DNA of 62,831 nucleotides from a virus: positions 1 to 62,831 of the IMG/VR virus record IMGVR_UViG_3300025598_000039; one strand, written 5' to 3'. This document shows, one piece after another, positions 1 through 62,831 of this stretch. Position 1 is the stretch's first letter. Each line of letters starts with the position of its first letter. Below the pieces are notes generated by a model. That model was given only the letters and a program-made list of their open reading frames with translations. It ran no database searches and was not told the DNA's origin. A program made the position numbers and the translations under genes.

Positions 1-374
1 AAGCACGAGACACAACTTGGTTTAACAACGGTCAAAATGTTTTCTGTGCTGGCAACCATACCTCTTCTGGTTATACAGACGTTGCTCAAAATGTTGGCAC
101 AGAAGCACTTAATACGTGGTATTATGTGAGTGTAACATTCGATACAGGACTTGGATGGAAAATATACGTAAATGGTGCGCTAGTTGGTGCAAGTGCTACA
201 CTAAATGTTGGACAAAATCCTACTACTCCTGTAATTGCTGCTACACAAACATCGCCAGCATTTTATGGCGATATTGCAGCAGCACATTGTTATACAAGAG
301 CATTATCACAATTAGAACATTATCAAAACGCAAGTTATTGGCTAACTAGATATAATGGTTCTATCCCAACATAA
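1..374 (+). CDS. LamG-like adhesin, 5' end outside the window
   Basis: The reading frame is open from base 3 to the stop at 372-374, so the gene starts upstream of the window. The visible part reads as a LamG / concanavalin A-like lectin fold: a W-Y-Y-V-S-V-T-F-D strand followed by G-W-K-I-Y-V-N-G, then a Y-T-R-A-L-S motif near the end. The protein at 1106-1819 has the same order (WYYLSMTF, GWQFYVNG, VYTRALS) and is a paralog. The role is probably a carbohydrate-binding domain on the virion tail. The next gene begins 10 nt after the stop, in an operon-like run. Confidence 0.7.
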   Translation, partial: ARDTTWFNNGQNVFCAGNHTSSGYTDVAQNVGTEALNTWYYVSVTFDTGLGWKIYVNGALVGASATLNVGQNPTTPVIAATQTSPAFYGDIAAAHCYTRALSQLEHYQNASYWLTRYNGSIPT

Positions 375-383
375 GGATTTACA

Positions 384-1106
384 ATGCCAAATTTTAACAT
401 TGAAGGTGGATGGACAGTAGGAAACGGTTGGGGATTACAGAGTTATAGTGGTGGAAATCCTGTTACTGCTGGGCTTGTTATGAACCTTGATGCCGCTACC
501 CTTTCAGCAAATCCAACAACTTGGACAGATAGCGTAAGTAATTTAGCATTTACTCTTTATGGCTCACCAACTTATAGTAGTGCCAATGGCGGTGTGTTGC
601 AATTTGCCACTGCCAGCAGTCAGTACGCACAAAGCCCCAATCCAAGTTTTGGCACCTTGACAACATTCACTGTGGAAGTCTGGCATTATTACACAGGTAC
701 CAACACAGGAAGTTCGCCTTGCATAATTACAGAAGTTTTTACAGGCGGCAGCATCAATTACTTCCTAGGCAGCGGCACCACCACGGGTGTGCAGGCTGGA
801 TTCTTCAATGGCCAGTTTCACGCCACTAGTGGCTATGCACCCACTGCTAGCAACTGGTATCAATTGGTGGACACATATGATGGTGCCACAGTCAAATTGT
901 ATGTGAATGGTACACTCACATACTCAACATCTTACACAGGCACACCATCCAGTGGAGGCAGTGGTGTGCGACTCATGCGCCGTTGGGATAATGCTGAATA
1001 TTGGGGCGGAAGTTTAGGTATAGTTCGTATCTATAATGGTGCGTTAACGCCAACGCAAATAGCAACAAACTATAATGCTAATAAAACAAGATTTGGTTTA
1101 ACTTAA
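384..1106 (+). CDS. LamG-domain tail adhesin
   Basis: This 240-aa protein has a short N-terminal tag (IEGGWTVGNGWGL) and then a LamG-like beta-sandwich: LVMNLDAATLS, TWTDSVSNLAFTLYGSPTY, FTVEVWHYY, YDGATVKLYVNGTL, GIVRIYNGALT. The ending (IYNGALTPTQIATNYNANKTRFG) is typical of phage LamG proteins. The stop shares one base with the next ATG (TAATG), so the genes are probably translationally coupled. It is one of three tandem LamG genes and probably binds a host surface glycan. Base composition around 590-1000 is less AT-rich than in its neighbours, which may mark an imported domain. Confidence 0.75.
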   Translation: MPNFNIEGGWTVGNGWGLQSYSGGNPVTAGLVMNLDAATLSANPTTWTDSVSNLAFTLYGSPTYSSANGGVLQFATASSQYAQSPNPSFGTLTTFTVEVWHYYTGTNTGSSPCIITEVFTGGSINYFLGSGTTTGVQAGFFNGQFHATSGYAPTASNWYQLVDTYDGATVKLYVNGTLTYSTSYTGTPSSGGSGVRLMRRWDNAEYWGGSLGIVRIYNGALTPTQIATNYNANKTRFGLT

Positions 1107-1819
1107 TGGTAGCGTTTGTTATAGGCAGCGGTTATTCTATCGGAAGTGGATGGTCAATATCACCGCCTTTAAGTTTAATTACTAACGGATTGTTGTTTAA
1201 TGTTGATATGCAAAACTATACAAGCGGAACTACTTGGCTTGATAATAGTGGTAACAATAATAATTTTACATTTTCTGCAACACCAACCGTTACTAACTTA
1301 GGAACTACAACTGCCTATTTTACTGCTGGCAGTGTTTTTGCCACTGCAACGGGCGGCACAATATTTGGTGCAGTTGCAAATTATAGTAAAGGTATTGTTA
1401 TTCGTGGCAATGGATCAAGTTTTGGAACAGGCAATCTTATAAGCAGTACTGGCAACGAAGCATGGTATTTTAACGGTAGTAATGTACTTTATGGCGGAAA
1501 TAATAATGGTGATGGTGTTGCATCAACTGTCCAAACTAGTGGTAGTGAAGCCTTTAATGTTTGGTATTATTTAAGTATGACATTTATTACAGGGACAGGT
1601 TGGCAATTCTATGTAAATGGCAGTCCAGTTACTACTTCTAGTGGTTCAACAGTTGGGAAAGTAGCAAGCACTCCGCAAATTGGAGCATTTGCTAGTGGTT
1701 ATAACTTTGCAGGAAGCATAGCAGTAGCACACGTTTATACTCGTGCACTGAGTGCAGCAGAACATTTATCAAATTATAACTATTATAACACAAGATATAG
1801 TGGTTCTACTCCTGCTTAA
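1106..1819 (+). CDS. LamG-domain tail adhesin
   Basis: This 237-aa protein is a paralog of the two upstream LamG proteins. The N terminus GSGYSIGSGWSI parallels the tag of the previous gene. The lectin-like core includes LLFNVDMQNYTSGTTWLDNSGNNN, WYYLSMTF, GWQFYVNG and AHVYTRALSAAEHLSNYNYYNTRY. It starts at the TAATG overlap with the preceding stop. A late promoter box begins at the base after its stop, so it closes this small operon. The virion adhesin role is inferred from the fold and the neighbourhood. Confidence 0.72.
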   Translation: MVAFVIGSGYSIGSGWSISPPLSLITNGLLFNVDMQNYTSGTTWLDNSGNNNNFTFSATPTVTNLGTTTAYFTAGSVFATATGGTIFGAVANYSKGIVIRGNGSSFGTGNLISSTGNEAWYFNGSNVLYGGNNNGDGVASTVQTSGSEAFNVWYYLSMTFITGTGWQFYVNGSPVTTSSGSTVGKVASTPQIGAFASGYNFAGSIAVAHVYTRALSAAEHLSNYNYYNTRYSGSTPA

Positions 1820-1827
1820 CATAAATA
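1820..1827 (+). promoter_or_regulatory. T4-type late promoter CATAAATA with long structured leader
   Basis: CATAAATA starts at the base after the stop of the LamG gene and 72 nt before the ATG at 1892. The leader is unusually long for this genome. It can pair CTTGTCGTT (1830-1838) with AACG (1870-1873) and ACAAG (1878-1882), and TCTAG (1850-1854) with CTAGA (1866-1870). The right arm touches the AAGGAG ribosome binding site. Confidence 0.6.
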
Positions 1828-1891
1828 CTCTTGTCGTTTAAGACTACGGTCTAGCCAGCCGTGACCTAGAACGTCGCACAAGGAGAATAAA

Positions 1892-2710
1892 ATGGCAAAG
1901 TTTAAGATTGAAAAAACAAATACAGTTAACGAATATTTTGATGCAACAAACGTAGTAGGCGGAACAGGTGGTTTGTTCAATACCCTAACACCTACAGTTG
2001 TAAGCCCTAACGTTTATCTGCAAGGTGGCACAAAAGGTGCTGCTGGATCAATCATTCGCAGCAAGGGTCGTGGTAAGTTTCAAGTTGTTGATAGCACAAA
2101 CGTATACCCAAATGCTATGACTGGCGGTAATGCATATGCAATTATTACTGCTGGCAATACAAATTATTCAAAATTCACAAGTAGTTACATAAGTTATAGT
2201 CAAGGTGATATTTTTAATGTTATCAACGCAAGTGCAACTGATGTATCAACTGGAATCGTAAATCTTGTTGGTGTTGCAACATTAACAAACGTACCTGGTC
2301 AAAATTTAACAACAGGTCAAGCAAGTCTTCCAATTTATCTTAATGCATTTACTGCAAACGTAGGTAATCTTGGTGCAAGTGGTGCTACAACATTTATTAG
2401 CGTAATTTTTGCTAATGCTAACGTTGTTGGTGTATCAAAGCCAACTATTGGCAGCAGTTTTGCTAACCTCGCTCTTGGTATTGTTGGTAATGCAACTGTT
2501 ACAAGTATTGCCGCATATGGCACAAACGGTTCAAATGTTAACGTTGCTATCAGTTCCCAAACTGTTGCAAACGTAGCAAGTGCAACTATTAATACTACAG
2601 TATATGCAGCACGTTTAACTAATAAGACTGCAACAGACTTTAGTAATAACAAATATCTATGGACATTTAATACCCCAACTGCAACAACTGTTCAGTTGCA
2701 AGGTAACTAA
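1892..2710 (+). CDS. Probable virion structural protein, function unknown
   Basis: This 272-aa protein begins MAKFKIEKTNTVNEYFDATN, with a strong AAGGAG site 8-12 nt upstream. The early part includes the basic segment SIIRSKGRGKFQVVD. The rest is low-complexity and rich in Ala, Asn, Thr and Val, like beta-structured tail proteins. It has its own late promoter and a strong terminator, so it is a single-gene transcription unit, as is common for abundant virion proteins. No known family was recognised. A tail tube, decoration or fibre-base role would fit but is not shown. Confidence 0.6.
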   Translation: MAKFKIEKTNTVNEYFDATNVVGGTGGLFNTLTPTVVSPNVYLQGGTKGAAGSIIRSKGRGKFQVVDSTNVYPNAMTGGNAYAIITAGNTNYSKFTSSYISYSQGDIFNVINASATDVSTGIVNLVGVATLTNVPGQNLTTGQASLPIYLNAFTANVGNLGASGATTFISVIFANANVVGVSKPTIGSSFANLALGIVGNATVTSIAAYGTNGSNVNVAISSQTVANVASATINTTVYAARLTNKTATDFSNNKYLWTFNTPTATTVQLQGN

Positions 2711-2732
2711 AATCTATCCAAATAACCAATAT

Positions 2733-2762
2733 AATAGCAGCCTACGGGCTGCTATTTTTTTA
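2733..2762 (+). terminator. Intrinsic terminator with C-UACG-G tetraloop
   Basis: A 9-bp stem (ATAGCAGCC, 2734-2742, with GGCTGCTAT, 2747-2755) closes a TACG loop with flanking C-G, the exceptionally stable UNCG tetraloop. A T run follows at once. It ends the transcript of the gene at 1892-2710. Confidence 0.9.
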
Positions 2763-2770
2763 TAAAATGC

Positions 2771-2794
2771 CCTTCGTATAAATATTATCGTAGG
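2771..2794 (+). promoter_or_regulatory. Late promoter TATAAATA inside an imperfect inverted repeat
   Basis: TATAAATA lies at 2777-2784. It is flanked by CCTTCG (2771-2776) and CGTAGG (2789-2794), which pair at five of six positions. The right arm contains the TAGGA ribosome binding site for the ATG at 2805. A transcript reading in from upstream could mask the site. A transcript from this promoter would lack the left arm. Confidence 0.65.
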
Positions 2795-2804
2795 ATTTTA
2801 TTAA

Positions 2805-3569
2805 ATGGCAACTGTTAAAAGAGTAGTTGGTGCAAACGGTCTTTATGCTCCCTGGGACATTTATAGTAACGTTGTAACTATTCATGGCAACTTAAATATC
2901 GTTGGTAATACTGAATACCTAAACAGCACAGTAACACAAATTGGTAACGCATACGTGTATCTTAATACAGGTGATGTTGGACCTGGTGTAACTGCTGGCA
3001 ATAGTGGCGTTATTATTAATCGTGGTACTAGCAACGGTTTTGCTAATGGTAGTGTCGTTGGCAATGCTTATTGGGTATGGAATGAACCAACACTAAGTTT
3101 TCGTGGAACAGCAAATGGTGCTGTTACAAAAGTTCAGGGCGCAAATGCATCAAGTGGCTATGATCTAATTAATTATTATACTTTATCAGGCACACCATCT
3201 AGTGCTGGTGGTGCTAATGCGCAAGTTCAGTATAATATTAACGGTGCATTAACTGGTAACTTTAATTTTACTTTTAATAATGGTAATTTGAGTGTTTATG
3301 GAACTAATATAGGCAACGGCAACGTTACTGCAACAGGTGTAAGCCAAGATTTAACACTAGTTGCGCCAAATGGTAAAGTTTATGTTAATAGTGTATTGAA
3401 ACTAAGTTATCAAGCAACTGCACCTAGTAATGTTGCAAGCACTACGCAATTGTTTGCTAACACGGTTGGTGGCGGCGGAACTGGACTATACGTAGTAAAT
3501 AGTGGAACAGGTGACGAACTGATAACTAAAACAAAAGCAACAGTTCTTGCTCTAATTTTTGGATACTAA
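2805..3569 (+). CDS. Tail-fibre / virion protein with fibre-type N-terminal module
   Basis: This 254-aa protein opens with ANGLYAPWDIYSNVVTIHGNLNIVGNTEYLN, the kind of module seen in T4-like fibre proteins of marine phages (GNLNxxGNTxxLNxT). It continues with the Gly/Asn/Thr-rich strands NAYVYLNTGDVGPG and VYGTNIGNGNVTATG. It ends with TVGGGGTGLYVVNSGTGDELITKTKATVLALIF. No enzymatic motif is visible. It leads a run of closely spaced structural genes (gaps of 0-43 nt), so a tail-fibre or fibre-connector role is likely. Confidence 0.6.
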   Translation: MATVKRVVGANGLYAPWDIYSNVVTIHGNLNIVGNTEYLNSTVTQIGNAYVYLNTGDVGPGVTAGNSGVIINRGTSNGFANGSVVGNAYWVWNEPTLSFRGTANGAVTKVQGANASSGYDLINYYTLSGTPSSAGGANAQVQYNINGALTGNFNFTFNNGNLSVYGTNIGNGNVTATGVSQDLTLVAPNGKVYVNSVLKLSYQATAPSNVASTTQLFANTVGGGGTGLYVVNSGTGDELITKTKATVLALIFGY

Positions 3570-3578
3570 GGATAAATT

Positions 3579-3893
3579 ATGTCAGTTATAAATGCAAATT
3601 TAACAACAGGTGCTCAGGCAATTTACACAAGCACAAACAATACGGTTGTTACACTTCTTTATTTTTGCAACGTTAGTGGTTCACCTAAGACAGTTAATCT
3701 TTATGTTGTGCCAAGCAGCCAAAGCAGTGTTGGTGCACAAACTTATAATCAAATTTATAGTAACTATGCAATCACAACTAGTGATACATTAGTTGTCAAT
3801 ACAGAAAAGTTTATTTTAAGTAATGGTGATGCACTTTATGCAAACGCAAATGCAAGCGGTATTACAACAACAGTAGGATATATTACTCTCTAA
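3579..3893 (+). CDS. Small virion-associated protein, function unknown
   Basis: This 104-aa protein (MSVINANLTTGAQAIYTS...) has the pattern of a compact beta-sandwich: TVVTLLYFCNVSGSPKTVNLYVVPSS, then FILSNGDALYANANASGITTTVGYITL. The strand-rich pattern with a closing GDxLYANA...TVGYITL is common in small tail or baseplate proteins. It overlaps the next gene by one base (TAATG), so the two are probably made together. The function is inferred only from context. Confidence 0.55.
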   Translation: MSVINANLTTGAQAIYTSTNNTVVTLLYFCNVSGSPKTVNLYVVPSSQSSVGAQTYNQIYSNYAITTSDTLVVNTEKFILSNGDALYANANASGITTTVGYITL

Positions 3894-4297
3894 TGGCACG
3901 CTCACTTAAAAATCCTGGTATTGGTGGTAGCGCAGCCGTAGTCCTACCAAGTGGAACTACTGCTGATCGTCCGCAAAATCCAGTTAATGGTCAAATTCGT
4001 TATAATAGTGACACACAACGCTTTGAAATATACTATAATGCTTGGCAAAGTATTGCTATTTTAGGAAATGTAACTATTCAAAAAGATACATTTACTGGTG
4101 ACGGTGTTACTTCTTCATTTACTCTTTCTTATATTCCACCAAGCCCTAATTCAATTCTTGTTTTTGTTGGTAACGTAGCACAAAATCCTAATGATGCTTT
4201 TACACTTAGTGGTTCAACAATTACTTTTGCAAATCCACCACCAGCAACTCATACTGTAGTAGTATTTCATAAATTTAATAGCACAGATGCTAACTAA
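3893..4297 (+). CDS. Tail-fibre-type protein with FTGDG...FTLS module
   Basis: This 134-aa protein has two parts. Residues about 20-55 (LPSGTTADRPQNPVNGQIRYNSDTQRFEIYYNAWQSI) form the fibre module that describes a trimmed sheet with a terminal W. Residues about 64-130 form a FTGDGVTSSFTLSYIPP...ILVFVGNVAQNP domain. The same two modules recur in the proteins at 6338-8614 and 14876-20125 (GDGSTTAFTLS, GDGTTTVFTLS), so this is a short free-standing version. It probably belongs to the tail-fibre or baseplate complex. Confidence 0.65.
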   Translation: MARSLKNPGIGGSAAVVLPSGTTADRPQNPVNGQIRYNSDTQRFEIYYNAWQSIAILGNVTIQKDTFTGDGVTSSFTLSYIPPSPNSILVFVGNVAQNPNDAFTLSGSTITFANPPPATHTVVVFHKFNSTDAN

Positions 4298-4315
4298 TAG
4301 CCAAAGTTAATATAC

Positions 4316-4323
4316 CATAAATA
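4316..4323 (+). promoter_or_regulatory. T4-type late promoter CATAAATA
   Basis: CATAAATA is followed by TTAG, 17 nt before the ATG at 4341, with an AGG-type ribosome binding site between. It matches the late box consensus at seven of eight positions. Confidence 0.65.
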
Positions 4324-4340
4324 TTAGATAGGTTTATTAA

Positions 4341-6338
4341 ATGGCGATTCTAGGTAAAGTTTCAGGTTCTATGTTGCAGAGCAATCTTCTACGTTATAAC
4401 GTAGATTTGATTGTTGATGGCAATTTAATGTATTTTGATACAAACAATCGTCGTGTTGGTATTAATAATAATTTACCTGGAAATTCATTAAGTGTCAACG
4501 GCACTGTAACACTTGGAAATATATTCATAAGTGGCAATACTATTGCTGCAACAACTGGTAATTTATTTTTATATAGTTATGCTGGAAATATTGATGCTAG
4601 TAACCAACGTATTGGTAATTTAGCAACACCAATTTATAGCGCAGATGCTGCTACAAAATCATATGTTGATAATGCCATTTCATCTGATTTATTTGGTAAT
4701 TTAATAGTTTTAGGTTCTAATACAACTGGACAGTTAGTTTCTAACGCAGTTTCATTAACAACAACTACATATGTTACCGATGGTATTGCAAGATTAAACC
4801 AAGTTTTAGGTAAACTTGTGCCGCCAGCGCCAGGCAATTTTCCAAATAGCGGTGCTCTAAGTTTAAGTGGGTTGTCTACAATTGGTCGTATGACAAACTT
4901 TACACAAACTGATAACAGCGGTTGGGGTAACTTAAGTGTAACTGCTGGAACAAGCATTACAAATGGTATTAGAACTAATACTATGACTACCAATACTTTT
5001 ACACGTCAAGGACCAGGTGATAGTGGTAACGTGCAAGTTATAGTAAACGGTGTTGCTACAGGTTATCATGTTATGTCGCCAGGCAACAATAACAACGGAA
5101 CTTATGGCCAACTAATTATTACATCTAACCAAGATTATAGTGTGCTAAGTGGTGGTAGTGGTGGATTCTGGAGTAGTTTTAGTGCGCAAGGCAGTGGTGC
5201 TAATGCTGCGGCTGGTTGGAATCAAGTTTATTTGACTGATAGTGCAGGCGCAAACACAAGTGCTGTTAGTTGGTATTATGATAATAACAATCCTGGTGCG
5301 CCTGTTTGGAGTAATTCAAATATAGCATTAACTACAAATAGTGCTACATTTAGTTCTACAGTTCCGCATCTTAATAGTAGTAGTGTATGGCGTTTAGCAG
5401 CAAATATAGCAAAACTTAGTGGCGATACATATTATAGCAGCGACACATTTATTGTTGGTAGTGCTGGTGGTGCTATTTCTACACCAAGTAGCGTTACATA
5501 TACGCAAGCAGGTGTTACAACACCACTTACACGTAATGCTTATGTAAGCAGTGGAAGCGCATATTTTACAACAACTGCAAGTGGAATCTCTGGTTTTGGC
5601 AGCAGCAGCGGTAGTCCAAGTTTAACTGCGTATAACAGTTATAGTAGTGCCGCTCAAACATTTTCAACAGGCGTTACTGTTCTTTATAAAACTGGAACGT
5701 CAACACAGATTGAAGAAACAAGTTTAACAAATGCACTTAGTGGTGCGCCAAGCACATTCCGTATTGTAAATCCTGATAGTGGAAGCGCAAGTGATACGCC
5801 ATCATTTACTGGTAGTGAAAGTGCATTTAACAGCCAAACTGGACCATTTTATACAACTGATGCTACGGTTGTTGCTGCTGTATTAAAGTTTGATCAAACA
5901 AATTATAGCAGCGGTTATCAACCAGTTGGTCCTAATTTGAGTGGTCAAGGCAGCGCACAGTATTTTACATTTAAGTTTGCTAAAAGCGCACTTGCTAAGT
6001 TTAATATTCAGTATAGTGGCACTATTGCTGGTCTTTGGGTCGCGCTTCCTGGCATATCTCCAACTTACAGCACTCTAAATGGTTGGTATAGTATGAGTAG
6101 TGCTTATGCTGGTAGTGGTATACCTGGTGCTGGACCTGGTGGTAATGGCAGTAATGGTTGCGCAGTTGGTGGTAATGCTGTCTTAAATAGTTTTGTATCA
6201 AATGGCAGTTATACTTGCACATTTGGAACAGTCAATACTAGTAGTGCTGGCAATTTAGGAAACGAAGTTTATGTTCGTGTAAAACTTACCAGCGGTCAAA
6301 GTTTGACTGCGTTGAGCATACAGGTGGCAACTAACTAA
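4341..6338 (+). CDS. Large tail-fibre protein
   Basis: This 665-aa protein opens with a fibre attachment-type region: AILGKVSGSMLQSNLLRYNVDLIVDGNLMYFDTNNRRVGINNNLPGNSL, followed by GNIFISGNTIAATTGNLFLYS, a pattern repeated in other T4-like fibres. The body (residues about 170-665) is rich in Ser, Thr, Gly and Asn without charged clusters, as in trimeric beta-structured fibres. No collar or chaperone domain is visible at its C terminus. The stop overlaps the next ATG by one base, so it probably assembles with the collar-domain protein encoded next. Confidence 0.7.
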   Translation: MAILGKVSGSMLQSNLLRYNVDLIVDGNLMYFDTNNRRVGINNNLPGNSLSVNGTVTLGNIFISGNTIAATTGNLFLYSYAGNIDASNQRIGNLATPIYSADAATKSYVDNAISSDLFGNLIVLGSNTTGQLVSNAVSLTTTTYVTDGIARLNQVLGKLVPPAPGNFPNSGALSLSGLSTIGRMTNFTQTDNSGWGNLSVTAGTSITNGIRTNTMTTNTFTRQGPGDSGNVQVIVNGVATGYHVMSPGNNNNGTYGQLIITSNQDYSVLSGGSGGFWSSFSAQGSGANAAAGWNQVYLTDSAGANTSAVSWYYDNNNPGAPVWSNSNIALTTNSATFSSTVPHLNSSSVWRLAANIAKLSGDTYYSSDTFIVGSAGGAISTPSSVTYTQAGVTTPLTRNAYVSSGSAYFTTTASGISGFGSSSGSPSLTAYNSYSSAAQTFSTGVTVLYKTGTSTQIEETSLTNALSGAPSTFRIVNPDSGSASDTPSFTGSESAFNSQTGPFYTTDATVVAAVLKFDQTNYSSGYQPVGPNLSGQGSAQYFTFKFAKSALAKFNIQYSGTIAGLWVALPGISPTYSTLNGWYSMSSAYAGSGIPGAGPGGNGSNGCAVGGNAVLNSFVSNGSYTCTFGTVNTSSAGNLGNEVYVRVKLTSGQSLTALSIQVATN

Positions 6339-8614
6339 TGGCTATTTCACAAACACAAATTGTTGATTATTTGCTGAAAAAAGTTGGTTATGGCGTTGCC
6401 AAGACCGATGTTAGCACAGCCAAAAGTCCAAGTAATGAAAGTAATGCAAGTCCACTGCTTAGTCCTGGCTCTACTATTTGGCAGCAAGATTATTTAATTC
6501 CTAGTGTTACCACACTACCAAGTGCCAACAATGCAGTAGTTACTGTTTATCGTGATAGTTTATCAACAACTGTTCAAAGTGTAAATCTTGCAGAAAGCAC
6601 TACAAACCAAACATGGGCAACTAATTTAACAAATTGGATTCCAACACAATATGGTGCTGGTTATCAATTGCAAGTTTATGCTGCTCCAAGTGGTAATAGC
6701 GCACCGCAAACATATGGCGTTTCTTTGCCACAAGCAGGTAGTGGTAATAATGATAGTTGGTATTTTGACTACCAATCAGGTCTTTTAAATTTTGCTGATA
6801 CAAACGTTCCAACTTCTGTTACATGGAATGGCTCAACTGGTAACGTAGTATATGTTGTTGGTGCTCGTTATACAGGTCAAAGCGGAATAACAAATTTTGC
6901 ATCGCCTATTACTTTTAGTAATACAATTACCTTTGGTGCTAATATACAAGCAAATGCTAATTTAATTATCAGTAATAATTTAACTGTTAATGGAAACATT
7001 ACAACTGGTAATTTATCAACAGTTGGAAATGTTACTGCTTATAGATTTTATGGTGATGGTAGTCAATTAACTGGTATTACTAGTTATAGTAATGCTAATG
7101 TTGCAGCATATTTGCCAATTTATAGTGGAAATATTGGTGCAAATTGGGTCAACGCAAACTATATTAATGGAAATGTTATTACAAGTAATATAAGTGCAAG
7201 CACAGCGAATGCAAATATTACAATTACGCCAGGCTCAAATGGTTATGTGAGTGTTAATACAAATAGTGCTTTCCAAGTTCCAGTAGGAACTTCATTACAG
7301 TATCCAATTATAAATCGTGTTGGTATGTTGCGTTGGAATACCGATTATAGTTATCTTGAAATATTTACTGGTGCTACATGGGAGGCTGTTGGTATTGAAG
7401 GAACTCACCTAGTTGTAAGTGATATTTTTAGTGGTGATGGCAGCACAACTGCTTTTACTTTAAGTCAAAATAGCACGACTACTGGTACCTTAGTGAGTGT
7501 TAACGGTGTTATTCAGATTCCCAGTTTGTCATATACAATAAATGGTAATTCACTTGTATTTGTTGAAGCACCAGTAAGCACAGACGTTATTGAAGCGCGT
7601 GGAACTACAGTATCAAAACAAACTACTGCGCTATTGGGCGGAAATGCTGCACTTTCTATTGTAAATGTTAACGGTGTTGATACTCTACAATTTGTAGATA
7701 ATAGCCAATTAAAATTTACTTGGGATACTGCAAACGCAAATATTTATACGCCAATTTACAGTTCAAATAATATAAGCACAACAGCAAACATTTATGCTAA
7801 TAATTTTATAACGCTTACTGGTGGACAACATATTGGTTATATTACTGGTGCAATAGGTGCAAATGGTGCAAACAGTGGTGCATTTACTACTGTTAGCACA
7901 TCAGGTAATTTAACTGTTGGTGCTAATACTAATGTCAGTGGTAACATTATTCCATCCTCAAATGTTACATATGATTTAGGATCATCTACTAATCGTTTTA
8001 GAACACTTTATCTAGCAAATAGCACTATTGACATGGGTGGTGTACTAATTGGAACAGCAAATGGAAAACTAACAGTAGGTGGTAATAGTGGTCAGTTAAT
8101 TCCTGCTGGCACTATTATGACTTTTCAACAGTCATCAGCACCAACAGGATTTACAAAAGTAACAACTTATAATGACTATGCTATGCGTATTGTTAGTGGT
8201 TCAGCAGGAAGTGGCGGTAGTGTAGCATTTAGCACGGCATTTACTTCACAGTCTGTCAGCGGAACTGTTGGCGCAACTACACTAACAACATCACAAATAC
8301 CACCTGCCTCTGTTAGTGTTAGTGTAACTGATCCTGGTCATACTCACTGGATAAGTGGTGCTTCTTTTGATGACGGCAATTTTTCTGGTCATGGTGGCAA
8401 TACACAAGATTGGGGTCTGTATGCTGATGCTAGCAGTTACAGTTCAAGTGATCCTAATCACAGTTATGGTCGTTATAGTTTAAGTGGAACAACTGGTATT
8501 ACTGCAAGTGGAACAGTAAGCGGCGGTAATGGTTCGCATACTCACTCATTTACTGGAACTAATATAAATCTGAATGTAAATTATTTGGATTTTATATTGG
8601 CTCAGGCTAATTAA
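6338..8614 (+). CDS. Tail fibre with C-terminal phage tail collar domain
   Basis: This 758-aa protein has repeated fibre modules (NLIISNNLTVNGNITTGNL; GGQHIGYITGAIGANGANSGAF), a central FSGDGSTTAFTLS domain near residue 365, and a collar domain from about residue 580. The collar domain shows LIPAGTIMTFQQSSAPTGF, SQIPPASVSVSV and the histidine pairs DPGHTHW and GSHTHSF. In T4 gp37 and related tips, HxH motifs in such domains bind iron along the trimer axis. It probably forms the distal, receptor-contacting part of a fibre. The gene is coupled to the upstream fibre by TAATG. Confidence 0.8.
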   Translation: MAISQTQIVDYLLKKVGYGVAKTDVSTAKSPSNESNASPLLSPGSTIWQQDYLIPSVTTLPSANNAVVTVYRDSLSTTVQSVNLAESTTNQTWATNLTNWIPTQYGAGYQLQVYAAPSGNSAPQTYGVSLPQAGSGNNDSWYFDYQSGLLNFADTNVPTSVTWNGSTGNVVYVVGARYTGQSGITNFASPITFSNTITFGANIQANANLIISNNLTVNGNITTGNLSTVGNVTAYRFYGDGSQLTGITSYSNANVAAYLPIYSGNIGANWVNANYINGNVITSNISASTANANITITPGSNGYVSVNTNSAFQVPVGTSLQYPIINRVGMLRWNTDYSYLEIFTGATWEAVGIEGTHLVVSDIFSGDGSTTAFTLSQNSTTTGTLVSVNGVIQIPSLSYTINGNSLVFVEAPVSTDVIEARGTTVSKQTTALLGGNAALSIVNVNGVDTLQFVDNSQLKFTWDTANANIYTPIYSSNNISTTANIYANNFITLTGGQHIGYITGAIGANGANSGAFTTVSTSGNLTVGANTNVSGNIIPSSNVTYDLGSSTNRFRTLYLANSTIDMGGVLIGTANGKLTVGGNSGQLIPAGTIMTFQQSSAPTGFTKVTTYNDYAMRIVSGSAGSGGSVAFSTAFTSQSVSGTVGATTLTTSQIPPASVSVSVTDPGHTHWISGASFDDGNFSGHGGNTQDWGLYADASSYSSSDPNHSYGRYSLSGTTGITASGTVSGGNGSHTHSFTGTNINLNVNYLDFILAQAN

Positions 8615-8618
8615 GTGT

Positions 8619-8942
8619 ATGGAACTTAAACCAGGAACATTTTGTCCATTACTAAAGAAAGACTGTATTCAATTACAGTGTAGTTGGTTTATACAAGTTC
8701 GAGGTAAAAATCCAAATACTGGAAAAGATGTAGATGAGTGGGGATGTTCAATTGCTTGGCTACCACATTTGCTAATTGAAAATGCTAATCAAACTCGTCA
8801 GGTTGGTGCAGCAACTGAAAGTTTCAGAAATGAAATGGTAAAGGCTAGCGAAAACTCAATACGTGCTATGGTTGCTATAACACAGAGTGATGTGCCGCTA
8901 AGAATTGTCGGTAGCACGTCTGAAAATGATCAGCAGCAATAA
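8619..8942 (+). CDS. Conserved small cysteine-containing phage protein
   Basis: This 107-aa protein has four cysteines in its first half: FCPLLKKDC, LQCSWF and WGCSIAWLP. This could be a metal or Fe-S site, or disulfides. The C-terminal half is a predicted helix (HLLIENANQTRQVGAATESFRNEMVKASENSIRAMVAI). I believe homologs occur in other aquatic T4-like phages as uncharacterised proteins, but I cannot verify that here. It is placed among fibre genes and starts 4 nt after the preceding stop, so it may help fibre assembly. Confidence 0.55.
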   Translation: MELKPGTFCPLLKKDCIQLQCSWFIQVRGKNPNTGKDVDEWGCSIAWLPHLLIENANQTRQVGAATESFRNEMVKASENSIRAMVAITQSDVPLRIVGSTSENDQQQ

Positions 8943-8956
8943 CAATCATTATATTG

Positions 8957-8964
8957 CATAAATA
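8957..8964 (+). promoter_or_regulatory. T4-type late promoter CATAAATA
   Basis: CATAAATA followed by TTCC lies 20 nt before the ATG at 8985. A CGGAGT ribosome binding site sits between them. Confidence 0.65.
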
Positions 8965-8984
8965 TTCCTAACGGAGTCCAATTT

Positions 8985-10844
8985 ATGTCATATACCATTA
9001 CACATGCAAATGGTGCAAATTCCATCGTTATTGCTGATGGAACTGTAGATAACAGCACAAGTATTACACTTGTTGGTAAAAATACAGCAAATTATGGTCA
9101 ATATCTTGATCAAAACTTTCTAAACATGTTGGAAAATTTTGCTAACGGCAATTCACCAGCAAATCCTATTGTGGGTCAAATTTGGTATAATTCAACTAAA
9201 GGTGCTCTACAAGTTTATAATGGTGCAATTTTCAAAAATATTGCAAGTGCTACTGCTAGCGCAACACCACCAAGTGGTGCTGTGGTTGGAGATTTATGGT
9301 TTGATACAGCAAATCAACAATTAGATGTTTATAGTGGAACTGGGTGGGTTATTGTAGGACCGCTTGGTGGTGCAGGTCAAGTTGTTAGTGAAAATATTAC
9401 TGATACAGGCAGCGTAAGTCATGCCGTAATTAGTATGAAAATTAGTAATACACGTTATGCTATTCTTAGTAAAGATGCTGCATTTACACCTAGCAGCACT
9501 ATTTCTGGTTTTAGCACAATTAATCCTGGTTTTAATATTGCCTCAACTGCATTTGTTAGCAATAACAAATTCTGGGGTCAGTCAAGTGATAGTGCTGCAC
9601 TAAATGGTGTTAGCGGCAGTTCATTTATGCGTAATGACCAAAACACAGGCACTATTGGTATTCTAAGTGTTACAAACAACAGCGGTATTTCTCTTGGCAC
9701 AAGTGGACAAGGTTCGTTTAACATTTATAGTAATGAAATGCGTGTTGAAAATACTGTGAATAATGGTATTATTAGATTGCGCACACGCAATAGCAGCGGT
9801 GGTGTTGCTGATGCAATTGATATTTTAGCAAATGCAGACGTGCAAGTTAATGGTAATCTTTTTGTTTTGGGTAATTTAGATGTTACTACTAGCAACGAAA
9901 CAAGTATAGTAAGTGGAACTCAAGCAGCCTACAATACTACTACTGGCGCTTTCCAAGTTGTTGGTGGGGTAGGTATTGGCGGTAATGTTATTGTTGGCGG
10001 ACCAAACAGCGTTTTCACGGGTAATGTTTATATTGCTAATTTAGTTGCTAATGGCAGCACAAATAATGGACAAATTAGCGCAGCAACTATTACTGCTGGC
10101 ACTATCGGTAATAGCGGTGCTACTCTTACTGGAACTATTAGCCAAGCAAGCCAAACTAATATTACAACACTAGGAACACTAACATCACTTGCAGTAAGTG
10201 GTGCGGCAGGTTTTACAGGTGGAACAGTTACTTTCAATCCTACATCAAGTTATAAACTTATTTTAGGTAATATTGGTAATGTTCAAATTAGTGGTGGTAG
10301 TAGCGGTCAAGCACTTACTACTGATGGTAGTGGTAATTTAAGTTGGTATACAATTCCAACACCAGTGGGTAGTGGCGCAGCACAATATCAAGTAGCAGTT
10401 TATAGTAGTAGCACAAACATCGGTGGTGCAAGTGGTCTAACTTATAATGGTAGCACACTTGCAGTTAGTGGTGCTATTACAGCAACTGGCGATATTACTG
10501 CTTTTTACTCTGACCAACGATTAAAAACAAATATTGCTGAAATACCTAATGCACTTGACAAAATTAAATCTATCAGCGGTATCACATACAATTCTAATGA
10601 ACTAGCAGCAAGTCTTGGTATCGGTGATGACCGTGAGCATGTTGGTGTTATTGCACAACAAGTTCAGGAAGTTCTACCACAAGTTGTTGTGCCAGCACCA
10701 TTTGATATTGATCCAGTTTTACTTGGTAGTAAGAGTGGTGAAAATTACCTAACAGTTCAATATGATAAACTTGTTCCACTACTAATTCAAGCTATTAAAG
10801 AACTTAGTGCAGAGGTAGAGGTTCTTAAAGCGCGAGGTAATTAA
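8985..10844 (+). CDS. Tail fibre with C-terminal S74 intramolecular chaperone
   Basis: This 619-aa protein opens with a virion module (ITHANGANSIVIADGTVDNSTSITLVGKNTANYGQYLDQNFLNMLENFA) including the FWYNSTKGALQVYNG and LWFDTANQQLDVYSGTGW type repeats. The last ~115 residues are an S74 / endosialidase-type intramolecular chaperone: FYSDQRLKTNI with Ser509-Asp510 and Lys514, then HVGVIAQQVQEVLPQVV and YLTVQYDKLVPLLIQAIKEL. In this family the chaperone folds the trimer and then cuts itself off at Ser-Asp using a Ser/Lys dyad, both seen here. It therefore probably matures to about 508 residues. A second S74 protein is at 29172-29906. Confidence 0.85.
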   Translation: MSYTITHANGANSIVIADGTVDNSTSITLVGKNTANYGQYLDQNFLNMLENFANGNSPANPIVGQIWYNSTKGALQVYNGAIFKNIASATASATPPSGAVVGDLWFDTANQQLDVYSGTGWVIVGPLGGAGQVVSENITDTGSVSHAVISMKISNTRYAILSKDAAFTPSSTISGFSTINPGFNIASTAFVSNNKFWGQSSDSAALNGVSGSSFMRNDQNTGTIGILSVTNNSGISLGTSGQGSFNIYSNEMRVENTVNNGIIRLRTRNSSGGVADAIDILANADVQVNGNLFVLGNLDVTTSNETSIVSGTQAAYNTTTGAFQVVGGVGIGGNVIVGGPNSVFTGNVYIANLVANGSTNNGQISAATITAGTIGNSGATLTGTISQASQTNITTLGTLTSLAVSGAAGFTGGTVTFNPTSSYKLILGNIGNVQISGGSSGQALTTDGSGNLSWYTIPTPVGSGAAQYQVAVYSSSTNIGGASGLTYNGSTLAVSGAITATGDITAFYSDQRLKTNIAEIPNALDKIKSISGITYNSNELAASLGIGDDREHVGVIAQQVQEVLPQVVVPAPFDIDPVLLGSKSGENYLTVQYDKLVPLLIQAIKELSAEVEVLKARGN

Positions 10845-10846
10845 AC

Positions 10847-11470
10847 ATGCCATCAGTAGCAGGTGTGCCAGGAAATGCTTTACCTATTAGTGGTGCACTA
10901 GATTTGGCTACTATTAACGCTGAGTTTGGATTAGGCACAGACCTTACACTTTATCATGGTGCTAGATGGTATTATGATGGCAATCTTACAACTGGTGTTT
11001 TTAATAGCAGCACACTTAAAGTAAGTGATTTTTACGGCAAACGTGCTACTGATCCTGCTAATAATGGTTCATATTTTTCTAGTGCTGCTGGCAGCGGAAC
11101 ATTTACTGTTCCACTTTATCGCAACACAATTACAATTGAGTTTTGGGGTGCAGGCGGCGGTGGTGGCGGTAACGGTAGCAGCGGCGGTTATGGTGGCGAT
11201 AGTAATATGTTAGGTATAACTGCTGGCGGTGGTCAAGGCGGTGGCGCAGGTCACGTTGATTTGCCTGGTCCACCATTAGATGTGTCTGTTAGTGGTCATG
11301 GTGGAAGTTACACTTATACCGATACATCATATACATCACAGACTCTAAATGCTTACGCAGGAAACAAAGATGGAGTATGGTCAGAATCACAAAATAATGC
11401 AACAGGACAAGGTTCAAATCCAACAGCATCTCAACCTAATCCAAATGTTGTAGGTACGATATCGGCTTAA
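10847..11470 (+). CDS. Glycine-rich tail adhesin, N-terminal part
   Basis: This 207-aa protein opens with the adhesin tag GNALPISGALDLATINAEFGLGTDLTLYHGARWY, which recurs as SSGSVDLVAINNEFGLGLNIGVMRGVAYY at 11818. Then follow FTVPLYRNTITIEFWGAGGGGGG and runs of glycine. Such Gly-rich sheets form polyglycine-II sandwiches in T-even gp38-like adhesins. The ending (SQPNPNVVGTISA) lacks the usual closing strand. That strand is present in the next ORF, so this looks like a split adhesin. Confidence 0.7.
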   Translation: MPSVAGVPGNALPISGALDLATINAEFGLGTDLTLYHGARWYYDGNLTTGVFNSSTLKVSDFYGKRATDPANNGSYFSSAAGSGTFTVPLYRNTITIEFWGAGGGGGGNGSSGGYGGDSNMLGITAGGGQGGGAGHVDLPGPPLDVSVSGHGGSYTYTDTSYTSQTLNAYAGNKDGVWSESQNNATGQGSNPTASQPNPNVVGTISA

Positions 11471-11483
11471 AAAGGAATTAAAA

Positions 11484-11816
11484 ATGTCAAACGGTAGTGG
11501 TGGAAGTGGTGGAACAATAAATGCAAGTCCAAAACCAAATATAGCAAATCCAGCTGTGTTTGTGTTTTTAAATGGCAATAGTGGTACAACAGGTTCAACT
11601 AGTTCTACACCAAGTGCAACAAATGCTAACGTTGGCGTAGGAGGTGCTGGTAGTAGTACTGGAGGCGCAACAGGTGGTTCGGGTGGTTCTGGTGCTTATG
11701 TAAAAGTTATATATAATGGTGGGTTAGTAAATTATACAAGTAACCTTGCTTACACTATTGGTAGTGCAGGCAGTTCAAATGGTGCAAATGGCGGTGTAAG
11801 GATTACATGGACTTAA
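11484..11816 (+). CDS. Glycine-rich adhesin C-terminal part (split gene)
   Basis: This 110-aa protein consists of Gly/Ser/Thr-rich sequence ending in GGSGGSGAYVKVIYNGGLVNYTSNLAYTIGSAGSSNGANGGVRITWT. That is the usual C-terminal closing strand of phage Gly-rich adhesins. It has its own AAGGAAT ribosome binding site and ATG, 13 nt after the stop of the previous ORF and in a different frame. It is therefore expressed separately rather than by simple readthrough. It probably pairs with the 10847-11470 product, or is the remnant of a frameshift that was later repaired into two genes. Confidence 0.6.
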   Translation: MSNGSGGSGGTINASPKPNIANPAVFVFLNGNSGTTGSTSSTPSATNANVGVGGAGSSTGGATGGSGGSGAYVKVIYNGGLVNYTSNLAYTIGSAGSSNGANGGVRITWT

Positions 11817-11817
11817 A

Positions 11818-12648
11818 ATGACGATTCCTAGCAGTGGTTCAGTAGATTTAGTAGCAATTAATAACGAGTTTGGTTTGGGACTAAACATCGGTGTTATGCG
11901 TGGTGTTGCATATTATCAAACAATAACATCTACTTTAGGTAATTTTAGCAATACTAATTTGGATTTTGGAGCTTTTCGTGGAGCTGCTGGCAAAATAACA
12001 AAAAACATTACCTATAGTAGTGACCAACAAAATATTACAATTAATACATCAAATGTGCCAGGTTATGTAGCTAATTTTTCCAGAGTTAATATTACTATTA
12101 ATAATGGAGTTTATATAGGTAGTAATTCTACGGGTTCATATGCGCTGACTATCAGTGGATTTTCTAGTGGGGATTCAATTAACCTAATTAATAATGGAAC
12201 TATAATTGGTGCTGGCGGTCGTGGTGGAGATCATGATAGCAACGGTTCGCCTGGTGGTCCAGCACTTTTATTAAATTGTGCTGTTAATATTACTAATAAT
12301 GGCACAATTGCTGGTGGAGGCGGTGGTGGCGGTGGAGCCGCTAGTGGTTCAACTTACGGTAGTTGTTTAGGCGGAGGCGGCAGTTATACAGGTAGTGGCG
12401 GCGGTGGCGGCGCAGGCTATGATCCAGGTGGCGGCGGCAGCGGTGATGGTAATGGTAATGGTGGCAGCAGAACTAATGGTGGCAGCGGAAGCGGCAATCA
12501 AGGACAAGGCGGTAATGGCGGTGATCCAGGCAACGCTGGCGGTGATAGTAATAATAGCGGACATGGCGCAGCCGCTGGTAATGCTATAACTAATATTGGA
12601 AATGCTAATTTTATTACAGTAGGAACAATATTAGGACCAACTTCTTAA
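11818..12648 (+). CDS. Glycine-rich tail adhesin
   Basis: This 276-aa protein starts with the adhesin tag IPSSGSVDLVAINNEFGLGLN. It continues with repeats of the strand-turn type NITINNGVYIG, INLINNGTIIGAGGRGG and NITNNGTIAGGGGGGGG, and then a long Gly/Ser/Asn-rich stretch (residues about 160-255). The xITNNGTIxGxGG pattern resembles phage tail receptor-binding tips. It starts 2 nt after the preceding stop. The long glycine tract makes it a good candidate for a hypervariable receptor-contact surface. Confidence 0.7.
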   Translation: MTIPSSGSVDLVAINNEFGLGLNIGVMRGVAYYQTITSTLGNFSNTNLDFGAFRGAAGKITKNITYSSDQQNITINTSNVPGYVANFSRVNITINNGVYIGSNSTGSYALTISGFSSGDSINLINNGTIIGAGGRGGDHDSNGSPGGPALLLNCAVNITNNGTIAGGGGGGGGAASGSTYGSCLGGGGSYTGSGGGGGAGYDPGGGGSGDGNGNGGSRTNGGSGSGNQGQGGNGGDPGNAGGDSNNSGHGAAAGNAITNIGNANFITVGTILGPTS

Positions 12649-12657
12649 GGATAAAAA

Positions 12658-13020
12658 ATGGATACTTTAACACTAAAAATACATGAATACGATGAAAAAA
12701 CACACAGTTTGATTGTAAGTTTTACAACTGATGCTAGTGATCAGAATGTTGATGAAAGCGATAGATTTTCATTCAATATTCACAATTACAATCCTCATGA
12801 TTTAAGTGATACGCTTTCACAAATTGCAAAACAAGGCGCATCTATTGCTCATCAGAGATATCTAAAAGAACAAGCACTTAAAAATCAAACTGTTGTCGAT
12901 GCTGCAAAAGCAGAAATAGGTAAGGTTTATAACTTTCCTATTACTGATCTCATTAGTATTAAAACTTATTCGCCACCAGAAGGAAACGATGGTAGCACAA
13001 CAGGTGTAAATATTCTATGA
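12658..13020 (+). CDS. Hypothetical protein, possible fibre-assembly factor
   Basis: This 120-aa soluble, acidic protein (MDTLTLKIHEYDEKTHSLIV...) has an N-terminal strand-rich half and a helical half with QIAKQGASIAHQRYLKEQALKN. No signal, membrane segment or known motif was recognised. A GGATAA-type site precedes the ATG. The stop overlaps the next ATG (ATGA), so the two proteins are probably co-translated. Short helical proteins beside fibre genes are often assembly chaperones, which is only a guess here. Confidence 0.5.
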   Translation: MDTLTLKIHEYDEKTHSLIVSFTTDASDQNVDESDRFSFNIHNYNPHDLSDTLSQIAKQGASIAHQRYLKEQALKNQTVVDAAKAEIGKVYNFPITDLISIKTYSPPEGNDGSTTGVNIL

Positions 13021-13607
13021 GTGTTGTAACTGCTAATACTGTTCATATTGAAAACTTCCCTATGCAAATTGCGTTAGTAACTTTTACTAATGCTGGCGAT
13101 AGTTTGAATGAAACACTTGATCAACGTGGTATTAGCAAAGACAATTATATTTGTAGACATGTGTTAAAAAGTGGATGGTTTGCGATTGATGGTTATCTAG
13201 ATGGTGAAAAAGTTGGAACAGAGTTTCCAGAATCACCTTTTATTACAAAACTTCGTTATGGCGTTATTGTTACTCCACTTGATACATTTGATATTGATAG
13301 TTGGACTATTACAGCAGTAGAAGATAATTCTAGTTTTTATTGTATTCATCCTGTTACACAACGTGAATTAAAAAATAATTCTATGAATGATCTTGTGCGA
13401 GATAAAGTGTGGCGTATTCCATCTAATGCGCCCTTCAGTTTCAAAATTGGTAGATATTATATCTCTAATGTAGATTTGACTATAAATGGCGTAGTCAAAA
13501 AAGCATACGAACCGATTGCGTGCGTTTTTAGAGAAGTTGATGTAATGCCAGAAGTAGATGCTGCTATTGCTGAGTTCTGGGTAGAAAAAGTTAATATATC
13601 AAAATAA
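13017..13607 (+). CDS. Hypothetical protein
   Basis: This 196-aa protein is coupled to the upstream gene by ATGA. It contains the patterns IENFPMQIALVTFTNAGDSLNETLDQRGISKDNYICRH and KVWRIPSNAPFSFKIGRYYISNVDLTINGVVKKAYEPIACVFREVD. They suggest a mixed alpha/beta fold. No catalytic signature was recognised. It lies directly before the ketoacyl synthase gene and after the adhesins, so it could belong to either group. Confidence 0.5.
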   Translation: MSVVTANTVHIENFPMQIALVTFTNAGDSLNETLDQRGISKDNYICRHVLKSGWFAIDGYLDGEKVGTEFPESPFITKLRYGVIVTPLDTFDIDSWTITAVEDNSSFYCIHPVTQRELKNNSMNDLVRDKVWRIPSNAPFSFKIGRYYISNVDLTINGVVKKAYEPIACVFREVDVMPEVDAAIAEFWVEKVNISK

Positions 13608-13613
13608 TAAAAA

Positions 13614-13620
13614 TTAAATA
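13614..13620 (+). promoter_or_regulatory. Late-type box TTAAATA 5 nt before the ATG
   Basis: TTAAATA is followed by TTCCC and then the ATG at 13626, with no ribosome binding site between. If used as a T4 late promoter, the transcript would start at or within a few bases of the ATG. Confidence 0.45.
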
Positions 13621-13625
13621 TTCCC

Positions 13626-14828
13626 ATGCAAAACGATATAGTTGTTAGTGGAATGGGGTGCATTACTGCATGTGGTATTGGAGTAAGCGCGCTTTGGAAC
13701 ACTATTTTAGCAAATAAAAGCGGCGTTAAAAGTTTTCAACATCCTTATAATGTTGGAAATAAAGTAAGTTTTGCTGGAAAAATTACAGACTTTGTGCATA
13801 CAGATTATTTTAGCAGACAAACACGAATAGATTTATTTGCAGCATATGCAGCACTTGCTGCTAGAGAAGCTATTGCAGAAAGTAAATTATCGCAAGAAGA
13901 AATAAGTGATTCACGCACAGGTGTGGTATTAGGTAATGGTTTGCCAGGTGCCGAATCAATTTATAGTTTTATAGCAAAACTTATTAGTGGCAGTCATACA
14001 AATGATATTTTTGCTGTGCCTCGTGCTATGACTAATGCTGCTATAAGTTATATTTGTATTGAAAATAAAATCTATGGACCAAGCTATCCTATTGGTGCAG
14101 GTTGTGCTGCTGGTAATCAAGCAATAGGATTGGCACTACAACTTATTCGTGCAAATATAATTGACCGTGCAATTGTTGGTGGAACTGAAGCAACTGTGCA
14201 ACCGCATGTAATGCGTGCATGGGAATATATGGGTGCGCTAAGCCAAACTGCCAATAGACCATTTACTATTGATCGTGATGGTATTGTGCTTGGTGAAGGC
14301 AGTGGCGTGCTGATATTAGAAAGAGAAAGTGATGTTCTTGCACGAGGTGTTACCCCACACGCAAGAGTTTTGGGATATGGCACATCAAATGATGCGTTCA
14401 ATCTCGTCCAACCTGATAGCGAAGGTTTAATTAAGTCAATTAGTTCTGCAATTACAGATAGTGGATTGTCACTTGGTGATATTGATTATGTAAATGCTCA
14501 TGGAACAGGTACAAAACTTAATGACAAAAACGAAGTGCAAGGGTTGCGACGAGTATTTGGCAGATATGCAGATAGTTTACCAATTTCATCTACTAAACCG
14601 ATACACGGTCATATGATTGCTGCAACGGGTGCAGTAGAATCTATTATCACAATCAAAGCATTACAAAATAATTATGCACCGCCTACACTTAACTTTACAG
14701 TTGCTGACCCAGAATGTGATATGGATGTAATTCCAAACTGTGGAAAATCTATGAAAATAGATTATGCTTTAACTAACAACTTTGCATTTGGTGGCATTAA
14801 TGCTACGCTTGTTTTTGGTAAATACTGA
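13626..14828 (+). CDS. Beta-ketoacyl-ACP synthase (KAS I/II, FabF-like)
   Basis: This 400-aa thiolase-fold condensing enzyme is close to the family length of about 410. The catalytic set is intact: Cys160 in GAGCAAGNQAIG, His292 in NAHGTGT, Lys324 in SSTK and His329 in IHGHMIAATGAVES, with the Lys-His spacing of E. coli FabF. The glycine-rich end FAFGGINATLVF is also present. Known members condense malonyl-ACP with an acyl-ACP in fatty acid or polyketide synthesis. It sits alone among fibre genes, with no acyl carrier protein or reductase nearby. A MaoC-like protein is at 62204-62566. It may alter host lipids or make a small acyl product; that is inference. Confidence 0.9.
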   Translation: MQNDIVVSGMGCITACGIGVSALWNTILANKSGVKSFQHPYNVGNKVSFAGKITDFVHTDYFSRQTRIDLFAAYAALAAREAIAESKLSQEEISDSRTGVVLGNGLPGAESIYSFIAKLISGSHTNDIFAVPRAMTNAAISYICIENKIYGPSYPIGAGCAAGNQAIGLALQLIRANIIDRAIVGGTEATVQPHVMRAWEYMGALSQTANRPFTIDRDGIVLGEGSGVLILERESDVLARGVTPHARVLGYGTSNDAFNLVQPDSEGLIKSISSAITDSGLSLGDIDYVNAHGTGTKLNDKNEVQGLRRVFGRYADSLPISSTKPIHGHMIAATGAVESIITIKALQNNYAPPTLNFTVADPECDMDVIPNCGKSMKIDYALTNNFAFGGINATLVFGKY

Positions 14829-14844
14829 CCTTTGAATTTGTAGA

Positions 14845-14869
14845 CCAACCTATAAATAATAGGTGGGAG
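14845..14869 (+). promoter_or_regulatory. Late promoter TATAAATA in a hairpin overlapping the RBS
   Basis: TATAAATA at 14851-14858 spans stem and loop of a hairpin. ACCTAT (14848-14853) pairs with ATAGGT (14859-14864), extended by CC (14845-14846) with GG (14866-14867). The right arm runs into the GGGAG site (14865-14869) of the ATG at 14876. Confidence 0.65.
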
Positions 14870-14875
14870 TAGATT

Positions 14876-17800
14876 ATGGCGATTACACGTATTCGCAATA
14901 ACCAAGTTTATAACAGTGACATAAATGCTCAGTACAAACTGCAGCCTTATAGCGTAACTGGCGGTTTATTAGCAAATAATTTTACATATACAGGCAACTT
15001 AACGGTTGGAAATCTTATCGTTAATGGCTTAACAACAACAATTGATACTACAAACTTAGTTATTGCTGATCCGTTATTTGCAATCAATAGAAACCAAAGT
15101 GGCTCACCAAGTTATGATCTTGGTTTTGTTATGGGTCGTGGTAATCAAACAAACGTTGCTATGATTTGGGAAGAAAATTCCCAACAATTCCAACTGCAAT
15201 ATACTACAGAATCTACTGCTGCTACTACTTTTGGGACCATTAATAATAGTGGCTTTGCTAATTTACAAGCATATGGTATTAAAGTCAATAATGCAACAAT
15301 TGGCACAAGTAATGTAACTAACTTTGTTGGTAGTAATGTTGCAATTACTGGTGGCACAATCAATAATACTACTATTGGTGCAACAACTCCCAATAGCGGT
15401 GTTTTTACTAGCGTAACTACTGCATCTGGCGGCCAACTTACAGGTTATTTGACTGGCGCAATTGGTGCAAATACACCCAATACTGCTGTCTTCACAACCG
15501 TAACTACTAGTGGTAATATAACTGCGCAAACTGCAAATGTTTATGCAGCCTATGTAGTTGCAAATACGGCTACATATGGTGCGCAGTATTATTGGACAAA
15601 TGGTGCTACTCTTGCTTCTACTATTACAGGCACATATTCTAATAGTAACGTGGCTTCATACCTACCAACTTATAATGGTAGTGTTGGAAACCTTTCAACT
15701 GGTAATTTGCTTCCACTTGCTAATACATCTTATTATCTTGGGAATAGCACACTTTATTGGGCTAACGTTTATGCAAATTATTTTGTTACCGCTACTGAAA
15801 TTGTAACTCCAAAGGTTTATTTTCCACTTGGTGGTTCAACAATAACTGAAGATAACTCACTTGATTTATTGATACAAGGTCCATATCAAGTCAGTATTAA
15901 ACCAAATGGTTCATATCAATACACATTTGGAAATGATGGAAGAATTACTGGACCTGGTGGAACATTTGTATATGCAAATGGTGCATTATACGGCAATCTT
16001 ATTGGAACTGGTGCTTACTGGTCAAATGGCGTTTCGCTTGCATCTACCATTACAGGAACATATAGTAACAGTAATGTTGCTTCTTATTTGCCAACTTACA
16101 GCGGAAACCTTTCTGCTGGTAATTTGAATATTACTAATGGTGGTCAAGTTGTAGGATATCTTAATGGTACAATTGGTGCTAATGCACCTAACAGCGGCGC
16201 ATTCACTACTGTTACAACAAGTGGAAGTATCACAAGCGGTAACCAAGTAATTGGTTACATTAACGGTGCATTTGGTGCTAATGCGCCCAATACTGTCGTT
16301 GCGACAAGTGTTACAACTACAAATGGCGGACAACACAGCGGTTATTTAACAGGTGCTATTGGTGCAAATACACCAAATAGTGGTGCTTTTACCTCTCTAA
16401 CTACAAGCGGAACAATAGTATCACAAGGAACTATTACTGGTGCAGGTCAAATAATTGGTTACTTAAATGGTTCACTAGGTGCTAATACACCTAACACTGT
16501 TGTAGCAACAAGTGTAACAACAAGCAATGGTGGACAACTCAGCGGTTATTTAACAGGTGCTATTGGTGCAAATATACCAAATAGTGGTGTATTCACTAGT
16601 ATAACCACTAGTGGAAGTATTACAAGCGGCAATCAGGTAGTTGGTTATCTTAATGGTATAATTGGTGCTAATAGTGCCAATAGTGCTACGTTCACTACCG
16701 TAACTTCAAGTGGCAATATTACTGCTCAAACTGCAAACATATATGCAAACTATTTTGTAGCAAACACAGGTTATGTTGGTCTTGTTCTTACAAATACGCA
16801 ACCTTATATTACTAGTGTTGGAACACTGACATCACTTAGCGTTAGTGGTTCTACTACATTCAATACAATCGCAGCAAATAGTATAAGTGCTGGTTTTATT
16901 GGCAATAGTGGTTCACAACTATATGGTGCAAATATTGCTATTACTGGTAATGCACTTATACTAAATGGTCTTGCGCTAAACAGCAATGCAACTATTTTAA
17001 GTGATCAAACAACAGCAAATATTTTTAATACAACTACTACTACACTTAATATTGGTAATGCAGCAACCACTATCAATCTTGCCAAAAATGACGGCACTAG
17101 TGTTGTAAAAGTAAATGGAACTGCAAATAGTTATGGTAGTGGTCAAGGTGCGCTACAAATTAGCGGTGGTTTCTATGCTGGCGGCGATAGTTATATTGCA
17201 GGTAATTTGTCAGTAACAGGTAACCTGACATCTGTTGGATATAACGAACTTATTGCTAATGCTCCACTACTCTATCTATCAGTGGGTAGCATCTCAACTT
17301 ACAATTATGAGTTAGGTTTTTATAGTCACAAGTATGATGCTGTCGAAGGATATAATCATACTGGTTTTGTAAGAAACCATGTTGATAATGCTTGGTTCCT
17401 GTTCAGTAACATTCGAACAGAACCAACTAACACAGTTGATCTTGCAAACGCAAGTATAATTTATGATACATTAAAACTTGGTAACATTATTGCATATAGT
17501 GGCAACACTTCAACTTCAACCACAACTGGTGCTGCTGTAATTTATGGTGGTATGGGTGTTGGTGGTAACATTTATGCTGCTGCAATTCAAGGCACACCAA
17601 TTGGTAATGGTGTAGCATCAACTGGTGCATTTACAACCTTAACTGCAACTACGAATATCACTGCTCAAACATCAAATGTCTATGCTGCTAATTTAGTAGG
17701 TAATACTGCTGTATATAGTGGTCAATATTATTGGACTAATGGCGCAACGCTATCATCTACTATTACAGGCACTTATAGCAATAGTAATGTTGCTTCTTAT

Positions 17801-20125
17801 TTGCCAACTTACACAGGTGCACTTACTGCTAGTAGTATAACTACTGTTAACGGTGGACAGATTGCTGGATATTTAACAGGTCCAATTGGTGCAAATAGTG
17901 CAAATAGTGGTGTATTTACCACATTAATTGCAAGTAGTAATATCACGGCACAGACTGCTAACGTATATGCTGCTTATTTGATTTCAAATACTGCAACCTA
18001 TAGCGCACAGTATTATTGGACTAATGGTGCTACTCTTGCATCAACTATTACAGGAACTTATAGCAATAGTAATGTTGCTGCTTACTTACCAGTTTATAAC
18101 GGCAACCTATCTGCTGGCAATATAACAACTGTGAGTGGCGGTCAAATAAGTGGTTACTTTACTGGTGCTATTGGTTCTAATATTGCTAATAGTGGTGCAT
18201 TTACTAATGTTACTGCAACAGGCACAATAATTGCGCAAGGCAATATTACAAGTGCAAACCAAATTATTGGTTACCTTAACGGTGCAATTGGTGCTAATAG
18301 CCCAAATACTGCTACATTTACTACTGTAGTTACAAGTGGTAATATAACTGCACAAACTGCTAATGTATATGCAGCTTATGTTGTAGCAAATACAGGCTCA
18401 TATAGCACACAATATTACTGGACAAACGGTGCTACTCTTGCATCAACTATTACTGGTACATATAGCAATAGTAACGTAGCAAGTTATCTTCCAACTTACA
18501 CTGGCACGTTATCTCCAAGTAGTTTAACTACCAATAGTGGTGGGCAAGTTAATGCATATCTTAATGGTGCGATTGGTGCTAACACACCTAATAGTGGTGT
18601 GTTTACTACTATTGTATCTAGCGGCAATATTACTGCCCAAACAGCAAACGTTTATGCTGCATATGTTGTATCTAACAGCGGTTTAAACGGCACACTTATA
18701 ACAAATGCGCAACCATATATTACTAGTGTTGGAACTCTTGCAAATCTTACAACAAGTGGGAATATCACAGCACAAACTGCAAACATATATGCAAGCAATA
18801 TTATTGCTAATACCGCAATTTATGGTGGCAGTTATTTTTACTCAAACGGTTTTCCATTTGCACCAACTGCTGCTGGTTCAAATACATTTGTTCAGTTTAA
18901 CAATAATGGTGTATTTGGTGGCGCAAATTATTTACAATACAATTTAACAAGCGGTAATTTAGTAAGCAATAGCACTAGTAATTCAACCTCAACAACTACT
19001 GGTGCAATAGTAGTGGCTGGTGGTGTTGGTGTTGGTGGTAACATTTATAGTGGAGCAAATATAGTAGCATCTTCTGCAGTTATTGCTCCGACTATGTATA
19101 ACAGTAACATTTATCCCATAATTGGTAGCGATCTTTATAAAAATACTGGTCCAAATGGTAACCTTTGGATTAATTATAATGGATATACTGCTAATGTTAT
19201 TATTAATGGTAATACAACTTCAGGTTATGGCAATTTATTTGTAGTTAATGGTTTAACTGGACAAGTGGGAATTAAAGTAGGCACTAGTGCTATTGTGCCA
19301 AATGCATCCTTGATGGTTAATTCAACTGATAGTATCTTAGTTCCAGTTGGTTCAACATCGCAGCGTCCTTCATCTAGCGTTGCTGGTATGATTCGCTACA
19401 ATAATCAAAGTAATCAATTAGAATTTTATAATGGAACAAGTTGGCAAGGCACGGGCAGTTCATTTACTACTGTCACAGCACAGCAATTTACAGGTGATGG
19501 AACTACTACTGTTTTCACATTAAGCCAAAGTGCTACTACTGCATCAACAATCGTAAGTATCAACGGTGTTCTACAAATACCAACAACAGCTTACACTGTA
19601 AGTGGAACAACTCTAACATTTACAGAAGCACCATTATCTACTGATATCATAGACGCACGTATAGTTGTCACTACATCAATTGCTGGCAGTATTGGCGATC
19701 AACTTGGTAACACAGTAGTAGCAAATAGTAATGGTATTACAGTAACAACTAATTACAAAACTACACTAATTTCAAACGTAGGTGGAAATTATATTAACGG
19801 TGGTTTCTCGGCATTAACACCAAATATTGCGCTAACACAAAATACACCAACTATTATTGATAGTTTCTCAACAAGTTTTTATCGTGTAGCAAAATATGTT
19901 ATAAAAGTAACAGATGGCACAAATAATGTTTATTGTGGCGCAGAAGTTATTGTTGCACATAATGGCACTACAGCAACAAGTCAAGTTTATGGTGTAGTTA
20001 ATACAGGTGGTAATGCGCTTGCTACATTTAGTTCAACAGTAAGTGGCGGTAACGTAAATGTTACTGCAAATACATGGAGCAGCACGGCATCTGCTACTGT
20101 ATTCCCAACATATATGCCAATATAA
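14876..20125 (+). CDS. Giant modular tail-fibre protein (1749 aa)
   Basis: The N terminus (AITRIRNNQVYNSDINAQYKLQPYSVTGG...NLTVGNLIVNG) is a fibre-start module. Then follow about eleven copies of a unit of the form GGQxxGYLTGAIGANTPNSGxF. Five longer units run NITAQTANVYAAYxxxNTAxY...YYWTNG...TITGTYSNSNVASYLPTY. A different module near residue 790 (LLYLSVGSISTYNYELGFYSHKYD) recurs in the 2503-aa protein (YLSANSGSYNYEIGFYSHF). The C-terminal part holds QLEFYNGTSWQ and GDGTTTVFTLSQSA...STDIIDARIV modules. It has no self-cleaving chaperone. It is probably a long, trimeric side or tail fibre. Confidence 0.8.
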   Translation: MAITRIRNNQVYNSDINAQYKLQPYSVTGGLLANNFTYTGNLTVGNLIVNGLTTTIDTTNLVIADPLFAINRNQSGSPSYDLGFVMGRGNQTNVAMIWEENSQQFQLQYTTESTAATTFGTINNSGFANLQAYGIKVNNATIGTSNVTNFVGSNVAITGGTINNTTIGATTPNSGVFTSVTTASGGQLTGYLTGAIGANTPNTAVFTTVTTSGNITAQTANVYAAYVVANTATYGAQYYWTNGATLASTITGTYSNSNVASYLPTYNGSVGNLSTGNLLPLANTSYYLGNSTLYWANVYANYFVTATEIVTPKVYFPLGGSTITEDNSLDLLIQGPYQVSIKPNGSYQYTFGNDGRITGPGGTFVYANGALYGNLIGTGAYWSNGVSLASTITGTYSNSNVASYLPTYSGNLSAGNLNITNGGQVVGYLNGTIGANAPNSGAFTTVTTSGSITSGNQVIGYINGAFGANAPNTVVATSVTTTNGGQHSGYLTGAIGANTPNSGAFTSLTTSGTIVSQGTITGAGQIIGYLNGSLGANTPNTVVATSVTTSNGGQLSGYLTGAIGANIPNSGVFTSITTSGSITSGNQVVGYLNGIIGANSANSATFTTVTSSGNITAQTANIYANYFVANTGYVGLVLTNTQPYITSVGTLTSLSVSGSTTFNTIAANSISAGFIGNSGSQLYGANIAITGNALILNGLALNSNATILSDQTTANIFNTTTTTLNIGNAATTINLAKNDGTSVVKVNGTANSYGSGQGALQISGGFYAGGDSYIAGNLSVTGNLTSVGYNELIANAPLLYLSVGSISTYNYELGFYSHKYDAVEGYNHTGFVRNHVDNAWFLFSNIRTEPTNTVDLANASIIYDTLKLGNIIAYSGNTSTSTTTGAAVIYGGMGVGGNIYAAAIQGTPIGNGVASTGAFTTLTATTNITAQTSNVYAANLVGNTAVYSGQYYWTNGATLSSTITGTYSNSNVASYLPTYTGALTASSITTVNGGQIAGYLTGPIGANSANSGVFTTLIASSNITAQTANVYAAYLISNTATYSAQYYWTNGATLASTITGTYSNSNVAAYLPVYNGNLSAGNITTVSGGQISGYFTGAIGSNIANSGAFTNVTATGTIIAQGNITSANQIIGYLNGAIGANSPNTATFTTVVTSGNITAQTANVYAAYVVANTGSYSTQYYWTNGATLASTITGTYSNSNVASYLPTYTGTLSPSSLTTNSGGQVNAYLNGAIGANTPNSGVFTTIVSSGNITAQTANVYAAYVVSNSGLNGTLITNAQPYITSVGTLANLTTSGNITAQTANIYASNIIANTAIYGGSYFYSNGFPFAPTAAGSNTFVQFNNNGVFGGANYLQYNLTSGNLVSNSTSNSTSTTTGAIVVAGGVGVGGNIYSGANIVASSAVIAPTMYNSNIYPIIGSDLYKNTGPNGNLWINYNGYTANVIINGNTTSGYGNLFVVNGLTGQVGIKVGTSAIVPNASLMVNSTDSILVPVGSTSQRPSSSVAGMIRYNNQSNQLEFYNGTSWQGTGSSFTTVTAQQFTGDGTTTVFTLSQSATTASTIVSINGVLQIPTTAYTVSGTTLTFTEAPLSTDIIDARIVVTTSIAGSIGDQLGNTVVANSNGITVTTNYKTTLISNVGGNYINGGFSALTPNIALTQNTPTIIDSFSTSFYRVAKYVIKVTDGTNNVYCGAEVIVAHNGTTATSQVYGVVNTGGNALATFSSTVSGGNVNVTANTWSSTASATVFPTYMPI

Positions 20126-20149
20126 AAGCCAGCAGGGAGATATGGAACT

Positions 20150-21631
20150 ATGGCTAATACGAATTTTACGGTACACAATGGTCTTACCGTAGGACCAACC
20201 ACAATTGATGCCGCAAGCGGTAATATAACACTTGGTGGTTCAATAATAACTACTGGTTCATCTGGTTTTCCAGTTACAGCACCTGCTGGTGGTAATGGTT
20301 ATGGCACAATATATGCCAATAATTATGCAGGCAATATTTCTGCTTATGTTGTTGCTGATAACACTTTTGTTCACATAGGTAGTTTAACTAATACACAATT
20401 AAATTTAAAAGTAAATGGAACTACGCCTGCATTTATTGGAACTAGTGGTAATCTTGTTGTAACAACTGCTACAACATCAACAAATACTACAACTGGTGCT
20501 ATTGTTGCACCTAGTATTGGTATTATTGGCAACGTAAATGCTAATGCTTATTATAGTAACTATTATCTTTATAGCAATGGTAATCCAATTACCACACCTG
20601 CTGGTGGTGCCAATACTATGGTTCAATTTAATGATGGATCAAATTTTAATGGCGCAACTTACCTACAGTATAATAAAACAAGCGGCAATCTAGTTAGCAA
20701 CAGTTTAACTAATAGCACAAGTAGCACTACTGGTGCTCTGGTAATTGCAGGTGGTATTGGTGTTGCACAAGATTTATATATTGGTGGTAAACTTTATGTA
20801 GGTGGTAACACCACATTTGTTAATACAACTATAATTAATACCACTGATACGATTTCGGCACCAACTATTAATGCTGGCACAATTGGTAATAGCGGTGCTA
20901 CACTTTATGGAACACTTAATAGTAGTAGTGCATCGCAAACTAATATTACTGCTGTAGGCACTCTTGGATCATTAACAGTAAGTGGAACTACTAACTTACA
21001 AGGCACAACAAATGGTGCCACAATCAACGCCAGTAGTTTATTAGCAACTACAATTGGCAATTCTGCTAGTAGTATAACAGGAACACTACAAACTGCATCA
21101 CAGACAAACATTACAAGTGTTGGAACATTAAGTAGTCTTACAGTTGGTGGTGCAATTGTTCCAAGTAGTAATGCAAGTATTAATCTTGGTGGAACAAGTT
21201 CTCAATATTTTAACAACGTATATGCAGTTAACTTCCTTGGAACTTCAACTACTGCAAAATATGCTGACTTGGCAGAACGTTACACAAGCAATGCTGATTA
21301 TGAACCAGGCACAGTTGTTGATTTTGGTGGTGAATATGAAGTCACACTAAGTGATATTAACGGTAGTCAATATGTGGCTGGTGTAGTTTCAACAAATCCT
21401 GCTTACCTAATGAATGGTGGATTAGAATCAGGATATGTTACTGTTGCACTTACTGGTCGTGTTCCAACAAAAGTTACAGGACCAATAGAGAAAGGTGCTA
21501 TGGTAGTTAGTAACGGAGATGGGACTGCACGCATGGAAAGAAATCCAAAAATTGGTAGCGTAATCGGCAAGGCTCTTGAATCAATTGGTGATAAAATTGG
21601 TGTCATAGAGGTCGTAGTTGGTCGTCTCTAA
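20150..21631 (+). CDS. Tail fibre with C-terminal YADLAE (Peptidase_G2-like) domain
   Basis: This 493-aa protein has fibre modules (NYAGNISAYVVADNTFVHIG; LVISNxxTNSTSSTTGALVIAGGIGVAQDLYIGG). From residue 369 it has a C-terminal domain: AKYADLAERYTSNADYEPGTVVDFGG, VAGVVSTNPAYLMN, VALTGRVPTKVTGPIEKGAMVVSN and IGSVIGKALE. I read this as the autoproteolytic chaperone class like Peptidase_G2 of phi29-type appendages; the match is from memory. The same domain ends the next, 2503-aa protein. The ATG at 20150 has a GGGAG site 10 nt upstream. Confidence 0.75.
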   Translation: MANTNFTVHNGLTVGPTTIDAASGNITLGGSIITTGSSGFPVTAPAGGNGYGTIYANNYAGNISAYVVADNTFVHIGSLTNTQLNLKVNGTTPAFIGTSGNLVVTTATTSTNTTTGAIVAPSIGIIGNVNANAYYSNYYLYSNGNPITTPAGGANTMVQFNDGSNFNGATYLQYNKTSGNLVSNSLTNSTSSTTGALVIAGGIGVAQDLYIGGKLYVGGNTTFVNTTIINTTDTISAPTINAGTIGNSGATLYGTLNSSSASQTNITAVGTLGSLTVSGTTNLQGTTNGATINASSLLATTIGNSASSITGTLQTASQTNITSVGTLSSLTVGGAIVPSSNASINLGGTSSQYFNNVYAVNFLGTSTTAKYADLAERYTSNADYEPGTVVDFGGEYEVTLSDINGSQYVAGVVSTNPAYLMNGGLESGYVTVALTGRVPTKVTGPIEKGAMVVSNGDGTARMERNPKIGSVIGKALESIGDKIGVIEVVVGRL

Positions 21632-21654
21632 TTGGTTAAATACTGTATTAGAGA
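21625..21654 (+). promoter_or_regulatory. Late promoter GTTAAATA inside a perfect 8-bp inverted repeat
   Basis: TCTCTAAT (21625-21632) pairs perfectly with ATTAGAGA (21647-21654). The late-type box GTTAAATA (21635-21642) lies in the loop. The right arm contains the only ribosome-binding-like sequence (AGAGA) of the ATG at 21661. The left arm overlaps the stop codon of the previous gene, so readthrough RNA would fold and mask the start. Confidence 0.7.
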
Positions 21655-21660
21655 ATATAA

Positions 21661-24600
21661 ATGGCATTAACACGTGCAGTAAGTGATTTTAAAGACAGCG
21701 TTAAGGCAGCAACAACTGGTGCAAATATCAATCTTGCAGCAGCCCCAAATACACTTGACGGCGTAACACTTTCTACTAATGATCGTGTTCTTGTAAAAGA
21801 TCAAAGCCCAAGTTCACTAAACGGCATTTATCGTGTTACCACTCTGGGAACAGGTAGTAACGGTAGTTGGACACGTGCAAGCGATTTTAATGATTACCGT
21901 CAAATCAGCAGCGGCGCACTTACTTTCGTTGAACAAGGTGCTATTAACGGTAATATATTTTACTATATTCCAGGCGGCGAACCAAATGTTCAAATTGGCA
22001 CAACTGCTATCACATTTGCCAACTTATATTCTTTTATTGATGCTACTGCATCACAAAACTTACAAAGTGTAACGAACTTTGGTAATACTACTACGGCTAA
22101 TATAACTGCTTCAAACTTTATTGCTAATAGCGGCGGGCAGTTTACAGGATATTTTAACGGTGCTATCGGTGCAAATGGCGCGAATAGCGGTGCATTTTCA
22201 ACTGTATCAACAACAGGAAACTTAACAGTTGGAGGAAACATCACTATTACTGGTAATATTTTACCTAGTGTTAGTAATGTTTACACTCTCGGTTCAAACA
22301 CATTAAGGTTTGCAAACTTATTTCTAAAAGGAAATACAATTGTTTTAGGAAGTTTGCAGATTACTGATACTGGTCTTGGCAGTCTAAGTGTTACCGATCT
22401 GAATAATAACACGCTTCCAATAGTAATGAGTGCTATCAATAACACTCCTATCGGAAACGCTACTCCAAGCACAGGTGCATTTACAACTCTTAGTGCATCT
22501 AATAATATAACTGCTCAAACTTCAAACATTTACGCATCTAATATTGTAGGCAATTCAGCAATTTACAGTCCAATTTATTATTGGGCAAACGGTATTTCAC
22601 TTGCTAATAGTATAACTGGTTTGTACAGTAATAGTAATGTTGCTGCTTACCTTGTAAATTATAATGGCAATATTGGATTATCTAATATTAACAGTAGTGG
22701 CACGTCTACTATAAATGCAATTATTGCAAATGGTGGAGCAACAAGTACGAGCACTACAACAGGTGCACTTATTGTTCAAGGTGGTGCTGGTATAAGTGGT
22801 AACCTTTATGTTGGTGGTAATTTATCAATATCTGGTAACACTACATTTATCAACACAACAGTAATAACAACTACAGATACTATTTCTGCTCCTACAATTA
22901 ATGCAAACGTTGTAGGCAATACTGGTGCATCATTATATGGAACTATTGCTAGTAATGTTCAACCATTTATTACTAGTGTTGGGACGCTAACTTCACTAAA
23001 TTCTACTGGAACAATAAGTGCGAATCAAGTTCAAGCAGGTGTTCTTGGTAATAGTGGTGCATTAATTACAGGTTCATTAACAACTGCGTCTCAGGCTAAC
23101 ATTACAAGTGTTGGTACATTAACTAATTTAACAACAAGTGGCAATATTGCTGCACAGACTGCTAACATATATGCTGCAAATATTATTGGCAATACTGCTG
23201 TTTATGCAGCACAACTTTATTGGAGTAACGGTGCTACTCTTGCTTCCACTATAACAGGAACATACAGCAATAGCAACGTTAACAGTTACCTACCAACTTA
23301 CAGTGGAACACTTTCACCTAGTAGTTTAACAACTAATAGCGGCGGACAAGTAACTGGTTATTTAACAGGTGCAATTGGTGCAAATACTGCTAACACAGGT
23401 AACTTTACATCTATTACAACTAGCGGCAGTGGTGGTAATATCACAGGAACAAACACTGGTTATATCGTAAGCGGTTATCTAGTTTCAAATAATAATGTTT
23501 ATGGTAATTCTTATCTTTGGTATAACAATAATGCTCCGTTGGCTACTACTATTACAGGAACATACAGCAATAGTAATGTTAATAGTTACCTACCAACTTA
23601 TAGCGGAACTCTTTCACCTAGCAGTTTAACAACTAATAATGGTGGACAAGTAACTGGTTATTTGACAGGTGCAATTGGTGCCAACACTGCAAATAGTGGT
23701 GTGTTTACAACAGTCACAGCAAGTGGTAATATTACAGCACAAACTGCAAACGTATATGGCGCTAACTTTGTTGCAAATACCGCAAGTTATAGCCCTGTTT
23801 ATTATTATGCAAACGGGGTGAACATTCTTAATGCTATTACTGCAAGCGCATATAGCAACGCAAATGCTGCTTCTTATCTGCCAACGTATAACGGAAACAT
23901 TGGCAATCTCGCAACTGGTAATCTGATACCTCTTGCTAACACATCATATTATCTTGGTAATAGCACCAATTATTATGCAAATGCTTATGCTAATAACTTT
24001 AATGCTATCACACAACTTGCGACACCAAAGATTCAATTTACAGTTGGTGGAGCGTCAATTCTTGAAGACAATCCACTTGACTTGGCAATCGTTGCACCAT
24101 ATCAAATTGCTATTAAACCTGCCGCATATCAGTATACATTTAACAATAACGGAAGTTTAAGTGGTCCTGGTGGAACATTTGTTTATGCTAACGGCGCTGT
24201 ATATGGCAACATTACTGCAACTGGCGCATATTGGGCAAACGGCGTTTCATTCGCATCAACAATTACTGGTACATATAGCAATAGTAATGTCAACTCATAT
24301 CTTCCAACTTATACTGGGACACTAACACCAAGTAGCCTAACCACAAATAGTGGTGGTCAGGTAAGTGGTTATCTAACAGGTGCAATTGGTGCTAATACTG
24401 CAAATAGCGGTGCATTTACAACTGTTACTGCAAGCGGTGCACTAACAGCACAGGGAACTATCACTAGCGGTGGTCAGGTTGTTGGTTACTTTAATGGTGC
24501 AATTGGTGCTAACACACCAAATAGTGCTATATTCACTAATGTAACTACAAGCGGTAATATTACAGCACAAACTGCAAATGTTTATGCAGCAAATTTTGTA

Positions 24601-27600
24601 GGAAATACAGCAAGTTATAGTCCTGTATATTATTACTCTAATGGTTTGAATATTTTGACACCTATTGTCAACGCGGCTTATAGCAATACAAATGCTGCTG
24701 CTTATTTGACAACATATAATGGTGCTTTATCTGCTGCTAATATTACGACTAGTGGTAATATCACTGCGCAAACAGCAAATTTGTATGCTTCTAATGTTAT
24801 TGCGAATACGGCATTATATGGTGCACAATATTATTGGAGTAATGGTGCTGCTATTGCGGCTACAATCACAGGAACTTATAGTAATAGTAATGTTGCTTCT
24901 TACTTACCAATTTATAGCGGAACTCTTTCACCAAGTAGTTTAACAACTAATAGCGGCGGTCAAGTAACTGGTTATCTTACTGGTGCAATTGGTGCAAATA
25001 CACCCAACAACGCAACATTTACAACAACAAGCATTACTAATGCAACTAACACAAGTGGTCTTGGCACAGGTGCTCTTATTGTTACGCAAGGCGGCGCAGC
25101 AATCCAACAAGATTTGTATGTTGGTGGTAACATTTATGCTTCAAATATTATTTCTCAAACATCACAACAACTTGTTGTAAGTGATCCACTTATATACTTG
25201 AGCGCAAATTCTGGATCATACAATTATGAAATAGGTTTTTATAGTCACTTTGTTGGTGGTAACGTTCCACAATATGCACATACTGGTTTTACTCGCAATC
25301 ATGTAGATAATCAGTGGTATTTGTTTTCTAACTTACCAGAGCCAAGTGGTGGGGTAATTAATCTATCAAGTAGTAATATTGTTTATGATACACTTAAACT
25401 TGGTGCAGCACTAATTCAAAATACTACAATTGCTACTAGCACTACAAGTGGTGCGTTACAAGTAGCAGGTGGTGCTGGTATAAGTGGTGCAGTATATGCA
25501 AATAATTTTAGTGGCGTATCGTTATATGCTGGCACTATAGGTAATACAGGTTCTATATTAACTGGAACCTTATCAACTGCTGCCCAACCTAATATTACAA
25601 GTGTTGGAACATTAAGTTCATTAACTGTAAGTGGAACAACTAACTTACAAGGCACAACAAATGGTGCTACGGTTAATGCAGTTAACTTATATGCTACAAC
25701 AATAGGTAATACTGCAACTGCAATCAGCGGCAATTTAGTAAATGCAAGCGCAATTTATGCTGGCACAATTGGTAATACTGGAACAGCACTTGTTGGAACT
25801 CTCTCTACTAATTCACAACCTTATATAACAAGTGTTGGACAATTAACTAGTCTTAATGTTACGGGCACAACTACAACTAATCAGTTACAAGCAGGTTTGA
25901 TTGGTAACAGCGGTTCGTTATTACAAGGTACTTTAATTACTGCGGCACAAGGTAACATTACTTCGGTTGGTGTACTAACTTCTCTTACTTCAACTGGTAC
26001 TATTGCTGCAAATCAGGTACAAGCAGGCGTTTTAGGTAATAGTGGAGCACTTATAACAGGAACGCTTACAACTTCTTCTCAAGGTAATATTACAAGTGTT
26101 GGACAATTAACTGCACTTAATGTCACTGGTACTACCACGACCAACCAATTGCAGGCAGGATTAATCGGTAATAGTGGCTCGTTGCTACAAGGCACACTAA
26201 TTACCGCAGCACAAGGTAACATTACAAGTGTTGGCACCTTAACTTCTCTTACTTCAACTGGTACCATTGCTGCAAACCAAATACAGGCAGGCGTATTAGG
26301 AAACAGTGGTGCGCTACTTACTGGTACCTTAACTACTGCTGCACAAGGTAATATCACAAGCACAGGTGCGCTAACAAGTCCAAGTTTCACTACAAGTGGT
26401 GGTGGACAGTTAAATGGTTATCACACTGGTGCTATTGGTGCAAATACACCAAATAGCGGTGCATTCACTACCCTCACTGCAAGTGGCACTATAACTGGTA
26501 CTGGTCAAATAATTGGTTACTTTAACGGTGCGATTGGTGCTAATACTGCTAATAGCGGTGCATTTACAACTGTTACCGCAAGTAGTATTAGCAGTAGTGG
26601 CAATATTACTGCTCAAACTGCAAACGTATATGCTGCTAACGTAATCGGCAACACTGCGCTTTATGGTGGTCAGTTCTATTGGAGCAACGGTGCTTCACTT
26701 ACAAGCACTATCACTGGTCTGTACAGCAATAGTAACGTTGCTACATATCTTCCAACTTATACTGGAACATTAAGCCCAAGCAGTTTAACAACTAATAGTG
26801 GTGGTCAAGTAACTGCATACCTAACTGGTGCAATTGGTGCTAACGTAGCAAATAGCGGTGCATTTACAACTGTTACAGCTACAAGCACAATCGTTGCACA
26901 AGGAACTATTACTAGTGCTAGTCAAATAGTGGGTTACTTTAATGGTGCCATTGGTGCAAATACTGCTAATAGCGGTTCATTTACTACACTCGCTGCAAGC
27001 AGCAATATAAGTGCTTATAGTAGCCTGAACGTAGTTGGTAATATTGGTGCTGGTAATTTTGTTGCCAATACTGCAACATATAGTCCAAATTTCTACTGGG
27101 CAAATGGTGTTTCACTTGCAAATAGTATCACAGGTACATACAGCAATAGTAATGTTGCTTCATATCTACCAACTTATACAGGTGCACTTACTGCTGGTAA
27201 CGTAACTACAGTAAATGGCGGACAGATAGTTGGTTACCTAACTGGTGCAATTGGTGCTAATACACCAAATAGCGGTGCATTTACTACGCTAACTGCAAGT
27301 GGAAATACCACACTAAACAATTATGCAAACATTTATATTGCAACTGGTAGCACCGCACAAACAAGTGCACTTACAGTTGTTGGTAATGTTTATGGTCAAG
27401 GTGGCACAGGATATCTTGATTTTCTAAAATTACAAAACACCTATAGTGCTGCAACAAACCCAAACAAATATTTCCGTATAGATAATGCTGGTTCATTCCA
27501 AGTAATTAATAGTGCATATACTAATAATATTTTCAACTTGACTGATGCTGGTGCACTTACTGTTCCAAGTGTTGCGACAGTTGGAAATCTTGTTACTACA

Positions 27601-29172
27601 AGTGGCGTATATTGGTCAAACGGTGCAGCATATAGTAGTGGTGGTGGCGGAAGTGGAACACCTGGTGGTAGCAATACTATGGTGCAGTTTAATAACAGCG
27701 GAACATTTACTGGTGCAACATACCTACAATATAATCTAACAAGTGGTAATCTTGTATCCAATAGTACAACTCAAAGCACATCAACTTCAACTGGTGCGTT
27801 AGTTCTTGCTGGTGGTTTAGGCGTTGGTGGTAACATTTATGCTGCTAATATTTTAATTGGTTCAACTACTACACTTACGGGTGTGCAAAATATTGGATTG
27901 ATACCTGGTAGTAGTGCATATCTTACTATTATGGGCGCACGTCTTGGCGATACTGGTTCTCAGGTTACTGGCGTTGGTGCACTTGAAATACAAGGCAGTA
28001 GCGGTAGCGGTAGCGGTATCCAAAGCAAAATTGACTTTGTTGATAAAATTCCAGGTGGTAATAGTCTTGTTAATAGCGCACGTATTAGTGTAACAAATAG
28101 TGCAACTGCAACAAACGTTGGACAGTTAGTGTTTAGCACTTATAATGGCTCTTCACTTGTTGAAGCCATGCGCATTTATGAAAATGGCAATATCATTACA
28201 CCAAGCACTACTACAATTACTTACGGAACTCTATCTGCAGTTACAGTTAATGGTAATACTATAGGTAATACAGGTAGCACAATTATTGGAATTATTGCTA
28301 CTAACGCACAACCATATATTACAAGCATTGGTACCTTAACAGGATTAACATCAAGTGGTAATATAACTGCGCAAACTGCTAACGTATATGCTGCAAATCA
28401 TATTGCTAATACTGCAACTTATAGTGGTGCATATTATTATTCTAATGGAAGCACACTTAAAACTGGTGCAAACTTTACAACAAGCAACACAGCACCATCA
28501 GGCGCTAGTGTTGGTGATTTCTGGTATAAAGGTAATAGCGATGTTCTTTACGAATATGTGCAAGATGCCGCAAGTAATAAATTTTGGCTAGATTTAAGTA
28601 GTACCACAAATAACTTTTCTAACCTTACCGCTTCTACAGCAACAATAACAAGTGCAGCAATCTCCAATATAACCCAAACATTTGTTCCAAGCTCAAATGC
28701 TTCTATTAATATAGGTAGTGCAAGTGGTGGTTATTTTAACGCCATCTATGCTGTTACATTTAGTGGAACATCAACCACAGCAAAATATGCTGACTTGGCA
28801 GAAATGTATCATAGTGATGATTATTATGCACCAGGCACAGTTATGATTTTTGGTGGCGATTTTGATGTTACAATATCAAATCAAAGTCACGATACACGTA
28901 TTGCTGGTGTTGTATCAACAAATCCTGCCTATCTTATGAATGATAATTTTGAAACAGATAATTGGTTGCCTATTGCACTAACTGGTCGTGTTCCTTGTTT
29001 AGTTCGTGGACCCGTAAATAAAGGTACTGTTTTAGTAAGTAGCGAAGAAACTGGTATTGCTTGTGCATTAAATAATTTAAAATATGAAGTTGGATGTGTA
29101 ATAGGCAAAAGCATGGACATAATAACAGATAGCAGCGTTCGTAAAATTGAAATAGCGGTAGGTAGATACTAA
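21661..29172 (+). CDS. Giant modular tail-fibre protein (2503 aa) with C-terminal YADLAE domain
   Basis: This is the largest gene in the window. Residues 1-125 are a distinct head (ALTRAVSDFKDSVKAATTGANINL, LNGIYRVTTLGTGSNGSWTRASDFND). Then follow about eleven GGQ..GYLTGAIGANT units, several TITGTYSNSNVNSYLPTYSGTLSPSSLTTN units, and a block of short units NSGxLxxGTLxTAAQxNITSVG (25.5-26.4 kb). A YNYEIGFYSHF module lies near residue 1190. Residues 2374-2503 form the YADLAEMYHSDDYYAPGTVMIFGG domain shared with the 493-aa protein, a probable self-cleaving trimerisation chaperone. Two 40-residue repeats are identical in protein but not in codons (see findings). It is probably a very long trimeric fibre. 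Confidence 0.8.
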   Translation: MALTRAVSDFKDSVKAATTGANINLAAAPNTLDGVTLSTNDRVLVKDQSPSSLNGIYRVTTLGTGSNGSWTRASDFNDYRQISSGALTFVEQGAINGNIFYYIPGGEPNVQIGTTAITFANLYSFIDATASQNLQSVTNFGNTTTANITASNFIANSGGQFTGYFNGAIGANGANSGAFSTVSTTGNLTVGGNITITGNILPSVSNVYTLGSNTLRFANLFLKGNTIVLGSLQITDTGLGSLSVTDLNNNTLPIVMSAINNTPIGNATPSTGAFTTLSASNNITAQTSNIYASNIVGNSAIYSPIYYWANGISLANSITGLYSNSNVAAYLVNYNGNIGLSNINSSGTSTINAIIANGGATSTSTTTGALIVQGGAGISGNLYVGGNLSISGNTTFINTTVITTTDTISAPTINANVVGNTGASLYGTIASNVQPFITSVGTLTSLNSTGTISANQVQAGVLGNSGALITGSLTTASQANITSVGTLTNLTTSGNIAAQTANIYAANIIGNTAVYAAQLYWSNGATLASTITGTYSNSNVNSYLPTYSGTLSPSSLTTNSGGQVTGYLTGAIGANTANTGNFTSITTSGSGGNITGTNTGYIVSGYLVSNNNVYGNSYLWYNNNAPLATTITGTYSNSNVNSYLPTYSGTLSPSSLTTNNGGQVTGYLTGAIGANTANSGVFTTVTASGNITAQTANVYGANFVANTASYSPVYYYANGVNILNAITASAYSNANAASYLPTYNGNIGNLATGNLIPLANTSYYLGNSTNYYANAYANNFNAITQLATPKIQFTVGGASILEDNPLDLAIVAPYQIAIKPAAYQYTFNNNGSLSGPGGTFVYANGAVYGNITATGAYWANGVSFASTITGTYSNSNVNSYLPTYTGTLTPSSLTTNSGGQVSGYLTGAIGANTANSGAFTTVTASGALTAQGTITSGGQVVGYFNGAIGANTPNSAIFTNVTTSGNITAQTANVYAANFVGNTASYSPVYYYSNGLNILTPIVNAAYSNTNAAAYLTTYNGALSAANITTSGNITAQTANLYASNVIANTALYGAQYYWSNGAAIAATITGTYSNSNVASYLPIYSGTLSPSSLTTNSGGQVTGYLTGAIGANTPNNATFTTTSITNATNTSGLGTGALIVTQGGAAIQQDLYVGGNIYASNIISQTSQQLVVSDPLIYLSANSGSYNYEIGFYSHFVGGNVPQYAHTGFTRNHVDNQWYLFSNLPEPSGGVINLSSSNIVYDTLKLGAALIQNTTIATSTTSGALQVAGGAGISGAVYANNFSGVSLYAGTIGNTGSILTGTLSTAAQPNITSVGTLSSLTVSGTTNLQGTTNGATVNAVNLYATTIGNTATAISGNLVNASAIYAGTIGNTGTALVGTLSTNSQPYITSVGQLTSLNVTGTTTTNQLQAGLIGNSGSLLQGTLITAAQGNITSVGVLTSLTSTGTIAANQVQAGVLGNSGALITGTLTTSSQGNITSVGQLTALNVTGTTTTNQLQAGLIGNSGSLLQGTLITAAQGNITSVGTLTSLTSTGTIAANQIQAGVLGNSGALLTGTLTTAAQGNITSTGALTSPSFTTSGGGQLNGYHTGAIGANTPNSGAFTTLTASGTITGTGQIIGYFNGAIGANTANSGAFTTVTASSISSSGNITAQTANVYAANVIGNTALYGGQFYWSNGASLTSTITGLYSNSNVATYLPTYTGTLSPSSLTTNSGGQVTAYLTGAIGANVANSGAFTTVTATSTIVAQGTITSASQIVGYFNGAIGANTANSGSFTTLAASSNISAYSSLNVVGNIGAGNFVANTATYSPNFYWANGVSLANSITGTYSNSNVASYLPTYTGALTAGNVTTVNGGQIVGYLTGAIGANTPNSGAFTTLTASGNTTLNNYANIYIATGSTAQTSALTVVGNVYGQGGTGYLDFLKLQNTYSAATNPNKYFRIDNAGSFQVINSAYTNNIFNLTDAGALTVPSVATVGNLVTTSGVYWSNGAAYSSGGGGSGTPGGSNTMVQFNNSGTFTGATYLQYNLTSGNLVSNSTTQSTSTSTGALVLAGGLGVGGNIYAANILIGSTTTLTGVQNIGLIPGSSAYLTIMGARLGDTGSQVTGVGALEIQGSSGSGSGIQSKIDFVDKIPGGNSLVNSARISVTNSATATNVGQLVFSTYNGSSLVEAMRIYENGNIITPSTTTITYGTLSAVTVNGNTIGNTGSTIIGIIATNAQPYITSIGTLTGLTSSGNITAQTANVYAANHIANTATYSGAYYYSNGSTLKTGANFTTSNTAPSGASVGDFWYKGNSDVLYEYVQDAASNKFWLDLSSTTNNFSNLTASTATITSAAISNITQTFVPSSNASINIGSASGGYFNAIYAVTFSGTSTTAKYADLAEMYHSDDYYAPGTVMIFGGDFDVTISNQSHDTRIAGVVSTNPAYLMNDNFETDNWLPIALTGRVPCLVRGPVNKGTVLVSSEETGIACALNNLKYEVGCVIGKSMDIITDSSVRKIEIAVGRY

Positions 29173-29906
29173 TGTCATTTCCAACTAGTCCAAGTGATGG
29201 TCAAACAACAACAATAAATGGTGTAGTTTATACCTATAGTGCTGCACTAGGAAGTTGGACAAAATCAACAAGTGGAAGTGGAACTATTGGCAGTAGTGTA
29301 AGTGGAACATTAAGTGTTACTGGTGGAACTACACTAAGCTCTACACTTGGTGTCACTGGTGCAACTACACTTAGTTCAACTTTAGGTGTAAGCGGTGCTA
29401 CTACACTAAGCAGCACTCTATCTGTTAGTGGTACTACAAGTTTGAGTAGTGCAACTACAATAAGTGCAAGTTTGCAAGCAACAAGTATAGGTGTAGGTAC
29501 AACTCCAAATTCAACTACTGGACAAATTACTTGCACAAATAGTATAACTGCTTTTTATAGTGATTTAAGATTAAAAGAAAATTTTGAACCAATTACCCAA
29601 GCATTAATGAAGACTGAAAAACTTAGAGGAATGTTTTATACTCAAAACAAATTTGCAGAAAATTTTGGTTATCAAGATTATAGTCGTCAAGTTGGTGTTA
29701 TTGCACAAGATGTCGAAGCTGTGCTGCCAGAAATCGTAAAGATTGCGCCGTTTGACATGGATGGTATAGGCGGAAGTCGTACTGGTGAGCGTTATCTTAC
29801 TATCCAATATGAAAAACTTACTCCACTGCTTGTAGAAGCAATCAAAGAACTAAGTGCTAAAGTAAATAATCTGCAAGAGGAAGTAGATAAGTTGAAGGGT
29901 CTGTAA
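29172..29906 (+). CDS. Short fibre-tip protein with S74 intramolecular chaperone
   Basis: This 244-aa protein has an N-terminal tag FPTSPSDGQTTTINGVVYTYSAALGSW. Next come four near-identical short repeats of the form GxTTLSSTLGVTGA (residues about 45-95). The C-terminal S74 domain is FYSDLRLKENFEPI with Ser130-Asp131 and Lys135, then QVGVIAQDVEAVLPEIV and YLTIQYEKLTPLLVEAIKEL, ending in a coiled coil (LSAKVNNLQEEVDKLKGL). The Ser/Lys dyad for self-cleavage is present. It overlaps the stop of the 2503-aa gene by one base (TAATG). It may be the separately encoded tip or chaperone of that fibre. Confidence 0.82.
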   Translation: MSFPTSPSDGQTTTINGVVYTYSAALGSWTKSTSGSGTIGSSVSGTLSVTGGTTLSSTLGVTGATTLSSTLGVSGATTLSSTLSVSGTTSLSSATTISASLQATSIGVGTTPNSTTGQITCTNSITAFYSDLRLKENFEPITQALMKTEKLRGMFYTQNKFAENFGYQDYSRQVGVIAQDVEAVLPEIVKIAPFDMDGIGGSRTGERYLTIQYEKLTPLLVEAIKELSAKVNNLQEEVDKLKGL

Positions 29907-31154
29907 ATGACTGTAGCATTAGGTGGAGCATTACCTACGAATGGTTTAGTTTGTTATGTTGATGCAAAATCTTATTCAAGTGGCACAACTTGGACAGATT
30001 TAAGTGGTAACGGTAACAACTTAACGCTTGTCAATAGTCCAACAAAAAGTGGCAATGTTTTACAATTTAATGGCTCAAACCAATATGCTTATAACACTTT
30101 AAATTTAAGCAGTGGAACATCAACAATAATTGGAAAAAGTAGATATAGTGGAGCAACAAGAGGCAGAGTTATTACTGCCTACAGTAATAATTGGTTATTG
30201 GGACACTGGAACGGCACTGCAAATGCTTTTTATGCATTGGGTTGGATAACGTCACCTGGTATAGGACCAAGCGATCAACTTTTCAAAACTTATGTAGGAA
30301 CATCTGATACTGCTGGTGCCAACTATTCTTTCTATACTGATGGTGTTTTAGAAGTTAGCAATAGTAGTGGAACTGCTGGACCAAACGGTCTTTGCATTGG
30401 GTGTTGGGCAGGATCATCTGAATTTAGCACATGTGAAGTAGAATATGTATTGGCTTATAACCGTGTTTTAAGCTATGGTGAAATGCTGCAAGCAATTGCA
30501 TATGCAGAACAAGCTATGGTGTATGGTGATGCAACCTCACAATCTACAAGTGGTTACGCTGCTGATCATGGATTGCTTATAGGTATAACTTCTTTTACTT
30601 CAAGTGGAACTTATACAGTGCCTACTGGTACTAATCAACTATATGTAAAGTTAGTTGGCGGTGGTGGAGGCAGTGCAGGCTATTGTGAAGCTGGTGGTGC
30701 TGGTGGATATGCAGAGGGATATGTAAATGATGTTAGTGGTGGTCAAACTATAAGTGTAACTGTTGGTAGTGGTGGCGGCGGTGTAAATTATTATGCTGCG
30801 GGCGGTGCAGGCGGCTCATCAAGTTTTGGTTCCTACTTAAGTGCAAGCGGCGGAAATGGTTCTAATAGCAGTTATAGTCATACTGGAGGCCATGGTGGTG
30901 CTGGCAGTGGTGGCGTATTTCAAGCATATGGTGGTGGTGGAACAGGACACGGAAACCATCATGGAAGTGGACCCGCTGGTCGAGGTGGGTTAAGTTATTT
31001 TGGTGGTGCAGCAAGTCGACGTCACAGCAGTGGAGACCATATAGGAACTGGAGCACCAGGCACAGGTGGAACTCCGCATAATTCAGATGGTGCTGGTGGT
31101 TCAACTGGTGGAGGTGGATATGGTGGAATTGTTATTGTATATGCATACAAATAA
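29907..31154 (+). CDS. LamG plus glycine-rich adhesin fusion
   Basis: This 415-aa two-domain protein has LamG-like residues about 1-200 (GLVCYVDAKSYSSGTTWTDLSGNGNN, VLQFNGSNQYAY, FYTDGVLEVSN, VEYVLAYNRVLSYGEMLQ). Residues about 225-415 are a glycine-rich domain starting ITSFTSSGTYTVPTGTNQLYVKLVGGGGG and carrying GYCEAGGAGGYAEG. The latter is shared with the next two proteins. The last residues (GGIVIVYAYK) are the usual closing strand. It starts directly after the previous stop. It joins a lectin fold to a gp38-type tip, so a receptor-binding adhesin is likely. Confidence 0.75.
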   Translation: MTVALGGALPTNGLVCYVDAKSYSSGTTWTDLSGNGNNLTLVNSPTKSGNVLQFNGSNQYAYNTLNLSSGTSTIIGKSRYSGATRGRVITAYSNNWLLGHWNGTANAFYALGWITSPGIGPSDQLFKTYVGTSDTAGANYSFYTDGVLEVSNSSGTAGPNGLCIGCWAGSSEFSTCEVEYVLAYNRVLSYGEMLQAIAYAEQAMVYGDATSQSTSGYAADHGLLIGITSFTSSGTYTVPTGTNQLYVKLVGGGGGSAGYCEAGGAGGYAEGYVNDVSGGQTISVTVGSGGGGVNYYAAGGAGGSSSFGSYLSASGGNGSNSSYSHTGGHGGAGSGGVFQAYGGGGTGHGNHHGSGPAGRGGLSYFGGAASRRHSSGDHIGTGAPGTGGTPHNSDGAGGSTGGGGYGGIVIVYAYK

Positions 31155-31163
31155 GGAATTAGA

Positions 31164-31820
31164 ATGGCAATAACTATTACAAGCACGGGTATAACATATG
31201 GTGATGGTAGTAGTGATAGTTCGCAAACTACCAATAAAGGTGCTCTTATAAACATAACAACTTTTACATCAAGCGGAACATACACAGTTCCAGCAAATTG
31301 CAGCAATGTTTATGTTCAGCTTGTTGGCGGAGGTGGCGGTAGTGCTGGTTATTGTGAAAGTGGAGGTGGCGGAGGATATGGTGAGGGATTATTTTCAGTT
31401 ACCGCAGGATCAACTATAAGTGTAACAATTGGCGGCGGTGGAGGTGGCGTAACTTATTATAATGTTGCTAGCACAGGAGGAACTACGAGTTTTGGTTCAT
31501 ATTTGAGTGCGACGGGTGGTTATGGAGCAAACCAAAATATTCAACATGGGGGTGGTGCTGGAGGTATTGGTAGCGGAGGCAGTATTCAATTATATGGAGG
31601 CACAGGGTGTGGTCATTTGAATCATGGAAGCCATAGTCAAACAGGTTATGGTGGAGCAACTTTTTTTGGTGGCGGCGGTGGCGTAAAAAGACATCAAAAT
31701 AATTCTCATAACATAAGTCAAGCACCAGGTAGTGGAGCATGTGGTAATGAATGTGATGGTGATGGAACTGTTGGAACAACAGGTTCAAGTGGTTTGTGTA
31801 TAGTTTACGCTTATAAGTAG
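31164..31820 (+). CDS. Glycine-rich receptor-binding adhesin
   Basis: This 218-aa protein opens with a short tag (ITITSTGITYGDGSSDSSQ), then TFTSSGTYTVPANCSNVYVQLVGGGGGSAGYCESGGGGGYGEG, three to four glycine-rich loops with His/Asn-rich turns, and a closing strand GLCIVYAYK. It is a paralog of the C-terminal half of the upstream fusion and of the next gene. The framework is conserved while the loops (for example VKRHQNNSHN) differ strongly. That is the pattern expected of a tip that diversifies for receptor recognition. An AAGGAATT ribosome binding site lies just upstream. Confidence 0.72.
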   Translation: MAITITSTGITYGDGSSDSSQTTNKGALINITTFTSSGTYTVPANCSNVYVQLVGGGGGSAGYCESGGGGGYGEGLFSVTAGSTISVTIGGGGGGVTYYNVASTGGTTSFGSYLSATGGYGANQNIQHGGGAGGIGSGGSIQLYGGTGCGHLNHGSHSQTGYGGATFFGGGGGVKRHQNNSHNISQAPGSGACGNECDGDGTVGTTGSSGLCIVYAYK

Positions 31821-31828
31821 GATAAAAA

Positions 31829-32518
31829 ATGTCAGTAACATTAACTGAAAATAGTATAATTTACAGCGATGGAACAGCACAAAATACAAGTTTTCGTGCA
31901 GGAAAAGACACAGGCCGATTATTAAATGTTCAAACTTTTACAAGCAGTGGAACATGGACTAAGCCAACAGGTGCTACCAAAGCTGTAGTAAAGTTGGTGG
32001 GAGGAGGAGGCGGTGGCGCAGGTTATTGCGAAAGCGGTGCTGCTGGCGGTTATTGTGAGGGAGTGCTTGATGTAACTTCTCTAACATCTGTTTCTGTTAC
32101 TATTGGTAGCGGAGGTGGTGGTGTAAACTATTATGCTGGTGGAGGCAGTGGAGGAACTACAAGTTTTGGTAGTTATTTTACAGCATCAGGTGGCGGCGGT
32201 GCTAACACATATTATCAACATAGCGGTGGTCATGGTGGTATTGGTAGTGGAGGCGCAGTAAATATATTGGGTGGCGCAGGCACAGGACATACAAATAGCG
32301 TGGGACATTTTCCTGGTGGAAAAGGTGGCGGTAGTTATTTTGGAAGTGGTAGTATTTTTATTAGAAATCACAGTAATTTAAGTAGTAGTTATATGGGAAA
32401 ACCATATAACGGTGCAGCAGGCGCAGGTGGGCCTGGTGGATTAGCAAATGGAACACAAGGCAGTAATACTGGTTACAACGGCGAAAACGGTGTAGTTATA
32501 GTTTATTCATATCAATAG
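31829..32518 (+). CDS. Glycine-rich receptor-binding adhesin
   Basis: This 229-aa protein is the third member of the trio. The tag SVTLTENSIIYSDGTAQNTS is followed by TFTSSGTWTKPTGATKAVVKLVGGGGGGAGYCESGAAGGYCEG. Glycine-rich loops follow, with a variable segment FIRNHSNLSSSYMGKPYN, and it closes with GVVIVYSYQ. The first segment (ITYxDGTxQxxSxxxG) is a common phage fibre-attachment tag. All three share a GYCE motif whose cysteine is conserved. Three adjacent copies suggest duplication to hold alternative or complementary tips. Confidence 0.72.
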   Translation: MSVTLTENSIIYSDGTAQNTSFRAGKDTGRLLNVQTFTSSGTWTKPTGATKAVVKLVGGGGGGAGYCESGAAGGYCEGVLDVTSLTSVSVTIGSGGGGVNYYAGGGSGGTTSFGSYFTASGGGGANTYYQHSGGHGGIGSGGAVNILGGAGTGHTNSVGHFPGGKGGGSYFGSGSIFIRNHSNLSSSYMGKPYNGAAGAGGPGGLANGTQGSNTGYNGENGVVIVYSYQ

Positions 32519-32528
32519 GAGAATACAA

Positions 32529-32945
32529 ATGTTAAAAGCATTATTACACAATCAAGAACCAGGTCGTATCTGTGAAGTAGTGCAACCAGGTCAAGAATTT
32601 GAAGTTCATTCAAATTTTCAGTGGGTAGATGTTCCTGATGGAACAACACATATGGATATTTGGGATACAGAAAATAACATAGTTATAAAATATGATCCAC
32701 TTTCTGTTCCAGGTTTTGCTCAGAATGCTTATCGTGTTGCTCGTGGAATAGCGTATAAATCACCTGGTGATCAGCTTGATATGCTTTATCATGAATTAGT
32801 GGCAAATGGCAGTATTTCAACTGATGGTGCGTGGTTTCAACATATAACTGGTGTAAAAAGCGCAATTCCAAAAGATGATCCAGCAAAGGTTCATCAGTGG
32901 AACTTAGACTATGCAGCCATGATGTCAAATTCTTCACCTCAATAA
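32529..32945 (+). CDS. Fibre-associated protein, possible tail-fibre assembly factor
   Basis: This 138-aa protein has an N-terminal part MLKALLHNQEPGRICEVVQPGQEFEVHSNFQWVDVPDGTT, a beta-type pattern common in small phage proteins next to fibres. Its C-terminal part reads YRVARGIAYKSPGDQLDMLYHELVANGSISTDGAWFQHITGVKSAIPKDDPAKVHQWN, which I recall from uncharacterised proteins and fibre C-termini of other phages. An AGGAG ribosome binding site lies 10 nt upstream. It is the last gene of the adhesin block. An assembly chaperone is plausible but not shown. Confidence 0.55.
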   Translation: MLKALLHNQEPGRICEVVQPGQEFEVHSNFQWVDVPDGTTHMDIWDTENNIVIKYDPLSVPGFAQNAYRVARGIAYKSPGDQLDMLYHELVANGSISTDGAWFQHITGVKSAIPKDDPAKVHQWNLDYAAMMSNSSPQ

Positions 32946-32963
32946 TTGTGCCATAAGTAAAAT

Positions 32964-34193
32964 ATGAATTTTAATCGTCGCTTTAGTATAGGTCATTATG
33001 ATAGGTTTCATGGTGTGTATGCATCTATGTTTTATAATTTGATGCGAAATGCTTCACCAAAGTTTTTAGAAAATATACATGACATTTATTTTGGAAAATA
33101 TTTTTGTTATGAATATAATGGTCAATCAAAACGTTGTGGAAACCCTATGGGTGTTGAAGCAAGTGATGAGCAAGTTGATTATTTGTTTAAGTTACAAGAA
33201 GAAACTGGCGTAGAAATAAGTTTAACGTTTAATACAGTTGAAGTTCCGCACGAAGTTGCTTTTGATCCAACAATAACACAACAATTCGTTGAATGGATTG
33301 GAAGTTATTATGATCGTGGGCTACGTAGTTGCACTATGAGTAGCGAACATATAATGAGAAGTGGTTGGTTACAAGAACGTTGTCCTGAAATGCGTTGGAA
33401 AAGCACTGTGAATCAAATTGTAAGTGATGCTCAGCAATTTGTAGATTATGCATATCTTGGATATAATACAATATTACTTGATCGCAGTTTAAATCGTAAT
33501 ATTAAAGAACTTAAAAAAATACGTAAGGCGCAAAATTATCTTAATTCACTTAACCCTAAAAAGAAATTACTTACAAGTTTGTTAGTAAGTGAAGGCTGCA
33601 TTTACCATTGTCCTTTTAAAAAAGAACATGATAGCGTTGGTGAAGTTATAAGCACAGAATACTTTAGCGGACCAGCACATTTAACATGTCATGGTTGGCG
33701 AGGAAAGGTTGAATTTGCTGAACTGCCAAGATCAGGAATTAATATTATTAGTAATAATAGCGATACGTTCTTAAAATTTGCTGATTTAGTAGATATTTTT
33801 AAATTTAGTGGTAGACTAACTAAACCTATGCAGAAACCAGAGGATGCGCAATATATTCGTGCAGTATGGTATTATGATAACAGAACAAAATTTGGGCAGC
33901 GAGTTAGTTACAAAGATGAAACAGTATATGCTGACAGTTTTGAGGAAATTATAGAAAACAATTTGGCTCCTATCCATGATTGGATACCTGGTTGGATTGA
34001 TATTAGACATACAGAAAATAATTGGGAAAAATCTTACAAAACTTATACTGGTATTTGGAGCACAGAAAACGGAAATCGTTTAGAAAAGATTTTAACAAGT
34101 TGTAAAAACCAATGTTGGGACTGTCATGAATGTGAGAGGACTTTTGGTATGCAAGATATAGATAGCGCACTACAATTACGAAAGGTTTTTTAA
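32964..34193 (+). CDS. U32-peptidase-like TIM-barrel Fe-S protein
   Basis: This 409-aa protein has a central pattern WKSTVNQIVSDAQQFVDYAYLGYNTILLDRSLNRNIKELKKIRKA followed by LLTSLLVSEGCIYHCPFKKEHD. It resembles the U32 family, which includes UbiU/UbiV and TrhP-type hydroxylases (xxVNEGCLxxCPFR). Candidate cluster ligands are the CxxxC of EGCIYHC, Cys in HLTCHGW, and the C-terminal CKNQCWDCHEC. In UbiU/V-type proteins four cysteines hold a 4Fe-4S cluster. The stop overlaps the next ATG (TAATG), so it is coupled to the oxygenase and halogenase. A radical or hydroxylation step is possible; the substrate is unknown. Confidence 0.6.
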   Translation: MNFNRRFSIGHYDRFHGVYASMFYNLMRNASPKFLENIHDIYFGKYFCYEYNGQSKRCGNPMGVEASDEQVDYLFKLQEETGVEISLTFNTVEVPHEVAFDPTITQQFVEWIGSYYDRGLRSCTMSSEHIMRSGWLQERCPEMRWKSTVNQIVSDAQQFVDYAYLGYNTILLDRSLNRNIKELKKIRKAQNYLNSLNPKKKLLTSLLVSEGCIYHCPFKKEHDSVGEVISTEYFSGPAHLTCHGWRGKVEFAELPRSGINIISNNSDTFLKFADLVDIFKFSGRLTKPMQKPEDAQYIRAVWYYDNRTKFGQRVSYKDETVYADSFEEIIENNLAPIHDWIPGWIDIRHTENNWEKSYKTYTGIWSTENGNRLEKILTSCKNQCWDCHECERTFGMQDIDSALQLRKVF

Positions 34194-34777
34194 TGGATGA
34201 TATTTTAATCGTAGATAATTTGTTACCAGATGGATATGCAAATGACCTTGAACTTGATATTGTAAGAAAAGGGTTTACTTGGGCTTATGTAGACGATGTA
34301 ACTTATGGTGATACAGATGGAACACCTGGTTTAACGCATGTTTTGTATGACATGGAAAATAGAATTACTAGTGAATTTTATCCATTTTTTAAACCAATAG
34401 TTTATAGTATAGAAAAAGCAAGTGGAAAAGCAATTAATACCTTATTACGTATGAGAATTGGTCTAATAAACAGAGTTGATAAAACAACATCTATCATCAA
34501 CGAACCACATGTTGATTTCTTTTATCAACATGTAACAGCATGTTATTATATTTGTGATGCAGATGGCGATACAGTGTGTTATGATCAAACGTGGTCAGAG
34601 GATATTGGTTTCGATCATAGAAAGACATTAGAAACTACTAATTTTACGATTGCAGAACGTTGCACTCCAAAGAAAAATAGATTATTTGTATTTGATGGTA
34701 AATATTACCACAGCAGTAGCACTCCTACAACTTATAATAAAAGAATAGTTTTAACAGTTAACTATATACCAGTATGA
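34193..34777 (+). CDS. 2-oxoglutarate/Fe(II)-dependent oxygenase
   Basis: This 194-aa protein carries the iron triad and 2OG anchor of the prolyl-4-hydroxylase-like fold: His106-Val-Asp108 in EPHVDFF, distal His173 in KYYHSS and Arg184 in NKRIVLTVNY. RLFVFDGKYYH is the typical strand before the distal His. Family members hydroxylate or otherwise oxidise amino-acid side chains or small molecules. It starts at TAATG with the U32-like gene, and its stop overlaps the halogenase start (ATGA). The three are therefore one translationally coupled unit. The substrate cannot be told. Confidence 0.8.
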   Translation: MDDILIVDNLLPDGYANDLELDIVRKGFTWAYVDDVTYGDTDGTPGLTHVLYDMENRITSEFYPFFKPIVYSIEKASGKAINTLLRMRIGLINRVDKTTSIINEPHVDFFYQHVTACYYICDADGDTVCYDQTWSEDIGFDHRKTLETTNFTIAERCTPKKNRLFVFDGKYYHSSSTPTTYNKRIVLTVNYIPV

Positions 34778-36387
34778 GCAGACATATCAAATCAATTTGT
34801 ATTGTAGGTGGTGGAAGCAGCGGTTGGATGACCGCAGCAGCAATTGCTAAGCAACTTCCAAATATTAAATTAACTCTTGTAGAATCTCCAAACATTTCAA
34901 CGATTGGTGTTGGTGAATCGACACTTGGGCATATAAATCAGTATTTTCATTTTATTGGTTTAAAAGATGAAGATTGGATGCCTCACTGTAATGCAACATA
35001 CAAAACAAGTATAAAATTTATAGATTTTCGTGAAAATCCAACTAAAAAACCACATATGTTCCATTACCCATTTGGTATATTTGATGTTAGTGAAAAACCT
35101 CGTGGATTAATGGATTGGTTTTTAATTCGTGCAAATAATCCAAATATTGATCCAAGCAACTTTGCTGAATTTTTTCATGATAGTATTTTAATGACTGATA
35201 AAACTAAAATGACTAAAAACGAAAATGGAAAAATTCGTGGATTTCGTCACTGGTTAGATACTGCATATCATATGGATGCAACTGCATTCGGAATATATCT
35301 GCGTGATCACGTATGTTTGCCAAGCGGCATGACACATATTAAAGATAACGTAACTGGATTTTCTAAAACTGATGATGGTGATATAAGTGCAATTCAAACC
35401 GAAAATAGCGGTGATTTAATTGCAGATTTGTATATTGATTGCACAGGTTTTAAGAGCATGCTGCTTGAAAACGCAATGGGCGTAGAGTTTCAAAGTTTTG
35501 GTGATACTCTTTTTAACGACCGTGCTATTGCAACAATTATTCCTTATATTGATAAAGATAAGGAAATGGAAAATTATACCAGTTGCACAGCAATTGAATG
35601 TGGGTGGGTATGGAATATTCCACTGTTTAACCGAATTGGAACTGGTTATGTTTATAGTAGCAAGTATGCAACTGAAGCAGAAGCCGAAGCACAGTTTCGT
35701 AAACATTTAGCAAGTAACCGTATGGTTTATCCAGAAGCAAAACGTGCCGAACAAGCAGAACTTAGACATATTAAAATTCGTCATGGTGTGCATGCTCGTG
35801 CATGGGAACGAAACGTTGTTGGTATTGGTTTATCAAATGGATTTATTGAACCACTTGAGTCAACAGGTTTAATGCTTACTCACGAAGCCATTATTAAAAT
35901 GGTAAACGCATTAAAACAGCGTAATGGTGTTGTTAGTAAATTTGATGTTGATATGTTTAATCATGCACTTCAAGAACAGATTACAGGATTTAAAGATTTT
36001 GTCAGTGAACATTATGCTTTAAGTATGCGTGATGATACACCATATTGGAAAGCAGTAACAAGCAATAGTTTTAGTCCCGAAATGAATAAAATGGAACCAA
36101 AACTTTACAATGGTTATATTGAACTTGCACTACAAACTCATCGTGAACGTAGAATGCAGACTACTGGTATTGGTGGAATAGTTTATATCTATGCGGGTAT
36201 GGGGTTAAATCCAATTGATTCAACTCATAGTGATTTCTTAGATAGACAATATGGCGAACCATTGAATTATCGCGAAGATGTTTATAACAAGTGGTTAGAA
36301 CATCGTGATGAAGTGTTGGCATATATTGAAACATTACCAACGCATTACAAATATCTTAAAGATAATATACATATCGGTAGAAAGTAA
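34774..36387 (+). CDS. Flavin-dependent (tryptophan-type) halogenase
   Basis: This 537-aa protein is the usual length for flavin-dependent halogenases. The FAD-binding GGGSSGW (residues 12-18) and IGVGEST (44-50) are present. Lys77 in CNATYKTSIKF matches the catalytic lysine of PrnA-type enzymes, which activates hypohalous acid. The signature WxWxIP reads WVWNIP at 278-283. FIEPLESTGLMLTHEAI is the conserved flavin/chloride region. These enzymes need FADH2 from a reductase, not seen in this window. A halogenase from a cyanophage (VirX1) is known, so a phage origin is not without precedent. The partner genes upstream suggest a modified amino acid, peptide or aromatic product. Confidence 0.92.
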   Translation: MSRHIKSICIVGGGSSGWMTAAAIAKQLPNIKLTLVESPNISTIGVGESTLGHINQYFHFIGLKDEDWMPHCNATYKTSIKFIDFRENPTKKPHMFHYPFGIFDVSEKPRGLMDWFLIRANNPNIDPSNFAEFFHDSILMTDKTKMTKNENGKIRGFRHWLDTAYHMDATAFGIYLRDHVCLPSGMTHIKDNVTGFSKTDDGDISAIQTENSGDLIADLYIDCTGFKSMLLENAMGVEFQSFGDTLFNDRAIATIIPYIDKDKEMENYTSCTAIECGWVWNIPLFNRIGTGYVYSSKYATEAEAEAQFRKHLASNRMVYPEAKRAEQAELRHIKIRHGVHARAWERNVVGIGLSNGFIEPLESTGLMLTHEAIIKMVNALKQRNGVVSKFDVDMFNHALQEQITGFKDFVSEHYALSMRDDTPYWKAVTSNSFSPEMNKMEPKLYNGYIELALQTHRERRMQTTGIGGIVYIYAGMGLNPIDSTHSDFLDRQYGEPLNYREDVYNKWLEHRDEVLAYIETLPTHYKYLKDNIHIGRK

Positions 36388-36397
36388 TATTTTTTCC

Positions 36398-36405
36398 TAT
36401 AAATA
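36398..36405 (+). promoter_or_regulatory. T4-type late promoter TATAAATA
   Basis: This is a perfect TATAAATA box 18 nt before the ATG at 36424, with a CGGAG ribosome binding site between. It separates the halogenase cassette from the genes that follow. Confidence 0.75.
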
Positions 36406-36423
36406 TTTTTATCGGAGTAATAA

Positions 36424-36669
36424 ATGACAAAATATACATTAACTTGGCATGGAACACTCATAGATAATGAAAACGGATGGCATATTCCACAAGATGTGCA
36501 TAATCGTCATTTCGTAGAATATGCAACTTGGAAGGCAAGTGGTAATTATCCAGATTTTGAACTTGAAAACTATGAACTTGATGCAGAAAGCAATCGTTAT
36601 GTTTCAACACAACTTAGCCAAGAAAAATATAATCTTGCAGACTTCCCAAGCGAAATCCCAATACTATAA
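36424..36669 (+). CDS. Small hypothetical phage protein
   Basis: This 81-aa protein (MTKYTLTWHGTLIDNENGWHIPQDVHNRHFVEYATWKASGNYPDFELENYELDAES...) has a pattern like the short domain at the ends of some phage tail or baseplate proteins: HIPxDxxNRxxxEYxxW, followed by an acidic tail. A good ribosome binding site and a perfect late promoter support expression late in infection. The function is unknown. A minor virion protein is the simplest idea. Confidence 0.55.
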   Translation: MTKYTLTWHGTLIDNENGWHIPQDVHNRHFVEYATWKASGNYPDFELENYELDAESNRYVSTQLSQEKYNLADFPSEIPIL

Positions 36670-36672
36670 ATA
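36665..36672 (+). promoter_or_regulatory. Late promoter TATAAATA 5 nt before the ATG
   Basis: A perfect TATAAATA overlaps the stop of the previous gene and is followed by ATTGT and the ATG at 36678. No ribosome binding site fits between box and start, so a late transcript would be leaderless or nearly so. Confidence 0.6.
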
Positions 36673-36677
36673 ATTGT

Positions 36678-37382
36678 ATGCCGCTATTACAAAAACCGAT
36701 TTACCGTAGAAATTATACAGGCGAACCTGTTACATATGTGCAAGATGAGCAATTACAATCATTACTTGTGAAACCTAGAGATTTTCCATTTGATCGTGAT
36801 GTAAGTAGTGCTATCGTATTAGGAAATGGTATCAGTCGCTTAGAACCTGATGTGCAGTTATTATTAAATCAAAATAATATTAGAGTTGCAGAAGGTTATA
36901 AAACAACCTATGCCTGTAACGCTGCTTATCGTGACACGCCTGCTGATTATTACATATGGAAAACCAATATTTTCTTTGCAGATAGCGCGCCAATAGATTA
37001 TACAAAAGTTTTTTTACCAAATGATTTATGGTTAGCATATCGCAATTGTAACTTAATTCCTAACATTTGGTATATGGATAGTGGCAGCACTGCTGCTTAC
37101 TTGGCAGCATTTGATGGCGCAAAAAAGGTATTTTTATTTGGTTTTGATGGCAGCGATGATGCGCATTTCAACATTTATAACGGCACTCTTGGCTATGAAA
37201 CTAATGATTTTGGATTTCAAAAACACATAGCACATTTAACAAATGTAGTTTACACATACAGTAATGTGCAGTTTTATAGAGTACGTAATTTACACACGTA
37301 TGACTTTAGTCAAGAACTTTACAATTTACCAAACTTTCATGAAATAAGTGTGCGTGGTGCAATACTAGAAGGCGATTTCTAA
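36678..37382 (+). CDS. Rossmann-like protein resembling DUF115/MptE or sialyltransferase-type folds
   Basis: This 234-aa protein has SAIVLGNGISRLEPDVQLLL at residues about 35-55, YACNAAYRDTPADYYIW near 75-90, GSTAAYLAAFDGAKKVFLFGFDGSDD at about 135-160, and a C-terminal helical part. The GNGxS...CNxxY...PDYYI...G.KKVFLFGFD order resembles DUF115 (6-hydroxymethylpterin pyrophosphokinase MptE-like) proteins and GT42-like sialyltransferases. Which of these applies is not decided by sequence alone. It overlaps the end of the convergent Nudix gene by 18 nt. A nucleotide-linked or sugar-transfer role is possible. Confidence 0.45.
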   Translation: MPLLQKPIYRRNYTGEPVTYVQDEQLQSLLVKPRDFPFDRDVSSAIVLGNGISRLEPDVQLLLNQNNIRVAEGYKTTYACNAAYRDTPADYYIWKTNIFFADSAPIDYTKVFLPNDLWLAYRNCNLIPNIWYMDSGSTAAYLAAFDGAKKVFLFGFDGSDDAHFNIYNGTLGYETNDFGFQKHIAHLTNVVYTYSNVQFYRVRNLHTYDFSQELYNLPNFHEISVRGAILEGDF

Positions 37383-37823
37383 TATATTTTTTATAGTAGA
37401 TAGTTTGTCTTTTATTACTTTATTTTGCAAACTACGATATAAACCAGGATGCAGCGGTTTTGGTGGATTATCTAATTTACACCACGCAAATCCTTTATGT
37501 TCTTTTGAAAGTGTTGGTATAAATTCAGTTGGAACAATTACAGCAAATGTATGATAATTAAAATGTCCATCGGGTGATTGAAAATATTCTATAGGCAAAA
37601 CTTTTAAGATTGTAGGTTCAAAACCTATTTCCTCTTTAATTTCTCTAATCAACCCACCATAGAGTGTTTCGTTTGACTCAAGTTTACCACCAACAAGTGA
37701 CCAAGTGTTACTATATGTATCTTGATCACGTAATAAAAAAAGTGCACACTCGCTACTAACACTTATAAAGAGTGCGCCTACTGCTGTTAAATCACGGTTT
37801 ATAACTGTCTTTTTATTTTTCAT
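37365..37823 (-). CDS. Nudix hydrolase
   Basis: This 152-aa protein carries a complete Nudix box (G-x5-E-x7-REIKEEIGF, residues about 46-68), with WSLVGGKLESNETL before it. Nudix enzymes hydrolyse nucleoside diphosphates linked to another moiety. T4 itself encodes NudE, active on ADP-ribose and Ap3A. The ATG at 37823 was chosen; a GTG six codons upstream is in frame but lacks a better ribosome site. It is convergent with the + strand gene and overlaps it by 18 nt. It lies downstream of the gp14-gp15-like pair on the - strand. Confidence 0.85.
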   Translation of the reverse strand: MKNKKTVINRDLTAVGALFISVSSECALFLLRDQDTYSNTWSLVGGKLESNETLYGGLIREIKEEIGFEPTILKVLPIEYFQSPDGHFNYHTFAVIVPTEFIPTLSKEHKGFAWCKLDNPPKPLHPGLYRSLQNKVIKDKLSTIKNILEIAF

Positions 37824-37854
37824 ACAAGTAGAATAACACACAAGTTGTGCACAA

Positions 37855-39243
37855 TCAAATTACTATTGACCAAAAACCACCACTATATGAACCTTCCCAA
37901 CTTTTTACCCAACTGCTGCCATTCCATGCATATTGGTGTGAACTAAACGTGTTAGTAACATAACTTGCATTACTTATTGCGTTAGGACGATATGAAACTA
38001 TCCAAGCATTACCTGTATATTGAATGATATCATTTGGTTGTGCTTGCGTAATAGATGTATTTGCATTCTGCCAAGCAGCAGCACCGTTGCCTAGTGTCGC
38101 GCCGCCAAGTGAATTTACTACCAAATAACGCTGACCAATTGATGCTGCTGGCAATCCTATGCCTGGTCCATTTACTCTAGGATCAACAATAGCATTTACA
38201 CTAGGAAGTATATTTGTTGGTATTGTTGCTGAATCAACAGTAAATTTTAAATTATATTCGTTTGTAGGATCATAAGCAACAGTTCCAGTTACTAAACGTT
38301 CTGTTGTACTATTTGTCAAATACATCATGCTATAATTGTTAGCAATATTTCCAAATAAGTTTATTACTGGTGCCCAAGCAATTGCATTAGCATTTGTTGA
38401 TGGTATATTATAGTTTGTATTGTTTAATAGTGGTCCACCTTGTGGATACAAACTTACATTACTGCCATTAACAATTACACCATAACCAGTCGGTGTAAAA
38501 TATTGTCGTGTTCCTATTTGGTTTATGGCTTCTTCTAGTGCTAATTGTGGATTACCTTGCGCATCATATGTTGTAGCAACTATACTAGAAATACTAGCAA
38601 GACGTTGAATTTTTGCTGGCGTGCTCATCCATATAGGCATTTCAAAAGTAAGGGTTGCTACATCAATAGGATCATCTGCACCAATAGGAATATCACGTGT
38701 TGTCCATTTTGTATTTGTTAATATAACATAACTTAAACTAGTCCAATCAAAGTAATTGCTCGTGCTTTGTAATTCCATGTCAGGATTGAACATACAAGTA
38801 ATTTGTTCCCATAGCGATGCTTTTTGATCAAAATTACTAGTCCATAATTCCATGACAACAGTTAAGCGATAAGGTGCTGGCATTAGTCTTTGTAGTGTAT
38901 AGTTTTGTCCTTGTTGAGTAGTAACATTACCAGTTAATGGATCAACTGCACGTGTTCGCACACTTTTACTATCAACAAATTTTGGTTCTTGTATGCGTTG
39001 TCTATCATAATCAACTTCTTTAATATAACATACCATCATGGGAACATTAAGAGTTGTTACATCGCTGTTGTTTTTAAGTATGCTACTAACCACACGATTT
39101 GTATCAGCATAACGAACAGGAACACGTTTTAATATAGGATTTCCCGTAGTATCTTTACCAAATTCAACATACATTTCATCAAATATTCTTATGAATTGAT
39201 TTAAGAATCTGCGAATTTGCTTATCGTAAAAATATTGACCCAC
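37855..39243 (-). CDS. 15: Tail sheath stabiliser and terminator, T4 gp15-like
   Basis: The N-terminal ~240 residues follow T4 gp15: FYDKQIRRFLNQFIRIFDEMYVEFG, RVPVRYADTNRVV, MVCYIKEVDYDRQRIQEPKFV, LMPAPYRLTVVMELWTSNFDQKASLWEQITCMFNPDMEL, and VATLTFEMPIWMSTPAKI. In T4, gp15 hexamers cap the tail sheath and join it to the neck. At 462 aa this protein is longer than T4 gp15 (272 aa). The extra C-terminal half is Asn/Gly-rich and ends NAWIVSYRPN...YAWNGSSWVKSWEG, fibre-like. The start is GTG with an AGGA site. It follows the gp14-like gene after 4 nt, in T4 gene order. Confidence 0.72.
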   Translation of the reverse strand: MGQYFYDKQIRRFLNQFIRIFDEMYVEFGKDTTGNPILKRVPVRYADTNRVVSSILKNNSDVTTLNVPMMVCYIKEVDYDRQRIQEPKFVDSKSVRTRAVDPLTGNVTTQQGQNYTLQRLMPAPYRLTVVMELWTSNFDQKASLWEQITCMFNPDMELQSTSNYFDWTSLSYVILTNTKWTTRDIPIGADDPIDVATLTFEMPIWMSTPAKIQRLASISSIVATTYDAQGNPQLALEEAINQIGTRQYFTPTGYGVIVNGSNVSLYPQGGPLLNNTNYNIPSTNANAIAWAPVINLFGNIANNYSMMYLTNSTTERLVTGTVAYDPTNEYNLKFTVDSATIPTNILPSVNAIVDPRVNGPGIGLPAASIGQRYLVVNSLGGATLGNGAAAWQNANTSITQAQPNDIIQYTGNAWIVSYRPNAISNASYVTNTFSSHQYAWNGSSWVKSWEGSYSGGFWSIVI

Positions 39244-39247
39244 GTTA

Positions 39248-40342
39248 TTATCCTAGATTATCAGGCGTTAAATTGAATAGATTACTTAGTGTTTGACTAC
39301 TAGGTATAGCAAAGCCGTTTGCAAGTTTTACAGTTGCGCTATTATTAATAAATGTTCCAAGTTGTGTATTACTATTTGCACCAGTAATATTTGCACGTTG
39401 AACATCTTGTATCGCTTTCCATACTACACCATCATAACGAAACAATCTTGATGGTACATAATCTGTGCGTAACACATATTGACCTACTTGTGGGTTAAGT
39501 GGAAAAGCAGTATCAACTGTGACAGGCAATCCATTTGGTGCTTGACCGTCTCCTGTTAGATAACCAGCAATAACAGTTACTGGACTAATTCCGTCAGCAG
39601 TTGGTAGTATATAAAGTGAATTTACACTATATCCACTTGTAGGTACATCGCTTTGTGCTTGTGCAATAATTGCATTATTAATATCAATATTTTTATTATA
39701 ACCACTTAAGAAATCAGCAAGTGTATTGCCAGTTGGTGTGCCATCAGCACGATATTGTTCTTCGTTAAGAATATCACTATATTCTTGGCTATCAACCATG
39801 GGCACAACTTTACAACGCCATAAATGTGGCCACCAAGTAGGACCGTAACCTTCACTACCACGTGTTGTTTCTTGAACTACATAAAATTTCTTAAGTGCAA
39901 CAGGTATAGTTGTATCAAGTGGATTGTAATCACGCAAGTGTGGCAACTCAAAAACATCGCCAGCCATAATTTTACGACCAAGACGCTCACTCATATCATT
40001 AATGTGAAATGTAATATACAACGTGTCGTTAGTAACCATCAAACCAAATTGACTCAAGTTAAAGTCATTATCTTGAATAGTATAATGTCCACGTAATGCA
40101 TAAACGTTTTTTTCATATGCACGGTCACGATTTTCCAAAAATAATAAGTCTTGAATATTTTTTTCGCTTACGGAACTATATTGTGGTTGAGTATAATCGT
40201 TTGATTGACCTTGATCTTTTGGACCAAGATATTTGTGTACATTAATACCTACACCACCAGCAGTAAAAACTTCACGAATACGATTATCCTGAAATTTAAA
40301 ATCGTTGCTATGATTTTCACGGTATAAACTAAGTCTTGGCAT
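39248..40342 (-). CDS. 14: Neck protein, T4 gp14-like
   Basis: This 364-aa protein has a core like the T4 gp14 family: NVYALRGHYTIQDNDFNLSQFGLMVTNDTLYITFHIND, KIMAGDVFELPHLRDYNPL, and FYVVQETTRGSEGYGPTWWPHLWRCKVVPMVDSQEYSDIL. In T4, gp13 and gp14 form the neck between head and tail. It is longer than T4 gp14 (256 aa) through a C-terminal extension with VGQYVLRTDYVPSRLFRYDGVVWKAI, a module also used in fibres. Its start sits next to a hairpin that contains a late promoter. It is followed at 4 nt by the gp15-like gene. Confidence 0.68.
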   Translation of the reverse strand: MPRLSLYRENHSNDFKFQDNRIREVFTAGGVGINVHKYLGPKDQGQSNDYTQPQYSSVSEKNIQDLLFLENRDRAYEKNVYALRGHYTIQDNDFNLSQFGLMVTNDTLYITFHINDMSERLGRKIMAGDVFELPHLRDYNPLDTTIPVALKKFYVVQETTRGSEGYGPTWWPHLWRCKVVPMVDSQEYSDILNEEQYRADGTPTGNTLADFLSGYNKNIDINNAIIAQAQSDVPTSGYSVNSLYILPTADGISPVTVIAGYLTGDGQAPNGLPVTVDTAFPLNPQVGQYVLRTDYVPSRLFRYDGVVWKAIQDVQRANITGANSNTQLGTFINNSATVKLANGFAIPSSQTLSNLFNLTPDNLG

Positions 40343-40348
40343 AATAAT

Positions 40349-40372
40349 CCCTACAAGATATTTATTGTAGGG
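40349..40372 (-). promoter_or_regulatory. Late promoter inside an inverted repeat that covers the gp14 RBS
   Basis: On the + strand, CCCTACAA (40349-40356) and TTGTAGGG (40365-40372) form a perfect 8-bp inverted repeat, extended by AATAAT on both sides. On the - strand the loop holds AATAAATA (40366-40359), a one-mismatch late box. The 3' arm contains the TAGGG ribosome binding site of the ATG at 40342. Confidence 0.75.
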
Positions 40373-40380
40373 AATTATTG

Positions 40381-41127
40381 TTACTTTTTAGGTTTGTGAA
40401 ATACAAAGTAAAATCTGTCGCCGTTGTCTTGTTTCCAAGTCTCTAGCGTGACATTATTTTCCTCTGCAATCTTAACCGCACTAGCAAAGTCCCAATTAAA
40501 TACTTCAATCCATTCACGTGGTGGAGTATTAAATGGATTACCACGACAAAATGCACGTCCGCCTGGTGCCAACAATTCAAAACATTTTTTAAATCGTGAT
40601 GCTACCCAATCGTAATCATAAAAGTTTAGACTACCAAAGATAATCATAGCATCAAAACTTTCAGGTTTTGCAACAAAATCTAAAATATCTACCATATAGT
40701 CTGCATTAGGATTATAAGGATCAATACCAATTAAGTTTTTAATATGTGGTTTGAATTGATTAAAACCGCATCCAACATCTAGCACAGCGCGTGGATTAAG
40801 GTCATTAATTTCTTTCACAATGTTCCAACCTGTAAAACGATAGATTTCTGTGCGTGGTTTCCACATCTCACCACCCCATACACGAGTGCGATATTTTGCA
40901 TCTATATCATTTGTAAGTTCACTAATCGTGCCTTTGAACTCTAAATCAATACTATGAAAGTGCTGTGAAATTTCTTGAATAAACTTTTCATACTTTTTTG
41001 GTGTCCAAGGTAAGTCACCAAGAACTGTGTTTTGGTTGATGCTTTCACGAATCTTCTCATATTTTGGTAATTTGAAAGCATCTTTTAGATTTTTTACTAG
41101 TAGATTATAAATTTTCTGGTTCATCAT
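40381..41127 (-). CDS. Class I SAM-dependent methyltransferase
   Basis: This 248-aa protein has motif I AVLDVGCGFNQFKP (residues about 114-127), motif II NLIGIDPYNPNADYMVDILDF, motif IV-like FDAMIIFGSLNFYDYDW and LLAPGGRAFCRGNP. The N-terminal ~90 residues are helical. This is a small-molecule or protein type Rossmann methyltransferase, with no DNA methylase DPPY or PC motif. An AGGATAA ribosome site lies 7 nt before the ATG. It is the first gene of the - strand group, divergent from the P-loop gene at 41258. The substrate is unknown. Confidence 0.75.
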   Translation of the reverse strand: MMNQKIYNLLVKNLKDAFKLPKYEKIRESINQNTVLGDLPWTPKKYEKFIQEISQHFHSIDLEFKGTISELTNDIDAKYRTRVWGGEMWKPRTEIYRFTGWNIVKEINDLNPRAVLDVGCGFNQFKPHIKNLIGIDPYNPNADYMVDILDFVAKPESFDAMIIFGSLNFYDYDWVASRFKKCFELLAPGGRAFCRGNPFNTPPREWIEVFNWDFASAVKIAEENNVTLETWKQDNGDRFYFVFHKPKK

Positions 41128-41165
41128 TTATTTATCCTAATATTGACTGATTTTTTAAAACCTGT

Positions 41166-41227
41166 TATAAATAATATTACTAACTTCTGAAAAATTTTTC
41201 AAATTCAAAAATTTTTCTAAGTAATAT
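41166..41227 (+). promoter_or_regulatory. Late promoter TATAAATA and structured AT-rich leader
   Basis: A perfect TATAAATA lies at 41166-41173. Its leader contains ATATTACT (41174-41181) and AGTAATAT (41220-41227), an 8-bp inverted repeat, with the palindrome GAAAAATTTTTC (41189-41200) and a second copy of AAAAATTTTTC inside. The start codon at 41258 is GTG, preceded by AAAGGAA. Confidence 0.6.
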
Positions 41228-41257
41228 AAGAAAAAAAATAAAAAAAGGAAATTTTTT

Positions 41258-41995
41258 GTGAGTTCAGTCAAAAAAAATAAAAAAATCTTACTTTTAGTTG
41301 GTCCTCAAGGCAGCGGTAACCATTTATGGAGCAAAGTCTTTGCGCTACACAAGGATGTTAATGGTTGGGAAGAACTGCTAGACGAAAGTGATCCCGAAAA
41401 TTATTTGATACCACATTACCGTGAACCACATATCCATATTTGGGAAGATATTCCTGCTATTACAGAAGAAATTATGGGTGACAAAGATTATCTTGTAGTA
41501 AGTGCAAGTTTGCCATATTGGAAGAGCAATAAACTTTCAATTCCTGATATTGATGGTTTTGCAGAACATGTTCAAAAGTTAGGCATAGAAGTTATCGTTG
41601 GTGTAATTGGGCGTGATCGTAATATTCTAACTAAGCAACAAACTCGTCTGCGTGGGTCGCCTAGTTTTGGTGTTATGACACAAGTTGTGCATAGACTACT
41701 AACTGCTACACCATTTTTCTTAAGCACAGAACTGCTATATCTTTATCGCCAAAGTTATCTTGAATCACTATCCAAGTGGTTAGACTTTCCTATTGATTAT
41801 GAAAATCCACACGTAGAACACATTTTGCGTGAAGATGCAAATGCAAAATATGTAACTCACGCTGAAAATCCATTTGTAGATGCTATTGTACGTTCTCGTG
41901 GAAATAAATTGCGTGATGAAAAGAATAAAAACAATATTATAAAACTCGTAACAAATGAAAGTGTTACAGTGCAAGAAGGTAAATCAAATGAATAA
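41258..41995 (+). CDS. P-loop protein, possibly sulfotransferase-like
   Basis: This 245-aa protein starts at a GTG with an AAAGGAA ribosome site. Residues about 9-22 read ILLLVGPQGSGNHLWS, a P-loop-like motif in which the usual K/T is replaced by N-H. That occurs in sulfotransferase-type 5'-phosphosulfate loops. A second region VIVGVIGRDRNILTKQQTRLRGSP could be the 3'-phosphate contact. An APS-kinase-like gene lies 870 nt downstream, which fits PAPS use, but the assignment is tentative. It leads the run of genes to 48836. Confidence 0.45.
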   Translation: MSSVKKNKKILLLVGPQGSGNHLWSKVFALHKDVNGWEELLDESDPENYLIPHYREPHIHIWEDIPAITEEIMGDKDYLVVSASLPYWKSNKLSIPDIDGFAEHVQKLGIEVIVGVIGRDRNILTKQQTRLRGSPSFGVMTQVVHRLLTATPFFLSTELLYLYRQSYLESLSKWLDFPIDYENPHVEHILREDANAKYVTHAENPFVDAIVRSRGNKLRDEKNKNNIIKLVTNESVTVQEGKSNE

Positions 41996-42104
41996 TTTTA
42001 TTATGCCAAGTTGTGGTAGCGGGTTTATGGACAAGGCATACTATACTTGTCCATCTCCCACCAAAAAAGCCAAGTCCATGGACTCGCTTCCTCAACTTGT
42101 ATAA
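41988..42104 (+). CDS. Possible 38-aa small protein
   Basis: This short ORF, MNNFIMPSCGSGFMDKAYYTCPSP..., overlaps the end of the P-loop gene and has a good AGAAGGT site 7 nt before its ATG. It has two cysteines and no membrane segment. The region after it holds a hairpin (CAACTT 42093-42098 with AAGTTG 42103-42108) that overlaps its stop. It could be a real small protein or a leader peptide for the oxygenase gene at 42131. Confidence 0.35.
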   Translation: MNNFIMPSCGSGFMDKAYYTCPSPTKKAKSMDSLPQLV

Positions 42105-42130
42105 GTTGAAAACAAGTATAGGAGTAAAAA

Positions 42131-42847
42131 ATGTTAGATAAAAATGAGTTTGAAAAAGTGCCAAGTGCGTGGCAATATGGCAAAGATAATAGCGTTTATC
42201 ACTATGATACTACAATTCGTGATATGCGATGGGATACAGTCGTTGGTCTAGGAAAATTTGGTGGTGATTGGACTGATGAATTAAATGAAGCTATTTCTGC
42301 TGCTAAGCCAGTCAATATTACTAATCGTCGAGAAGACTGGGCATATCGTGGAGATCGTAACCCATATAGTGGTCAAGTAAAGTTCAATAATGCAGAACGT
42401 AATGATTTTGCAGCAGTTGGTGCCGATCCAGAAATGACAATCTTTAGAGTAAATGCTAATCTTTCACCTACATTTGCCAAGATGGTTGATATGATTGGTT
42501 TAGGAGATAGCGAAAGCAGATTACATATTCAATTTACAGGCGAAGCATTTATTGGTCATGTTGATAGATTTGAACATAATTGGCCAGATCATGATTTAGA
42601 TGATTTGATACGTATCGGTGTTATGCTTAAAGACTATGAGCAAGGACAATTTTTTCAATTTGGTAACCACTGTTATCAGTTTTGGAGAGCAGGTGATATC
42701 CATACTTTTTCAAATAAACATGTGCCGCATTATACAGCAAACAGTGGACTATCACCACGAGTAACATTATTCACAACTGGTGTCATTACTGATAAAACAC
42801 GTGCATTTTTGAAAAAAGCAAAACATACGGCAGAAATCTTGATTTGA
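42131..42847 (+). CDS. 2OG-Fe(II)/cupin-type oxygenase, first of two paralogs
   Basis: This 238-aa protein has the pattern LHIQFTGEAFIGHVDRFEHNWP with His143-x-Asp145, then YEQGQFFQFGNHCYQFWRAGDIHTFSNKHVPHYTANSGLSPRVTLFTTG with His197/His200 and Arg. This is the HxD...H...R layout of 2OG-dependent (aspartyl/JmjC-like) oxygenases. The N terminus IRDMRWDTVVGLGKFGGDW matches the paralog at 48936-49715. A GGAG ribosome site precedes the ATG. It heads a group with an APS-kinase-like protein and a nucleotidyltransferase, so it probably modifies a small molecule or surface component. Confidence 0.7.
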   Translation: MLDKNEFEKVPSAWQYGKDNSVYHYDTTIRDMRWDTVVGLGKFGGDWTDELNEAISAAKPVNITNRREDWAYRGDRNPYSGQVKFNNAERNDFAAVGADPEMTIFRVNANLSPTFAKMVDMIGLGDSESRLHIQFTGEAFIGHVDRFEHNWPDHDLDDLIRIGVMLKDYEQGQFFQFGNHCYQFWRAGDIHTFSNKHVPHYTANSGLSPRVTLFTTGVITDKTRAFLKKAKHTAEILI

Positions 42848-42867
42848 GAAAAGAAAGAAGTAACTAG

Positions 42868-43353
42868 ATGGCAATTATCAACAAAAAAATTCTAATCATG
42901 GGATTACCAGGTTCGGGTAAAACGACTTTGGCTCGTGATCTTGCTAAAAAACTAAAGGCTGTCCACTGGAATGCAGATGCAGTGCGTGCTAGATTGAATA
43001 GTCATTTAGGATTTAGTGAGGCTGATCGTATAGAACAAGCCCGTAGAATGGGTTGGTTATGTGATCAAATTGTGGCAGCAGGTTCGTGGGCAGTTGCAGA
43101 TTTTATATGTCCCACACCAGCTACTCGTGCGGCCTTCGGGCCTGCTACCACAATTTGGGTTGATACAATTACTACTGGTAGATTTGAAGATACAAATAAA
43201 ATGTTTGTGCCGCCTGAAAATTATAACTGGCGAGTTGATACACAAAACTCAGAATTTTGGTCAAAAGTTATCGCAGAAGAGCTTGATTTAGATGAAAAAC
43301 CCAGTTGGTTTAAAGCATTATTTTGGGGAGAACGAAATTTTGTGGGAAAATAA
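42868..43353 (+). CDS. Adenylylsulfate (APS) kinase-like protein
   Basis: This 161-aa protein has a Walker A GLPGSGKTT (residues 12-20), then VHWNADAVRARLNSHLGFSEADRIEQARRMGWLCDQIVAAGSWAVADFICPTPATRAAF. This is close to the CysC pattern (NxDxVRxxLNxxLGFS..DRxENxRR...VsxFIsPyxxxR). CysC phosphorylates APS to PAPS, the sulfuryl donor. The C-terminal lid is shorter and divergent. No ATP sulfurylase is present in the window, so either the host supplies APS or the kinase acts on another nucleotide. The next gene overlaps it. Confidence 0.7.
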   Translation: MAIINKKILIMGLPGSGKTTLARDLAKKLKAVHWNADAVRARLNSHLGFSEADRIEQARRMGWLCDQIVAAGSWAVADFICPTPATRAAFGPATTIWVDTITTGRFEDTNKMFVPPENYNWRVDTQNSEFWSKVIAEELDLDEKPSWFKALFWGERNFVGK

Positions 43354-43699
43354 AAAACCAACTGTGCAAATGCTAGGACGTTGGCAACCATGGCATGATG
43401 GTCATCTTGCGTTATTTAAGAGAGCGCATTCTAAGACGGGTCAAGTAATGATCATGGTTCGTGATGTTGGCGGAACAGATAATAATCCTTTTGATTACAA
43501 CTTTGTCAAAGAACGCATCATTAAAGAGTTAGAATTGCAAGGATATAAATTTAAACACGATTTTATAGTTGAACTTGTTCCAAATATTGTTAACATTACA
43601 TATGGTCGTGATGTTGGGTACAAAATTGAGCAAGAAGTATTTGATGCGGAAACACATGCAATAAGTGCAACTAAAATTAGAAAAGAGATGGGATTATGA
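43292..43699 (+). CDS. Nucleotidyltransferase (HxGH family)
   Basis: Up to 135 aa. The HxGH motif is in MLGRWQPWHDGHLALFKRA and the C-terminal ISATKIRKEMGL is the ISxTxIR motif, as in NMN/pantetheine-phosphate/glycerol-phosphate nucleotidyltransferases. The ATG at 43292 would overlap the kinase gene by 62 nt. A TTG at 43340, with GGGGAG nine bases upstream, gives 119 aa and only a 14-nt overlap, and is my preferred start. The product could couple a nucleotide to a small phosphorylated acceptor. The last 14 codons are repeated before the second TctA gene, which marks a duplication. Confidence 0.72.
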   Translation: MKNPVGLKHYFGENEILWENKKPTVQMLGRWQPWHDGHLALFKRAHSKTGQVMIMVRDVGGTDNNPFDYNFVKERIIKELELQGYKFKHDFIVELVPNIVNITYGRDVGYKIEQEVFDAETHAISATKIRKEMGL

Positions 43700-45153
43700 C
43701 TTTAGACCCACAAATATTACTGCTTACGTTATATGGCACTCTTTTTGGTTTTATATTTGGTATTATACCTATTGCTGGCGCAACAACCGCACTAATTACA
43801 CTTTATGGCTTTTTAAATTATTTTCAAGGTCATGCATATAATTTATTAGCATTTACAACTGCTATAGTTGTAAGTTGCACAGTTGGTGATCTTTTTGCAA
43901 GCATCGTTATGAATATACCGGGCGGTGGTGGTAGTGCTGCCACTATGGTTGATGGTTTTCCTTTAAGTAAACAAGGACAAGCAGCACGTGCGCTAAGTGC
44001 AGCAATTTTTAGTAGTTGTGGTATGGGGTTTGTATGGGGTGTTCTTGTATTTGTATTTTTGCCATATTACAGCAAAGTTGTGATGCTATTTGGTATTCCT
44101 GAACTTTGGGCATTTGTGTTGATGGCACTAGCATGTATTTGTTTTGTTAATAACAAATATTGGGTTCGTGGTATCATAGGTTTATTATTAGGAACTTTTT
44201 TAGGCTTAGTTGGTACTAATCCAGTTACAAATAGTTTAAGATTTACTGGTGGATGGATGTATCTCGGAGAAGGTATACAACTTTTACCTTTAATGGCAGG
44301 TGTTTTGGCTATGCCAGAAATATTAGAAGCAATTAATTTTCGTGGTAATTTTATTGCTCAGGGAAATGACCAGTGGAGTCAAATTAAACAAGGTTATTTA
44401 GATTTTTGGAATAACAAATGGATAGCAGTTCGTGGTAGCATAGTTGGTGGAATAGTTGGCTTGTTACCTGGAATAGGTGGACCTATTGTTGATTGGTTAG
44501 CCTATAGTAATGTTGTTGCTAGTAACAAAAACGAGCAAATACCTTTTGGTCAAGGTAATATAAAAGGTGTAATAGGACCAGAAAGCAGCGTTCTAGCACA
44601 AAAAAGCACAGCATATATACCAACTGTTTTATTTGGCATACCAGCGGCACCTTTTGAAGCTATTATCATGTCACTTCTTTATGGTGTTGGTTTAGATTTA
44701 GGTAGCAGAAGAATTCTTACTGATACGGCATTTTTTAGCACCTTGACTACAAGTTATATGTTAAGTCTGCTATTAACATTTTTTATTTCTATAATTTTTA
44801 TTCGGTATGCTGTTAATATCAACAAAATTCCATTCAAGTATTGGGCAATACCACTGCTTGGAGTTATAACTTGGAGTTGTGTTCAGTACACTGGTGGTTG
44901 GGAAGACTATGCTATGCTAGCTATGTGTTGCACGCTTGGCATAGTTTTAAAATACTTGAAAATTAGTCGAGCGAGTTTTATAATAGGTTTTGTAATGGCA
45001 CCAAGAGTAGAAGCACTTACTAGACAATATATAGCAATTTATGACTGGATTGATTTATTAAAACACCCTATCGCATTAATGCTCTTAGGATGCGGTATTG
45101 TGGCCATACTGTATGGTATGATTTACTCTAAGAGCACTATCGAATATGTATAA
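43696..45153 (+). CDS. TctA-family tripartite transporter large membrane subunit (copy 1)
   Basis: This 485-aa, very hydrophobic protein has about ten or more membrane segments. It has family features: an N-terminal GFIFGIIPIAGATTALITLYGF hairpin, VGDLFASIVMNIPGGGGSAATMVDGFPLSKQGQAARAL, and internal repeats such as GIVGLLPGIGGPIVDWLAYS. TctA is the permease of the tripartite tricarboxylate transporters that work with a periplasmic TctC receptor and a small TctB. It is coupled to the nucleotidyltransferase by ATGA and followed by a TctC-like gene. No TctB is visible, so the host may supply it or it may be dispensable. Confidence 0.88.
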   Translation: MTLDPQILLLTLYGTLFGFIFGIIPIAGATTALITLYGFLNYFQGHAYNLLAFTTAIVVSCTVGDLFASIVMNIPGGGGSAATMVDGFPLSKQGQAARALSAAIFSSCGMGFVWGVLVFVFLPYYSKVVMLFGIPELWAFVLMALACICFVNNKYWVRGIIGLLLGTFLGLVGTNPVTNSLRFTGGWMYLGEGIQLLPLMAGVLAMPEILEAINFRGNFIAQGNDQWSQIKQGYLDFWNNKWIAVRGSIVGGIVGLLPGIGGPIVDWLAYSNVVASNKNEQIPFGQGNIKGVIGPESSVLAQKSTAYIPTVLFGIPAAPFEAIIMSLLYGVGLDLGSRRILTDTAFFSTLTTSYMLSLLLTFFISIIFIRYAVNINKIPFKYWAIPLLGVITWSCVQYTGGWEDYAMLAMCCTLGIVLKYLKISRASFIIGFVMAPRVEALTRQYIAIYDWIDLLKHPIALMLLGCGIVAILYGMIYSKSTIEYV

Positions 45154-45164
45154 AGGAGAATTAA

Positions 45165-46229
45165 ATGTTTGATATTAAAAAATCAATTCTAGCATCTGCT
45201 ATTGCACTAGGTTTTGTTACTTCTGCAAAAGCTGATTATAGAATTATTATTCCACAACAACCAATCCAACCATGGATTGAAACTATTGCACCAGAATGGA
45301 GCAAAAAGTTAGGCGAAACTATTGTTATTGACTATCAACCAGGTGCTATGAGTGTGCCAGGTGTTGTAAAGTTTGATAAGACTGATCGTTTTGATAACAA
45401 AGTAATTTTACAGTTTTTGAATGGGTCAGCAGAAGCACTTCTCACACAAGGTAATGCAGACTTTGATATTAGCCATTGGGCACCGCTTGGTTTAAACCAC
45501 GTTACAAATACGGTTGGTTACAATAAGACAATTGATCCTTACAAAGAAAAAATTCGTATGCCATATAGTCCATCACCAGCAACAAATGCTGATGCAATTG
45601 GTGTAGTTCTACAAATATGCGGACCAGATAAAACATTTGAACAATATCTTGAATGTTACAAAGAACGCATGAAGTATGTAACAAGCATGCAAACAAATGA
45701 AGCAAATCTAGCCTACCAAAAAGGCGAGTTGAATGTAAATGCTAATGGTAATGCTGGCTATCGACAACAATTGCTTCCGATGGAAATCAACACTACCTGG
45801 TATACAAGCAATCAAATGGATTTAAAGACAGGAAAAGATTCAGAAAAAAGTGTAGAAACATTCCCTGTTTATAACGACGTCTATAAAGCAAAATGGGGCA
45901 AACTTCCTAATAACGATCTTTGGGAAGGTTATGAATTGCTAAGAAATTATCGAGATGTATTACAAAAGAGTCTTTGGGTCAATAAAGATAATCCAAACCG
46001 TCAAAAACTAATTGATAGTTTAAAAGCAACGTTAAATGATCCAGATGTTCGTAAAAAAATTGAAGAAAAAATTGGACCATTTCCGTGGATTTATGGTGAT
46101 GATGTTTATAAAGCAATTGACAGATTGCACGAACAAACTACGGAACGTGCTTTAAAAACAGTAGTTCGTTGGAATCATGAAGCATTTGGTTTTGATACTG
46201 TGTTCAAGGCAGAGTTAGTAAAGAAGTGA
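45165..46229 (+). CDS. TctC-like periplasmic solute-binding receptor (copy 1)
   Basis: This 354-aa protein has a clear signal peptide: KK, a hydrophobic stretch, and a cleavage site after SAKA before DYRIIIPQQP. The mature protein has the TctC/Bug layout: RIIIPxxPxxPWIETIAPEWSKKLGETIVIDYQPGAM, QFLNGSAEALLTQG, and a ligand region rich in Asn and Gly. The ligand type (carboxylate, sulfonate or other) cannot be read off. An AAGGAG ribosome site precedes the ATG. It is the partner of the upstream TctA and a paralog of 47766-48836. Confidence 0.78.
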   Translation: MFDIKKSILASAIALGFVTSAKADYRIIIPQQPIQPWIETIAPEWSKKLGETIVIDYQPGAMSVPGVVKFDKTDRFDNKVILQFLNGSAEALLTQGNADFDISHWAPLGLNHVTNTVGYNKTIDPYKEKIRMPYSPSPATNADAIGVVLQICGPDKTFEQYLECYKERMKYVTSMQTNEANLAYQKGELNVNANGNAGYRQQLLPMEINTTWYTSNQMDLKTGKDSEKSVETFPVYNDVYKAKWGKLPNNDLWEGYELLRNYRDVLQKSLWVNKDNPNRQKLIDSLKATLNDPDVRKKIEEKIGPFPWIYGDDVYKAIDRLHEQTTERALKTVVRWNHEAFGFDTVFKAELVKK

Positions 46230-46234
46230 AAAAT

Positions 46235-46265
46235 TTATTGCATGAGTTTGAAACTCATGCAATAA
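46235..46265 (+). repeat. Inverted repeat between TctC copy 1 and TctA copy 2
   Basis: TTATTGCATGAGT (46235-46247) pairs perfectly with ACTCATGCAATAA (46253-46265), a 13-bp stem with a 5-nt loop, without a T run after it. Its right arm lies within the vestigial nucleotidyltransferase sequence. It may pause or process the polycistronic RNA. Confidence 0.7.
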
Positions 46266-46299
46266 TTGCAACTAAAATTAGAAGAGAAATAGGATTATG
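46247..46299 (+). pseudogene. Vestigial 3' end of the nucleotidyltransferase gene
   Basis: In frame, this stretch reads EFETHAIIATKIRREIGL-stop. It matches the end of the nucleotidyltransferase at 43292-43699 (DAETHAISATKIRKEMGL-stop), including the same ATGA overlap with the following TctA start. The DNA of the last 45 bases differs at only a few positions. It has no start codon and no upstream part, so it is a fragment carried along when the transporter pair was duplicated. Confidence 0.85.
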
Positions 46300-47751
46300 A
46301 ACTACGAACATCTAGCACTTATGTGTATCTTTGGAACTATGTACGGTTTTATATTTGGTATCATACCAATTGCAGGTGCTGGTGTAGCACTTCTTACCAT
46401 ATATTCTTTTTTAGATTTGTTTCGTGGTGATGCCTATGGTTTAGTAGTTTTTACAACCAGTATTGTTGTGAGTTGCACAATAGGTGATCTTTTTGCTAGT
46501 ATTGTTATGAATATACCTGGTGGTGGTGGAAGTGCAGCTACTATGGTTGATGGGTTTCCACTTTCTATGCAAGGAAAAGCAAGTCGTGCACTAGGTGCTG
46601 CTGTTTTTAGTAGTTGCAGTATGGGAATATTGTGGGGAGTTTTAGTATTTTTCTTTCTGCCTTATTATGGTAGTTTTGTAAAATATTTTGGCATTCCTGA
46701 AATGTGGTCATTTGTAATGCTCAGTATATCTTGCATATGCTTTGTAAACAACAAATATTGGCTACGTGGTATTTTTGCATTAGGATTAGGTATATTTTTT
46801 GGCATGGTAGGCACAAATCCACTTACTGCTAGTCCTAGATTTACTTTTGATTGGCTATACCTACAAGATGGAATTCAAATGGCACCACTGATGGCTGGCA
46901 CAATGGCTATTCCAGAAATATTATTTGTATTATGGAAAACGGGAAGCACAGCGCCAGGTAGCAAAGACAACTGGAAACAAATCCTTGAGGGATTTTGGGA
47001 TACTTGGCATAACCGCTGGATAGTATTTCGTTGCGGAGTCATCGGTGGTGTTATTGGATTATTACCTGGTATTGGTGGTCCAATTGTAGATTGGTTAAGT
47101 TATAGCAGTGTTGTTGCTAGTAACAAAAACGAAACAATACCTTTTGGCAAAGGCAACATCAAAGGTGTAATTGGTCCTGAAAGTAGTGTGTTGGCACAAA
47201 AAAGCACAGCATATATTCCAACCGTCTTGCTAGGTATACCAGCAGCACCTTTTGAAGCCGTTATCATGTCACTTTTTATTTCAGTTGGACTTGATTTGGG
47301 TAGCACAAGAATATTGACAGACTGGAAATTTTTTGATAGTTTAAGTTTTGGTTATATGGGTAGTTTGTTTATTACTATATTCTTAGCATTATGGTTTATT
47401 CGTTATGCTGTTTATATTAACAAGATACCTTTTAAGTATTGGGTTATTCCGCTGCTTATGCTGATTGTATGGAGCAGTGTGCAATATACTCGTGGGTGGG
47501 AAGATTATGTAGTTTTGTTATTCTTTGCAGTTCTTGGAATAGTAATGAAAGTTCTAAAATTAAGTCGTGCTAGTTTTATAATTGGCTATGTTTTAGCAGC
47601 TAGACTAGAATCGCTTACGGTAACATTTTTACAAATGTATAAGCCTGTTGAATTATTATATCATCCAATAGCAGTATTTTTGTTATTGAGCGGAGTTGTG
47701 GCAATAGGTTATGGAATGTTTTTTGGTAAAACGCAATTAGAATATCATTAA
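46297..47751 (+). CDS. TctA-family tripartite transporter large membrane subunit (copy 2)
   Basis: This 484-aa protein is a close paralog of 43696-45153, with long identical blocks: FGIIPIAGA, VVSCTxGDLFASIVMNIPG, WxVIPLLxxIxWSxVQYTxGWEDY. The N-terminal ~10 residues and the segment after residue 205 differ most. It has the same multi-pass topology. It starts at an ATGA overlap with the vestigial nucleotidyltransferase end. It keeps all the TctA motifs, so both copies look functional. Divergent loops may mean a different substrate. Confidence 0.88.
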   Translation: MNYEHLALMCIFGTMYGFIFGIIPIAGAGVALLTIYSFLDLFRGDAYGLVVFTTSIVVSCTIGDLFASIVMNIPGGGGSAATMVDGFPLSMQGKASRALGAAVFSSCSMGILWGVLVFFFLPYYGSFVKYFGIPEMWSFVMLSISCICFVNNKYWLRGIFALGLGIFFGMVGTNPLTASPRFTFDWLYLQDGIQMAPLMAGTMAIPEILFVLWKTGSTAPGSKDNWKQILEGFWDTWHNRWIVFRCGVIGGVIGLLPGIGGPIVDWLSYSSVVASNKNETIPFGKGNIKGVIGPESSVLAQKSTAYIPTVLLGIPAAPFEAVIMSLFISVGLDLGSTRILTDWKFFDSLSFGYMGSLFITIFLALWFIRYAVYINKIPFKYWVIPLLMLIVWSSVQYTRGWEDYVVLLFFAVLGIVMKVLKLSRASFIIGYVLAARLESLTVTFLQMYKPVELLYHPIAVFLLLSGVVAIGYGMFFGKTQLEYH

Positions 47752-47765
47752 GAAAGGAAAAAAAT

Positions 47766-48836
47766 ATGCGCAAGTTACTACTCGGATTAACTTTGGCAAT
47801 CGGTCTTACTACACAGGCTCTTGCTGATTTCAGAATTATCACTCCACAGAATCCACCACAGGATTGGATGGAATCACTTATTCCACTTTGGAAACAAAAA
47901 TTAGGTGAAAACCTATTAATTGACTATCAACCAGGTGCATGGAACCTACCAGGTCTTAACAAGTTTCAGGCTAGTGATCGTTTTGATAATAACGTTATGG
48001 CTGAAATTATTAATAGTGCAGCAGAAGCATATCTAACACAAAAGGCTGGCACCTATGATTTCCATGATTGGTCACTTGTTGGCATGCAACAATATACTAA
48101 TTGGGTAGAAATCCACGCGGGTTTTGATCCATATAATAGTCATATTAAAATTAGCCATAAGATGGGTGCTGGCAGTAATGCTGATGCTATGGCAATTGCA
48201 CTACTAGTATGCGGTCCTAAGAAGACTAAGGAAGAATATAAGACTTGCTTTGATCAAAAAGTTACTTATATTAAAGGAATGCCAGATCAGGACAGCGGTC
48301 TTGCATTTAATAATGGTGAATTAGATGCTACTAGCGGTGGTCTTGCAAACTGGTTTGTTAAATGGAAGTTTGATGAAGGTAAAGGCAAGTTCACAACTTG
48401 GTTCATTCATGACCTTCTTGATATGAAGACTGGTAAGGACGAAGAAAAAAGTATTCTTGGTGTCCCAACTGTAAATCAGTTGTACAAGCAACGTTGGGGA
48501 GTAGAACCAAGTGGTGAGTTTTATGATGCTTATCGACTAGTTCGCACATATCGTGATGTTCTACAAAAAAGTATTTGGGTAAACAAGGGTAACCCAAATC
48601 TTGAAAAACTTCAAACAGCATGGAGAGCAGTTCTAAGCGATCCAGAAACTCGTGCTAAGTTAGAAGAACGTAATGGTGCATTGCCGATTTTTATCGGTGA
48701 AAAGGAAGCAGCAGTTGCTTACAAAACGCTAGAATCAATCACTACAGAAAAGGCATACAAAGACCTTATCTGGGTTGAAATTAATATGCTGGGTATGCCA
48801 GATAGCGTCTACAAACCACAACTAGTCAAGAAATAA
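47766..48836 (+). CDS. TctC-like periplasmic solute-binding receptor (copy 2)
   Basis: This 356-aa protein has a signal peptide (RKLLLGLTLAIGLTTQALA, cleavage before DFRIITPQNP). The mature sequence parallels copy 1: DWMESLIPLWKQKLGENLLIDYQPGAWNLPG, EIINSAAEAYLTQ, DLLDMKTGKDEEKSILG and LVRTYRDVLQKSIWVNKGNPN. The pocket region differs more than the termini. An AAGGAA ribosome site lies just before the ATG. A terminator follows the gene, which ends the transporter transcription unit. Confidence 0.78.
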   Translation: MRKLLLGLTLAIGLTTQALADFRIITPQNPPQDWMESLIPLWKQKLGENLLIDYQPGAWNLPGLNKFQASDRFDNNVMAEIINSAAEAYLTQKAGTYDFHDWSLVGMQQYTNWVEIHAGFDPYNSHIKISHKMGAGSNADAMAIALLVCGPKKTKEEYKTCFDQKVTYIKGMPDQDSGLAFNNGELDATSGGLANWFVKWKFDEGKGKFTTWFIHDLLDMKTGKDEEKSILGVPTVNQLYKQRWGVEPSGEFYDAYRLVRTYRDVLQKSIWVNKGNPNLEKLQTAWRAVLSDPETRAKLEERNGALPIFIGEKEAAVAYKTLESITTEKAYKDLIWVEINMLGMPDSVYKPQLVKK

Positions 48837-48843
48837 TTAATAA

Positions 48844-48878
48844 GAAGGAGTTGCTACAAACAACTCCTTCATTCTTTT
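48844..48878 (+). terminator. Intrinsic terminator after the transporter genes
   Basis: GAAGGAGTTG (48844-48853) pairs with CAACTCCTTC (48861-48870), a perfect 10-bp stem with a 7-nt loop. It is followed by the T-rich ATTCTTTTA. Confidence 0.85.
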
Positions 48879-48935
48879 ATTGTGGTCATTATAAAATAAA
48901 AAAAATAACTAATTTAATATTAGTTGGAGAAAATT

Positions 48936-49715
48936 ATGAAAGTTATAACTGAAACAGAAACACTAGAAAAAATGGAGAAATGGGTCTCTAATTCAAATAA
49001 TGTAGAGATAGCAACACCTGAAAATACATCGAACTGGGATCATGAGTTTTCGGCTTGGGAAAGCCGCAAAGCAACAAGTAGCTACCATTTTTCAACAAAA
49101 GTTCAAGATTACCGTTGGGATACTGTAATTGGTCTAGGTCATATTACACCTACCTGGCAAACCGAATTACAAGAAGCAATCGAAAGTGCTCAACAAGTAA
49201 CTGCTTGGTCTAGAAACGGAACTGGTCCTAAACCAGGTAAAAAATATCATATAGGTGAATATAATGATATGATTAATATGGGAGTTGATCCAAGTAAGCA
49301 AATATTCTTGCGAGTAGAAAGAAATATTGCGCCTGTGTTTCAACGTGTTGCCGATGCTTTCGGTTTGACAGATATGGGCGAAGTTCGACTTCATATTCAA
49401 CACGCTGGCGAAGCATTCTTAGGACATGTTGATGGATTCCATCATAATTGGCCAGGTGTTGACCTTGATGATTTAGTAAGAATCCTAGTCTGTCTAAATG
49501 ATTATGAACAAGGTCAATTTTTTCAATTTGGAAATCATATGTGGCAGAACTGGCGTGCTGGCGATGTAGTCACATTCAGTAACTTGCATGTTCCGCACTA
49601 TACAGCAAACTGCTGCATGACTCCTCGTTGCCAATTATTATTGACAGGCGTTAAAACTGAAAAGACAAATGCTTTTCTTAAAAAATTACGCCATAGTAAA
49701 ACAGTTGAAGTATAA
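48936..49715 (+). CDS. 2OG-Fe(II)/cupin-type oxygenase, second paralog
   Basis: This 259-aa protein is a paralog of 42131-42847: YRWDTVIGLGHITPTWQTEL, VRLHIQHAGEAFLGHVDGFHHNWPGVDLDDLVRI, YEQGQFFQFGNHMWQNWRAGDVVTFSNLHVPHYTANCCMTPRCQLLLTG. The HxD and distal His are kept. The ATG at 48936 was chosen because GGAG lies 6 nt before it; a TTG 12 nt upstream is in frame. The leader has a hairpin AACTAAT / ATTAGTT directly before the GGAG site. The two oxygenases flank the transporter block, as if an oxygenase was part of the original repeated unit. Confidence 0.7.
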   Translation: MKVITETETLEKMEKWVSNSNNVEIATPENTSNWDHEFSAWESRKATSSYHFSTKVQDYRWDTVIGLGHITPTWQTELQEAIESAQQVTAWSRNGTGPKPGKKYHIGEYNDMINMGVDPSKQIFLRVERNIAPVFQRVADAFGLTDMGEVRLHIQHAGEAFLGHVDGFHHNWPGVDLDDLVRILVCLNDYEQGQFFQFGNHMWQNWRAGDVVTFSNLHVPHYTANCCMTPRCQLLLTGVKTEKTNAFLKKLRHSKTVEV

Positions 49716-49727
49716 CTTAGTCAAAGT

Positions 49728-49756
49728 AGTAGAGTTGGGAAATCAACTCTACTTTT
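49728..49756 (+). terminator. Intrinsic terminator
   Basis: AGTAGAGTTG (49728-49737) pairs with CAACTCTACT (49744-49753), a perfect 10-bp stem with a 6-nt loop, followed by TTTT. It ends the oxygenase transcript. Confidence 0.88.
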
Positions 49757-49772
49757 AAAAAGGAAATTAAAA

Positions 49773-50408
49773 ATGAAGTATATCTTTCTTACAGGTGCGC
49801 CAGGTTCTAAAGCAAGTAGTGTTGCTAGAAATATCTATTTTTCAAGCAATATTGATCAAAGCGATTTTAAACGTGAATATGATTACTATAAAACAATTCG
49901 TGGCAAAACTCAATTAGCACATTTTGGCGTTTATTTTGATCCTACGCTTGAATATGGAACGCACTTTGATAAGTTCGAAACATTTACCAAAGATGAATTA
50001 GAAGCAGAGTTCGACAGACCATTTACTGGACGTGGCATTAAACTTATTAAAGGTCATAGTTTATGCCATCACTTAGATTTTATCAGGAAAAACTGGCCTG
50101 ATTGTCCGATTGTTATGTGTGATCGCAGTGATGACAGTTGTTTTGGATGGTGGTTGCGTTGTGGTGGTTTCAATATTGCTTATCCAAGTTTTGACAGATT
50201 CCCTACACAAGATGATGTTGTAAAAGCAATTGATGAACAAAATGCTGATATGAGAAAGTTTATTAAGTCAAGTGGCGCTCTTCGTATTCATGATAATATG
50301 GATTTGTGTGAAAAAATAGGTATTACAAGACCACCTATGACGCCGCATAACTCAACATTATTACAAAATTATAGTGCCAACGATGTTGAAGTTTATGTGA
50401 GTTTATGA
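49773..50408 (+). CDS. P-loop protein, possible sulfotransferase (tandem copy 1)
   Basis: This 211-aa protein starts MKYIFLTGAPGSKASSVARNIYFS. GAPGSKxSSVA resembles the phosphosulfate-binding loop of sulfotransferases or a short P-loop. A second conserved block, IVMCDRSDDSCFGWWLRCGGFNIAYPSF, lies where a 3'-phosphate-contacting Arg/Ser strand would be. The paralogs at 50410 and 51129 share both blocks. An AAGGAAAT ribosome site precedes the ATG. With the APS-kinase-like gene upstream a sulfuryl-transfer role is reasonable, but it is inference. Confidence 0.5.
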   Translation: MKYIFLTGAPGSKASSVARNIYFSSNIDQSDFKREYDYYKTIRGKTQLAHFGVYFDPTLEYGTHFDKFETFTKDELEAEFDRPFTGRGIKLIKGHSLCHHLDFIRKNWPDCPIVMCDRSDDSCFGWWLRCGGFNIAYPSFDRFPTQDDVVKAIDEQNADMRKFIKSSGALRIHDNMDLCEKIGITRPPMTPHNSTLLQNYSANDVEVYVSL

Positions 50409-50409
50409 T

Positions 50410-51132
50410 ATGAAATATGTTTTTATAACTGGGGTAGCTGGTAGTTGTTGGGGGTGGCCTGTAACATATTTGCAGGTAGCAAGCAATATTATAGATTGCA
50501 GCAATAAAAAACCATGGCGAGCAAATACTAATATTCCTTGTGCAGCTACTCATAGAGATAATGTTTATGCTGGTCCTTATAATGAAATTGGTGAAATGTT
50601 TGACCAATTGTCTTTGTATTATAAAAAACAACATATATTTGATGAAATTGATCGTGCATACGAACCAACAACCGAACATAAATTAAGAATAGTAAATTGT
50701 CACTGGTTTTCTTATCAATTAGATTGGATAGCAGAGAATTTACCAGAAGTAGATATTATATTAAATTTACGAAATCCAGAAATGGCAAATAATGGTTGGT
50801 TAAAAAGTGGTGGTTGGAATATTGAATATCCTAGTTATAAGTGGTATAATAATACACAAAATTTGTGTAGACAATCACAAATTGAACACAAACTTATGCA
50901 GCAATTTGTTAAAAAACATAATCTTGCAGTGAACTCAGGTTGGAACGCTGATTGGTTTGATATAAACTGGCCAGAAGTAGCACCATTTATAGATAAAAGC
51001 AAGTTTCAAGAAAAAATAAGTTCTACAGTAGGACAACCAGGCGCTCCACCTATTCATGTAGGATATGAAAGTTTGAATTGGGCATTTTATAAAGGAAAAA
51101 AGAGCACACCTATAGAAAGTGAAAAAAAATGA
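50410..51132 (+). CDS. P-loop protein, possible sulfotransferase (tandem copy 2)
   Basis: This 240-aa protein is the most diverged of three tandem paralogs. The loop reads FITGVAGSCWGWPVTYL, without the usual Lys. The second block is DIILNLRNPEMANNGWLKSGGWNIEYPSYKWY, where LRNP...W matches the RxP-type motif seen in sulfotransferases. The start is one base after the previous stop, and its stop overlaps the next ATG (ATGA). The three are therefore a coupled series. The C-terminal ~40 residues (GAPPIHVGYESLNWAFYKGKKSTPIESEKK) are specific to this copy. Confidence 0.48.
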   Translation: MKYVFITGVAGSCWGWPVTYLQVASNIIDCSNKKPWRANTNIPCAATHRDNVYAGPYNEIGEMFDQLSLYYKKQHIFDEIDRAYEPTTEHKLRIVNCHWFSYQLDWIAENLPEVDIILNLRNPEMANNGWLKSGGWNIEYPSYKWYNNTQNLCRQSQIEHKLMQQFVKKHNLAVNSGWNADWFDINWPEVAPFIDKSKFQEKISSTVGQPGAPPIHVGYESLNWAFYKGKKSTPIESEKK

Positions 51133-51758
51133 AATATTGTTTTTTAACTGGTGCACCAGGTAGTAAATGGAGTAGTGTTGCTAAAAATATCTATTGGTCA
51201 GATGATTTTGACCATAGCGATTATAGCGATGCAAGAACATATTATAATAATGTAGATAATAAAACAAACTTGTTGCATTTTGGTTCTTACTTTGATCCAC
51301 AAATGGAGTTTGGAAGTTTTTTTGATAAAATTAGTGAATATTCTATAGAAGAGATTGAAGAAGAACTACAAAAACCTTTTACTAACGGTAATATTAAACT
51401 TATTAAAAGTCATATGTTATCTCTAAACCTTAACTTTATATCACAAAATTTTAGTAACAGTGCAATAGTATGTGTACTACGCAACGAACAGTTATGTCTA
51501 AATTGGTGGATGAAAGCAGGTGGATTTGATATAACATACCCAAATTATTCATTTTATAAAAATAGTGATATTATGTATAATTGGATTAATTTGCAAAATC
51601 GTGCAATTAAAGAATTTGTTGCAAATAATAATTGCACAGAAGTAAAAAACAATTATGAATTGTGTGATAAGTTAGGAATAAGTTATCCACCAATTGAGCA
51701 TAAACAAAATTATGTAGAAGATGCTATTACTGTTTATGTTCACCAAAACGCAGCATAA
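51129..51758 (+). CDS. P-loop protein, possible sulfotransferase (tandem copy 3)
   Basis: This 209-aa protein is very close to copy 1: MKYCFLTGAPGSKWSSVAKNIYWSDDFDHSDYSDARTYY against the same segment there, and NLNFISQNFSNSAIVCVLRNEQLCLNWWMKAGGFDITYPNYSFY. Both carry HFGxYFDPxxEFGxxFDK, which may be substrate-specific. It overlaps the preceding gene by 4 nt. The end is convergent with, and overlaps by 32 nt, the - strand gene at 51727-52023. Confidence 0.5.
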   Translation: MKYCFLTGAPGSKWSSVAKNIYWSDDFDHSDYSDARTYYNNVDNKTNLLHFGSYFDPQMEFGSFFDKISEYSIEEIEEELQKPFTNGNIKLIKSHMLSLNLNFISQNFSNSAIVCVLRNEQLCLNWWMKAGGFDITYPNYSFYKNSDIMYNWINLQNRAIKEFVANNNCTEVKNNYELCDKLGISYPPIEHKQNYVEDAITVYVHQNAA

Positions 51759-52023
51759 AAATATTAAAATCACTAGTATCACTTAGAAATAATGACCAAT
51801 ATGGGTCGCCATCATTATATCTATAAATTAAACTATAGGATGGTGATAAAAATTCATTACACCAATTTTTAAGAGGATTTTGAATATATTTTTTAAGAAA
51901 TTCGCTTGTGAGTGGTGGATAAAATGGAAAACCAAATCTTGGACAAATCTTAATTATTGTTTTTTCTGGTGCTAAACTTATCGTAGAAGTTATTTCAATA
52001 TCATCAAGCGTAGGAAAATTCAT
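51727..52023 (-). CDS. Hypothetical protein
   Basis: This 98-aa protein (MNFPTLDDIEITSTISLAPEKTIIKICPRFGFPFYPPLTSEFLKKYIQNPLKNWCNEFLSPSYSLIYRYNDG...) is a compact soluble type with aromatic residues and no motif recognised. Its ATG overlaps the stop of the 52-aa upstream gene (ATGA), so the pair is co-translated. Its 3' end overlaps the + strand P-loop gene by 32 nt. Confidence 0.6.
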   Translation of the reverse strand: MNFPTLDDIEITSTISLAPEKTIIKICPRFGFPFYPPLTSEFLKKYIQNPLKNWCNEFLSPSYSLIYRYNDGDPYWSLFLSDTSDFNIFMLRFGEHKQ

Positions 52024-52178
52024 TTGTATTCCGAACGTATCTGTGAAATACGTTCATTTAAATAATCAATAATAATTTGTCTAGATGATTCTGGCATGCT
52101 TGTTTTGTTTATTAGTAATTCATTCGAAAGCAAATAAGAAAGCGCGAACTCAATCATTTTTGCAATAGAATATCCCAT
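52020..52178 (-). CDS. Small hypothetical protein (52 aa)
   Basis: The ORF MGYSIAKMIEFALSYLLSNE... is mostly helical, ending YLNERISQIRSEYK. It is linked to the next gene by an ATGA overlap, which supports reality despite its size. A perfect late box lies 4 nt upstream of this ATG. If that promoter is used, initiation at the first ATG would be leaderless; Met8 is an alternative. Confidence 0.5.
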   Translation of the reverse strand: MGYSIAKMIEFALSYLLSNELLINKTSMPESSRQIIIDYLNERISQIRSEYK

Positions 52179-52182
52179 GCAA

Positions 52183-52190
52183 TATTTATA
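52183..52190 (-). promoter_or_regulatory. Late promoter TATAAATA 4 nt before an ATG
   Basis: On the - strand TATAAATA is followed by TTGC and the ATG at 52178. There is no room for a ribosome binding site. Confidence 0.6.
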
Positions 52191-52216
52191 ACGGTTTTAT
52201 GAAGGTAGGAAAATTT

Positions 52217-52290
52217 TGGAGCGGACTAGGGGAATCGAACCCCTCGCTGCAGCTTGGAAGGCTGCGGTATTACCACTATACGAAATCCGC
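52217..52290 (-). tRNA. tRNA-Gly(TCC)
   Basis: Full cloverleaf on the - strand: acceptor GCGGATT/AGTCCGC, anticodon stem GCAGC/GCTGC with loop CTTCCAA (anticodon TCC), T loop TTCGATT. Discriminator T and an encoded CCA. Confidence 0.95.
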
Positions 52291-52410
52291 TTATTTTATA
52301 AGGTCAGTAATATTTACGTCAGAAAATAACCACTTGCAAAGAAGTGCAAACCAAAGTACTTTTGTAACAAAATCAAAAATTTTTTCAAACATTCTAAACA
52401 TCTTATACAT
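52291..52410 (-). CDS. Possible 39-aa membrane peptide
   Basis: The ORF between tRNA-Gly and tRNA-Ser begins MYKMFRMFEKIFDF and contains a hydrophobic segment VTKVLWFALLCKWLF that could span the membrane once. The stop abuts the 5' end of tRNA-Gly. The ribosome site is weak, and Met4 or Met7 may be the real start. It is supported only by fitting the gap exactly and by its hydrophobic pattern. Confidence 0.35.
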   Translation of the reverse strand: MYKMFRMFEKIFDFVTKVLWFALLCKWLFSDVNITDLIK

Positions 52411-52428
52411 CTTTGCTACTTTCTAAAA

Positions 52429-52512
52429 TGGCGGAGGTACAAGGAATCGAACCATCAACCTTGCGGTGGCAGAGTTTTCAAGACTCTTTGAGCACCTTGC
52501 TCGCATACCTCC
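52429..52512 (-). tRNA. tRNA-Ser(TGA)
   Basis: 84 nt with a long variable arm. Acceptor GGAGGTA/TACCTCC, anticodon stem AGAGT/ACTCT with loop CTTGAAA (anticodon TGA). Discriminator G, CCA encoded. Confidence 0.95.
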
Positions 52513-52516
52513 ATAA

Positions 52517-52592
52517 TGGTGCCGCTTATCTGATTCGAACAGATCACCTATGAATTACTAGTTCATTGCTCTACCAAATGAGCTAAAGCGGC
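52517..52592 (-). tRNA. tRNA-Thr(AGT)
   Basis: Canonical cloverleaf: acceptor GCCGCTT/AAGCGGC, anticodon stem ATGAA/TTCAT with loop CTAGTAA, so the anticodon reads AGT. T loop TTCGAAT, discriminator A, CCA encoded. An A at position 34 is rare in bacterial and phage tRNAs outside Arg(ACG). Confidence 0.9.
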
Positions 52593-52601
52593 ATATTTGA
52601 T

Positions 52602-52678
52602 TGGTGCCCCAGGAGAGATTTGAACTCCCAACATTCGGAACCTAAATCCGACGCCTCTACCAATTGGACTACTGGGGC
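52602..52678 (-). tRNA. tRNA-Leu(TAG) with short variable loop
   Basis: Acceptor GCCCCAG/CTGGGGC, anticodon stem TCGGA/TCCGA with loop TTTAGGT (anticodon TAG). T arm GGGAG/CTCTC, discriminator A, CCA encoded. The variable region is only ATGTT (5 nt), whereas leucine tRNAs normally have a long variable arm. The D-arm sequence matches the tRNA-Leu(CAA) at 59674-59750. Confidence 0.88.
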
Positions 52679-52699
52679 ATTATTAGTAATATATATCAA

Positions 52700-53161
52700 T
52701 TATACATTCTTGTCAATCTTTTTCTTTTTGCTTTTTCCAGCATGTGTCTCTGTCTGTGCATGACAATTAGGGCAAATAATTCTTAAATTTTTAATATCAT
52801 TATTATAGTGATTACCATCAATATGATCTAATTCTAATGGCGCAGGTTTCCCATTCCATTCAGTTATGCTACATATTTCACAACGATAATCTTTAATTTT
52901 ATCTTTAAGTAATTTTAATCTCAATTTGTGAGCAGAAACATAATCTTTTTTGGCATATGTAAGAGCATCAATATATTTTGGGTCTGATTTTTTGCCTTTG
53001 CTTCCTTGATTACCAGAATAATTGATATTTAACTTTTTAAGATAGGTTTCAAGTGTAGAAGTTTTACATTTTAATTGTTTACAAATGTATGCTTTTGGTT
53101 CATTATTAGTAATCCAATTCAGTATTTCTTCTTTTCTTTCTAGAATATCTAATCTTTGCAT
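52700..53161 (-). CDS. HNH homing-type endonuclease
   Basis: This 153-aa protein has a C-terminal HNH domain: CEICSITEWNGKPAPLELDHIDGNHYNNDIKNLRIICPNCHAQTETHAG. It shows the DH, the asparagine and the final His, plus two CxxC zinc pairs. The N-terminal ~50 residues (ERKEEILNWITNNEPKAYICKQLKCKTSTLETYLKKL) form an HTH. This layout is typical of free-standing phage HNH nucleases inserted between genes, here at the edge of the tRNA array. An AAGGAAAT site lies just upstream. The leader can form a weaker hairpin around a TAAATA box (53175-53212). Confidence 0.88.
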   Translation of the reverse strand: MQRLDILERKEEILNWITNNEPKAYICKQLKCKTSTLETYLKKLNINYSGNQGSKGKKSDPKYIDALTYAKKDYVSAHKLRLKLLKDKIKDYRCEICSITEWNGKPAPLELDHIDGNHYNNDIKNLRIICPNCHAQTETHAGKSKKKKIDKNV

Positions 53162-53249
53162 TATATTTCCTTAAATGGTAGACTTGCTATTATAGTATTT
53201 AGCGTGTATACCAATTTATATTATTTTTTAAAAAAATAAATAGTTATGC

Positions 53250-53351
53250 ATGTCAAGCGAAAAGTATATAGATTATCTACTTTATTCATTTATTTTAGCC
53301 CATACTTTCTTGGGATGCACAATCATAGCACAAACATTAGCAAAGTTTTAA
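53250..53351 (+). CDS. Possible 33-aa membrane peptide
   Basis: The ORF MSSEKYIDYLLYSFILAHTF... is one hydrophobic helix with polar ends, ending 1 nt before the ATG of the DUF4337-like membrane protein. Position and hydrophobicity suggest a small membrane partner. The ribosome site is weak, so it may be chance. Confidence 0.35.
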   Translation: MSSEKYIDYLLYSFILAHTFLGCTIIAQTLAKF

Positions 53352-53352
53352 C

Positions 53353-53976
53353 ATGGACCTTAAACAAATTCAAGGATTATTAGACATGGTTATGAAAGAT
53401 AAAAACGGTAAAGTTCTAAGTCGTAGCGAAGGTGAGGCAGTTCTTAAAGGTCTTGCTTCTATTACAATCACAATCTTTGCCGCACTTCTTGCAATCACAT
53501 CTTGGCTTGGTGGGCAAGTAAGTGGTAGAATTATGGCTGATAATATTGAACTTGGCGATGTATGGAGTTTCTATCAAGCCAAATCTATTAAACAAAACAT
53601 GTATCAAATAAACCTTGAAGATTTAAAAGTCCAAATTGCTGATCCACAAACAGATGCAAGTTTGAAACCAGCATTACAAGCACGTGTTGACAATTACCAA
53701 AAGTATATTGACGTTCTTGAAAGTGATCCAAAGGGTGAAGGCAAAAAAGAAATTATGGCACGTGGTCGTGCACTAGAAGCAGACCGTGATAGTGCTAAAA
53801 AACGTAGTCCGTTTTTTGGTATGGCAGGCACAGTAATTCAAATTGCTATTATCTTTTCAACCACTGCTATCCTTGCCGTTAGTATGGCACTGTGGTATAG
53901 CAGCATTGCGGTTGGTATTATTGGTTTGATTGTTCTAGCAGATGGTATCTGGTATTTCTTTCCACTGCCGTTTTAA
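53353..53976 (+). CDS. DUF4337-like membrane protein
   Basis: This 207-aa protein has an N-terminal segment LASITITIFAALLAITSWLGG, a soluble helical middle starting with DVWSFYQAKSIKQNMYQINLEDLK, and two C-terminal membrane segments (VIQIAIIFSTTAILAVSMALWY, AVGIIGLIVLADGIWYFF). The WSFYQAKSIK motif and three-segment topology are those I associate with DUF4337 of bacteria. The function is unknown, so a role in the host envelope is only suggested. It converges on and overlaps the GIY-YIG gene by 4 nt. Confidence 0.65.
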   Translation: MDLKQIQGLLDMVMKDKNGKVLSRSEGEAVLKGLASITITIFAALLAITSWLGGQVSGRIMADNIELGDVWSFYQAKSIKQNMYQINLEDLKVQIADPQTDASLKPALQARVDNYQKYIDVLESDPKGEGKKEIMARGRALEADRDSAKKRSPFFGMAGTVIQIAIIFSTTAILAVSMALWYSSIAVGIIGLIVLADGIWYFFPLPF

Positions 53977-54602
53977 TTATTTTGCTGTACCAACTTTTTT
54001 AATGCTCTGGTCTTAGCCAAAGATTCTCTTATTTTTTGTTTTTGTTCTTCCGTCTTTGGTTTACCATATTGAGAATTTTTTTCACCTGTCTGGCGAGTAT
54101 GACCTTTTAACTTTTGTTTTGTTTCTTCTGTATGTTTTTTGTTTTTCCATATACCTTCAGGATACTTTTCTTTTTGTTTTATTACTGCATCTAAAGATTT
54201 ATTTTTCATCATGTCTTTAAATTTTTTATTGTAATCAGGATTATTTTCACGTCTTTTCTTTATTGTTTCCTGTGCGTTTTTTGCTGATAACTTTCCATGA
54301 TTTTCATAAATGTTTTTACCAGTGCTGTTTATATAACTGAATCCACCTTTTCCGCCTTCACATAAATTATAAGTTTCTTCGGATATTATAACTAATTTTT
54401 TTTCTGCGGTATTCATATCTTTTTCATTATCAAATATATATAAAATTTCTTTTATAAAGTTTTCTAAACCGTGCTTTTCAATTGCTCTTTTAAGCAACTT
54501 GCCACTACCCATATAACCATCATTAAGGTCTTTGGTTTGATGTTTTCCGATATAATATTTACCGTTTAATTTGTTTGTAATTTTATAAATTGTATAAAAC
54601 AT
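53973..54602 (-). CDS. GIY-YIG homing endonuclease with NUMOD3 repeats
   Basis: This 209-aa protein starts MFYTIYKITNKLNGKYYIGKHQTKDLNDGYMGSGKLLKRAIEKHGLENF. It shows the IY and YIG motifs and a YxGSGxxLxxAIxKHG region like T4 Seg proteins. The C-terminal half is lysine-rich with DNA-binding repeats HTEETKQKLKGHTR and KTEEQKQKIRESL (NUMOD3 type). Its start region has a hairpin that covers the AAGGG site, with a late promoter inside. This matches the known regulation of the GIY-YIG enzyme I-TevI of T4. Confidence 0.9.
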   Translation of the reverse strand: MFYTIYKITNKLNGKYYIGKHQTKDLNDGYMGSGKLLKRAIEKHGLENFIKEILYIFDNEKDMNTAEKKLVIISEETYNLCEGGKGGFSYINSTGKNIYENHGKLSAKNAQETIKKRRENNPDYNKKFKDMMKNKSLDAVIKQKEKYPEGIWKNKKHTEETKQKLKGHTRQTGEKNSQYGKPKTEEQKQKIRESLAKTRALKKLVQQNN

Positions 54603-54607
54603 TAAAT

Positions 54608-54660
54608 GTGCCCTTGTTGTAAAATAGTCTTACCTATTGCTATTTATACAACAAGGGCAC
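54608..54660 (-). promoter_or_regulatory. Late promoter inside a 14-bp inverted repeat covering the RBS of the GIY-YIG gene
   Basis: GTGCCCTTGTTGTA (54608-54621) is the exact reverse complement of TACAACAAGGGCAC (54647-54660). On the - strand TATAAATA (54648-54641) begins at the inner end of the first arm. The second arm carries the AAGGG ribosome site 8 nt before the ATG at 54602. Readthrough RNA would fold and mask the site. A late transcript would lack the first arm. Confidence 0.85.
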
Positions 54661-54665
54661 TTGTG

Positions 54666-54738
54666 CTGCTCAGGCTGGACTCGAACCAGCAACCCTTCGC
54701 TTAACAGGCGAACGCAACTGCCATTGTGCTACTGAGCA
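54666..54738 (-). tRNA. tRNA-Asn(GTT)
   Basis: Acceptor TGCTCAG/CTGAGCA, anticodon stem TTCGC/GCGAA with loop CTGTTAA (anticodon GTT), T loop TTCGAGT. Discriminator G. The following bases are CAC, so CCA is not encoded, unlike most tRNAs here. Confidence 0.92.
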
Positions 54739-54792
54739 TAACTTATATTCTTAATATATATCAACTTTGCAATTCTGTAAAGTATTATTTTT

Positions 54793-54869
54793 TGGAGCCT
54801 ACGAAGGGACTCGAACCCCTAACCCTTGCGTTCGAAGCGCAATATTCTGATCCATTGAACTACGTAGGC
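54793..54869 (-). tRNA. tRNA-Arg(TCG)
   Basis: Acceptor GCCTACG/CGTAGGC, anticodon stem TTGCG/CGCAA with loop CTTCGAA (anticodon TCG), T loop TTCGAGT. Discriminator T, CCA encoded. Confidence 0.93.
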
Positions 54870-54876
54870 TTAAATA
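54870..54876 (+). promoter_or_regulatory. Late-type box TTAAATA 4 nt before an ATG
   Basis: TTAAATA followed by TTGT and the ATG at 54881 begins at the base after the antisense tRNA-Arg. No ribosome binding site fits between. Confidence 0.45.
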
Positions 54877-54880
54877 TTGT

Positions 54881-55492
54881 ATGAGTGATAATCCAACATG
54901 GCCATTTGTGCCACTAGAAAATCAACACAATAAAGTTTTAGATAGTAATCCTGCAATTATATTATATTATCCATTAACAGGCGGTGAGTTTTTAGCAAAA
55001 ATTTTGAGTTGTAGTCGCAGTTTGTATGGTGATGATTATATAGAATATCTTAAATCTTACTATGTGCCAAAAGGTAGTGATTGGCTTGATACCTATGAAG
55101 ATGGTCATCATCCAAAATTATATCCAGCACATGCTCGTTACTTTACATTTAATGAGTGGTTGCAATTCGATAAAATAGTTTACATAAATTATGAATTAAC
55201 TGAACGTGAAACAAAGTGGTTGTTATATAGAAAAAACTTTATTGTTAATAGTGTTAGTAATGATTTATTAGCCGATCTACAAATAAAATATGAAAAAGAA
55301 TTAATTAGTTTTTTAGATAATAAAAAAACTTATTATAATTTTCAACTTACTACTTTTTTAAACTCACAAGATTTTGTTACAAATGTTAATAATTGCTTGC
55401 AGTTTTTAGAATATGAAACAATAAACGAAAATGATATTGCTGCATTATATAAAACTTATATGCAGTTAAATTTCAAAATAGGTGGTTGGTGA
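54881..55492 (+). CDS. Hypothetical protein, TGG-motif family
   Basis: This 203-aa protein has AIILYYPLTGGEFLAKILSCSRSLYGDDYIEYL at residues about 27-60. It parallels VNHVAGTGGTFICQVISASPSLSGAEYSEKML at 57232 and VNHLSGTGGSFLCQVLSISPDLSEQDYIDKI at 58033. HPKLYPAHARYFTFNEWLQFDKIVYINYEL matches WHPRVFRMHTDDV...LHLWHKFVHISFD there. The TGGxF loop could bind a phosphate, as in sulfotransferase-like folds, but the family was not recognised. Members are scattered through the tRNA array on the opposite strand to the tRNAs. Confidence 0.55.
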   Translation: MSDNPTWPFVPLENQHNKVLDSNPAIILYYPLTGGEFLAKILSCSRSLYGDDYIEYLKSYYVPKGSDWLDTYEDGHHPKLYPAHARYFTFNEWLQFDKIVYINYELTERETKWLLYRKNFIVNSVSNDLLADLQIKYEKELISFLDNKKTYYNFQLTTFLNSQDFVTNVNNCLQFLEYETINENDIAALYKTYMQLNFKIGGW

Positions 55493-55505
55493 ACGCTGTG
55501 GGGTT

Positions 55506-55934
55506 CTATTTTATAAGACCAGAATATCTATGGCTTTCTTTATTTCCATTTCCTTTGTTTAATGCTTTCCATGTTGGCGTTAAAGAATGACAATTTGGAC
55601 AAAGAACTCTTAGATTTTCTTCTTTATTGTTAGAACAATCTCCATCAATATGATCTATTTCTAATGGTGACTTTCCTGTTTTGGGGTTTACTTTATTCCA
55701 TCCACATTCGGAGCAACTATAATTATTTTTTTCTAACAAATAATTTCGTAAAGCAGGTTTAATTCTAAATCCTACTTTATACCCTTTATCTGTTCCATTA
55801 AACCAATCTTCTAATACTTTTTTAGTTTTTGACTCACCGTTACATTTATTACTACAAAATATTCCGTATGAACTTTTTCCATGTGTAAAATTAACGCCGC
55901 AATTTTTACAAACACTTTTTATTTTACTTGGCAT
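55506..55934 (-). CDS. HNH homing-type endonuclease
   Basis: This 142-aa protein has an N-terminal zinc ribbon-like part (CKNCGVNFTHGKSSYGIFCSNKC). The HNH domain reads CSECGWNKVNPKTGKSPLEIDHIDGDCSNNKEENLRVLCPNCHSLTPTW. It has the same LExDHIDGxxxNN...LRxxCPNCH core as the gene at 52700, but a different N-terminal domain. AAAGGAAA lies upstream of the ATG, next to a hairpin that encloses a late promoter. It is probably mobile, inserted between tRNA-Lys and the hypothetical gene. Confidence 0.88.
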   Translation of the reverse strand: MPSKIKSVCKNCGVNFTHGKSSYGIFCSNKCNGESKTKKVLEDWFNGTDKGYKVGFRIKPALRNYLLEKNNYSCSECGWNKVNPKTGKSPLEIDHIDGDCSNNKEENLRVLCPNCHSLTPTWKALNKGNGNKESHRYSGLIK

Positions 55935-55935
55935 A

Positions 55936-55970
55936 GGTAGAGTTTCCTTTTATTATATTTATACTCTACC
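55936..55970 (-). promoter_or_regulatory. Late promoter enclosed by an 8-bp inverted repeat
   Basis: GGTAGAGT (55936-55943) and ACTCTACC (55963-55970) are exact reverse complements. On the - strand TATAAATA (55963-55956) starts in the first arm, and the second arm lies just before the ATG at 55934. The AAAGGAAA site lies at the inner edge of the second arm. Confidence 0.75.
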
Positions 55971-55979
55971 CATATTTTT

Positions 55980-56063
55980 TGGAGGATCGGATGGGACTCG
56001 AACCCATGATGTTTGTATACTAGGTTAAAAGCCTAGGCCGTTCGCCACTACGGTAACCGATCC
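55980..56063 (-). tRNA. tRNA-Lys(TTT)
   Basis: Acceptor GGATCGG/CCGATCC, anticodon stem CTAGG/CCTAG with loop CTTTTAA (anticodon TTT), T arm ATGGG/CCCAT with loop TTCGAGT. Discriminator T, CCA encoded. The variable region is about 12 nt, longer than usual for Lys. Confidence 0.88.
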
Positions 56064-56164
56064 AAAAATTCATAAGTCAGTGTGCAGCCCCCATCTTTCG
56101 CCCACACCGTGACACATCCCATCGCCATTGCGGATTGTTTACTGTGCCTTACCGTCTTTTATAT
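56064..56164. other. Structured spacer in the tRNA array, not resolved
   Basis: No ORF fits and no tRNA cloverleaf could be drawn on either strand. It contains a hairpin GTCA-GTGTG (56077-56085) with CACAC-CG-TGAC (56104-56114). The stretch is less AT-rich than its surroundings. It adjoins two atypical tRNA-like sequences and may be a third degenerate one. Confidence 0.4.
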
Positions 56165-56240
56165 TGGTCTCCGTGTCTGGCGCTGCCCCAGATTCACCGC
56201 AGTCCAAGTGCGGTATTAATCTTACCCTAACTCCACAGAG
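56165..56240 (-). tRNA. Atypical tRNA-Pro(TGG)
   Basis: All four stems form: acceptor CTCTGTG/CACGGAG, D stem GTTA/TAAT, anticodon stem CCGCA/TGCGG with loop CTTGGAC (anticodon TGG), T stem TCTGG/CCAGA. Discriminator A and CCA are encoded. The T loop is GGCAGCG instead of TTCRANN, and positions 8-9 are GA. Standard tRNA finders may miss it. Confidence 0.6.
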
Positions 56241-56246
56241 GTATTT

Positions 56247-56322
56247 TGGAAGCGGCGGGGTGAATTGCACACCCTATCTCCAACTTATGAGGATGGTGAG
56301 ATTTCTGGTTCTCTACAGCCGC
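56247..56322 (-). tRNA. Degenerate tRNA-Met-like (CAT)
   Basis: Anticodon stem CCATC/GTTGG (one mismatch) with loop CTCATAA (anticodon CAT), D stem GAGA/TCTC, T stem GGGTG/CACCC with loop TGCAATT. The acceptor arm GCGGC/GCCGC pairs only after a one-base slip. CCA is present. It may be a diverged or decaying tRNA; a normal tRNA-Met is at 59040-59116. Confidence 0.45.
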
Positions 56323-56331
56323 AATAAACTT

Positions 56332-56419
56332 TGGTGGGACGGGTTGGATTCGAACCAACTCCGTTTCTATGTGTCGGATTTACAGTCCGATGCCCATCCG
56401 CCGTCTGAGCAGCCGTCCC
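56332..56419 (-). tRNA. tRNA-Tyr(GTA)
   Basis: 88 nt, class II with a long variable arm. Acceptor GGGACGG/CCGTCCC, anticodon stem TCGGA/TCCGA with loop CTGTAAA (anticodon GTA), T loop TTCGAAT. Discriminator A, CCA encoded. Confidence 0.94.
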
Positions 56420-56466
56420 AATATCTTTACATTACCACATTTAAATTATTTGTCAAGAGGAAAGTT

Positions 56467-56540
56467 TGGAGCGGGTAGCCAGAATCGAACTGGCGAGTTC
56501 ACCTTGGCAAGGTGACAGGTTACCTCTACATCATACCCGC
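56467..56540 (-). tRNA. tRNA-Gly(GCC)
   Basis: Acceptor GCGGGTA/TACCCGC, anticodon stem TCACC/GGTGA with loop TTGCCAA (anticodon GCC), T loop TTCGATT. Discriminator T, CCA encoded. Confidence 0.95.
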
Positions 56541-56561
56541 ACATAACTATCTATCATTTTT

Positions 56562-57248
56562 TCACATATCAATATAAAAACCAATACGCTTATATTCACG
56601 ATCCTCTACAAATTGTAGTTTTGTAAAATCTACATTTGGATAGAAATCATGAATATTGTATTTTGGCCACACTGGATATGCTACCGTATTGCCATATTTA
56701 AAATCTGGATTTTGACGAAAGTGTATTTCTATAACCTTGCCGCCAATATATTCAATATTAATATATTCATATCTATCAATTAATTCTTTGAATATTTCTG
56801 GCAGCGGTAGTTCATCACTAACACGTTCCCACTTACAAAACTGCCATAATGGTCCGCTATCACGAAAACCTTCAACTGCTAGTATTTGTTTGCCGTTTTT
56901 ATAATCAACGCTCAAATGTCTGCCACTAAATATCTCGCACCAAAAATGTCCAGTAGGCAAATGATGTGTCTTTTTTCGTAAAAATCTAAAACGAGCACCA
57001 CGACTCATACCTGGTATGTTCACGCATGGTCTAGTAATATACAAGGCTGGTTGTGGCACATCTACGCCAGCAGGTCCGCAAGTATAACCTAACTTACGCG
57101 CAACGATAAGTTTATCAAAAACCCACAAATCATTTGTATTTGAATTGCGCCAAGAAGTTGCTTCAATATCTTCCACACTATATTTACTTGCAAAAATATT
57201 AACACAATTTGTTTGGGTTCTAAGTAAATGTATGAGTGATATTGACAA
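56562..57248 (-). CDS. Conserved hypothetical phage protein, possibly ATP-grasp-like
   Basis: This protein is up to 228 aa. The pattern DLWVFDKLIVARKLGYTCGPAGVDVPQPALYITRPCVNIPGMSRGARF, then LPTGHFWCEIFSGRHLSVDYKNGKQILAVEGFRD, YINIEYIGGKVIEIHFRQNPDF, looks like a nucleotide-binding or ATP-grasp type fold (EGRHLSVDY, IEVHFRxNPDF). I recall such proteins in other aquatic T4-like phages without known function. The start is uncertain: the longest frame begins with TTG at 57248, overlapping the divergent gene at 57232. No ATG exists in the first 90 bases. Confidence 0.6.
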   Translation of the reverse strand: MSISLIHLLRTQTNCVNIFASKYSVEDIEATSWRNSNTNDLWVFDKLIVARKLGYTCGPAGVDVPQPALYITRPCVNIPGMSRGARFRFLRKKTHHLPTGHFWCEIFSGRHLSVDYKNGKQILAVEGFRDSGPLWQFCKWERVSDELPLPEIFKELIDRYEYINIEYIGGKVIEIHFRQNPDFKYGNTVAYPVWPKYNIHDFYPNVDFTKLQFVEDREYKRIGFYIDM

Positions 57249-58032
57249 TCCTTTTTATAAATTCTACAAATTTATGTCTACAAAGGTAGAAGGGATACAT
57301 GGTTTACGAGAATTTGATCATCATATTGTTTCTTGGTATGGAACTCAGGAATCAAAGATGTCAATTATAGAATCATTCCCTATGGGAAAAAGTGAACTTA
57401 TACCACCAAATTATGAAGATAAAATAATTGGTGTAAATCATGTTGCTGGCACAGGCGGCACTTTTATTTGTCAAGTTATAAGCGCAAGTCCATCTTTATC
57501 TGGTGCTGAATATAGTGAAAAAATGCTTAAAAGCAAAGAAAAGGATACTGTTCGTTGGTTTTTAGCATTTATTGATCGTTGGCATCCAAGAGTTTTTCGT
57601 ATGCATACAGATGATGTTGATATTGAAGATTTACACCTATGGCATAAATTTGTTCATATTTCTTTTGATATGACTCCTGATGAGATAAAGTTATTAACGC
57701 ATAGGCTTTATCATATTACTAATACAAGATTTAATCAAGCTGGTAGAAAATACACTAATGCTGTGATTAGATATCATAAAATATTGCAAAATCATTTACG
57801 AACTGAATATAAAAAACATTTTGAGTTTCCATTTTTGCATTTTTATAACAAAGATAAATTTATTAATACTGCTTTGGCTATGTTTGAATATCTTGAAATT
57901 GAACCAGTTGACAGAGAAATATTAAAAAAAATGTATTTGTCTTGGCAAGATTTAAACCTTAGACACTTTAAAAATTTCCAAGAGGCTGCAAAACAAATTT
58001 ATGCAGACCAAGACACTAAAGATTTGACATAA
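57232..58032 (+). CDS. Hypothetical protein, TGG-motif family
   Basis: This 266-aa protein runs from the ATG at 57232 (MSDIDNPFYKFYKFMSTKVEGIHGLREFDHHIVSWYG). The frame is open 29 codons further up, but that part reads antisense through the neighbouring gene. The motif IIGVNHVAGTGGTFICQVISASPSLSGAEYS and the block RWFLAFIDRWHPRVFRMHTDD are shared with the adjacent gene. Near the end, RTEYKKHFEFPFLHFYNKDKFINTALAMFEYLEIEP is almost the same in both. The two are tandem duplicates. The function is unknown; a sulfotransferase-like fold is a possibility. Confidence 0.58.
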   Translation: MSDIDNPFYKFYKFMSTKVEGIHGLREFDHHIVSWYGTQESKMSIIESFPMGKSELIPPNYEDKIIGVNHVAGTGGTFICQVISASPSLSGAEYSEKMLKSKEKDTVRWFLAFIDRWHPRVFRMHTDDVDIEDLHLWHKFVHISFDMTPDEIKLLTHRLYHITNTRFNQAGRKYTNAVIRYHKILQNHLRTEYKKHFEFPFLHFYNKDKFINTALAMFEYLEIEPVDREILKKMYLSWQDLNLRHFKNFQEAAKQIYADQDTKDLT

Positions 58033-58827
58033 ATGACTAATGAATTTTTGAAGTTTTTTAATTTTTTAACTTCTCATAACGATGTTGAAATTACTAAATT
58101 TGATGGTTATCAAAGAATTGTTATGGAACAGCGATTAGATGATAATGTAGGAGTTCTAGAAAAATTTCCTACAGGTGATTCTGATTATGTTCAACCAGAT
58201 TTTAGTCAAAATATTATTGGCGTAAATCATCTAAGCGGAACTGGTGGGTCTTTTTTGTGTCAAGTATTAAGTATAAGTCCTGATTTATCAGAGCAAGATT
58301 ACATAGATAAAATCTGTGAGCAAAAGAATATTAATAGTTATCGTTGGATGCCATACGTAGATTTATGGCATAGCAGAATTTATAGATTACACAGCGATGA
58401 TGTAATTATAACGGATATATCAAAATTTCATAAATTTGTTCATATTTCATTTGACTTTACCGAACCTGAAATTAAAATGATTCAACGGCGTCTTAAACAT
58501 ATACCAAATACTCGTTTAACTGTGCACAGAGGATATGCTGCATTAATTTGTAGATTGCATAAACAATTACAAAACTATTTAAGAATAGAATATAAAAAAC
58601 ATTTTGAATTTCCATTTTTGGCTTTTTATAAACAAAGTTATTTTGTTGATACGTGCAACAAAATGTTTGAGTATTGTGAATTACAAAAACCAAGTGAAGA
58701 TTCGCTAATACGAGTATATAATGCTTGGCATAAAGCAAATATTAGACATCACATGGCTGCTATGCAAGCATTTATTGAGATAGACAAGTTGGCGCACTCT
58801 GAAGGAGTCGAACCTCCGACCTCTTGA
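58033..58827 (+). CDS. Hypothetical protein, TGG-motif family, running into an antisense tRNA
   Basis: This 264-aa protein is a paralog of 57232-58032, starting directly after its stop: IIGVNHLSGTGGSFLCQVLSISPDLSEQDYI, RWMPYVDLWHSRIYRLHSDD, RIEYKKHFEFPFLAFYKQSYF. The last 12 codons (AHSEGVEPPTS region) read antisense through the 3' half of tRNA-Arg(ACG). The original stop was therefore lost, or the reading frame uses the tRNA gene as its end. The paralog ends before this extension. Confidence 0.58.
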   Translation: MTNEFLKFFNFLTSHNDVEITKFDGYQRIVMEQRLDDNVGVLEKFPTGDSDYVQPDFSQNIIGVNHLSGTGGSFLCQVLSISPDLSEQDYIDKICEQKNINSYRWMPYVDLWHSRIYRLHSDDVIITDISKFHKFVHISFDFTEPEIKMIQRRLKHIPNTRLTVHRGYAALICRLHKQLQNYLRIEYKKHFEFPFLAFYKQSYFVDTCNKMFEYCELQKPSEDSLIRVYNAWHKANIRHHMAAMQAFIEIDKLAHSEGVEPPTS

Positions 58828-58866
58828 TTCGTAGTCAAGCGTTCTGTCCAGCTGAACTAAGAGTGC
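58790..58866 (-). tRNA. tRNA-Arg(ACG)
   Basis: Acceptor GCACTCT/AGAGTGC, anticodon stem CTTGA/TCAAG with loop CTACGAA (anticodon ACG), T loop TTCGACT. Discriminator G, CCA encoded. The + strand CDS ending at 58827 overlaps it by 38 nt. Confidence 0.94.
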
Positions 58867-58871
58867 AACGA

Positions 58872-58949
58872 TGGTAGACCATGTAGGATTCGAACCTACG
58901 TTGACGGAGATTAAGAGTCTCCCGCTAAAACCAACTCAGCTAACGGTCC
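58872..58949 (-). tRNA. tRNA-Lys(CTT)
   Basis: Acceptor GGACCGT/ATGGTCT with two G-T pairs, anticodon stem GGAGA/TCTCC with loop CTCTTAA (anticodon CTT), T arm GTAGG/CCTAC with loop TTCGAAT. Discriminator A, CCA encoded. Confidence 0.92.
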
Positions 58950-58960
58950 ATGATTTGTAT

Positions 58961-59035
58961 TGGTACCGTCTACTGGTATCGATCCAGTTCTACGAGTGCC
59001 ACAAACTCGTGTGCAACCTTTAACACTTAGACGGC
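58961..59035 (-). tRNA. tRNA-His(GTG), A73 without G-1
   Basis: Acceptor GCCGTCT/AGACGGT, anticodon stem CGAGT/ACTCG with loop TTGTGGC (anticodon GTG), T stem ACTGG/CCAGT with loop ATCGATA. Discriminator is A, the base before position 1 is T, and CCA is encoded. It therefore lacks the usual bacterial G-1:C73 pair. Confidence 0.88.
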
Positions 59036-59039
59036 ATTA

Positions 59040-59116
59040 TGGTGCTGCTGACTGCACTCGAAGCAGTTTTGTCCACCTTATGAGAGTGGTTCGATGTCCA
59101 CCACCGACCCAGCAGC
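59040..59116 (-). tRNA. tRNA-Met(CAT)
   Basis: Acceptor GCTGCTG/CAGCAGC, anticodon stem CCACT/GGTGG with loop CTCATAA (anticodon CAT), T arm ACTGC/GCAGT with loop TTCGAGT. Discriminator A, CCA encoded. The paired 1-72 position argues against initiator Met. Ile2 (modified CAT) cannot be excluded. Confidence 0.88.
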
Positions 59117-59121
59117 ATTAT

Positions 59122-59196
59122 TGGTTGGCACAGTTGGATTTGAACCAACGACCTAACGCTTATCAAGCGTTTGCTCTACCGCTGAGCTATGCGCCA
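59122..59196 (-). tRNA. tRNA-Ile(GAT)
   Basis: Acceptor TGGCGCA/TGTGCCA, anticodon stem AACGC/GCGTT with loop TTGATAA (anticodon GAT), T loop TTCAAAT. Discriminator A, CCA encoded. Confidence 0.94.
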
Positions 59197-59202
59197 GTAA
59201 TT

Positions 59203-59279
59203 TGGTGCTCCCTATGGGATTCGAACCCATGATCTCCGCCGTGAAAGGGCGTTATCCTTGGCCGCTAGACGAAGGGAGC
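59203..59279 (-). tRNA. tRNA-Glu(TTC)
   Basis: Acceptor GCTCCCT/AGGGAGC, anticodon stem ACGCC/GGCGG (outer A-G mismatch) with loop CTTTCAC (anticodon TTC), T arm ATGGG/CCCAT with loop TTCGAAT. Discriminator A, CCA encoded. Confidence 0.93.
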
Positions 59280-59284
59280 ATAAT

Positions 59285-59360
59285 TGGAGCGGGGGTGGGG
59301 AATCGAACCCCATGGCTGTTAGTTAAAGCACCCATGCAAACCCCAGCATGATATTGTCGC
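59285..59360 (-). tRNA. Degenerate tRNA-like sequence, anticodon unclear
   Basis: The T arm TGGGG/CCCCA with loop TTCGATT, a 3' end CCCCCGC-T-CCA and a D-arm-like hairpin CATGC/GCATG are present. The 5' acceptor strand does not match CCCCCGC beyond three pairs. The anticodon arm around TTTAACTAAC does not close. It overlaps the tRNA-Asp-like sequence by 4 nt. Val, Ala or Gln identity, missing from the array, cannot be shown. Confidence 0.4.
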
Positions 59361-59428
59361 GGTGTGGGGAATCGAACCCCTATCCCCTGATAGACAGTCA
59401 AGGATAATAACCATTATAAGATGGAGCC
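59357..59428 (-). tRNA. tRNA-Asp(GTC)-like with unpaired acceptor arm
   Basis: Anticodon stem CTTGA/TCAGG with loop CTGTCTA (anticodon GTC) and T arm GGGG/CCCC with loop TTCGATT are good. The 5' strand GGCTCCA does not pair with the 3' strand CACCGCG, and no CCA follows. It is either a decayed tRNA, a recombined hybrid with its neighbour, or a tRNA needing repair or editing. Confidence 0.5.
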
Positions 59429-59665
59429 TTTTGTTTTTATTTCAATAAAGTAGCTTCGTTTATCATAGTATAGACCATCGGGTTCGTCTTTTACTTCTTT
59501 AAAGAACCACCAATTATGCAAATCGGGCAACCGATAATACGCATCTTCTGAATATATGGTGTATGTCTTTGTTAAAGTATGCAGACCACCTATTACATAA
59601 ACAGTAATATCGATGCGTCCATCTTTTCCTTCCAGATACAGTCCTGTTTCACTTGCTTTTTCCTT
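59414..59665 (-). CDS. Probable small gene (83 aa) with no normal start codon
   Basis: The - strand frame is open from a stop at 59666-59668 to the stop at 59414-59416. It encodes KEKASETGLYLEGKDGRIDITVYVIGG, then YSEDAYYRLPDLHNWWFFKEV and DGLYYDKRSYFIEIKTKGS. The composition looks like a genuine compact protein. No ATG, GTG or TTG occurs at its front. An AAGGAAA site precedes a GTG that is out of frame by one base, so a start codon may have been lost or a frameshift is used. Its 3' end overlaps the tRNA-Asp-like sequence. The function is unknown. Confidence 0.45.
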   Translation of the reverse strand, partial: KEKASETGLYLEGKDGRIDITVYVIGGLHTLTKTYTIYSEDAYYRLPDLHNWWFFKEVKDEPDGLYYDKRSYFIEIKTKGSIL

Positions 59666-59673
59666 TTATTAAA

Positions 59674-59750
59674 TGGTGCCCAAAGTCAGACTCGAACTGA
59701 CAACATTTCGATTTTGAGTCGAACGCCTCTACCAATTGGACTATTCGGGC
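59674..59750 (-). tRNA. tRNA-Leu(CAA) with short variable loop
   Basis: Acceptor GCCCGAA/TTTGGGC, anticodon stem TTCGA/TCGAA with loop CTCAAAA (anticodon CAA), variable region ATGTT, T loop TTCGAGT. Discriminator A, CCA encoded. It shares its D arm (AGTCCAATTGGTAGAGGC) with tRNA-Leu(TAG) at 52602. Confidence 0.9.
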
Positions 59751-59755
59751 AGTAA

Positions 59756-59831
59756 TGGTGCAAAGTCTTGGGATCGAACCAAGTTGGCTGGATTTTCAGT
59801 CCAGTGCAATGACCACATTTGCTAACTTTGC
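59756..59831 (-). tRNA. tRNA-Phe(GAA)
   Basis: Acceptor GCAAAGT/ACTTTGC, anticodon stem CTGGA/TCCAG with loop CTGAAAA (anticodon GAA), T arm CTTGG/CCAAG. Discriminator A, CCA encoded. Confidence 0.94.
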
Positions 59832-59840
59832 ATTAAAATT

Positions 59841-59918
59841 TGGAGGGGAAGATGGGACTTGAACCCACATAAAAAGGTTTTGCAGACCTTGGCGTAACCA
59901 TTCCGCGCACACTTCCCC
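59841..59918 (-). tRNA. tRNA-Cys(GCA)
   Basis: Acceptor GGGGAAG/CTTCCCC, anticodon stem AAGGT/ACCTT with loop CTGCAAA (anticodon GCA), T arm GTGGG/CCCAT. Discriminator T, CCA encoded. Confidence 0.94.
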
Positions 59919-59920
59919 GT

Positions 59921-60568
59921 TTAACGTTTCATTAATTCATCAACAAAATCACGCAATAATTCATGGTTGCGTTCTTTGCCAATATATTTTGGCTTCATCC
60001 AAGTATATTCATCATACCAATGCTGCTCTGCTTCTGGATGTGAACCAATAAGTCCAATACGGTCTTGATAGCCTGCCATAATATCGCCATTAGCATAGGT
60101 AGCAACAACATCAAACTTGCCACGACCTGTAATAGCACAGCCATCATACCAGAATATATTTTCACTGCTGCCTTTCCACGTGACTTCTAGGTCTTTTGCA
60201 TGTGGACGGCGTGTATCTGTTTTGGGACGGCGCATATATTGAACGCAATCCCGTCCTTTTAGAATATTAAGATATTCACTACCAGCCCAATAAGCACCCA
60301 TACAGATACCAAGATATCGTCCACCATTAGCAACAAAATCTTTTATTTTACTTTTATGATGCGCCATAACACGATTAAATGTATCACTATCACCTATGCC
60401 GCCTGGTATGGCTATAATATCAATATCATCAAAAAAGTTTTTTTGTAATGTATTATGACGTGTAAAGATGTTAAATTGGTAGTCAGATGATAAAACATTC
60501 ATTAAACCATTCACACCATGAACACTCACGCGTGGATGATCTAAAAATATTGCTATCTTTCCCTTCAT
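59921..60568 (-). CDS. Class I glutamine-amidotransferase-like protein (BPL_N type)
   Basis: This 215-aa protein opens KIAIFLDHPRVSVHGVNGLMNVL, and has IIAIPGGIGDSDTFNRVM. A nucleophile elbow GRYLGICMGAYWAG places Cys89, and GLIGSHPEAEQHWYDEY gives a catalytic-type His with Glu. The pattern matches the biotin-protein-ligase N-terminal (BPL_N) amidotransferase-like family rather than a true GATase with known partner. The exact reaction is unknown. The start overlaps the stop of the upstream gene by 4 nt (ATGA). Confidence 0.72.
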   Translation of the reverse strand: MKGKIAIFLDHPRVSVHGVNGLMNVLSSDYQFNIFTRHNTLQKNFFDDIDIIAIPGGIGDSDTFNRVMAHHKSKIKDFVANGGRYLGICMGAYWAGSEYLNILKGRDCVQYMRRPKTDTRRPHAKDLEVTWKGSSENIFWYDGCAITGRGKFDVVATYANGDIMAGYQDRIGLIGSHPEAEQHWYDEYTWMKPKYIGKERNHELLRDFVDELMKR

Positions 60569-60810
60569 ACATCACCTTTATTCTTACAGCGTTCATACCA
60601 AAACTTACCACTTAAGCGAAGTTTTTGATTACTTTCTCGAACATATTCTAACAGTGCTTTGGCTAATGTTGCTTGTTCATTACGCCAAGTAGCATTATCT
60701 TGTTCTGCAATCTTGTCAATTATTTCTTGAACCATGTCAATATATGGACATGTATCTTCGGGAACTACGGGTTTATTTTTGACTATACGTGGTGTAGTTG
60801 ATCTTGCCAT
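60565..60810 (-). CDS. Small hypothetical protein
   Basis: The ATG at 60810 gives 81 aa (MARSTTPRIVKNKPVVPEDTCPYIDMVQEIIDKIAEQDNATWRNEQATLAKALLEYVRESNQKLRLSGKFWYERCKNKG). The open frame further upstream reads through tRNA-Trp and is not coding. The protein is mostly helical with two cysteines. It is coupled by ATGA to the amidotransferase-like gene, which suggests a partner role. Confidence 0.6.
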   Translation of the reverse strand: MARSTTPRIVKNKPVVPEDTCPYIDMVQEIIDKIAEQDNATWRNEQATLAKALLEYVRESNQKLRLSGKFWYERCKNKGDV

Positions 60811-60854
60811 TTGTATAGTATATTTAGATTTGCTGTATTTGTCAATGTCATAAT

Positions 60855-60928
60855 TGGCATCCCGTGTAGGAGTCGAACCCACGCCTAGACTTTTGGAGAG
60901 TCCCGTGCTACCGTAACACTTACGAGAT
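60855..60928 (-). tRNA. tRNA-Trp(CCA)
   Basis: Acceptor ATCTCGT/ACGGGAT (one G-T pair), anticodon stem GGACT/AGTCT with loop CTCCAAA (anticodon CCA), T loop TTCGACT. Discriminator G, CCA encoded. Confidence 0.93.
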
Positions 60929-60940
60929 ATAACAACTTAA

Positions 60941-60965
60941 GGGGGCGGATTTAAAATCCGCCCCC
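60941..60965 (-). terminator. GC-rich inverted repeat, probable terminator
   Basis: GGGGGCGGATTT and AAATCCGCCCCC form a 12-bp inverted repeat around one central base. The GC-rich arms contrast with the AT-rich genome. The downstream bases on the - strand (TTAAGTTGTT) are only moderately T-rich. It separates the structured RNA region from tRNA-Trp. Confidence 0.7.
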
Positions 60966-61135
60966 ACCCACGAAGAAAAAATCTGGCATTTGTTGCGTTA
61001 GATGATACCTCATCTGCTTCCCTACCATCTCCGTAGGTGCTTCACAAGCAGTGCCATACTGCTACAATCTTGTCACTACAAAGATACATCGCTTATCACT
61101 ATGCCTAGAGCCTCACGATGTATCCGTGTAGGGAC
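60966..61135 (-). ncRNA. Candidate structured RNA 1
   Basis: This is a stretch of 170 nt without a credible ORF, between two terminator-like hairpins. On the - strand it can form a long stem, GTC-CTACA-GATACATCG (61135-61116) with CGATGTATC-TGTAG-GAC (61091-61072), then hairpins AGCAGT/ACTGCT (5-nt loop), CCTAC/GTAGG (7-nt loop) and AGATGA/TCATCT (GGTA loop). A TGGCA in the second hairpin could pair with TGCCA near the 3' end as a pseudoknot, before a T6 run. Hairpins are symmetric between strands, so the - strand is chosen from the T run and the neighbours. Confidence 0.5.
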
Positions 61136-61162
61136 AAAAATGTGGGGCGAAACCGCCCCACA
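61136..61162 (-). terminator. Intrinsic terminator of the HTH gene
   Basis: On the - strand TGTGGGGCG and CGCCCCACA form a 9-bp stem (61162-61141) with loop GTTT, followed by TTTTT (61140-61136). It lies 37 nt after the stop of the HTH gene. Confidence 0.9.
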
Positions 61163-61198
61163 CATTATATAATATAATTTCGTTATGAAATTAGAGTA

Positions 61199-61471
61199 TT
61201 AGAAGCGAACGCCTTGATCCATGAGCGCACGGATACCAGCGGCAACCATTTCACGGGTAGGATTGCCAAGACGATACTTCTTGGAAACTTCACCTTTTGC
61301 ATTCTTGTGTTCATTCAAGTAGATTGCATAGCCCTTCAAGCGAAGTGAAGAGATTGCAGCGGCAGGATTGGCGACGCCAAAACGAGCCGTAATCTGCTTA
61401 GCAGTAAGCTGCTCTCCAGCCTTAAGAACTTCAAGAACACGATCAGTATTAGAAACGGTAACAGTCTTCAT
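61199..61471 (-). CDS. Helix-turn-helix DNA-binding protein
   Basis: This 90-aa protein starts at the ATG at 61471 with AGGAG about 9 nt upstream. The longer open frame has no ribosome site. TDRVLEVLKAGEQLTAKQITARFGVANPAAAISSLRLKGYAIYLNEHKNAKGEVSKKYRLG is a winged helix-turn-helix: helix, recognition helix PAAAISSLRLKG, and a wing. I recall similar small proteins in cyanophages and pelagiphages. It has a sigma70-type promoter and a strong terminator, so it is an independent early transcript. A regulator of phage or host transcription is likely. Confidence 0.75.
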   Translation of the reverse strand: MKTVTVSNTDRVLEVLKAGEQLTAKQITARFGVANPAAAISSLRLKGYAIYLNEHKNAKGEVSKKYRLGNPTREMVAAGIRALMDQGVRF

Positions 61472-61522
61472 TTGTCTTTCTCCTGTAAAAGCGAGGAACA
61501 CCATGTCCTCATCAACATATAC

Positions 61523-61550
61523 ATAATAGCACAACTGCATTATAAGTCAA
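61523..61550 (-). promoter_or_regulatory. Sigma70-type promoter for the HTH gene
   Basis: On the - strand TTGACT (61550-61545) is followed after 16 nt by TATTAT (61528-61523). The transcript would start about 45 nt before the ATG at 61471. No late box is present, which fits early expression. Confidence 0.7.
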
Positions 61551-61570
61551 GAGAAAAATTAAGAAAAATC

Positions 61571-61597
61571 AAAAAAATTTGCACAAATTTTGTGCAA
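61571..61597 (-). terminator. Intrinsic terminator
   Basis: On the - strand TTGCACAAA and TTTGTGCAA form a 9-bp stem around one central base (61597-61579), followed by ATTTTTTT (61578-61571). It would end a - strand transcript from 61598-61733, upstream of the HTH promoter. Confidence 0.8.
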
Positions 61598-61733
61598 TTT
61601 TATGGGCAAAAGTGTCAAAAAATTGACATTCACCCCATTTTACACCGCCGAAACCACCTATTCAGCCATTTGGCCCAAGTACTGGTCGATGGGTAGCCAT
61701 ATGCTTAGGGGCTACCAGCCTGCCATACCAAAT
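61598..61733 (-). ncRNA. Candidate structured RNA 2
   Basis: No ORF above 12 codons is found here. The stretch lies between two - strand terminators. It can form CTGG + GGTAGCC/GGCTACC (61716-61692) with flanking CTGGT/ACCAG, and TGTCAA/TTGACA (61628-61613) inside TGGG/CCCA. A promoter of its own was not found, so it may be processed from, or read through from, the small-peptide transcript at 61794-61874. Confidence 0.4.
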
Positions 61734-61764
61734 AAAAAAACCCCCGAAACTTTCGCTTCGGGGG
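61734..61764 (-). terminator. Intrinsic terminator
   Basis: On the - strand CCCCCGAA and TTCGGGGG form an 8-bp stem (61764-61741), followed by TTTTTTT (61740-61734). It terminates the transcript that encodes the 26-aa peptide. Confidence 0.9.
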
Positions 61765-61777
61765 CTAAGTGCATACT

Positions 61778-61797
61778 CTAATGTGCGTTCACATTAG
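61778..61797 (-). repeat. Hairpin overlapping the stop of the 26-aa ORF
   Basis: CTAATGTG and CACATTAG form a perfect 8-bp stem with a 4-nt loop (AACG on the - strand), 13 nt before the terminator stem at 61741-61764. It overlaps the TAA of the peptide ORF. Confidence 0.7.
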
Positions 61798-61874
61798 GCA
61801 CACGCCCCCACCATCCAGAAACCTTCTGGCATGCGGCAAATGATATAATCGTAATGTTTAGGCGTGTTGTTCAT
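61794..61874 (-). CDS. Small peptide (26 aa) with its own promoter and terminator
   Basis: The ORF MNNTPKHYDYIICRMPEGFWM... ends VGACA. It is preceded by a strong TTGACA-TATAAAT promoter and followed by a hairpin and an intrinsic terminator, so a discrete RNA is made. An AGAGAG sequence serves as a possible ribosome site. The peptide has aromatic residues and two cysteines. The RNA itself could be the functional product. Confidence 0.5.
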   Translation of the reverse strand: MNNTPKHYDYIICRMPEGFWMVGACA

Positions 61875-61895
61875 AATCACTCTCTGTTGTAGGTT

Positions 61896-61925
61896 TATTT
61901 ATACCACAAAAAAATAGTTTGTCAA
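61896..61925 (-). promoter_or_regulatory. Combined sigma70-type and late-type promoter
   Basis: On the - strand TTGACA (61925-61920) is followed after 16 nt by TATAAATA (61903-61896). The -10 element is also a perfect T4 late box, so the small RNA/peptide could be made both early and late. Confidence 0.75.
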
Positions 61926-61934
61926 TAACTTTTT

Positions 61935-62153
61935 TTATGCAATATTTAGGGTAGTTTTTGCGCTGCTTACGGCATCTGCAATATTAGTTGCACTGCCGTC
62001 TAAACTTGCAAGTAAATTTGTCAAAACTGTAATTTCTGCGTTAAGTGCAGCAAGTTCATTTTGCTTACTTGCTAGTTCTAATGTAATAGAAGCAATAGAT
62101 GCTTTAATATTATCACTAATACTTTGGATATTTGCAATTTCATCAGTAGTCAT
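61935..62153 (-). CDS. Small coiled-coil protein
   Basis: This 72-aa protein (MTTDEIANIQSISDNIKASIASITLELASKQNELAALNAEITVLTNLLASLDG...) has heptad-like spacing of Ile and Leu across most of its length, so one long helix or a coiled coil is expected. A GGAG site lies upstream of the ATG. No membrane segment or motif was recognised. It could be an oligomeric virion or regulatory protein. Confidence 0.6.
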   Translation of the reverse strand: MTTDEIANIQSISDNIKASIASITLELASKQNELAALNAEITVLTNLLASLDGSATNIADAVSSAKTTLNIA

Positions 62154-62203
62154 TAGTATAACTCCATAAGTTGATATTAAACCTATTTAACTTTCATAAT
62201 GTG

Positions 62204-62566
62204 TCATATTTGTAAAATTATCCAATTCCCGCTACAATATTCCATATCACCAACAATCGTCCAATCTATTTTAGACATACGAAGTTTTAGTGGCGTGTAA
62301 TTAAAAGTTAAATTGACAGGCACATCTGCAAATAACGGATTAACAAATTTACAATCCATCTTGACAGTCATGCTATCTACAAGTAATTGTGGAAAATTGC
62401 CATCAACTTTTGCTAATGCAAACCACTGCGGTAACATACTTAAAATTAAACCACTTTGTACAACACCGTGTTCAGTATGTAATGCAATATTATCACCAGT
62501 TAAATTAGCAAAATCTAACACTTGTTGTTTGGTAACTGTAATTTGGATTGTATGTGAAAGCATCAT
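62204..62566 (-). CDS. MaoC-like hotdog-fold protein
   Basis: This 120-aa protein has residues 18-42, DFANLTGDNIALHTEHGVVQSGLIL, matching the R-hydratase/MaoC motif FAxLTGDxNPxHxxxxxAxxxG...G, with Asp25 and His30 at the expected spacing of the catalytic pair. It is shorter than most MaoC domains (about 130-150 aa). Family members hydrate enoyl-CoA/ACP. With the ketoacyl synthase at 13626 it is the second fatty-acid-type enzyme in the window. The ATG overlaps the stop of the DNA methylase by 4 nt. Confidence 0.7.
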   Translation of the reverse strand: MMLSHTIQITVTKQQVLDFANLTGDNIALHTEHGVVQSGLILSMLPQWFALAKVDGNFPQLLVDSMTVKMDCKFVNPLFADVPVNLTFNYTPLKLRMSKIDWTIVGDMEYCSGNWIILQI

Positions 62567-62831
62567 TCAATTATAAACAAATTGCCATCTAACCGCTGGT
62601 CTGGTGGGTCAATCCTATTTTCTGCAATATTAATATATTGTGGATTAAGTTCAATAAGCGTAGCATTACGTCCTAACTTATCACTAACATATCCAGTAGT
62701 TCCGCTGCCACCAAATGGATCAAGCACCATTCCATCTTTTGGACAACCTGCTAGAATACAAGGTTCAATCAATTCTGTTGGAAATGTGGCAAAGTGTGCT
62801 TCTTTGTATGGTTTTGTATTAACTGTCCATA
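62563..62831 (-). CDS. DNA methyltransferase (N4/N6 type), 5' part outside the window
   Basis: The - strand frame is open to the window edge and reads WTVNTKPYKEAHFATFPTELIEPCILAGCPKDGMVLDPFGGSGTTGYVSDKLGRNATLIELNPQYINIAENRI. HFATFP and DPFGGSGTT are the C-terminal signatures of site-specific N4-cytosine or N6-adenine DNA methylases (motif I FxGxG with the DPPY-type motif IV lying upstream, outside). Only the last ~88 residues are seen. It may protect phage DNA or act in regulation. The recognition site cannot be inferred. Confidence 0.88.
   Translation of the reverse strand, partial: WTVNTKPYKEAHFATFPTELIEPCILAGCPKDGMVLDPFGGSGTTGYVSDKLGRNATLIELNPQYINIAENRIDPPDQRLDGNLFIIE

Follow-up and report, generated by a model that had tools for sequence, protein, structure and literature searches.

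The locus considered here lies in a window of 62,831 bases, that is, the whole stretch of DNA analyzed, a linear IMG/VR record in which genes for a tail sheath, a tail fibre and virion structural proteins identify a large contractile-tailed phage. Two complete TctA-TctC permease-receptor pairs, placed head to tail as the original prediction had described, belong to a metabolic-looking run made of a kinase, a nucleotidyltransferase (NT), the two pairs and then genes without a database match (Table 1). The evidence base is a single metagenomic contig. In other parts of the window, we could observe 19 tRNA genes, every one on the minus strand and with small genes in between (52217 to 60928), and a gene (34774 to 36387) whose product belongs to a PHROG family with the annotation tryptophan halogenase (E value of 5e-149).

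Table 1. Features of the tandem TctA-TctC locus and of its upstream neighbors
Feature	Coordinates	Strand	Evidence and remarks
P-loop kinase, adenylyl-sulfate-kinase-like	42868..43353	+	PF01583, E 1.3e-14; PHROG 10255 'kinase'; overlaps NT in another frame
NT, cytidylyltransferase-like; source of the scrap	43292..43699	+	PF01467, 23.3 bits (cut-off 21); PHROG 10255
NT end repeated at 46250-46299	43649..43698	+	45/50 identical
TctA1 permease, 485 aa	43696..45153	+	PF01970, 264.1 bits; start overlaps NT stop (ATGA)
TctC1, predicted secreted solute-binding protein, TctC/Bug fold, 354 aa	45165..46229	+	AlphaFold2 pLDDT 85.8; no Pfam match
24-codon open frame holding the NT scrap	46226..46300	+	GTG overlaps TctC1 stop (GTGA); TGA overlaps TctA2 start (ATGA)
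Perfect inverted repeat at the joint	46235..46265		Arms of 15 bp, 1-bp spacer; RNA hairpin of -17 kcal/mol
NT scrap (putative fossil), last 16 NT codons, running straight into TctA2	46250..46299	+	45/50
TctA2 permease, 484 aa	46297..47751	+	PF01970, 263.5 bits
TctC2, predicted secreted solute-binding protein, TctC/Bug fold, 356 aa	47766..48836	+	AlphaFold2 pLDDT 83.6
Terminator-like hairpin 3' of the second pair	48844..48870	+	z -5.0

Both pairs are intact, with the TctA members recognized by profile and the TctC members by fold. The PF01970 scores of the two permeases exceed by far the cut-off of 28.9 bits, which qualifies both as permeases of the tripartite tricarboxylate transporter (TTT) type. 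The permeases are 65% identical to each other at the protein level and the receptors 41 to 42%, and the DNA alignment of the two copies gives only 69% identity. As for the receptors, PF03401, the TctC sequence family, has no match in the window at an E value of ≤1 and recovered only one of 12 phage receptors (E value of 0.086), while the receptor family profile reaches BugD with an E value of 0.0022. The best PDB matches obtained with Foldseek were BugD, Bug27, and TphC for the TctC1 model and TctC (4x9t), a BugE-type protein (2dvz), BugD, MatC, and Bug27 for the TctC2 model. On the strength of these models, the receptors are assigned to TctC by fold and not by sequence profile. The Bordetella Bug receptors (BugD, 2f5x; Bug27, 2qpq; BugE-type, 2dvz) and TphC, MatC, and AdpC share the same two-domain fold, but their identity with the window receptors is only 10 to 15%.

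The original prediction also stated that both copies keep all motifs and signal peptides. The leaders are indeed present and of the Sec type (AKA-DY and ALA-DF), but the statement fails for the motifs, since PFxAGGxxD, the signature loop of TTT receptors that is nearly ubiquitous in the family (PMC5812351), is absent from both TctC1 and TctC2. In the pocket comparison, which was based on alignments and folds, the other phage receptors retain a PGxGT loop where PFxAGGxxD would sit, and the first ligand loop of the window receptors is 3 residues shorter than theirs. Furthermore, the receptor identity of 41% found at a TctA identity of 65% is to be compared with an average of 59% for comparable pairs, the comparisons being not independent of each other. 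It follows that the receptors have diverged unusually far for their permeases, which fits either different ligands or relaxed constraint; we consider that TctC1 and TctC2 probably bind different ligands.

Solute transporters of this kind had been regarded as unexpected in a phage, a view that the IMG/VR scan contradicts, given that it returned 78 contigs with a related TctA, nearly always beside a TctC, and 204 stretches with a related TctC; viral tctA had moreover been reported before. When TctA was clustered at 90% identity, 40 of the 41 phage clusters had a TctC no more than 4 kb away, all the loci examined in these clusters had one TctA each, and no TctC without TctA was seen among the loci covered on both flanks. 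The tandem is absent from the 68 other TctA-bearing records that were searched over their whole length: 66 have a single copy, and two (G049, locus L201, and G080, locus L240) have a second, diverged TctA at a distance of about 50 kb and about 42 kb, respectively, from the first. The TctA-TctC module is widespread in phages, many aquatic ones having it once, and the tandem is unusual. In another phage locus (L329:3168-9041), one TctA is accompanied by two TctC-like receptors, possibly a further instance of receptor expansion. Most of the virus records searched are fragments, and near-identical ones may be missing from the set. Outside these records, the GenBank phage entries gave only weak TctA matches (coverage of ≤61% and identity of ≤32%), several of them in records whose phage origin is questionable, yielded no TctC, and were discarded; scans of bacterial genome contigs returned no close relatives, and plasmid TctA proteins reach at most 34%.

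In agreement with the original prediction, no TctB was detected in the window with PF07331; the same search found none in 18 TctA-bearing virus records, a result to be read with the poor conservation of TctB and the fragmentary records in mind.

The gene order kinase-NT-TctA-TctC is common to the loci L003, L005, and L203. The kinase and the NT are fused into one protein in L003 (1062 to 1856) and L005 (9008 to 9799) and occupy two overlapping frames at 42868 to 43699 in the window; a single gene frame-shifted in the contig was considered and rejected, since in near relatives the two are also in different frames, so that the arrangement looks like a real gene split. The same gene families accompany TctA-TctC across phages (41258 to 51758 in the window): those like the genes at 42131 and 48924, 41258, and 49773 occur near it (5-kb flanks) in 21, 11, and 23 of 30 clusters, respectively. 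The genes at 42131 and 48924 may be 2OG-oxygenase-like; PDB searches with 42131, 41258, and 49773 gave nothing usable.

Immediately upstream of TctA2, the end of the NT gene occurs a second time. The original prediction had set this repeat, including the ATGA junction, at 46247 to 46299; the repeat and the shared ATGA are confirmed, with 45 of 50 bases identical in an ungapped alignment, and only its start had been placed 3 bases too early. The 45 bp that precede each TctA are thus similar, and the refuting condition set by the original prediction is not realized. Chance similarity was rejected, as the second-best place in the window for the 50 bases matches at 28 of them, and so was a regulatory element repeated elsewhere in the window, as only two sites match the core of the scrap with up to 3 mismatches. 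The match ends sharply, identity falling to 10/26 just before it and to 15/34 just after the ATG. Scraps of the NT tail are not a recurrent feature either, since among 110 other NT loci no second copy of the tail exceeds 31/50, and an exact-pattern scan of IMG/VR for the joint gave 0 matches, near-identical records being possibly absent from the search set.

The scrap and the NT gene of the window resemble each other (45/50) more than either resembles the nearest phages. With two of these (L020 and L022) as the reference for polarizing the changes, read from the aligned sequences over few sites, 4 of the 5 differences fall on the scrap, 3 of them nonsynonymous, with the Ser of ISATKIR among these, and the remaining one, on the NT side, is synonymous. 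The NT ends of related phages match at 42 to 43 of 50 positions, with differences that are all synonymous. Judging from this pattern, the scrap is a dead piece of the NT gene of this very lineage, which would have lost its coding constraint. Its first part constitutes the right arm of the inverted repeat at the joint. It is possible to hypothesize that the 24-codon frame in which it lies could couple the translation of TctC1 and TctA2, even though such a frame may also arise by chance.

With regard to the origin of the tandem, the two window TctA proteins and the two window TctC proteins are sisters among 76 TctA and 85 TctC sequences, respectively (SH-aLRT of 99), with long TctC branches, and the relation was recovered at 100/100 also in smaller trees; a second pair derived from a different phage clade was thus rejected. 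Most of the phages nearest by NT (L020 to L024 and L026 to L028; 74 to 88% amino acid identity) pass from NT directly into a gene like that at 49773 (SU), without TctA, an arrangement suggesting that both pairs and the gene at 48924 were either inserted at the end of NT in the window or lost from these relatives. Across the NT loci L020 to L099, the 3' end of NT (43696 in the window) borders 38 gene families in 93 loci and appears as a strikingly variable junction. A single-cassette phage of either type with a closely similar NT was not found in a search set from which near-identical records may be missing (best TctA, 61%; best TctC2, 37%).

The original prediction maintained that the duplicated segment began inside the NT gene. 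The second copy does carry an NT end, but a single old duplication, with the fossil decaying alongside the genes, is not borne out by the relative ages. Four-fold degenerate sites are identical at 60 of 136 positions in TctA (44%) and 25 of 61 in TctC (41%), or 43% for both genes together, and these values, being close to the chance expectation of 0.385, indicate saturation at synonymous sites between the pairs. Under neutrality, a scrap as old as this would be expected to keep 55 to 57% of its bases on its own branch, with 66% as the upper bound, while 46 of 50 were kept (P of about 1e-5 at the upper bound). The 90% identity of the scrap, against 43% at four-fold sites, is not what a neutral flank of an in-place duplication would display. 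By these estimates, a neutral leftover of the duplication from which the pairs diverged would not be preserved so well. Three accounts fit the conflict: divergence of the pairs ahead of their joining, selection on the scrap as a leader, or renewal of the scrap by gene conversion.

Joining of diverged cassettes is the account that we favor, for two reasons: the preservation of the scrap extends to its farther half, beyond the start signal (25/27; P of about 0.001 under neutrality), and the 15-bp inverted repeat falls exactly at the joint. A second, already diverged TctA-TctC cassette of the same phage lineage would have been joined behind the first by recombination, probably recently, with the left edge of the event within the NT gene end; the joint would be marked by the 50-bp scrap, which would now serve as the leader of TctA2, and by the inverted repeat, which may be an end-joining or fold-back scar. 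We judge it about an even chance that the phage possesses this uptake system twice, by way of a diverged second cassette joined through the NT end and with ligands that are probably different.

An old in-place tandem duplication, extending from the NT end to TctC, is a serious alternative to which we assign a clearly lower probability. According to it, the pairs diverged where they stand, and the 50-bp scrap was preserved either through selection on the TctA2 start signal, the coupling mini-ORF, or the hairpin, or through gene conversion with the NT end as donor; either process would also explain the preservation of the scrap, which counts against the joining. The duplication would accommodate the sister grouping of the pairs, which leaves out every other sequence, the position of the scrap right against the ATG, the overlap of the 24-codon frame with both the TctC1 stop and the TctA2 start, and the strong hairpin at the scrap. 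However, it has to cope with the preservation of the farther half of the scrap, and the NT ends of related phages vary at synonymous sites, so that no constraint at the nucleotide level can be seen there.

An assembly or amplification chimera, with a wrong fusion of contigs from two related strains that each had one NT-TctA-TctC set, appears improbable. The tandem is known from one metagenomic contig, a palindrome lies exactly at the joint, and no other record has the tandem or the joint, as such an artifact would predict. Nevertheless, the copies are only 69% identical in DNA, and the NT ends share no exact run of more than about 17 bases, too short for the usual assembly overlap. The 3 amino-acid-changing differences of the scrap fit a sequence that persisted for some time in a real genome as a dead copy.

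Turning to function, both pairs are predicted to transport solutes. TctC1 and TctC2 would be exported to the host periplasm, where they would bind small solutes, probably carboxylate bearing, for delivery to the inner-membrane permeases TctA1 and TctA2; these would take the solutes up along an ion gradient while the infection proceeds. A TctB encoded by the phage might be unneeded or replaced by that of the host. The loss of the canonical ligand loop in the receptors counts against this uptake and, together with the missing TctB, would suit pairs that are not importers, with the TctC-like proteins acting as periplasmic sensors or decoys, or blocking host uptake or superinfection, and TctA as an accessory. 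Orphan Bug receptors without membrane partners are in fact common in some bacteria (PMC5812351). Such a role seems very unlikely to us, since the TctA-TctC pairing is nearly constant across phages and the TctA frames in the records are full length and free of internal stops.

Compared with the known TTT system TctCBA (TC 2.A.80; tctCBA in Salmonella and bctCBA in Bordetella), the phage pairs share a TctA family permease and an adjacent secreted receptor with the TctC/Bug fold. Different from TctCBA, they have no detectable TctB, their receptor lies outside the Pfam TctC family and lacks PFxAGGxxD, the gene order is TctA-TctC, and they occur in a phage and in tandem. Closer to them are the single TctA-TctC cassettes of IMG/VR phages (L003, L004, L005, and others), whose TctA proteins are 52 to 61% identical to those of the window, but which have one pair and no NT scrap. 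Viral tctA has been described in SUP05 viral contigs, together with a 2OG-FeII oxygenase among the viral genes (PMC4164917), and tricarboxylate transport genes have been described in a virus scaffold from an oxygen-minimum zone (PMC8115048); the portions of these two articles considered here report tctA-type genes but describe neither a receptor-permease cassette nor a duplication. Only tentatively, and as less likely than not, we suggest that aquatic phages own a TctB-free two-component class of binding-protein-dependent transporter with a receptor that has lost the classic ligand loop, and that a phage can widen its range of ligands by capturing a second, diverged cassette beside the first at the variable NT-end junction. 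Since Bug27 and Bug69 bind quinolinate (PMC11452294), one could speculate further that NAD synthesis by the neighboring kinase- and adenylyltransferase-like genes receives a pyridine carboxylate through the cassette.

The usual reading of metabolic genes in phages is that they reprogram what the cell already contains. The recurrent receptor and permease cassette suggests that some phages also alter the uptake of the infected cell. In particular, a tandem with fast-diverging receptors offers a concrete and testable case of a phage that diversifies what it makes the cell take up, and the way in which such cassettes become stacked can be seen from the scrap at the joint.
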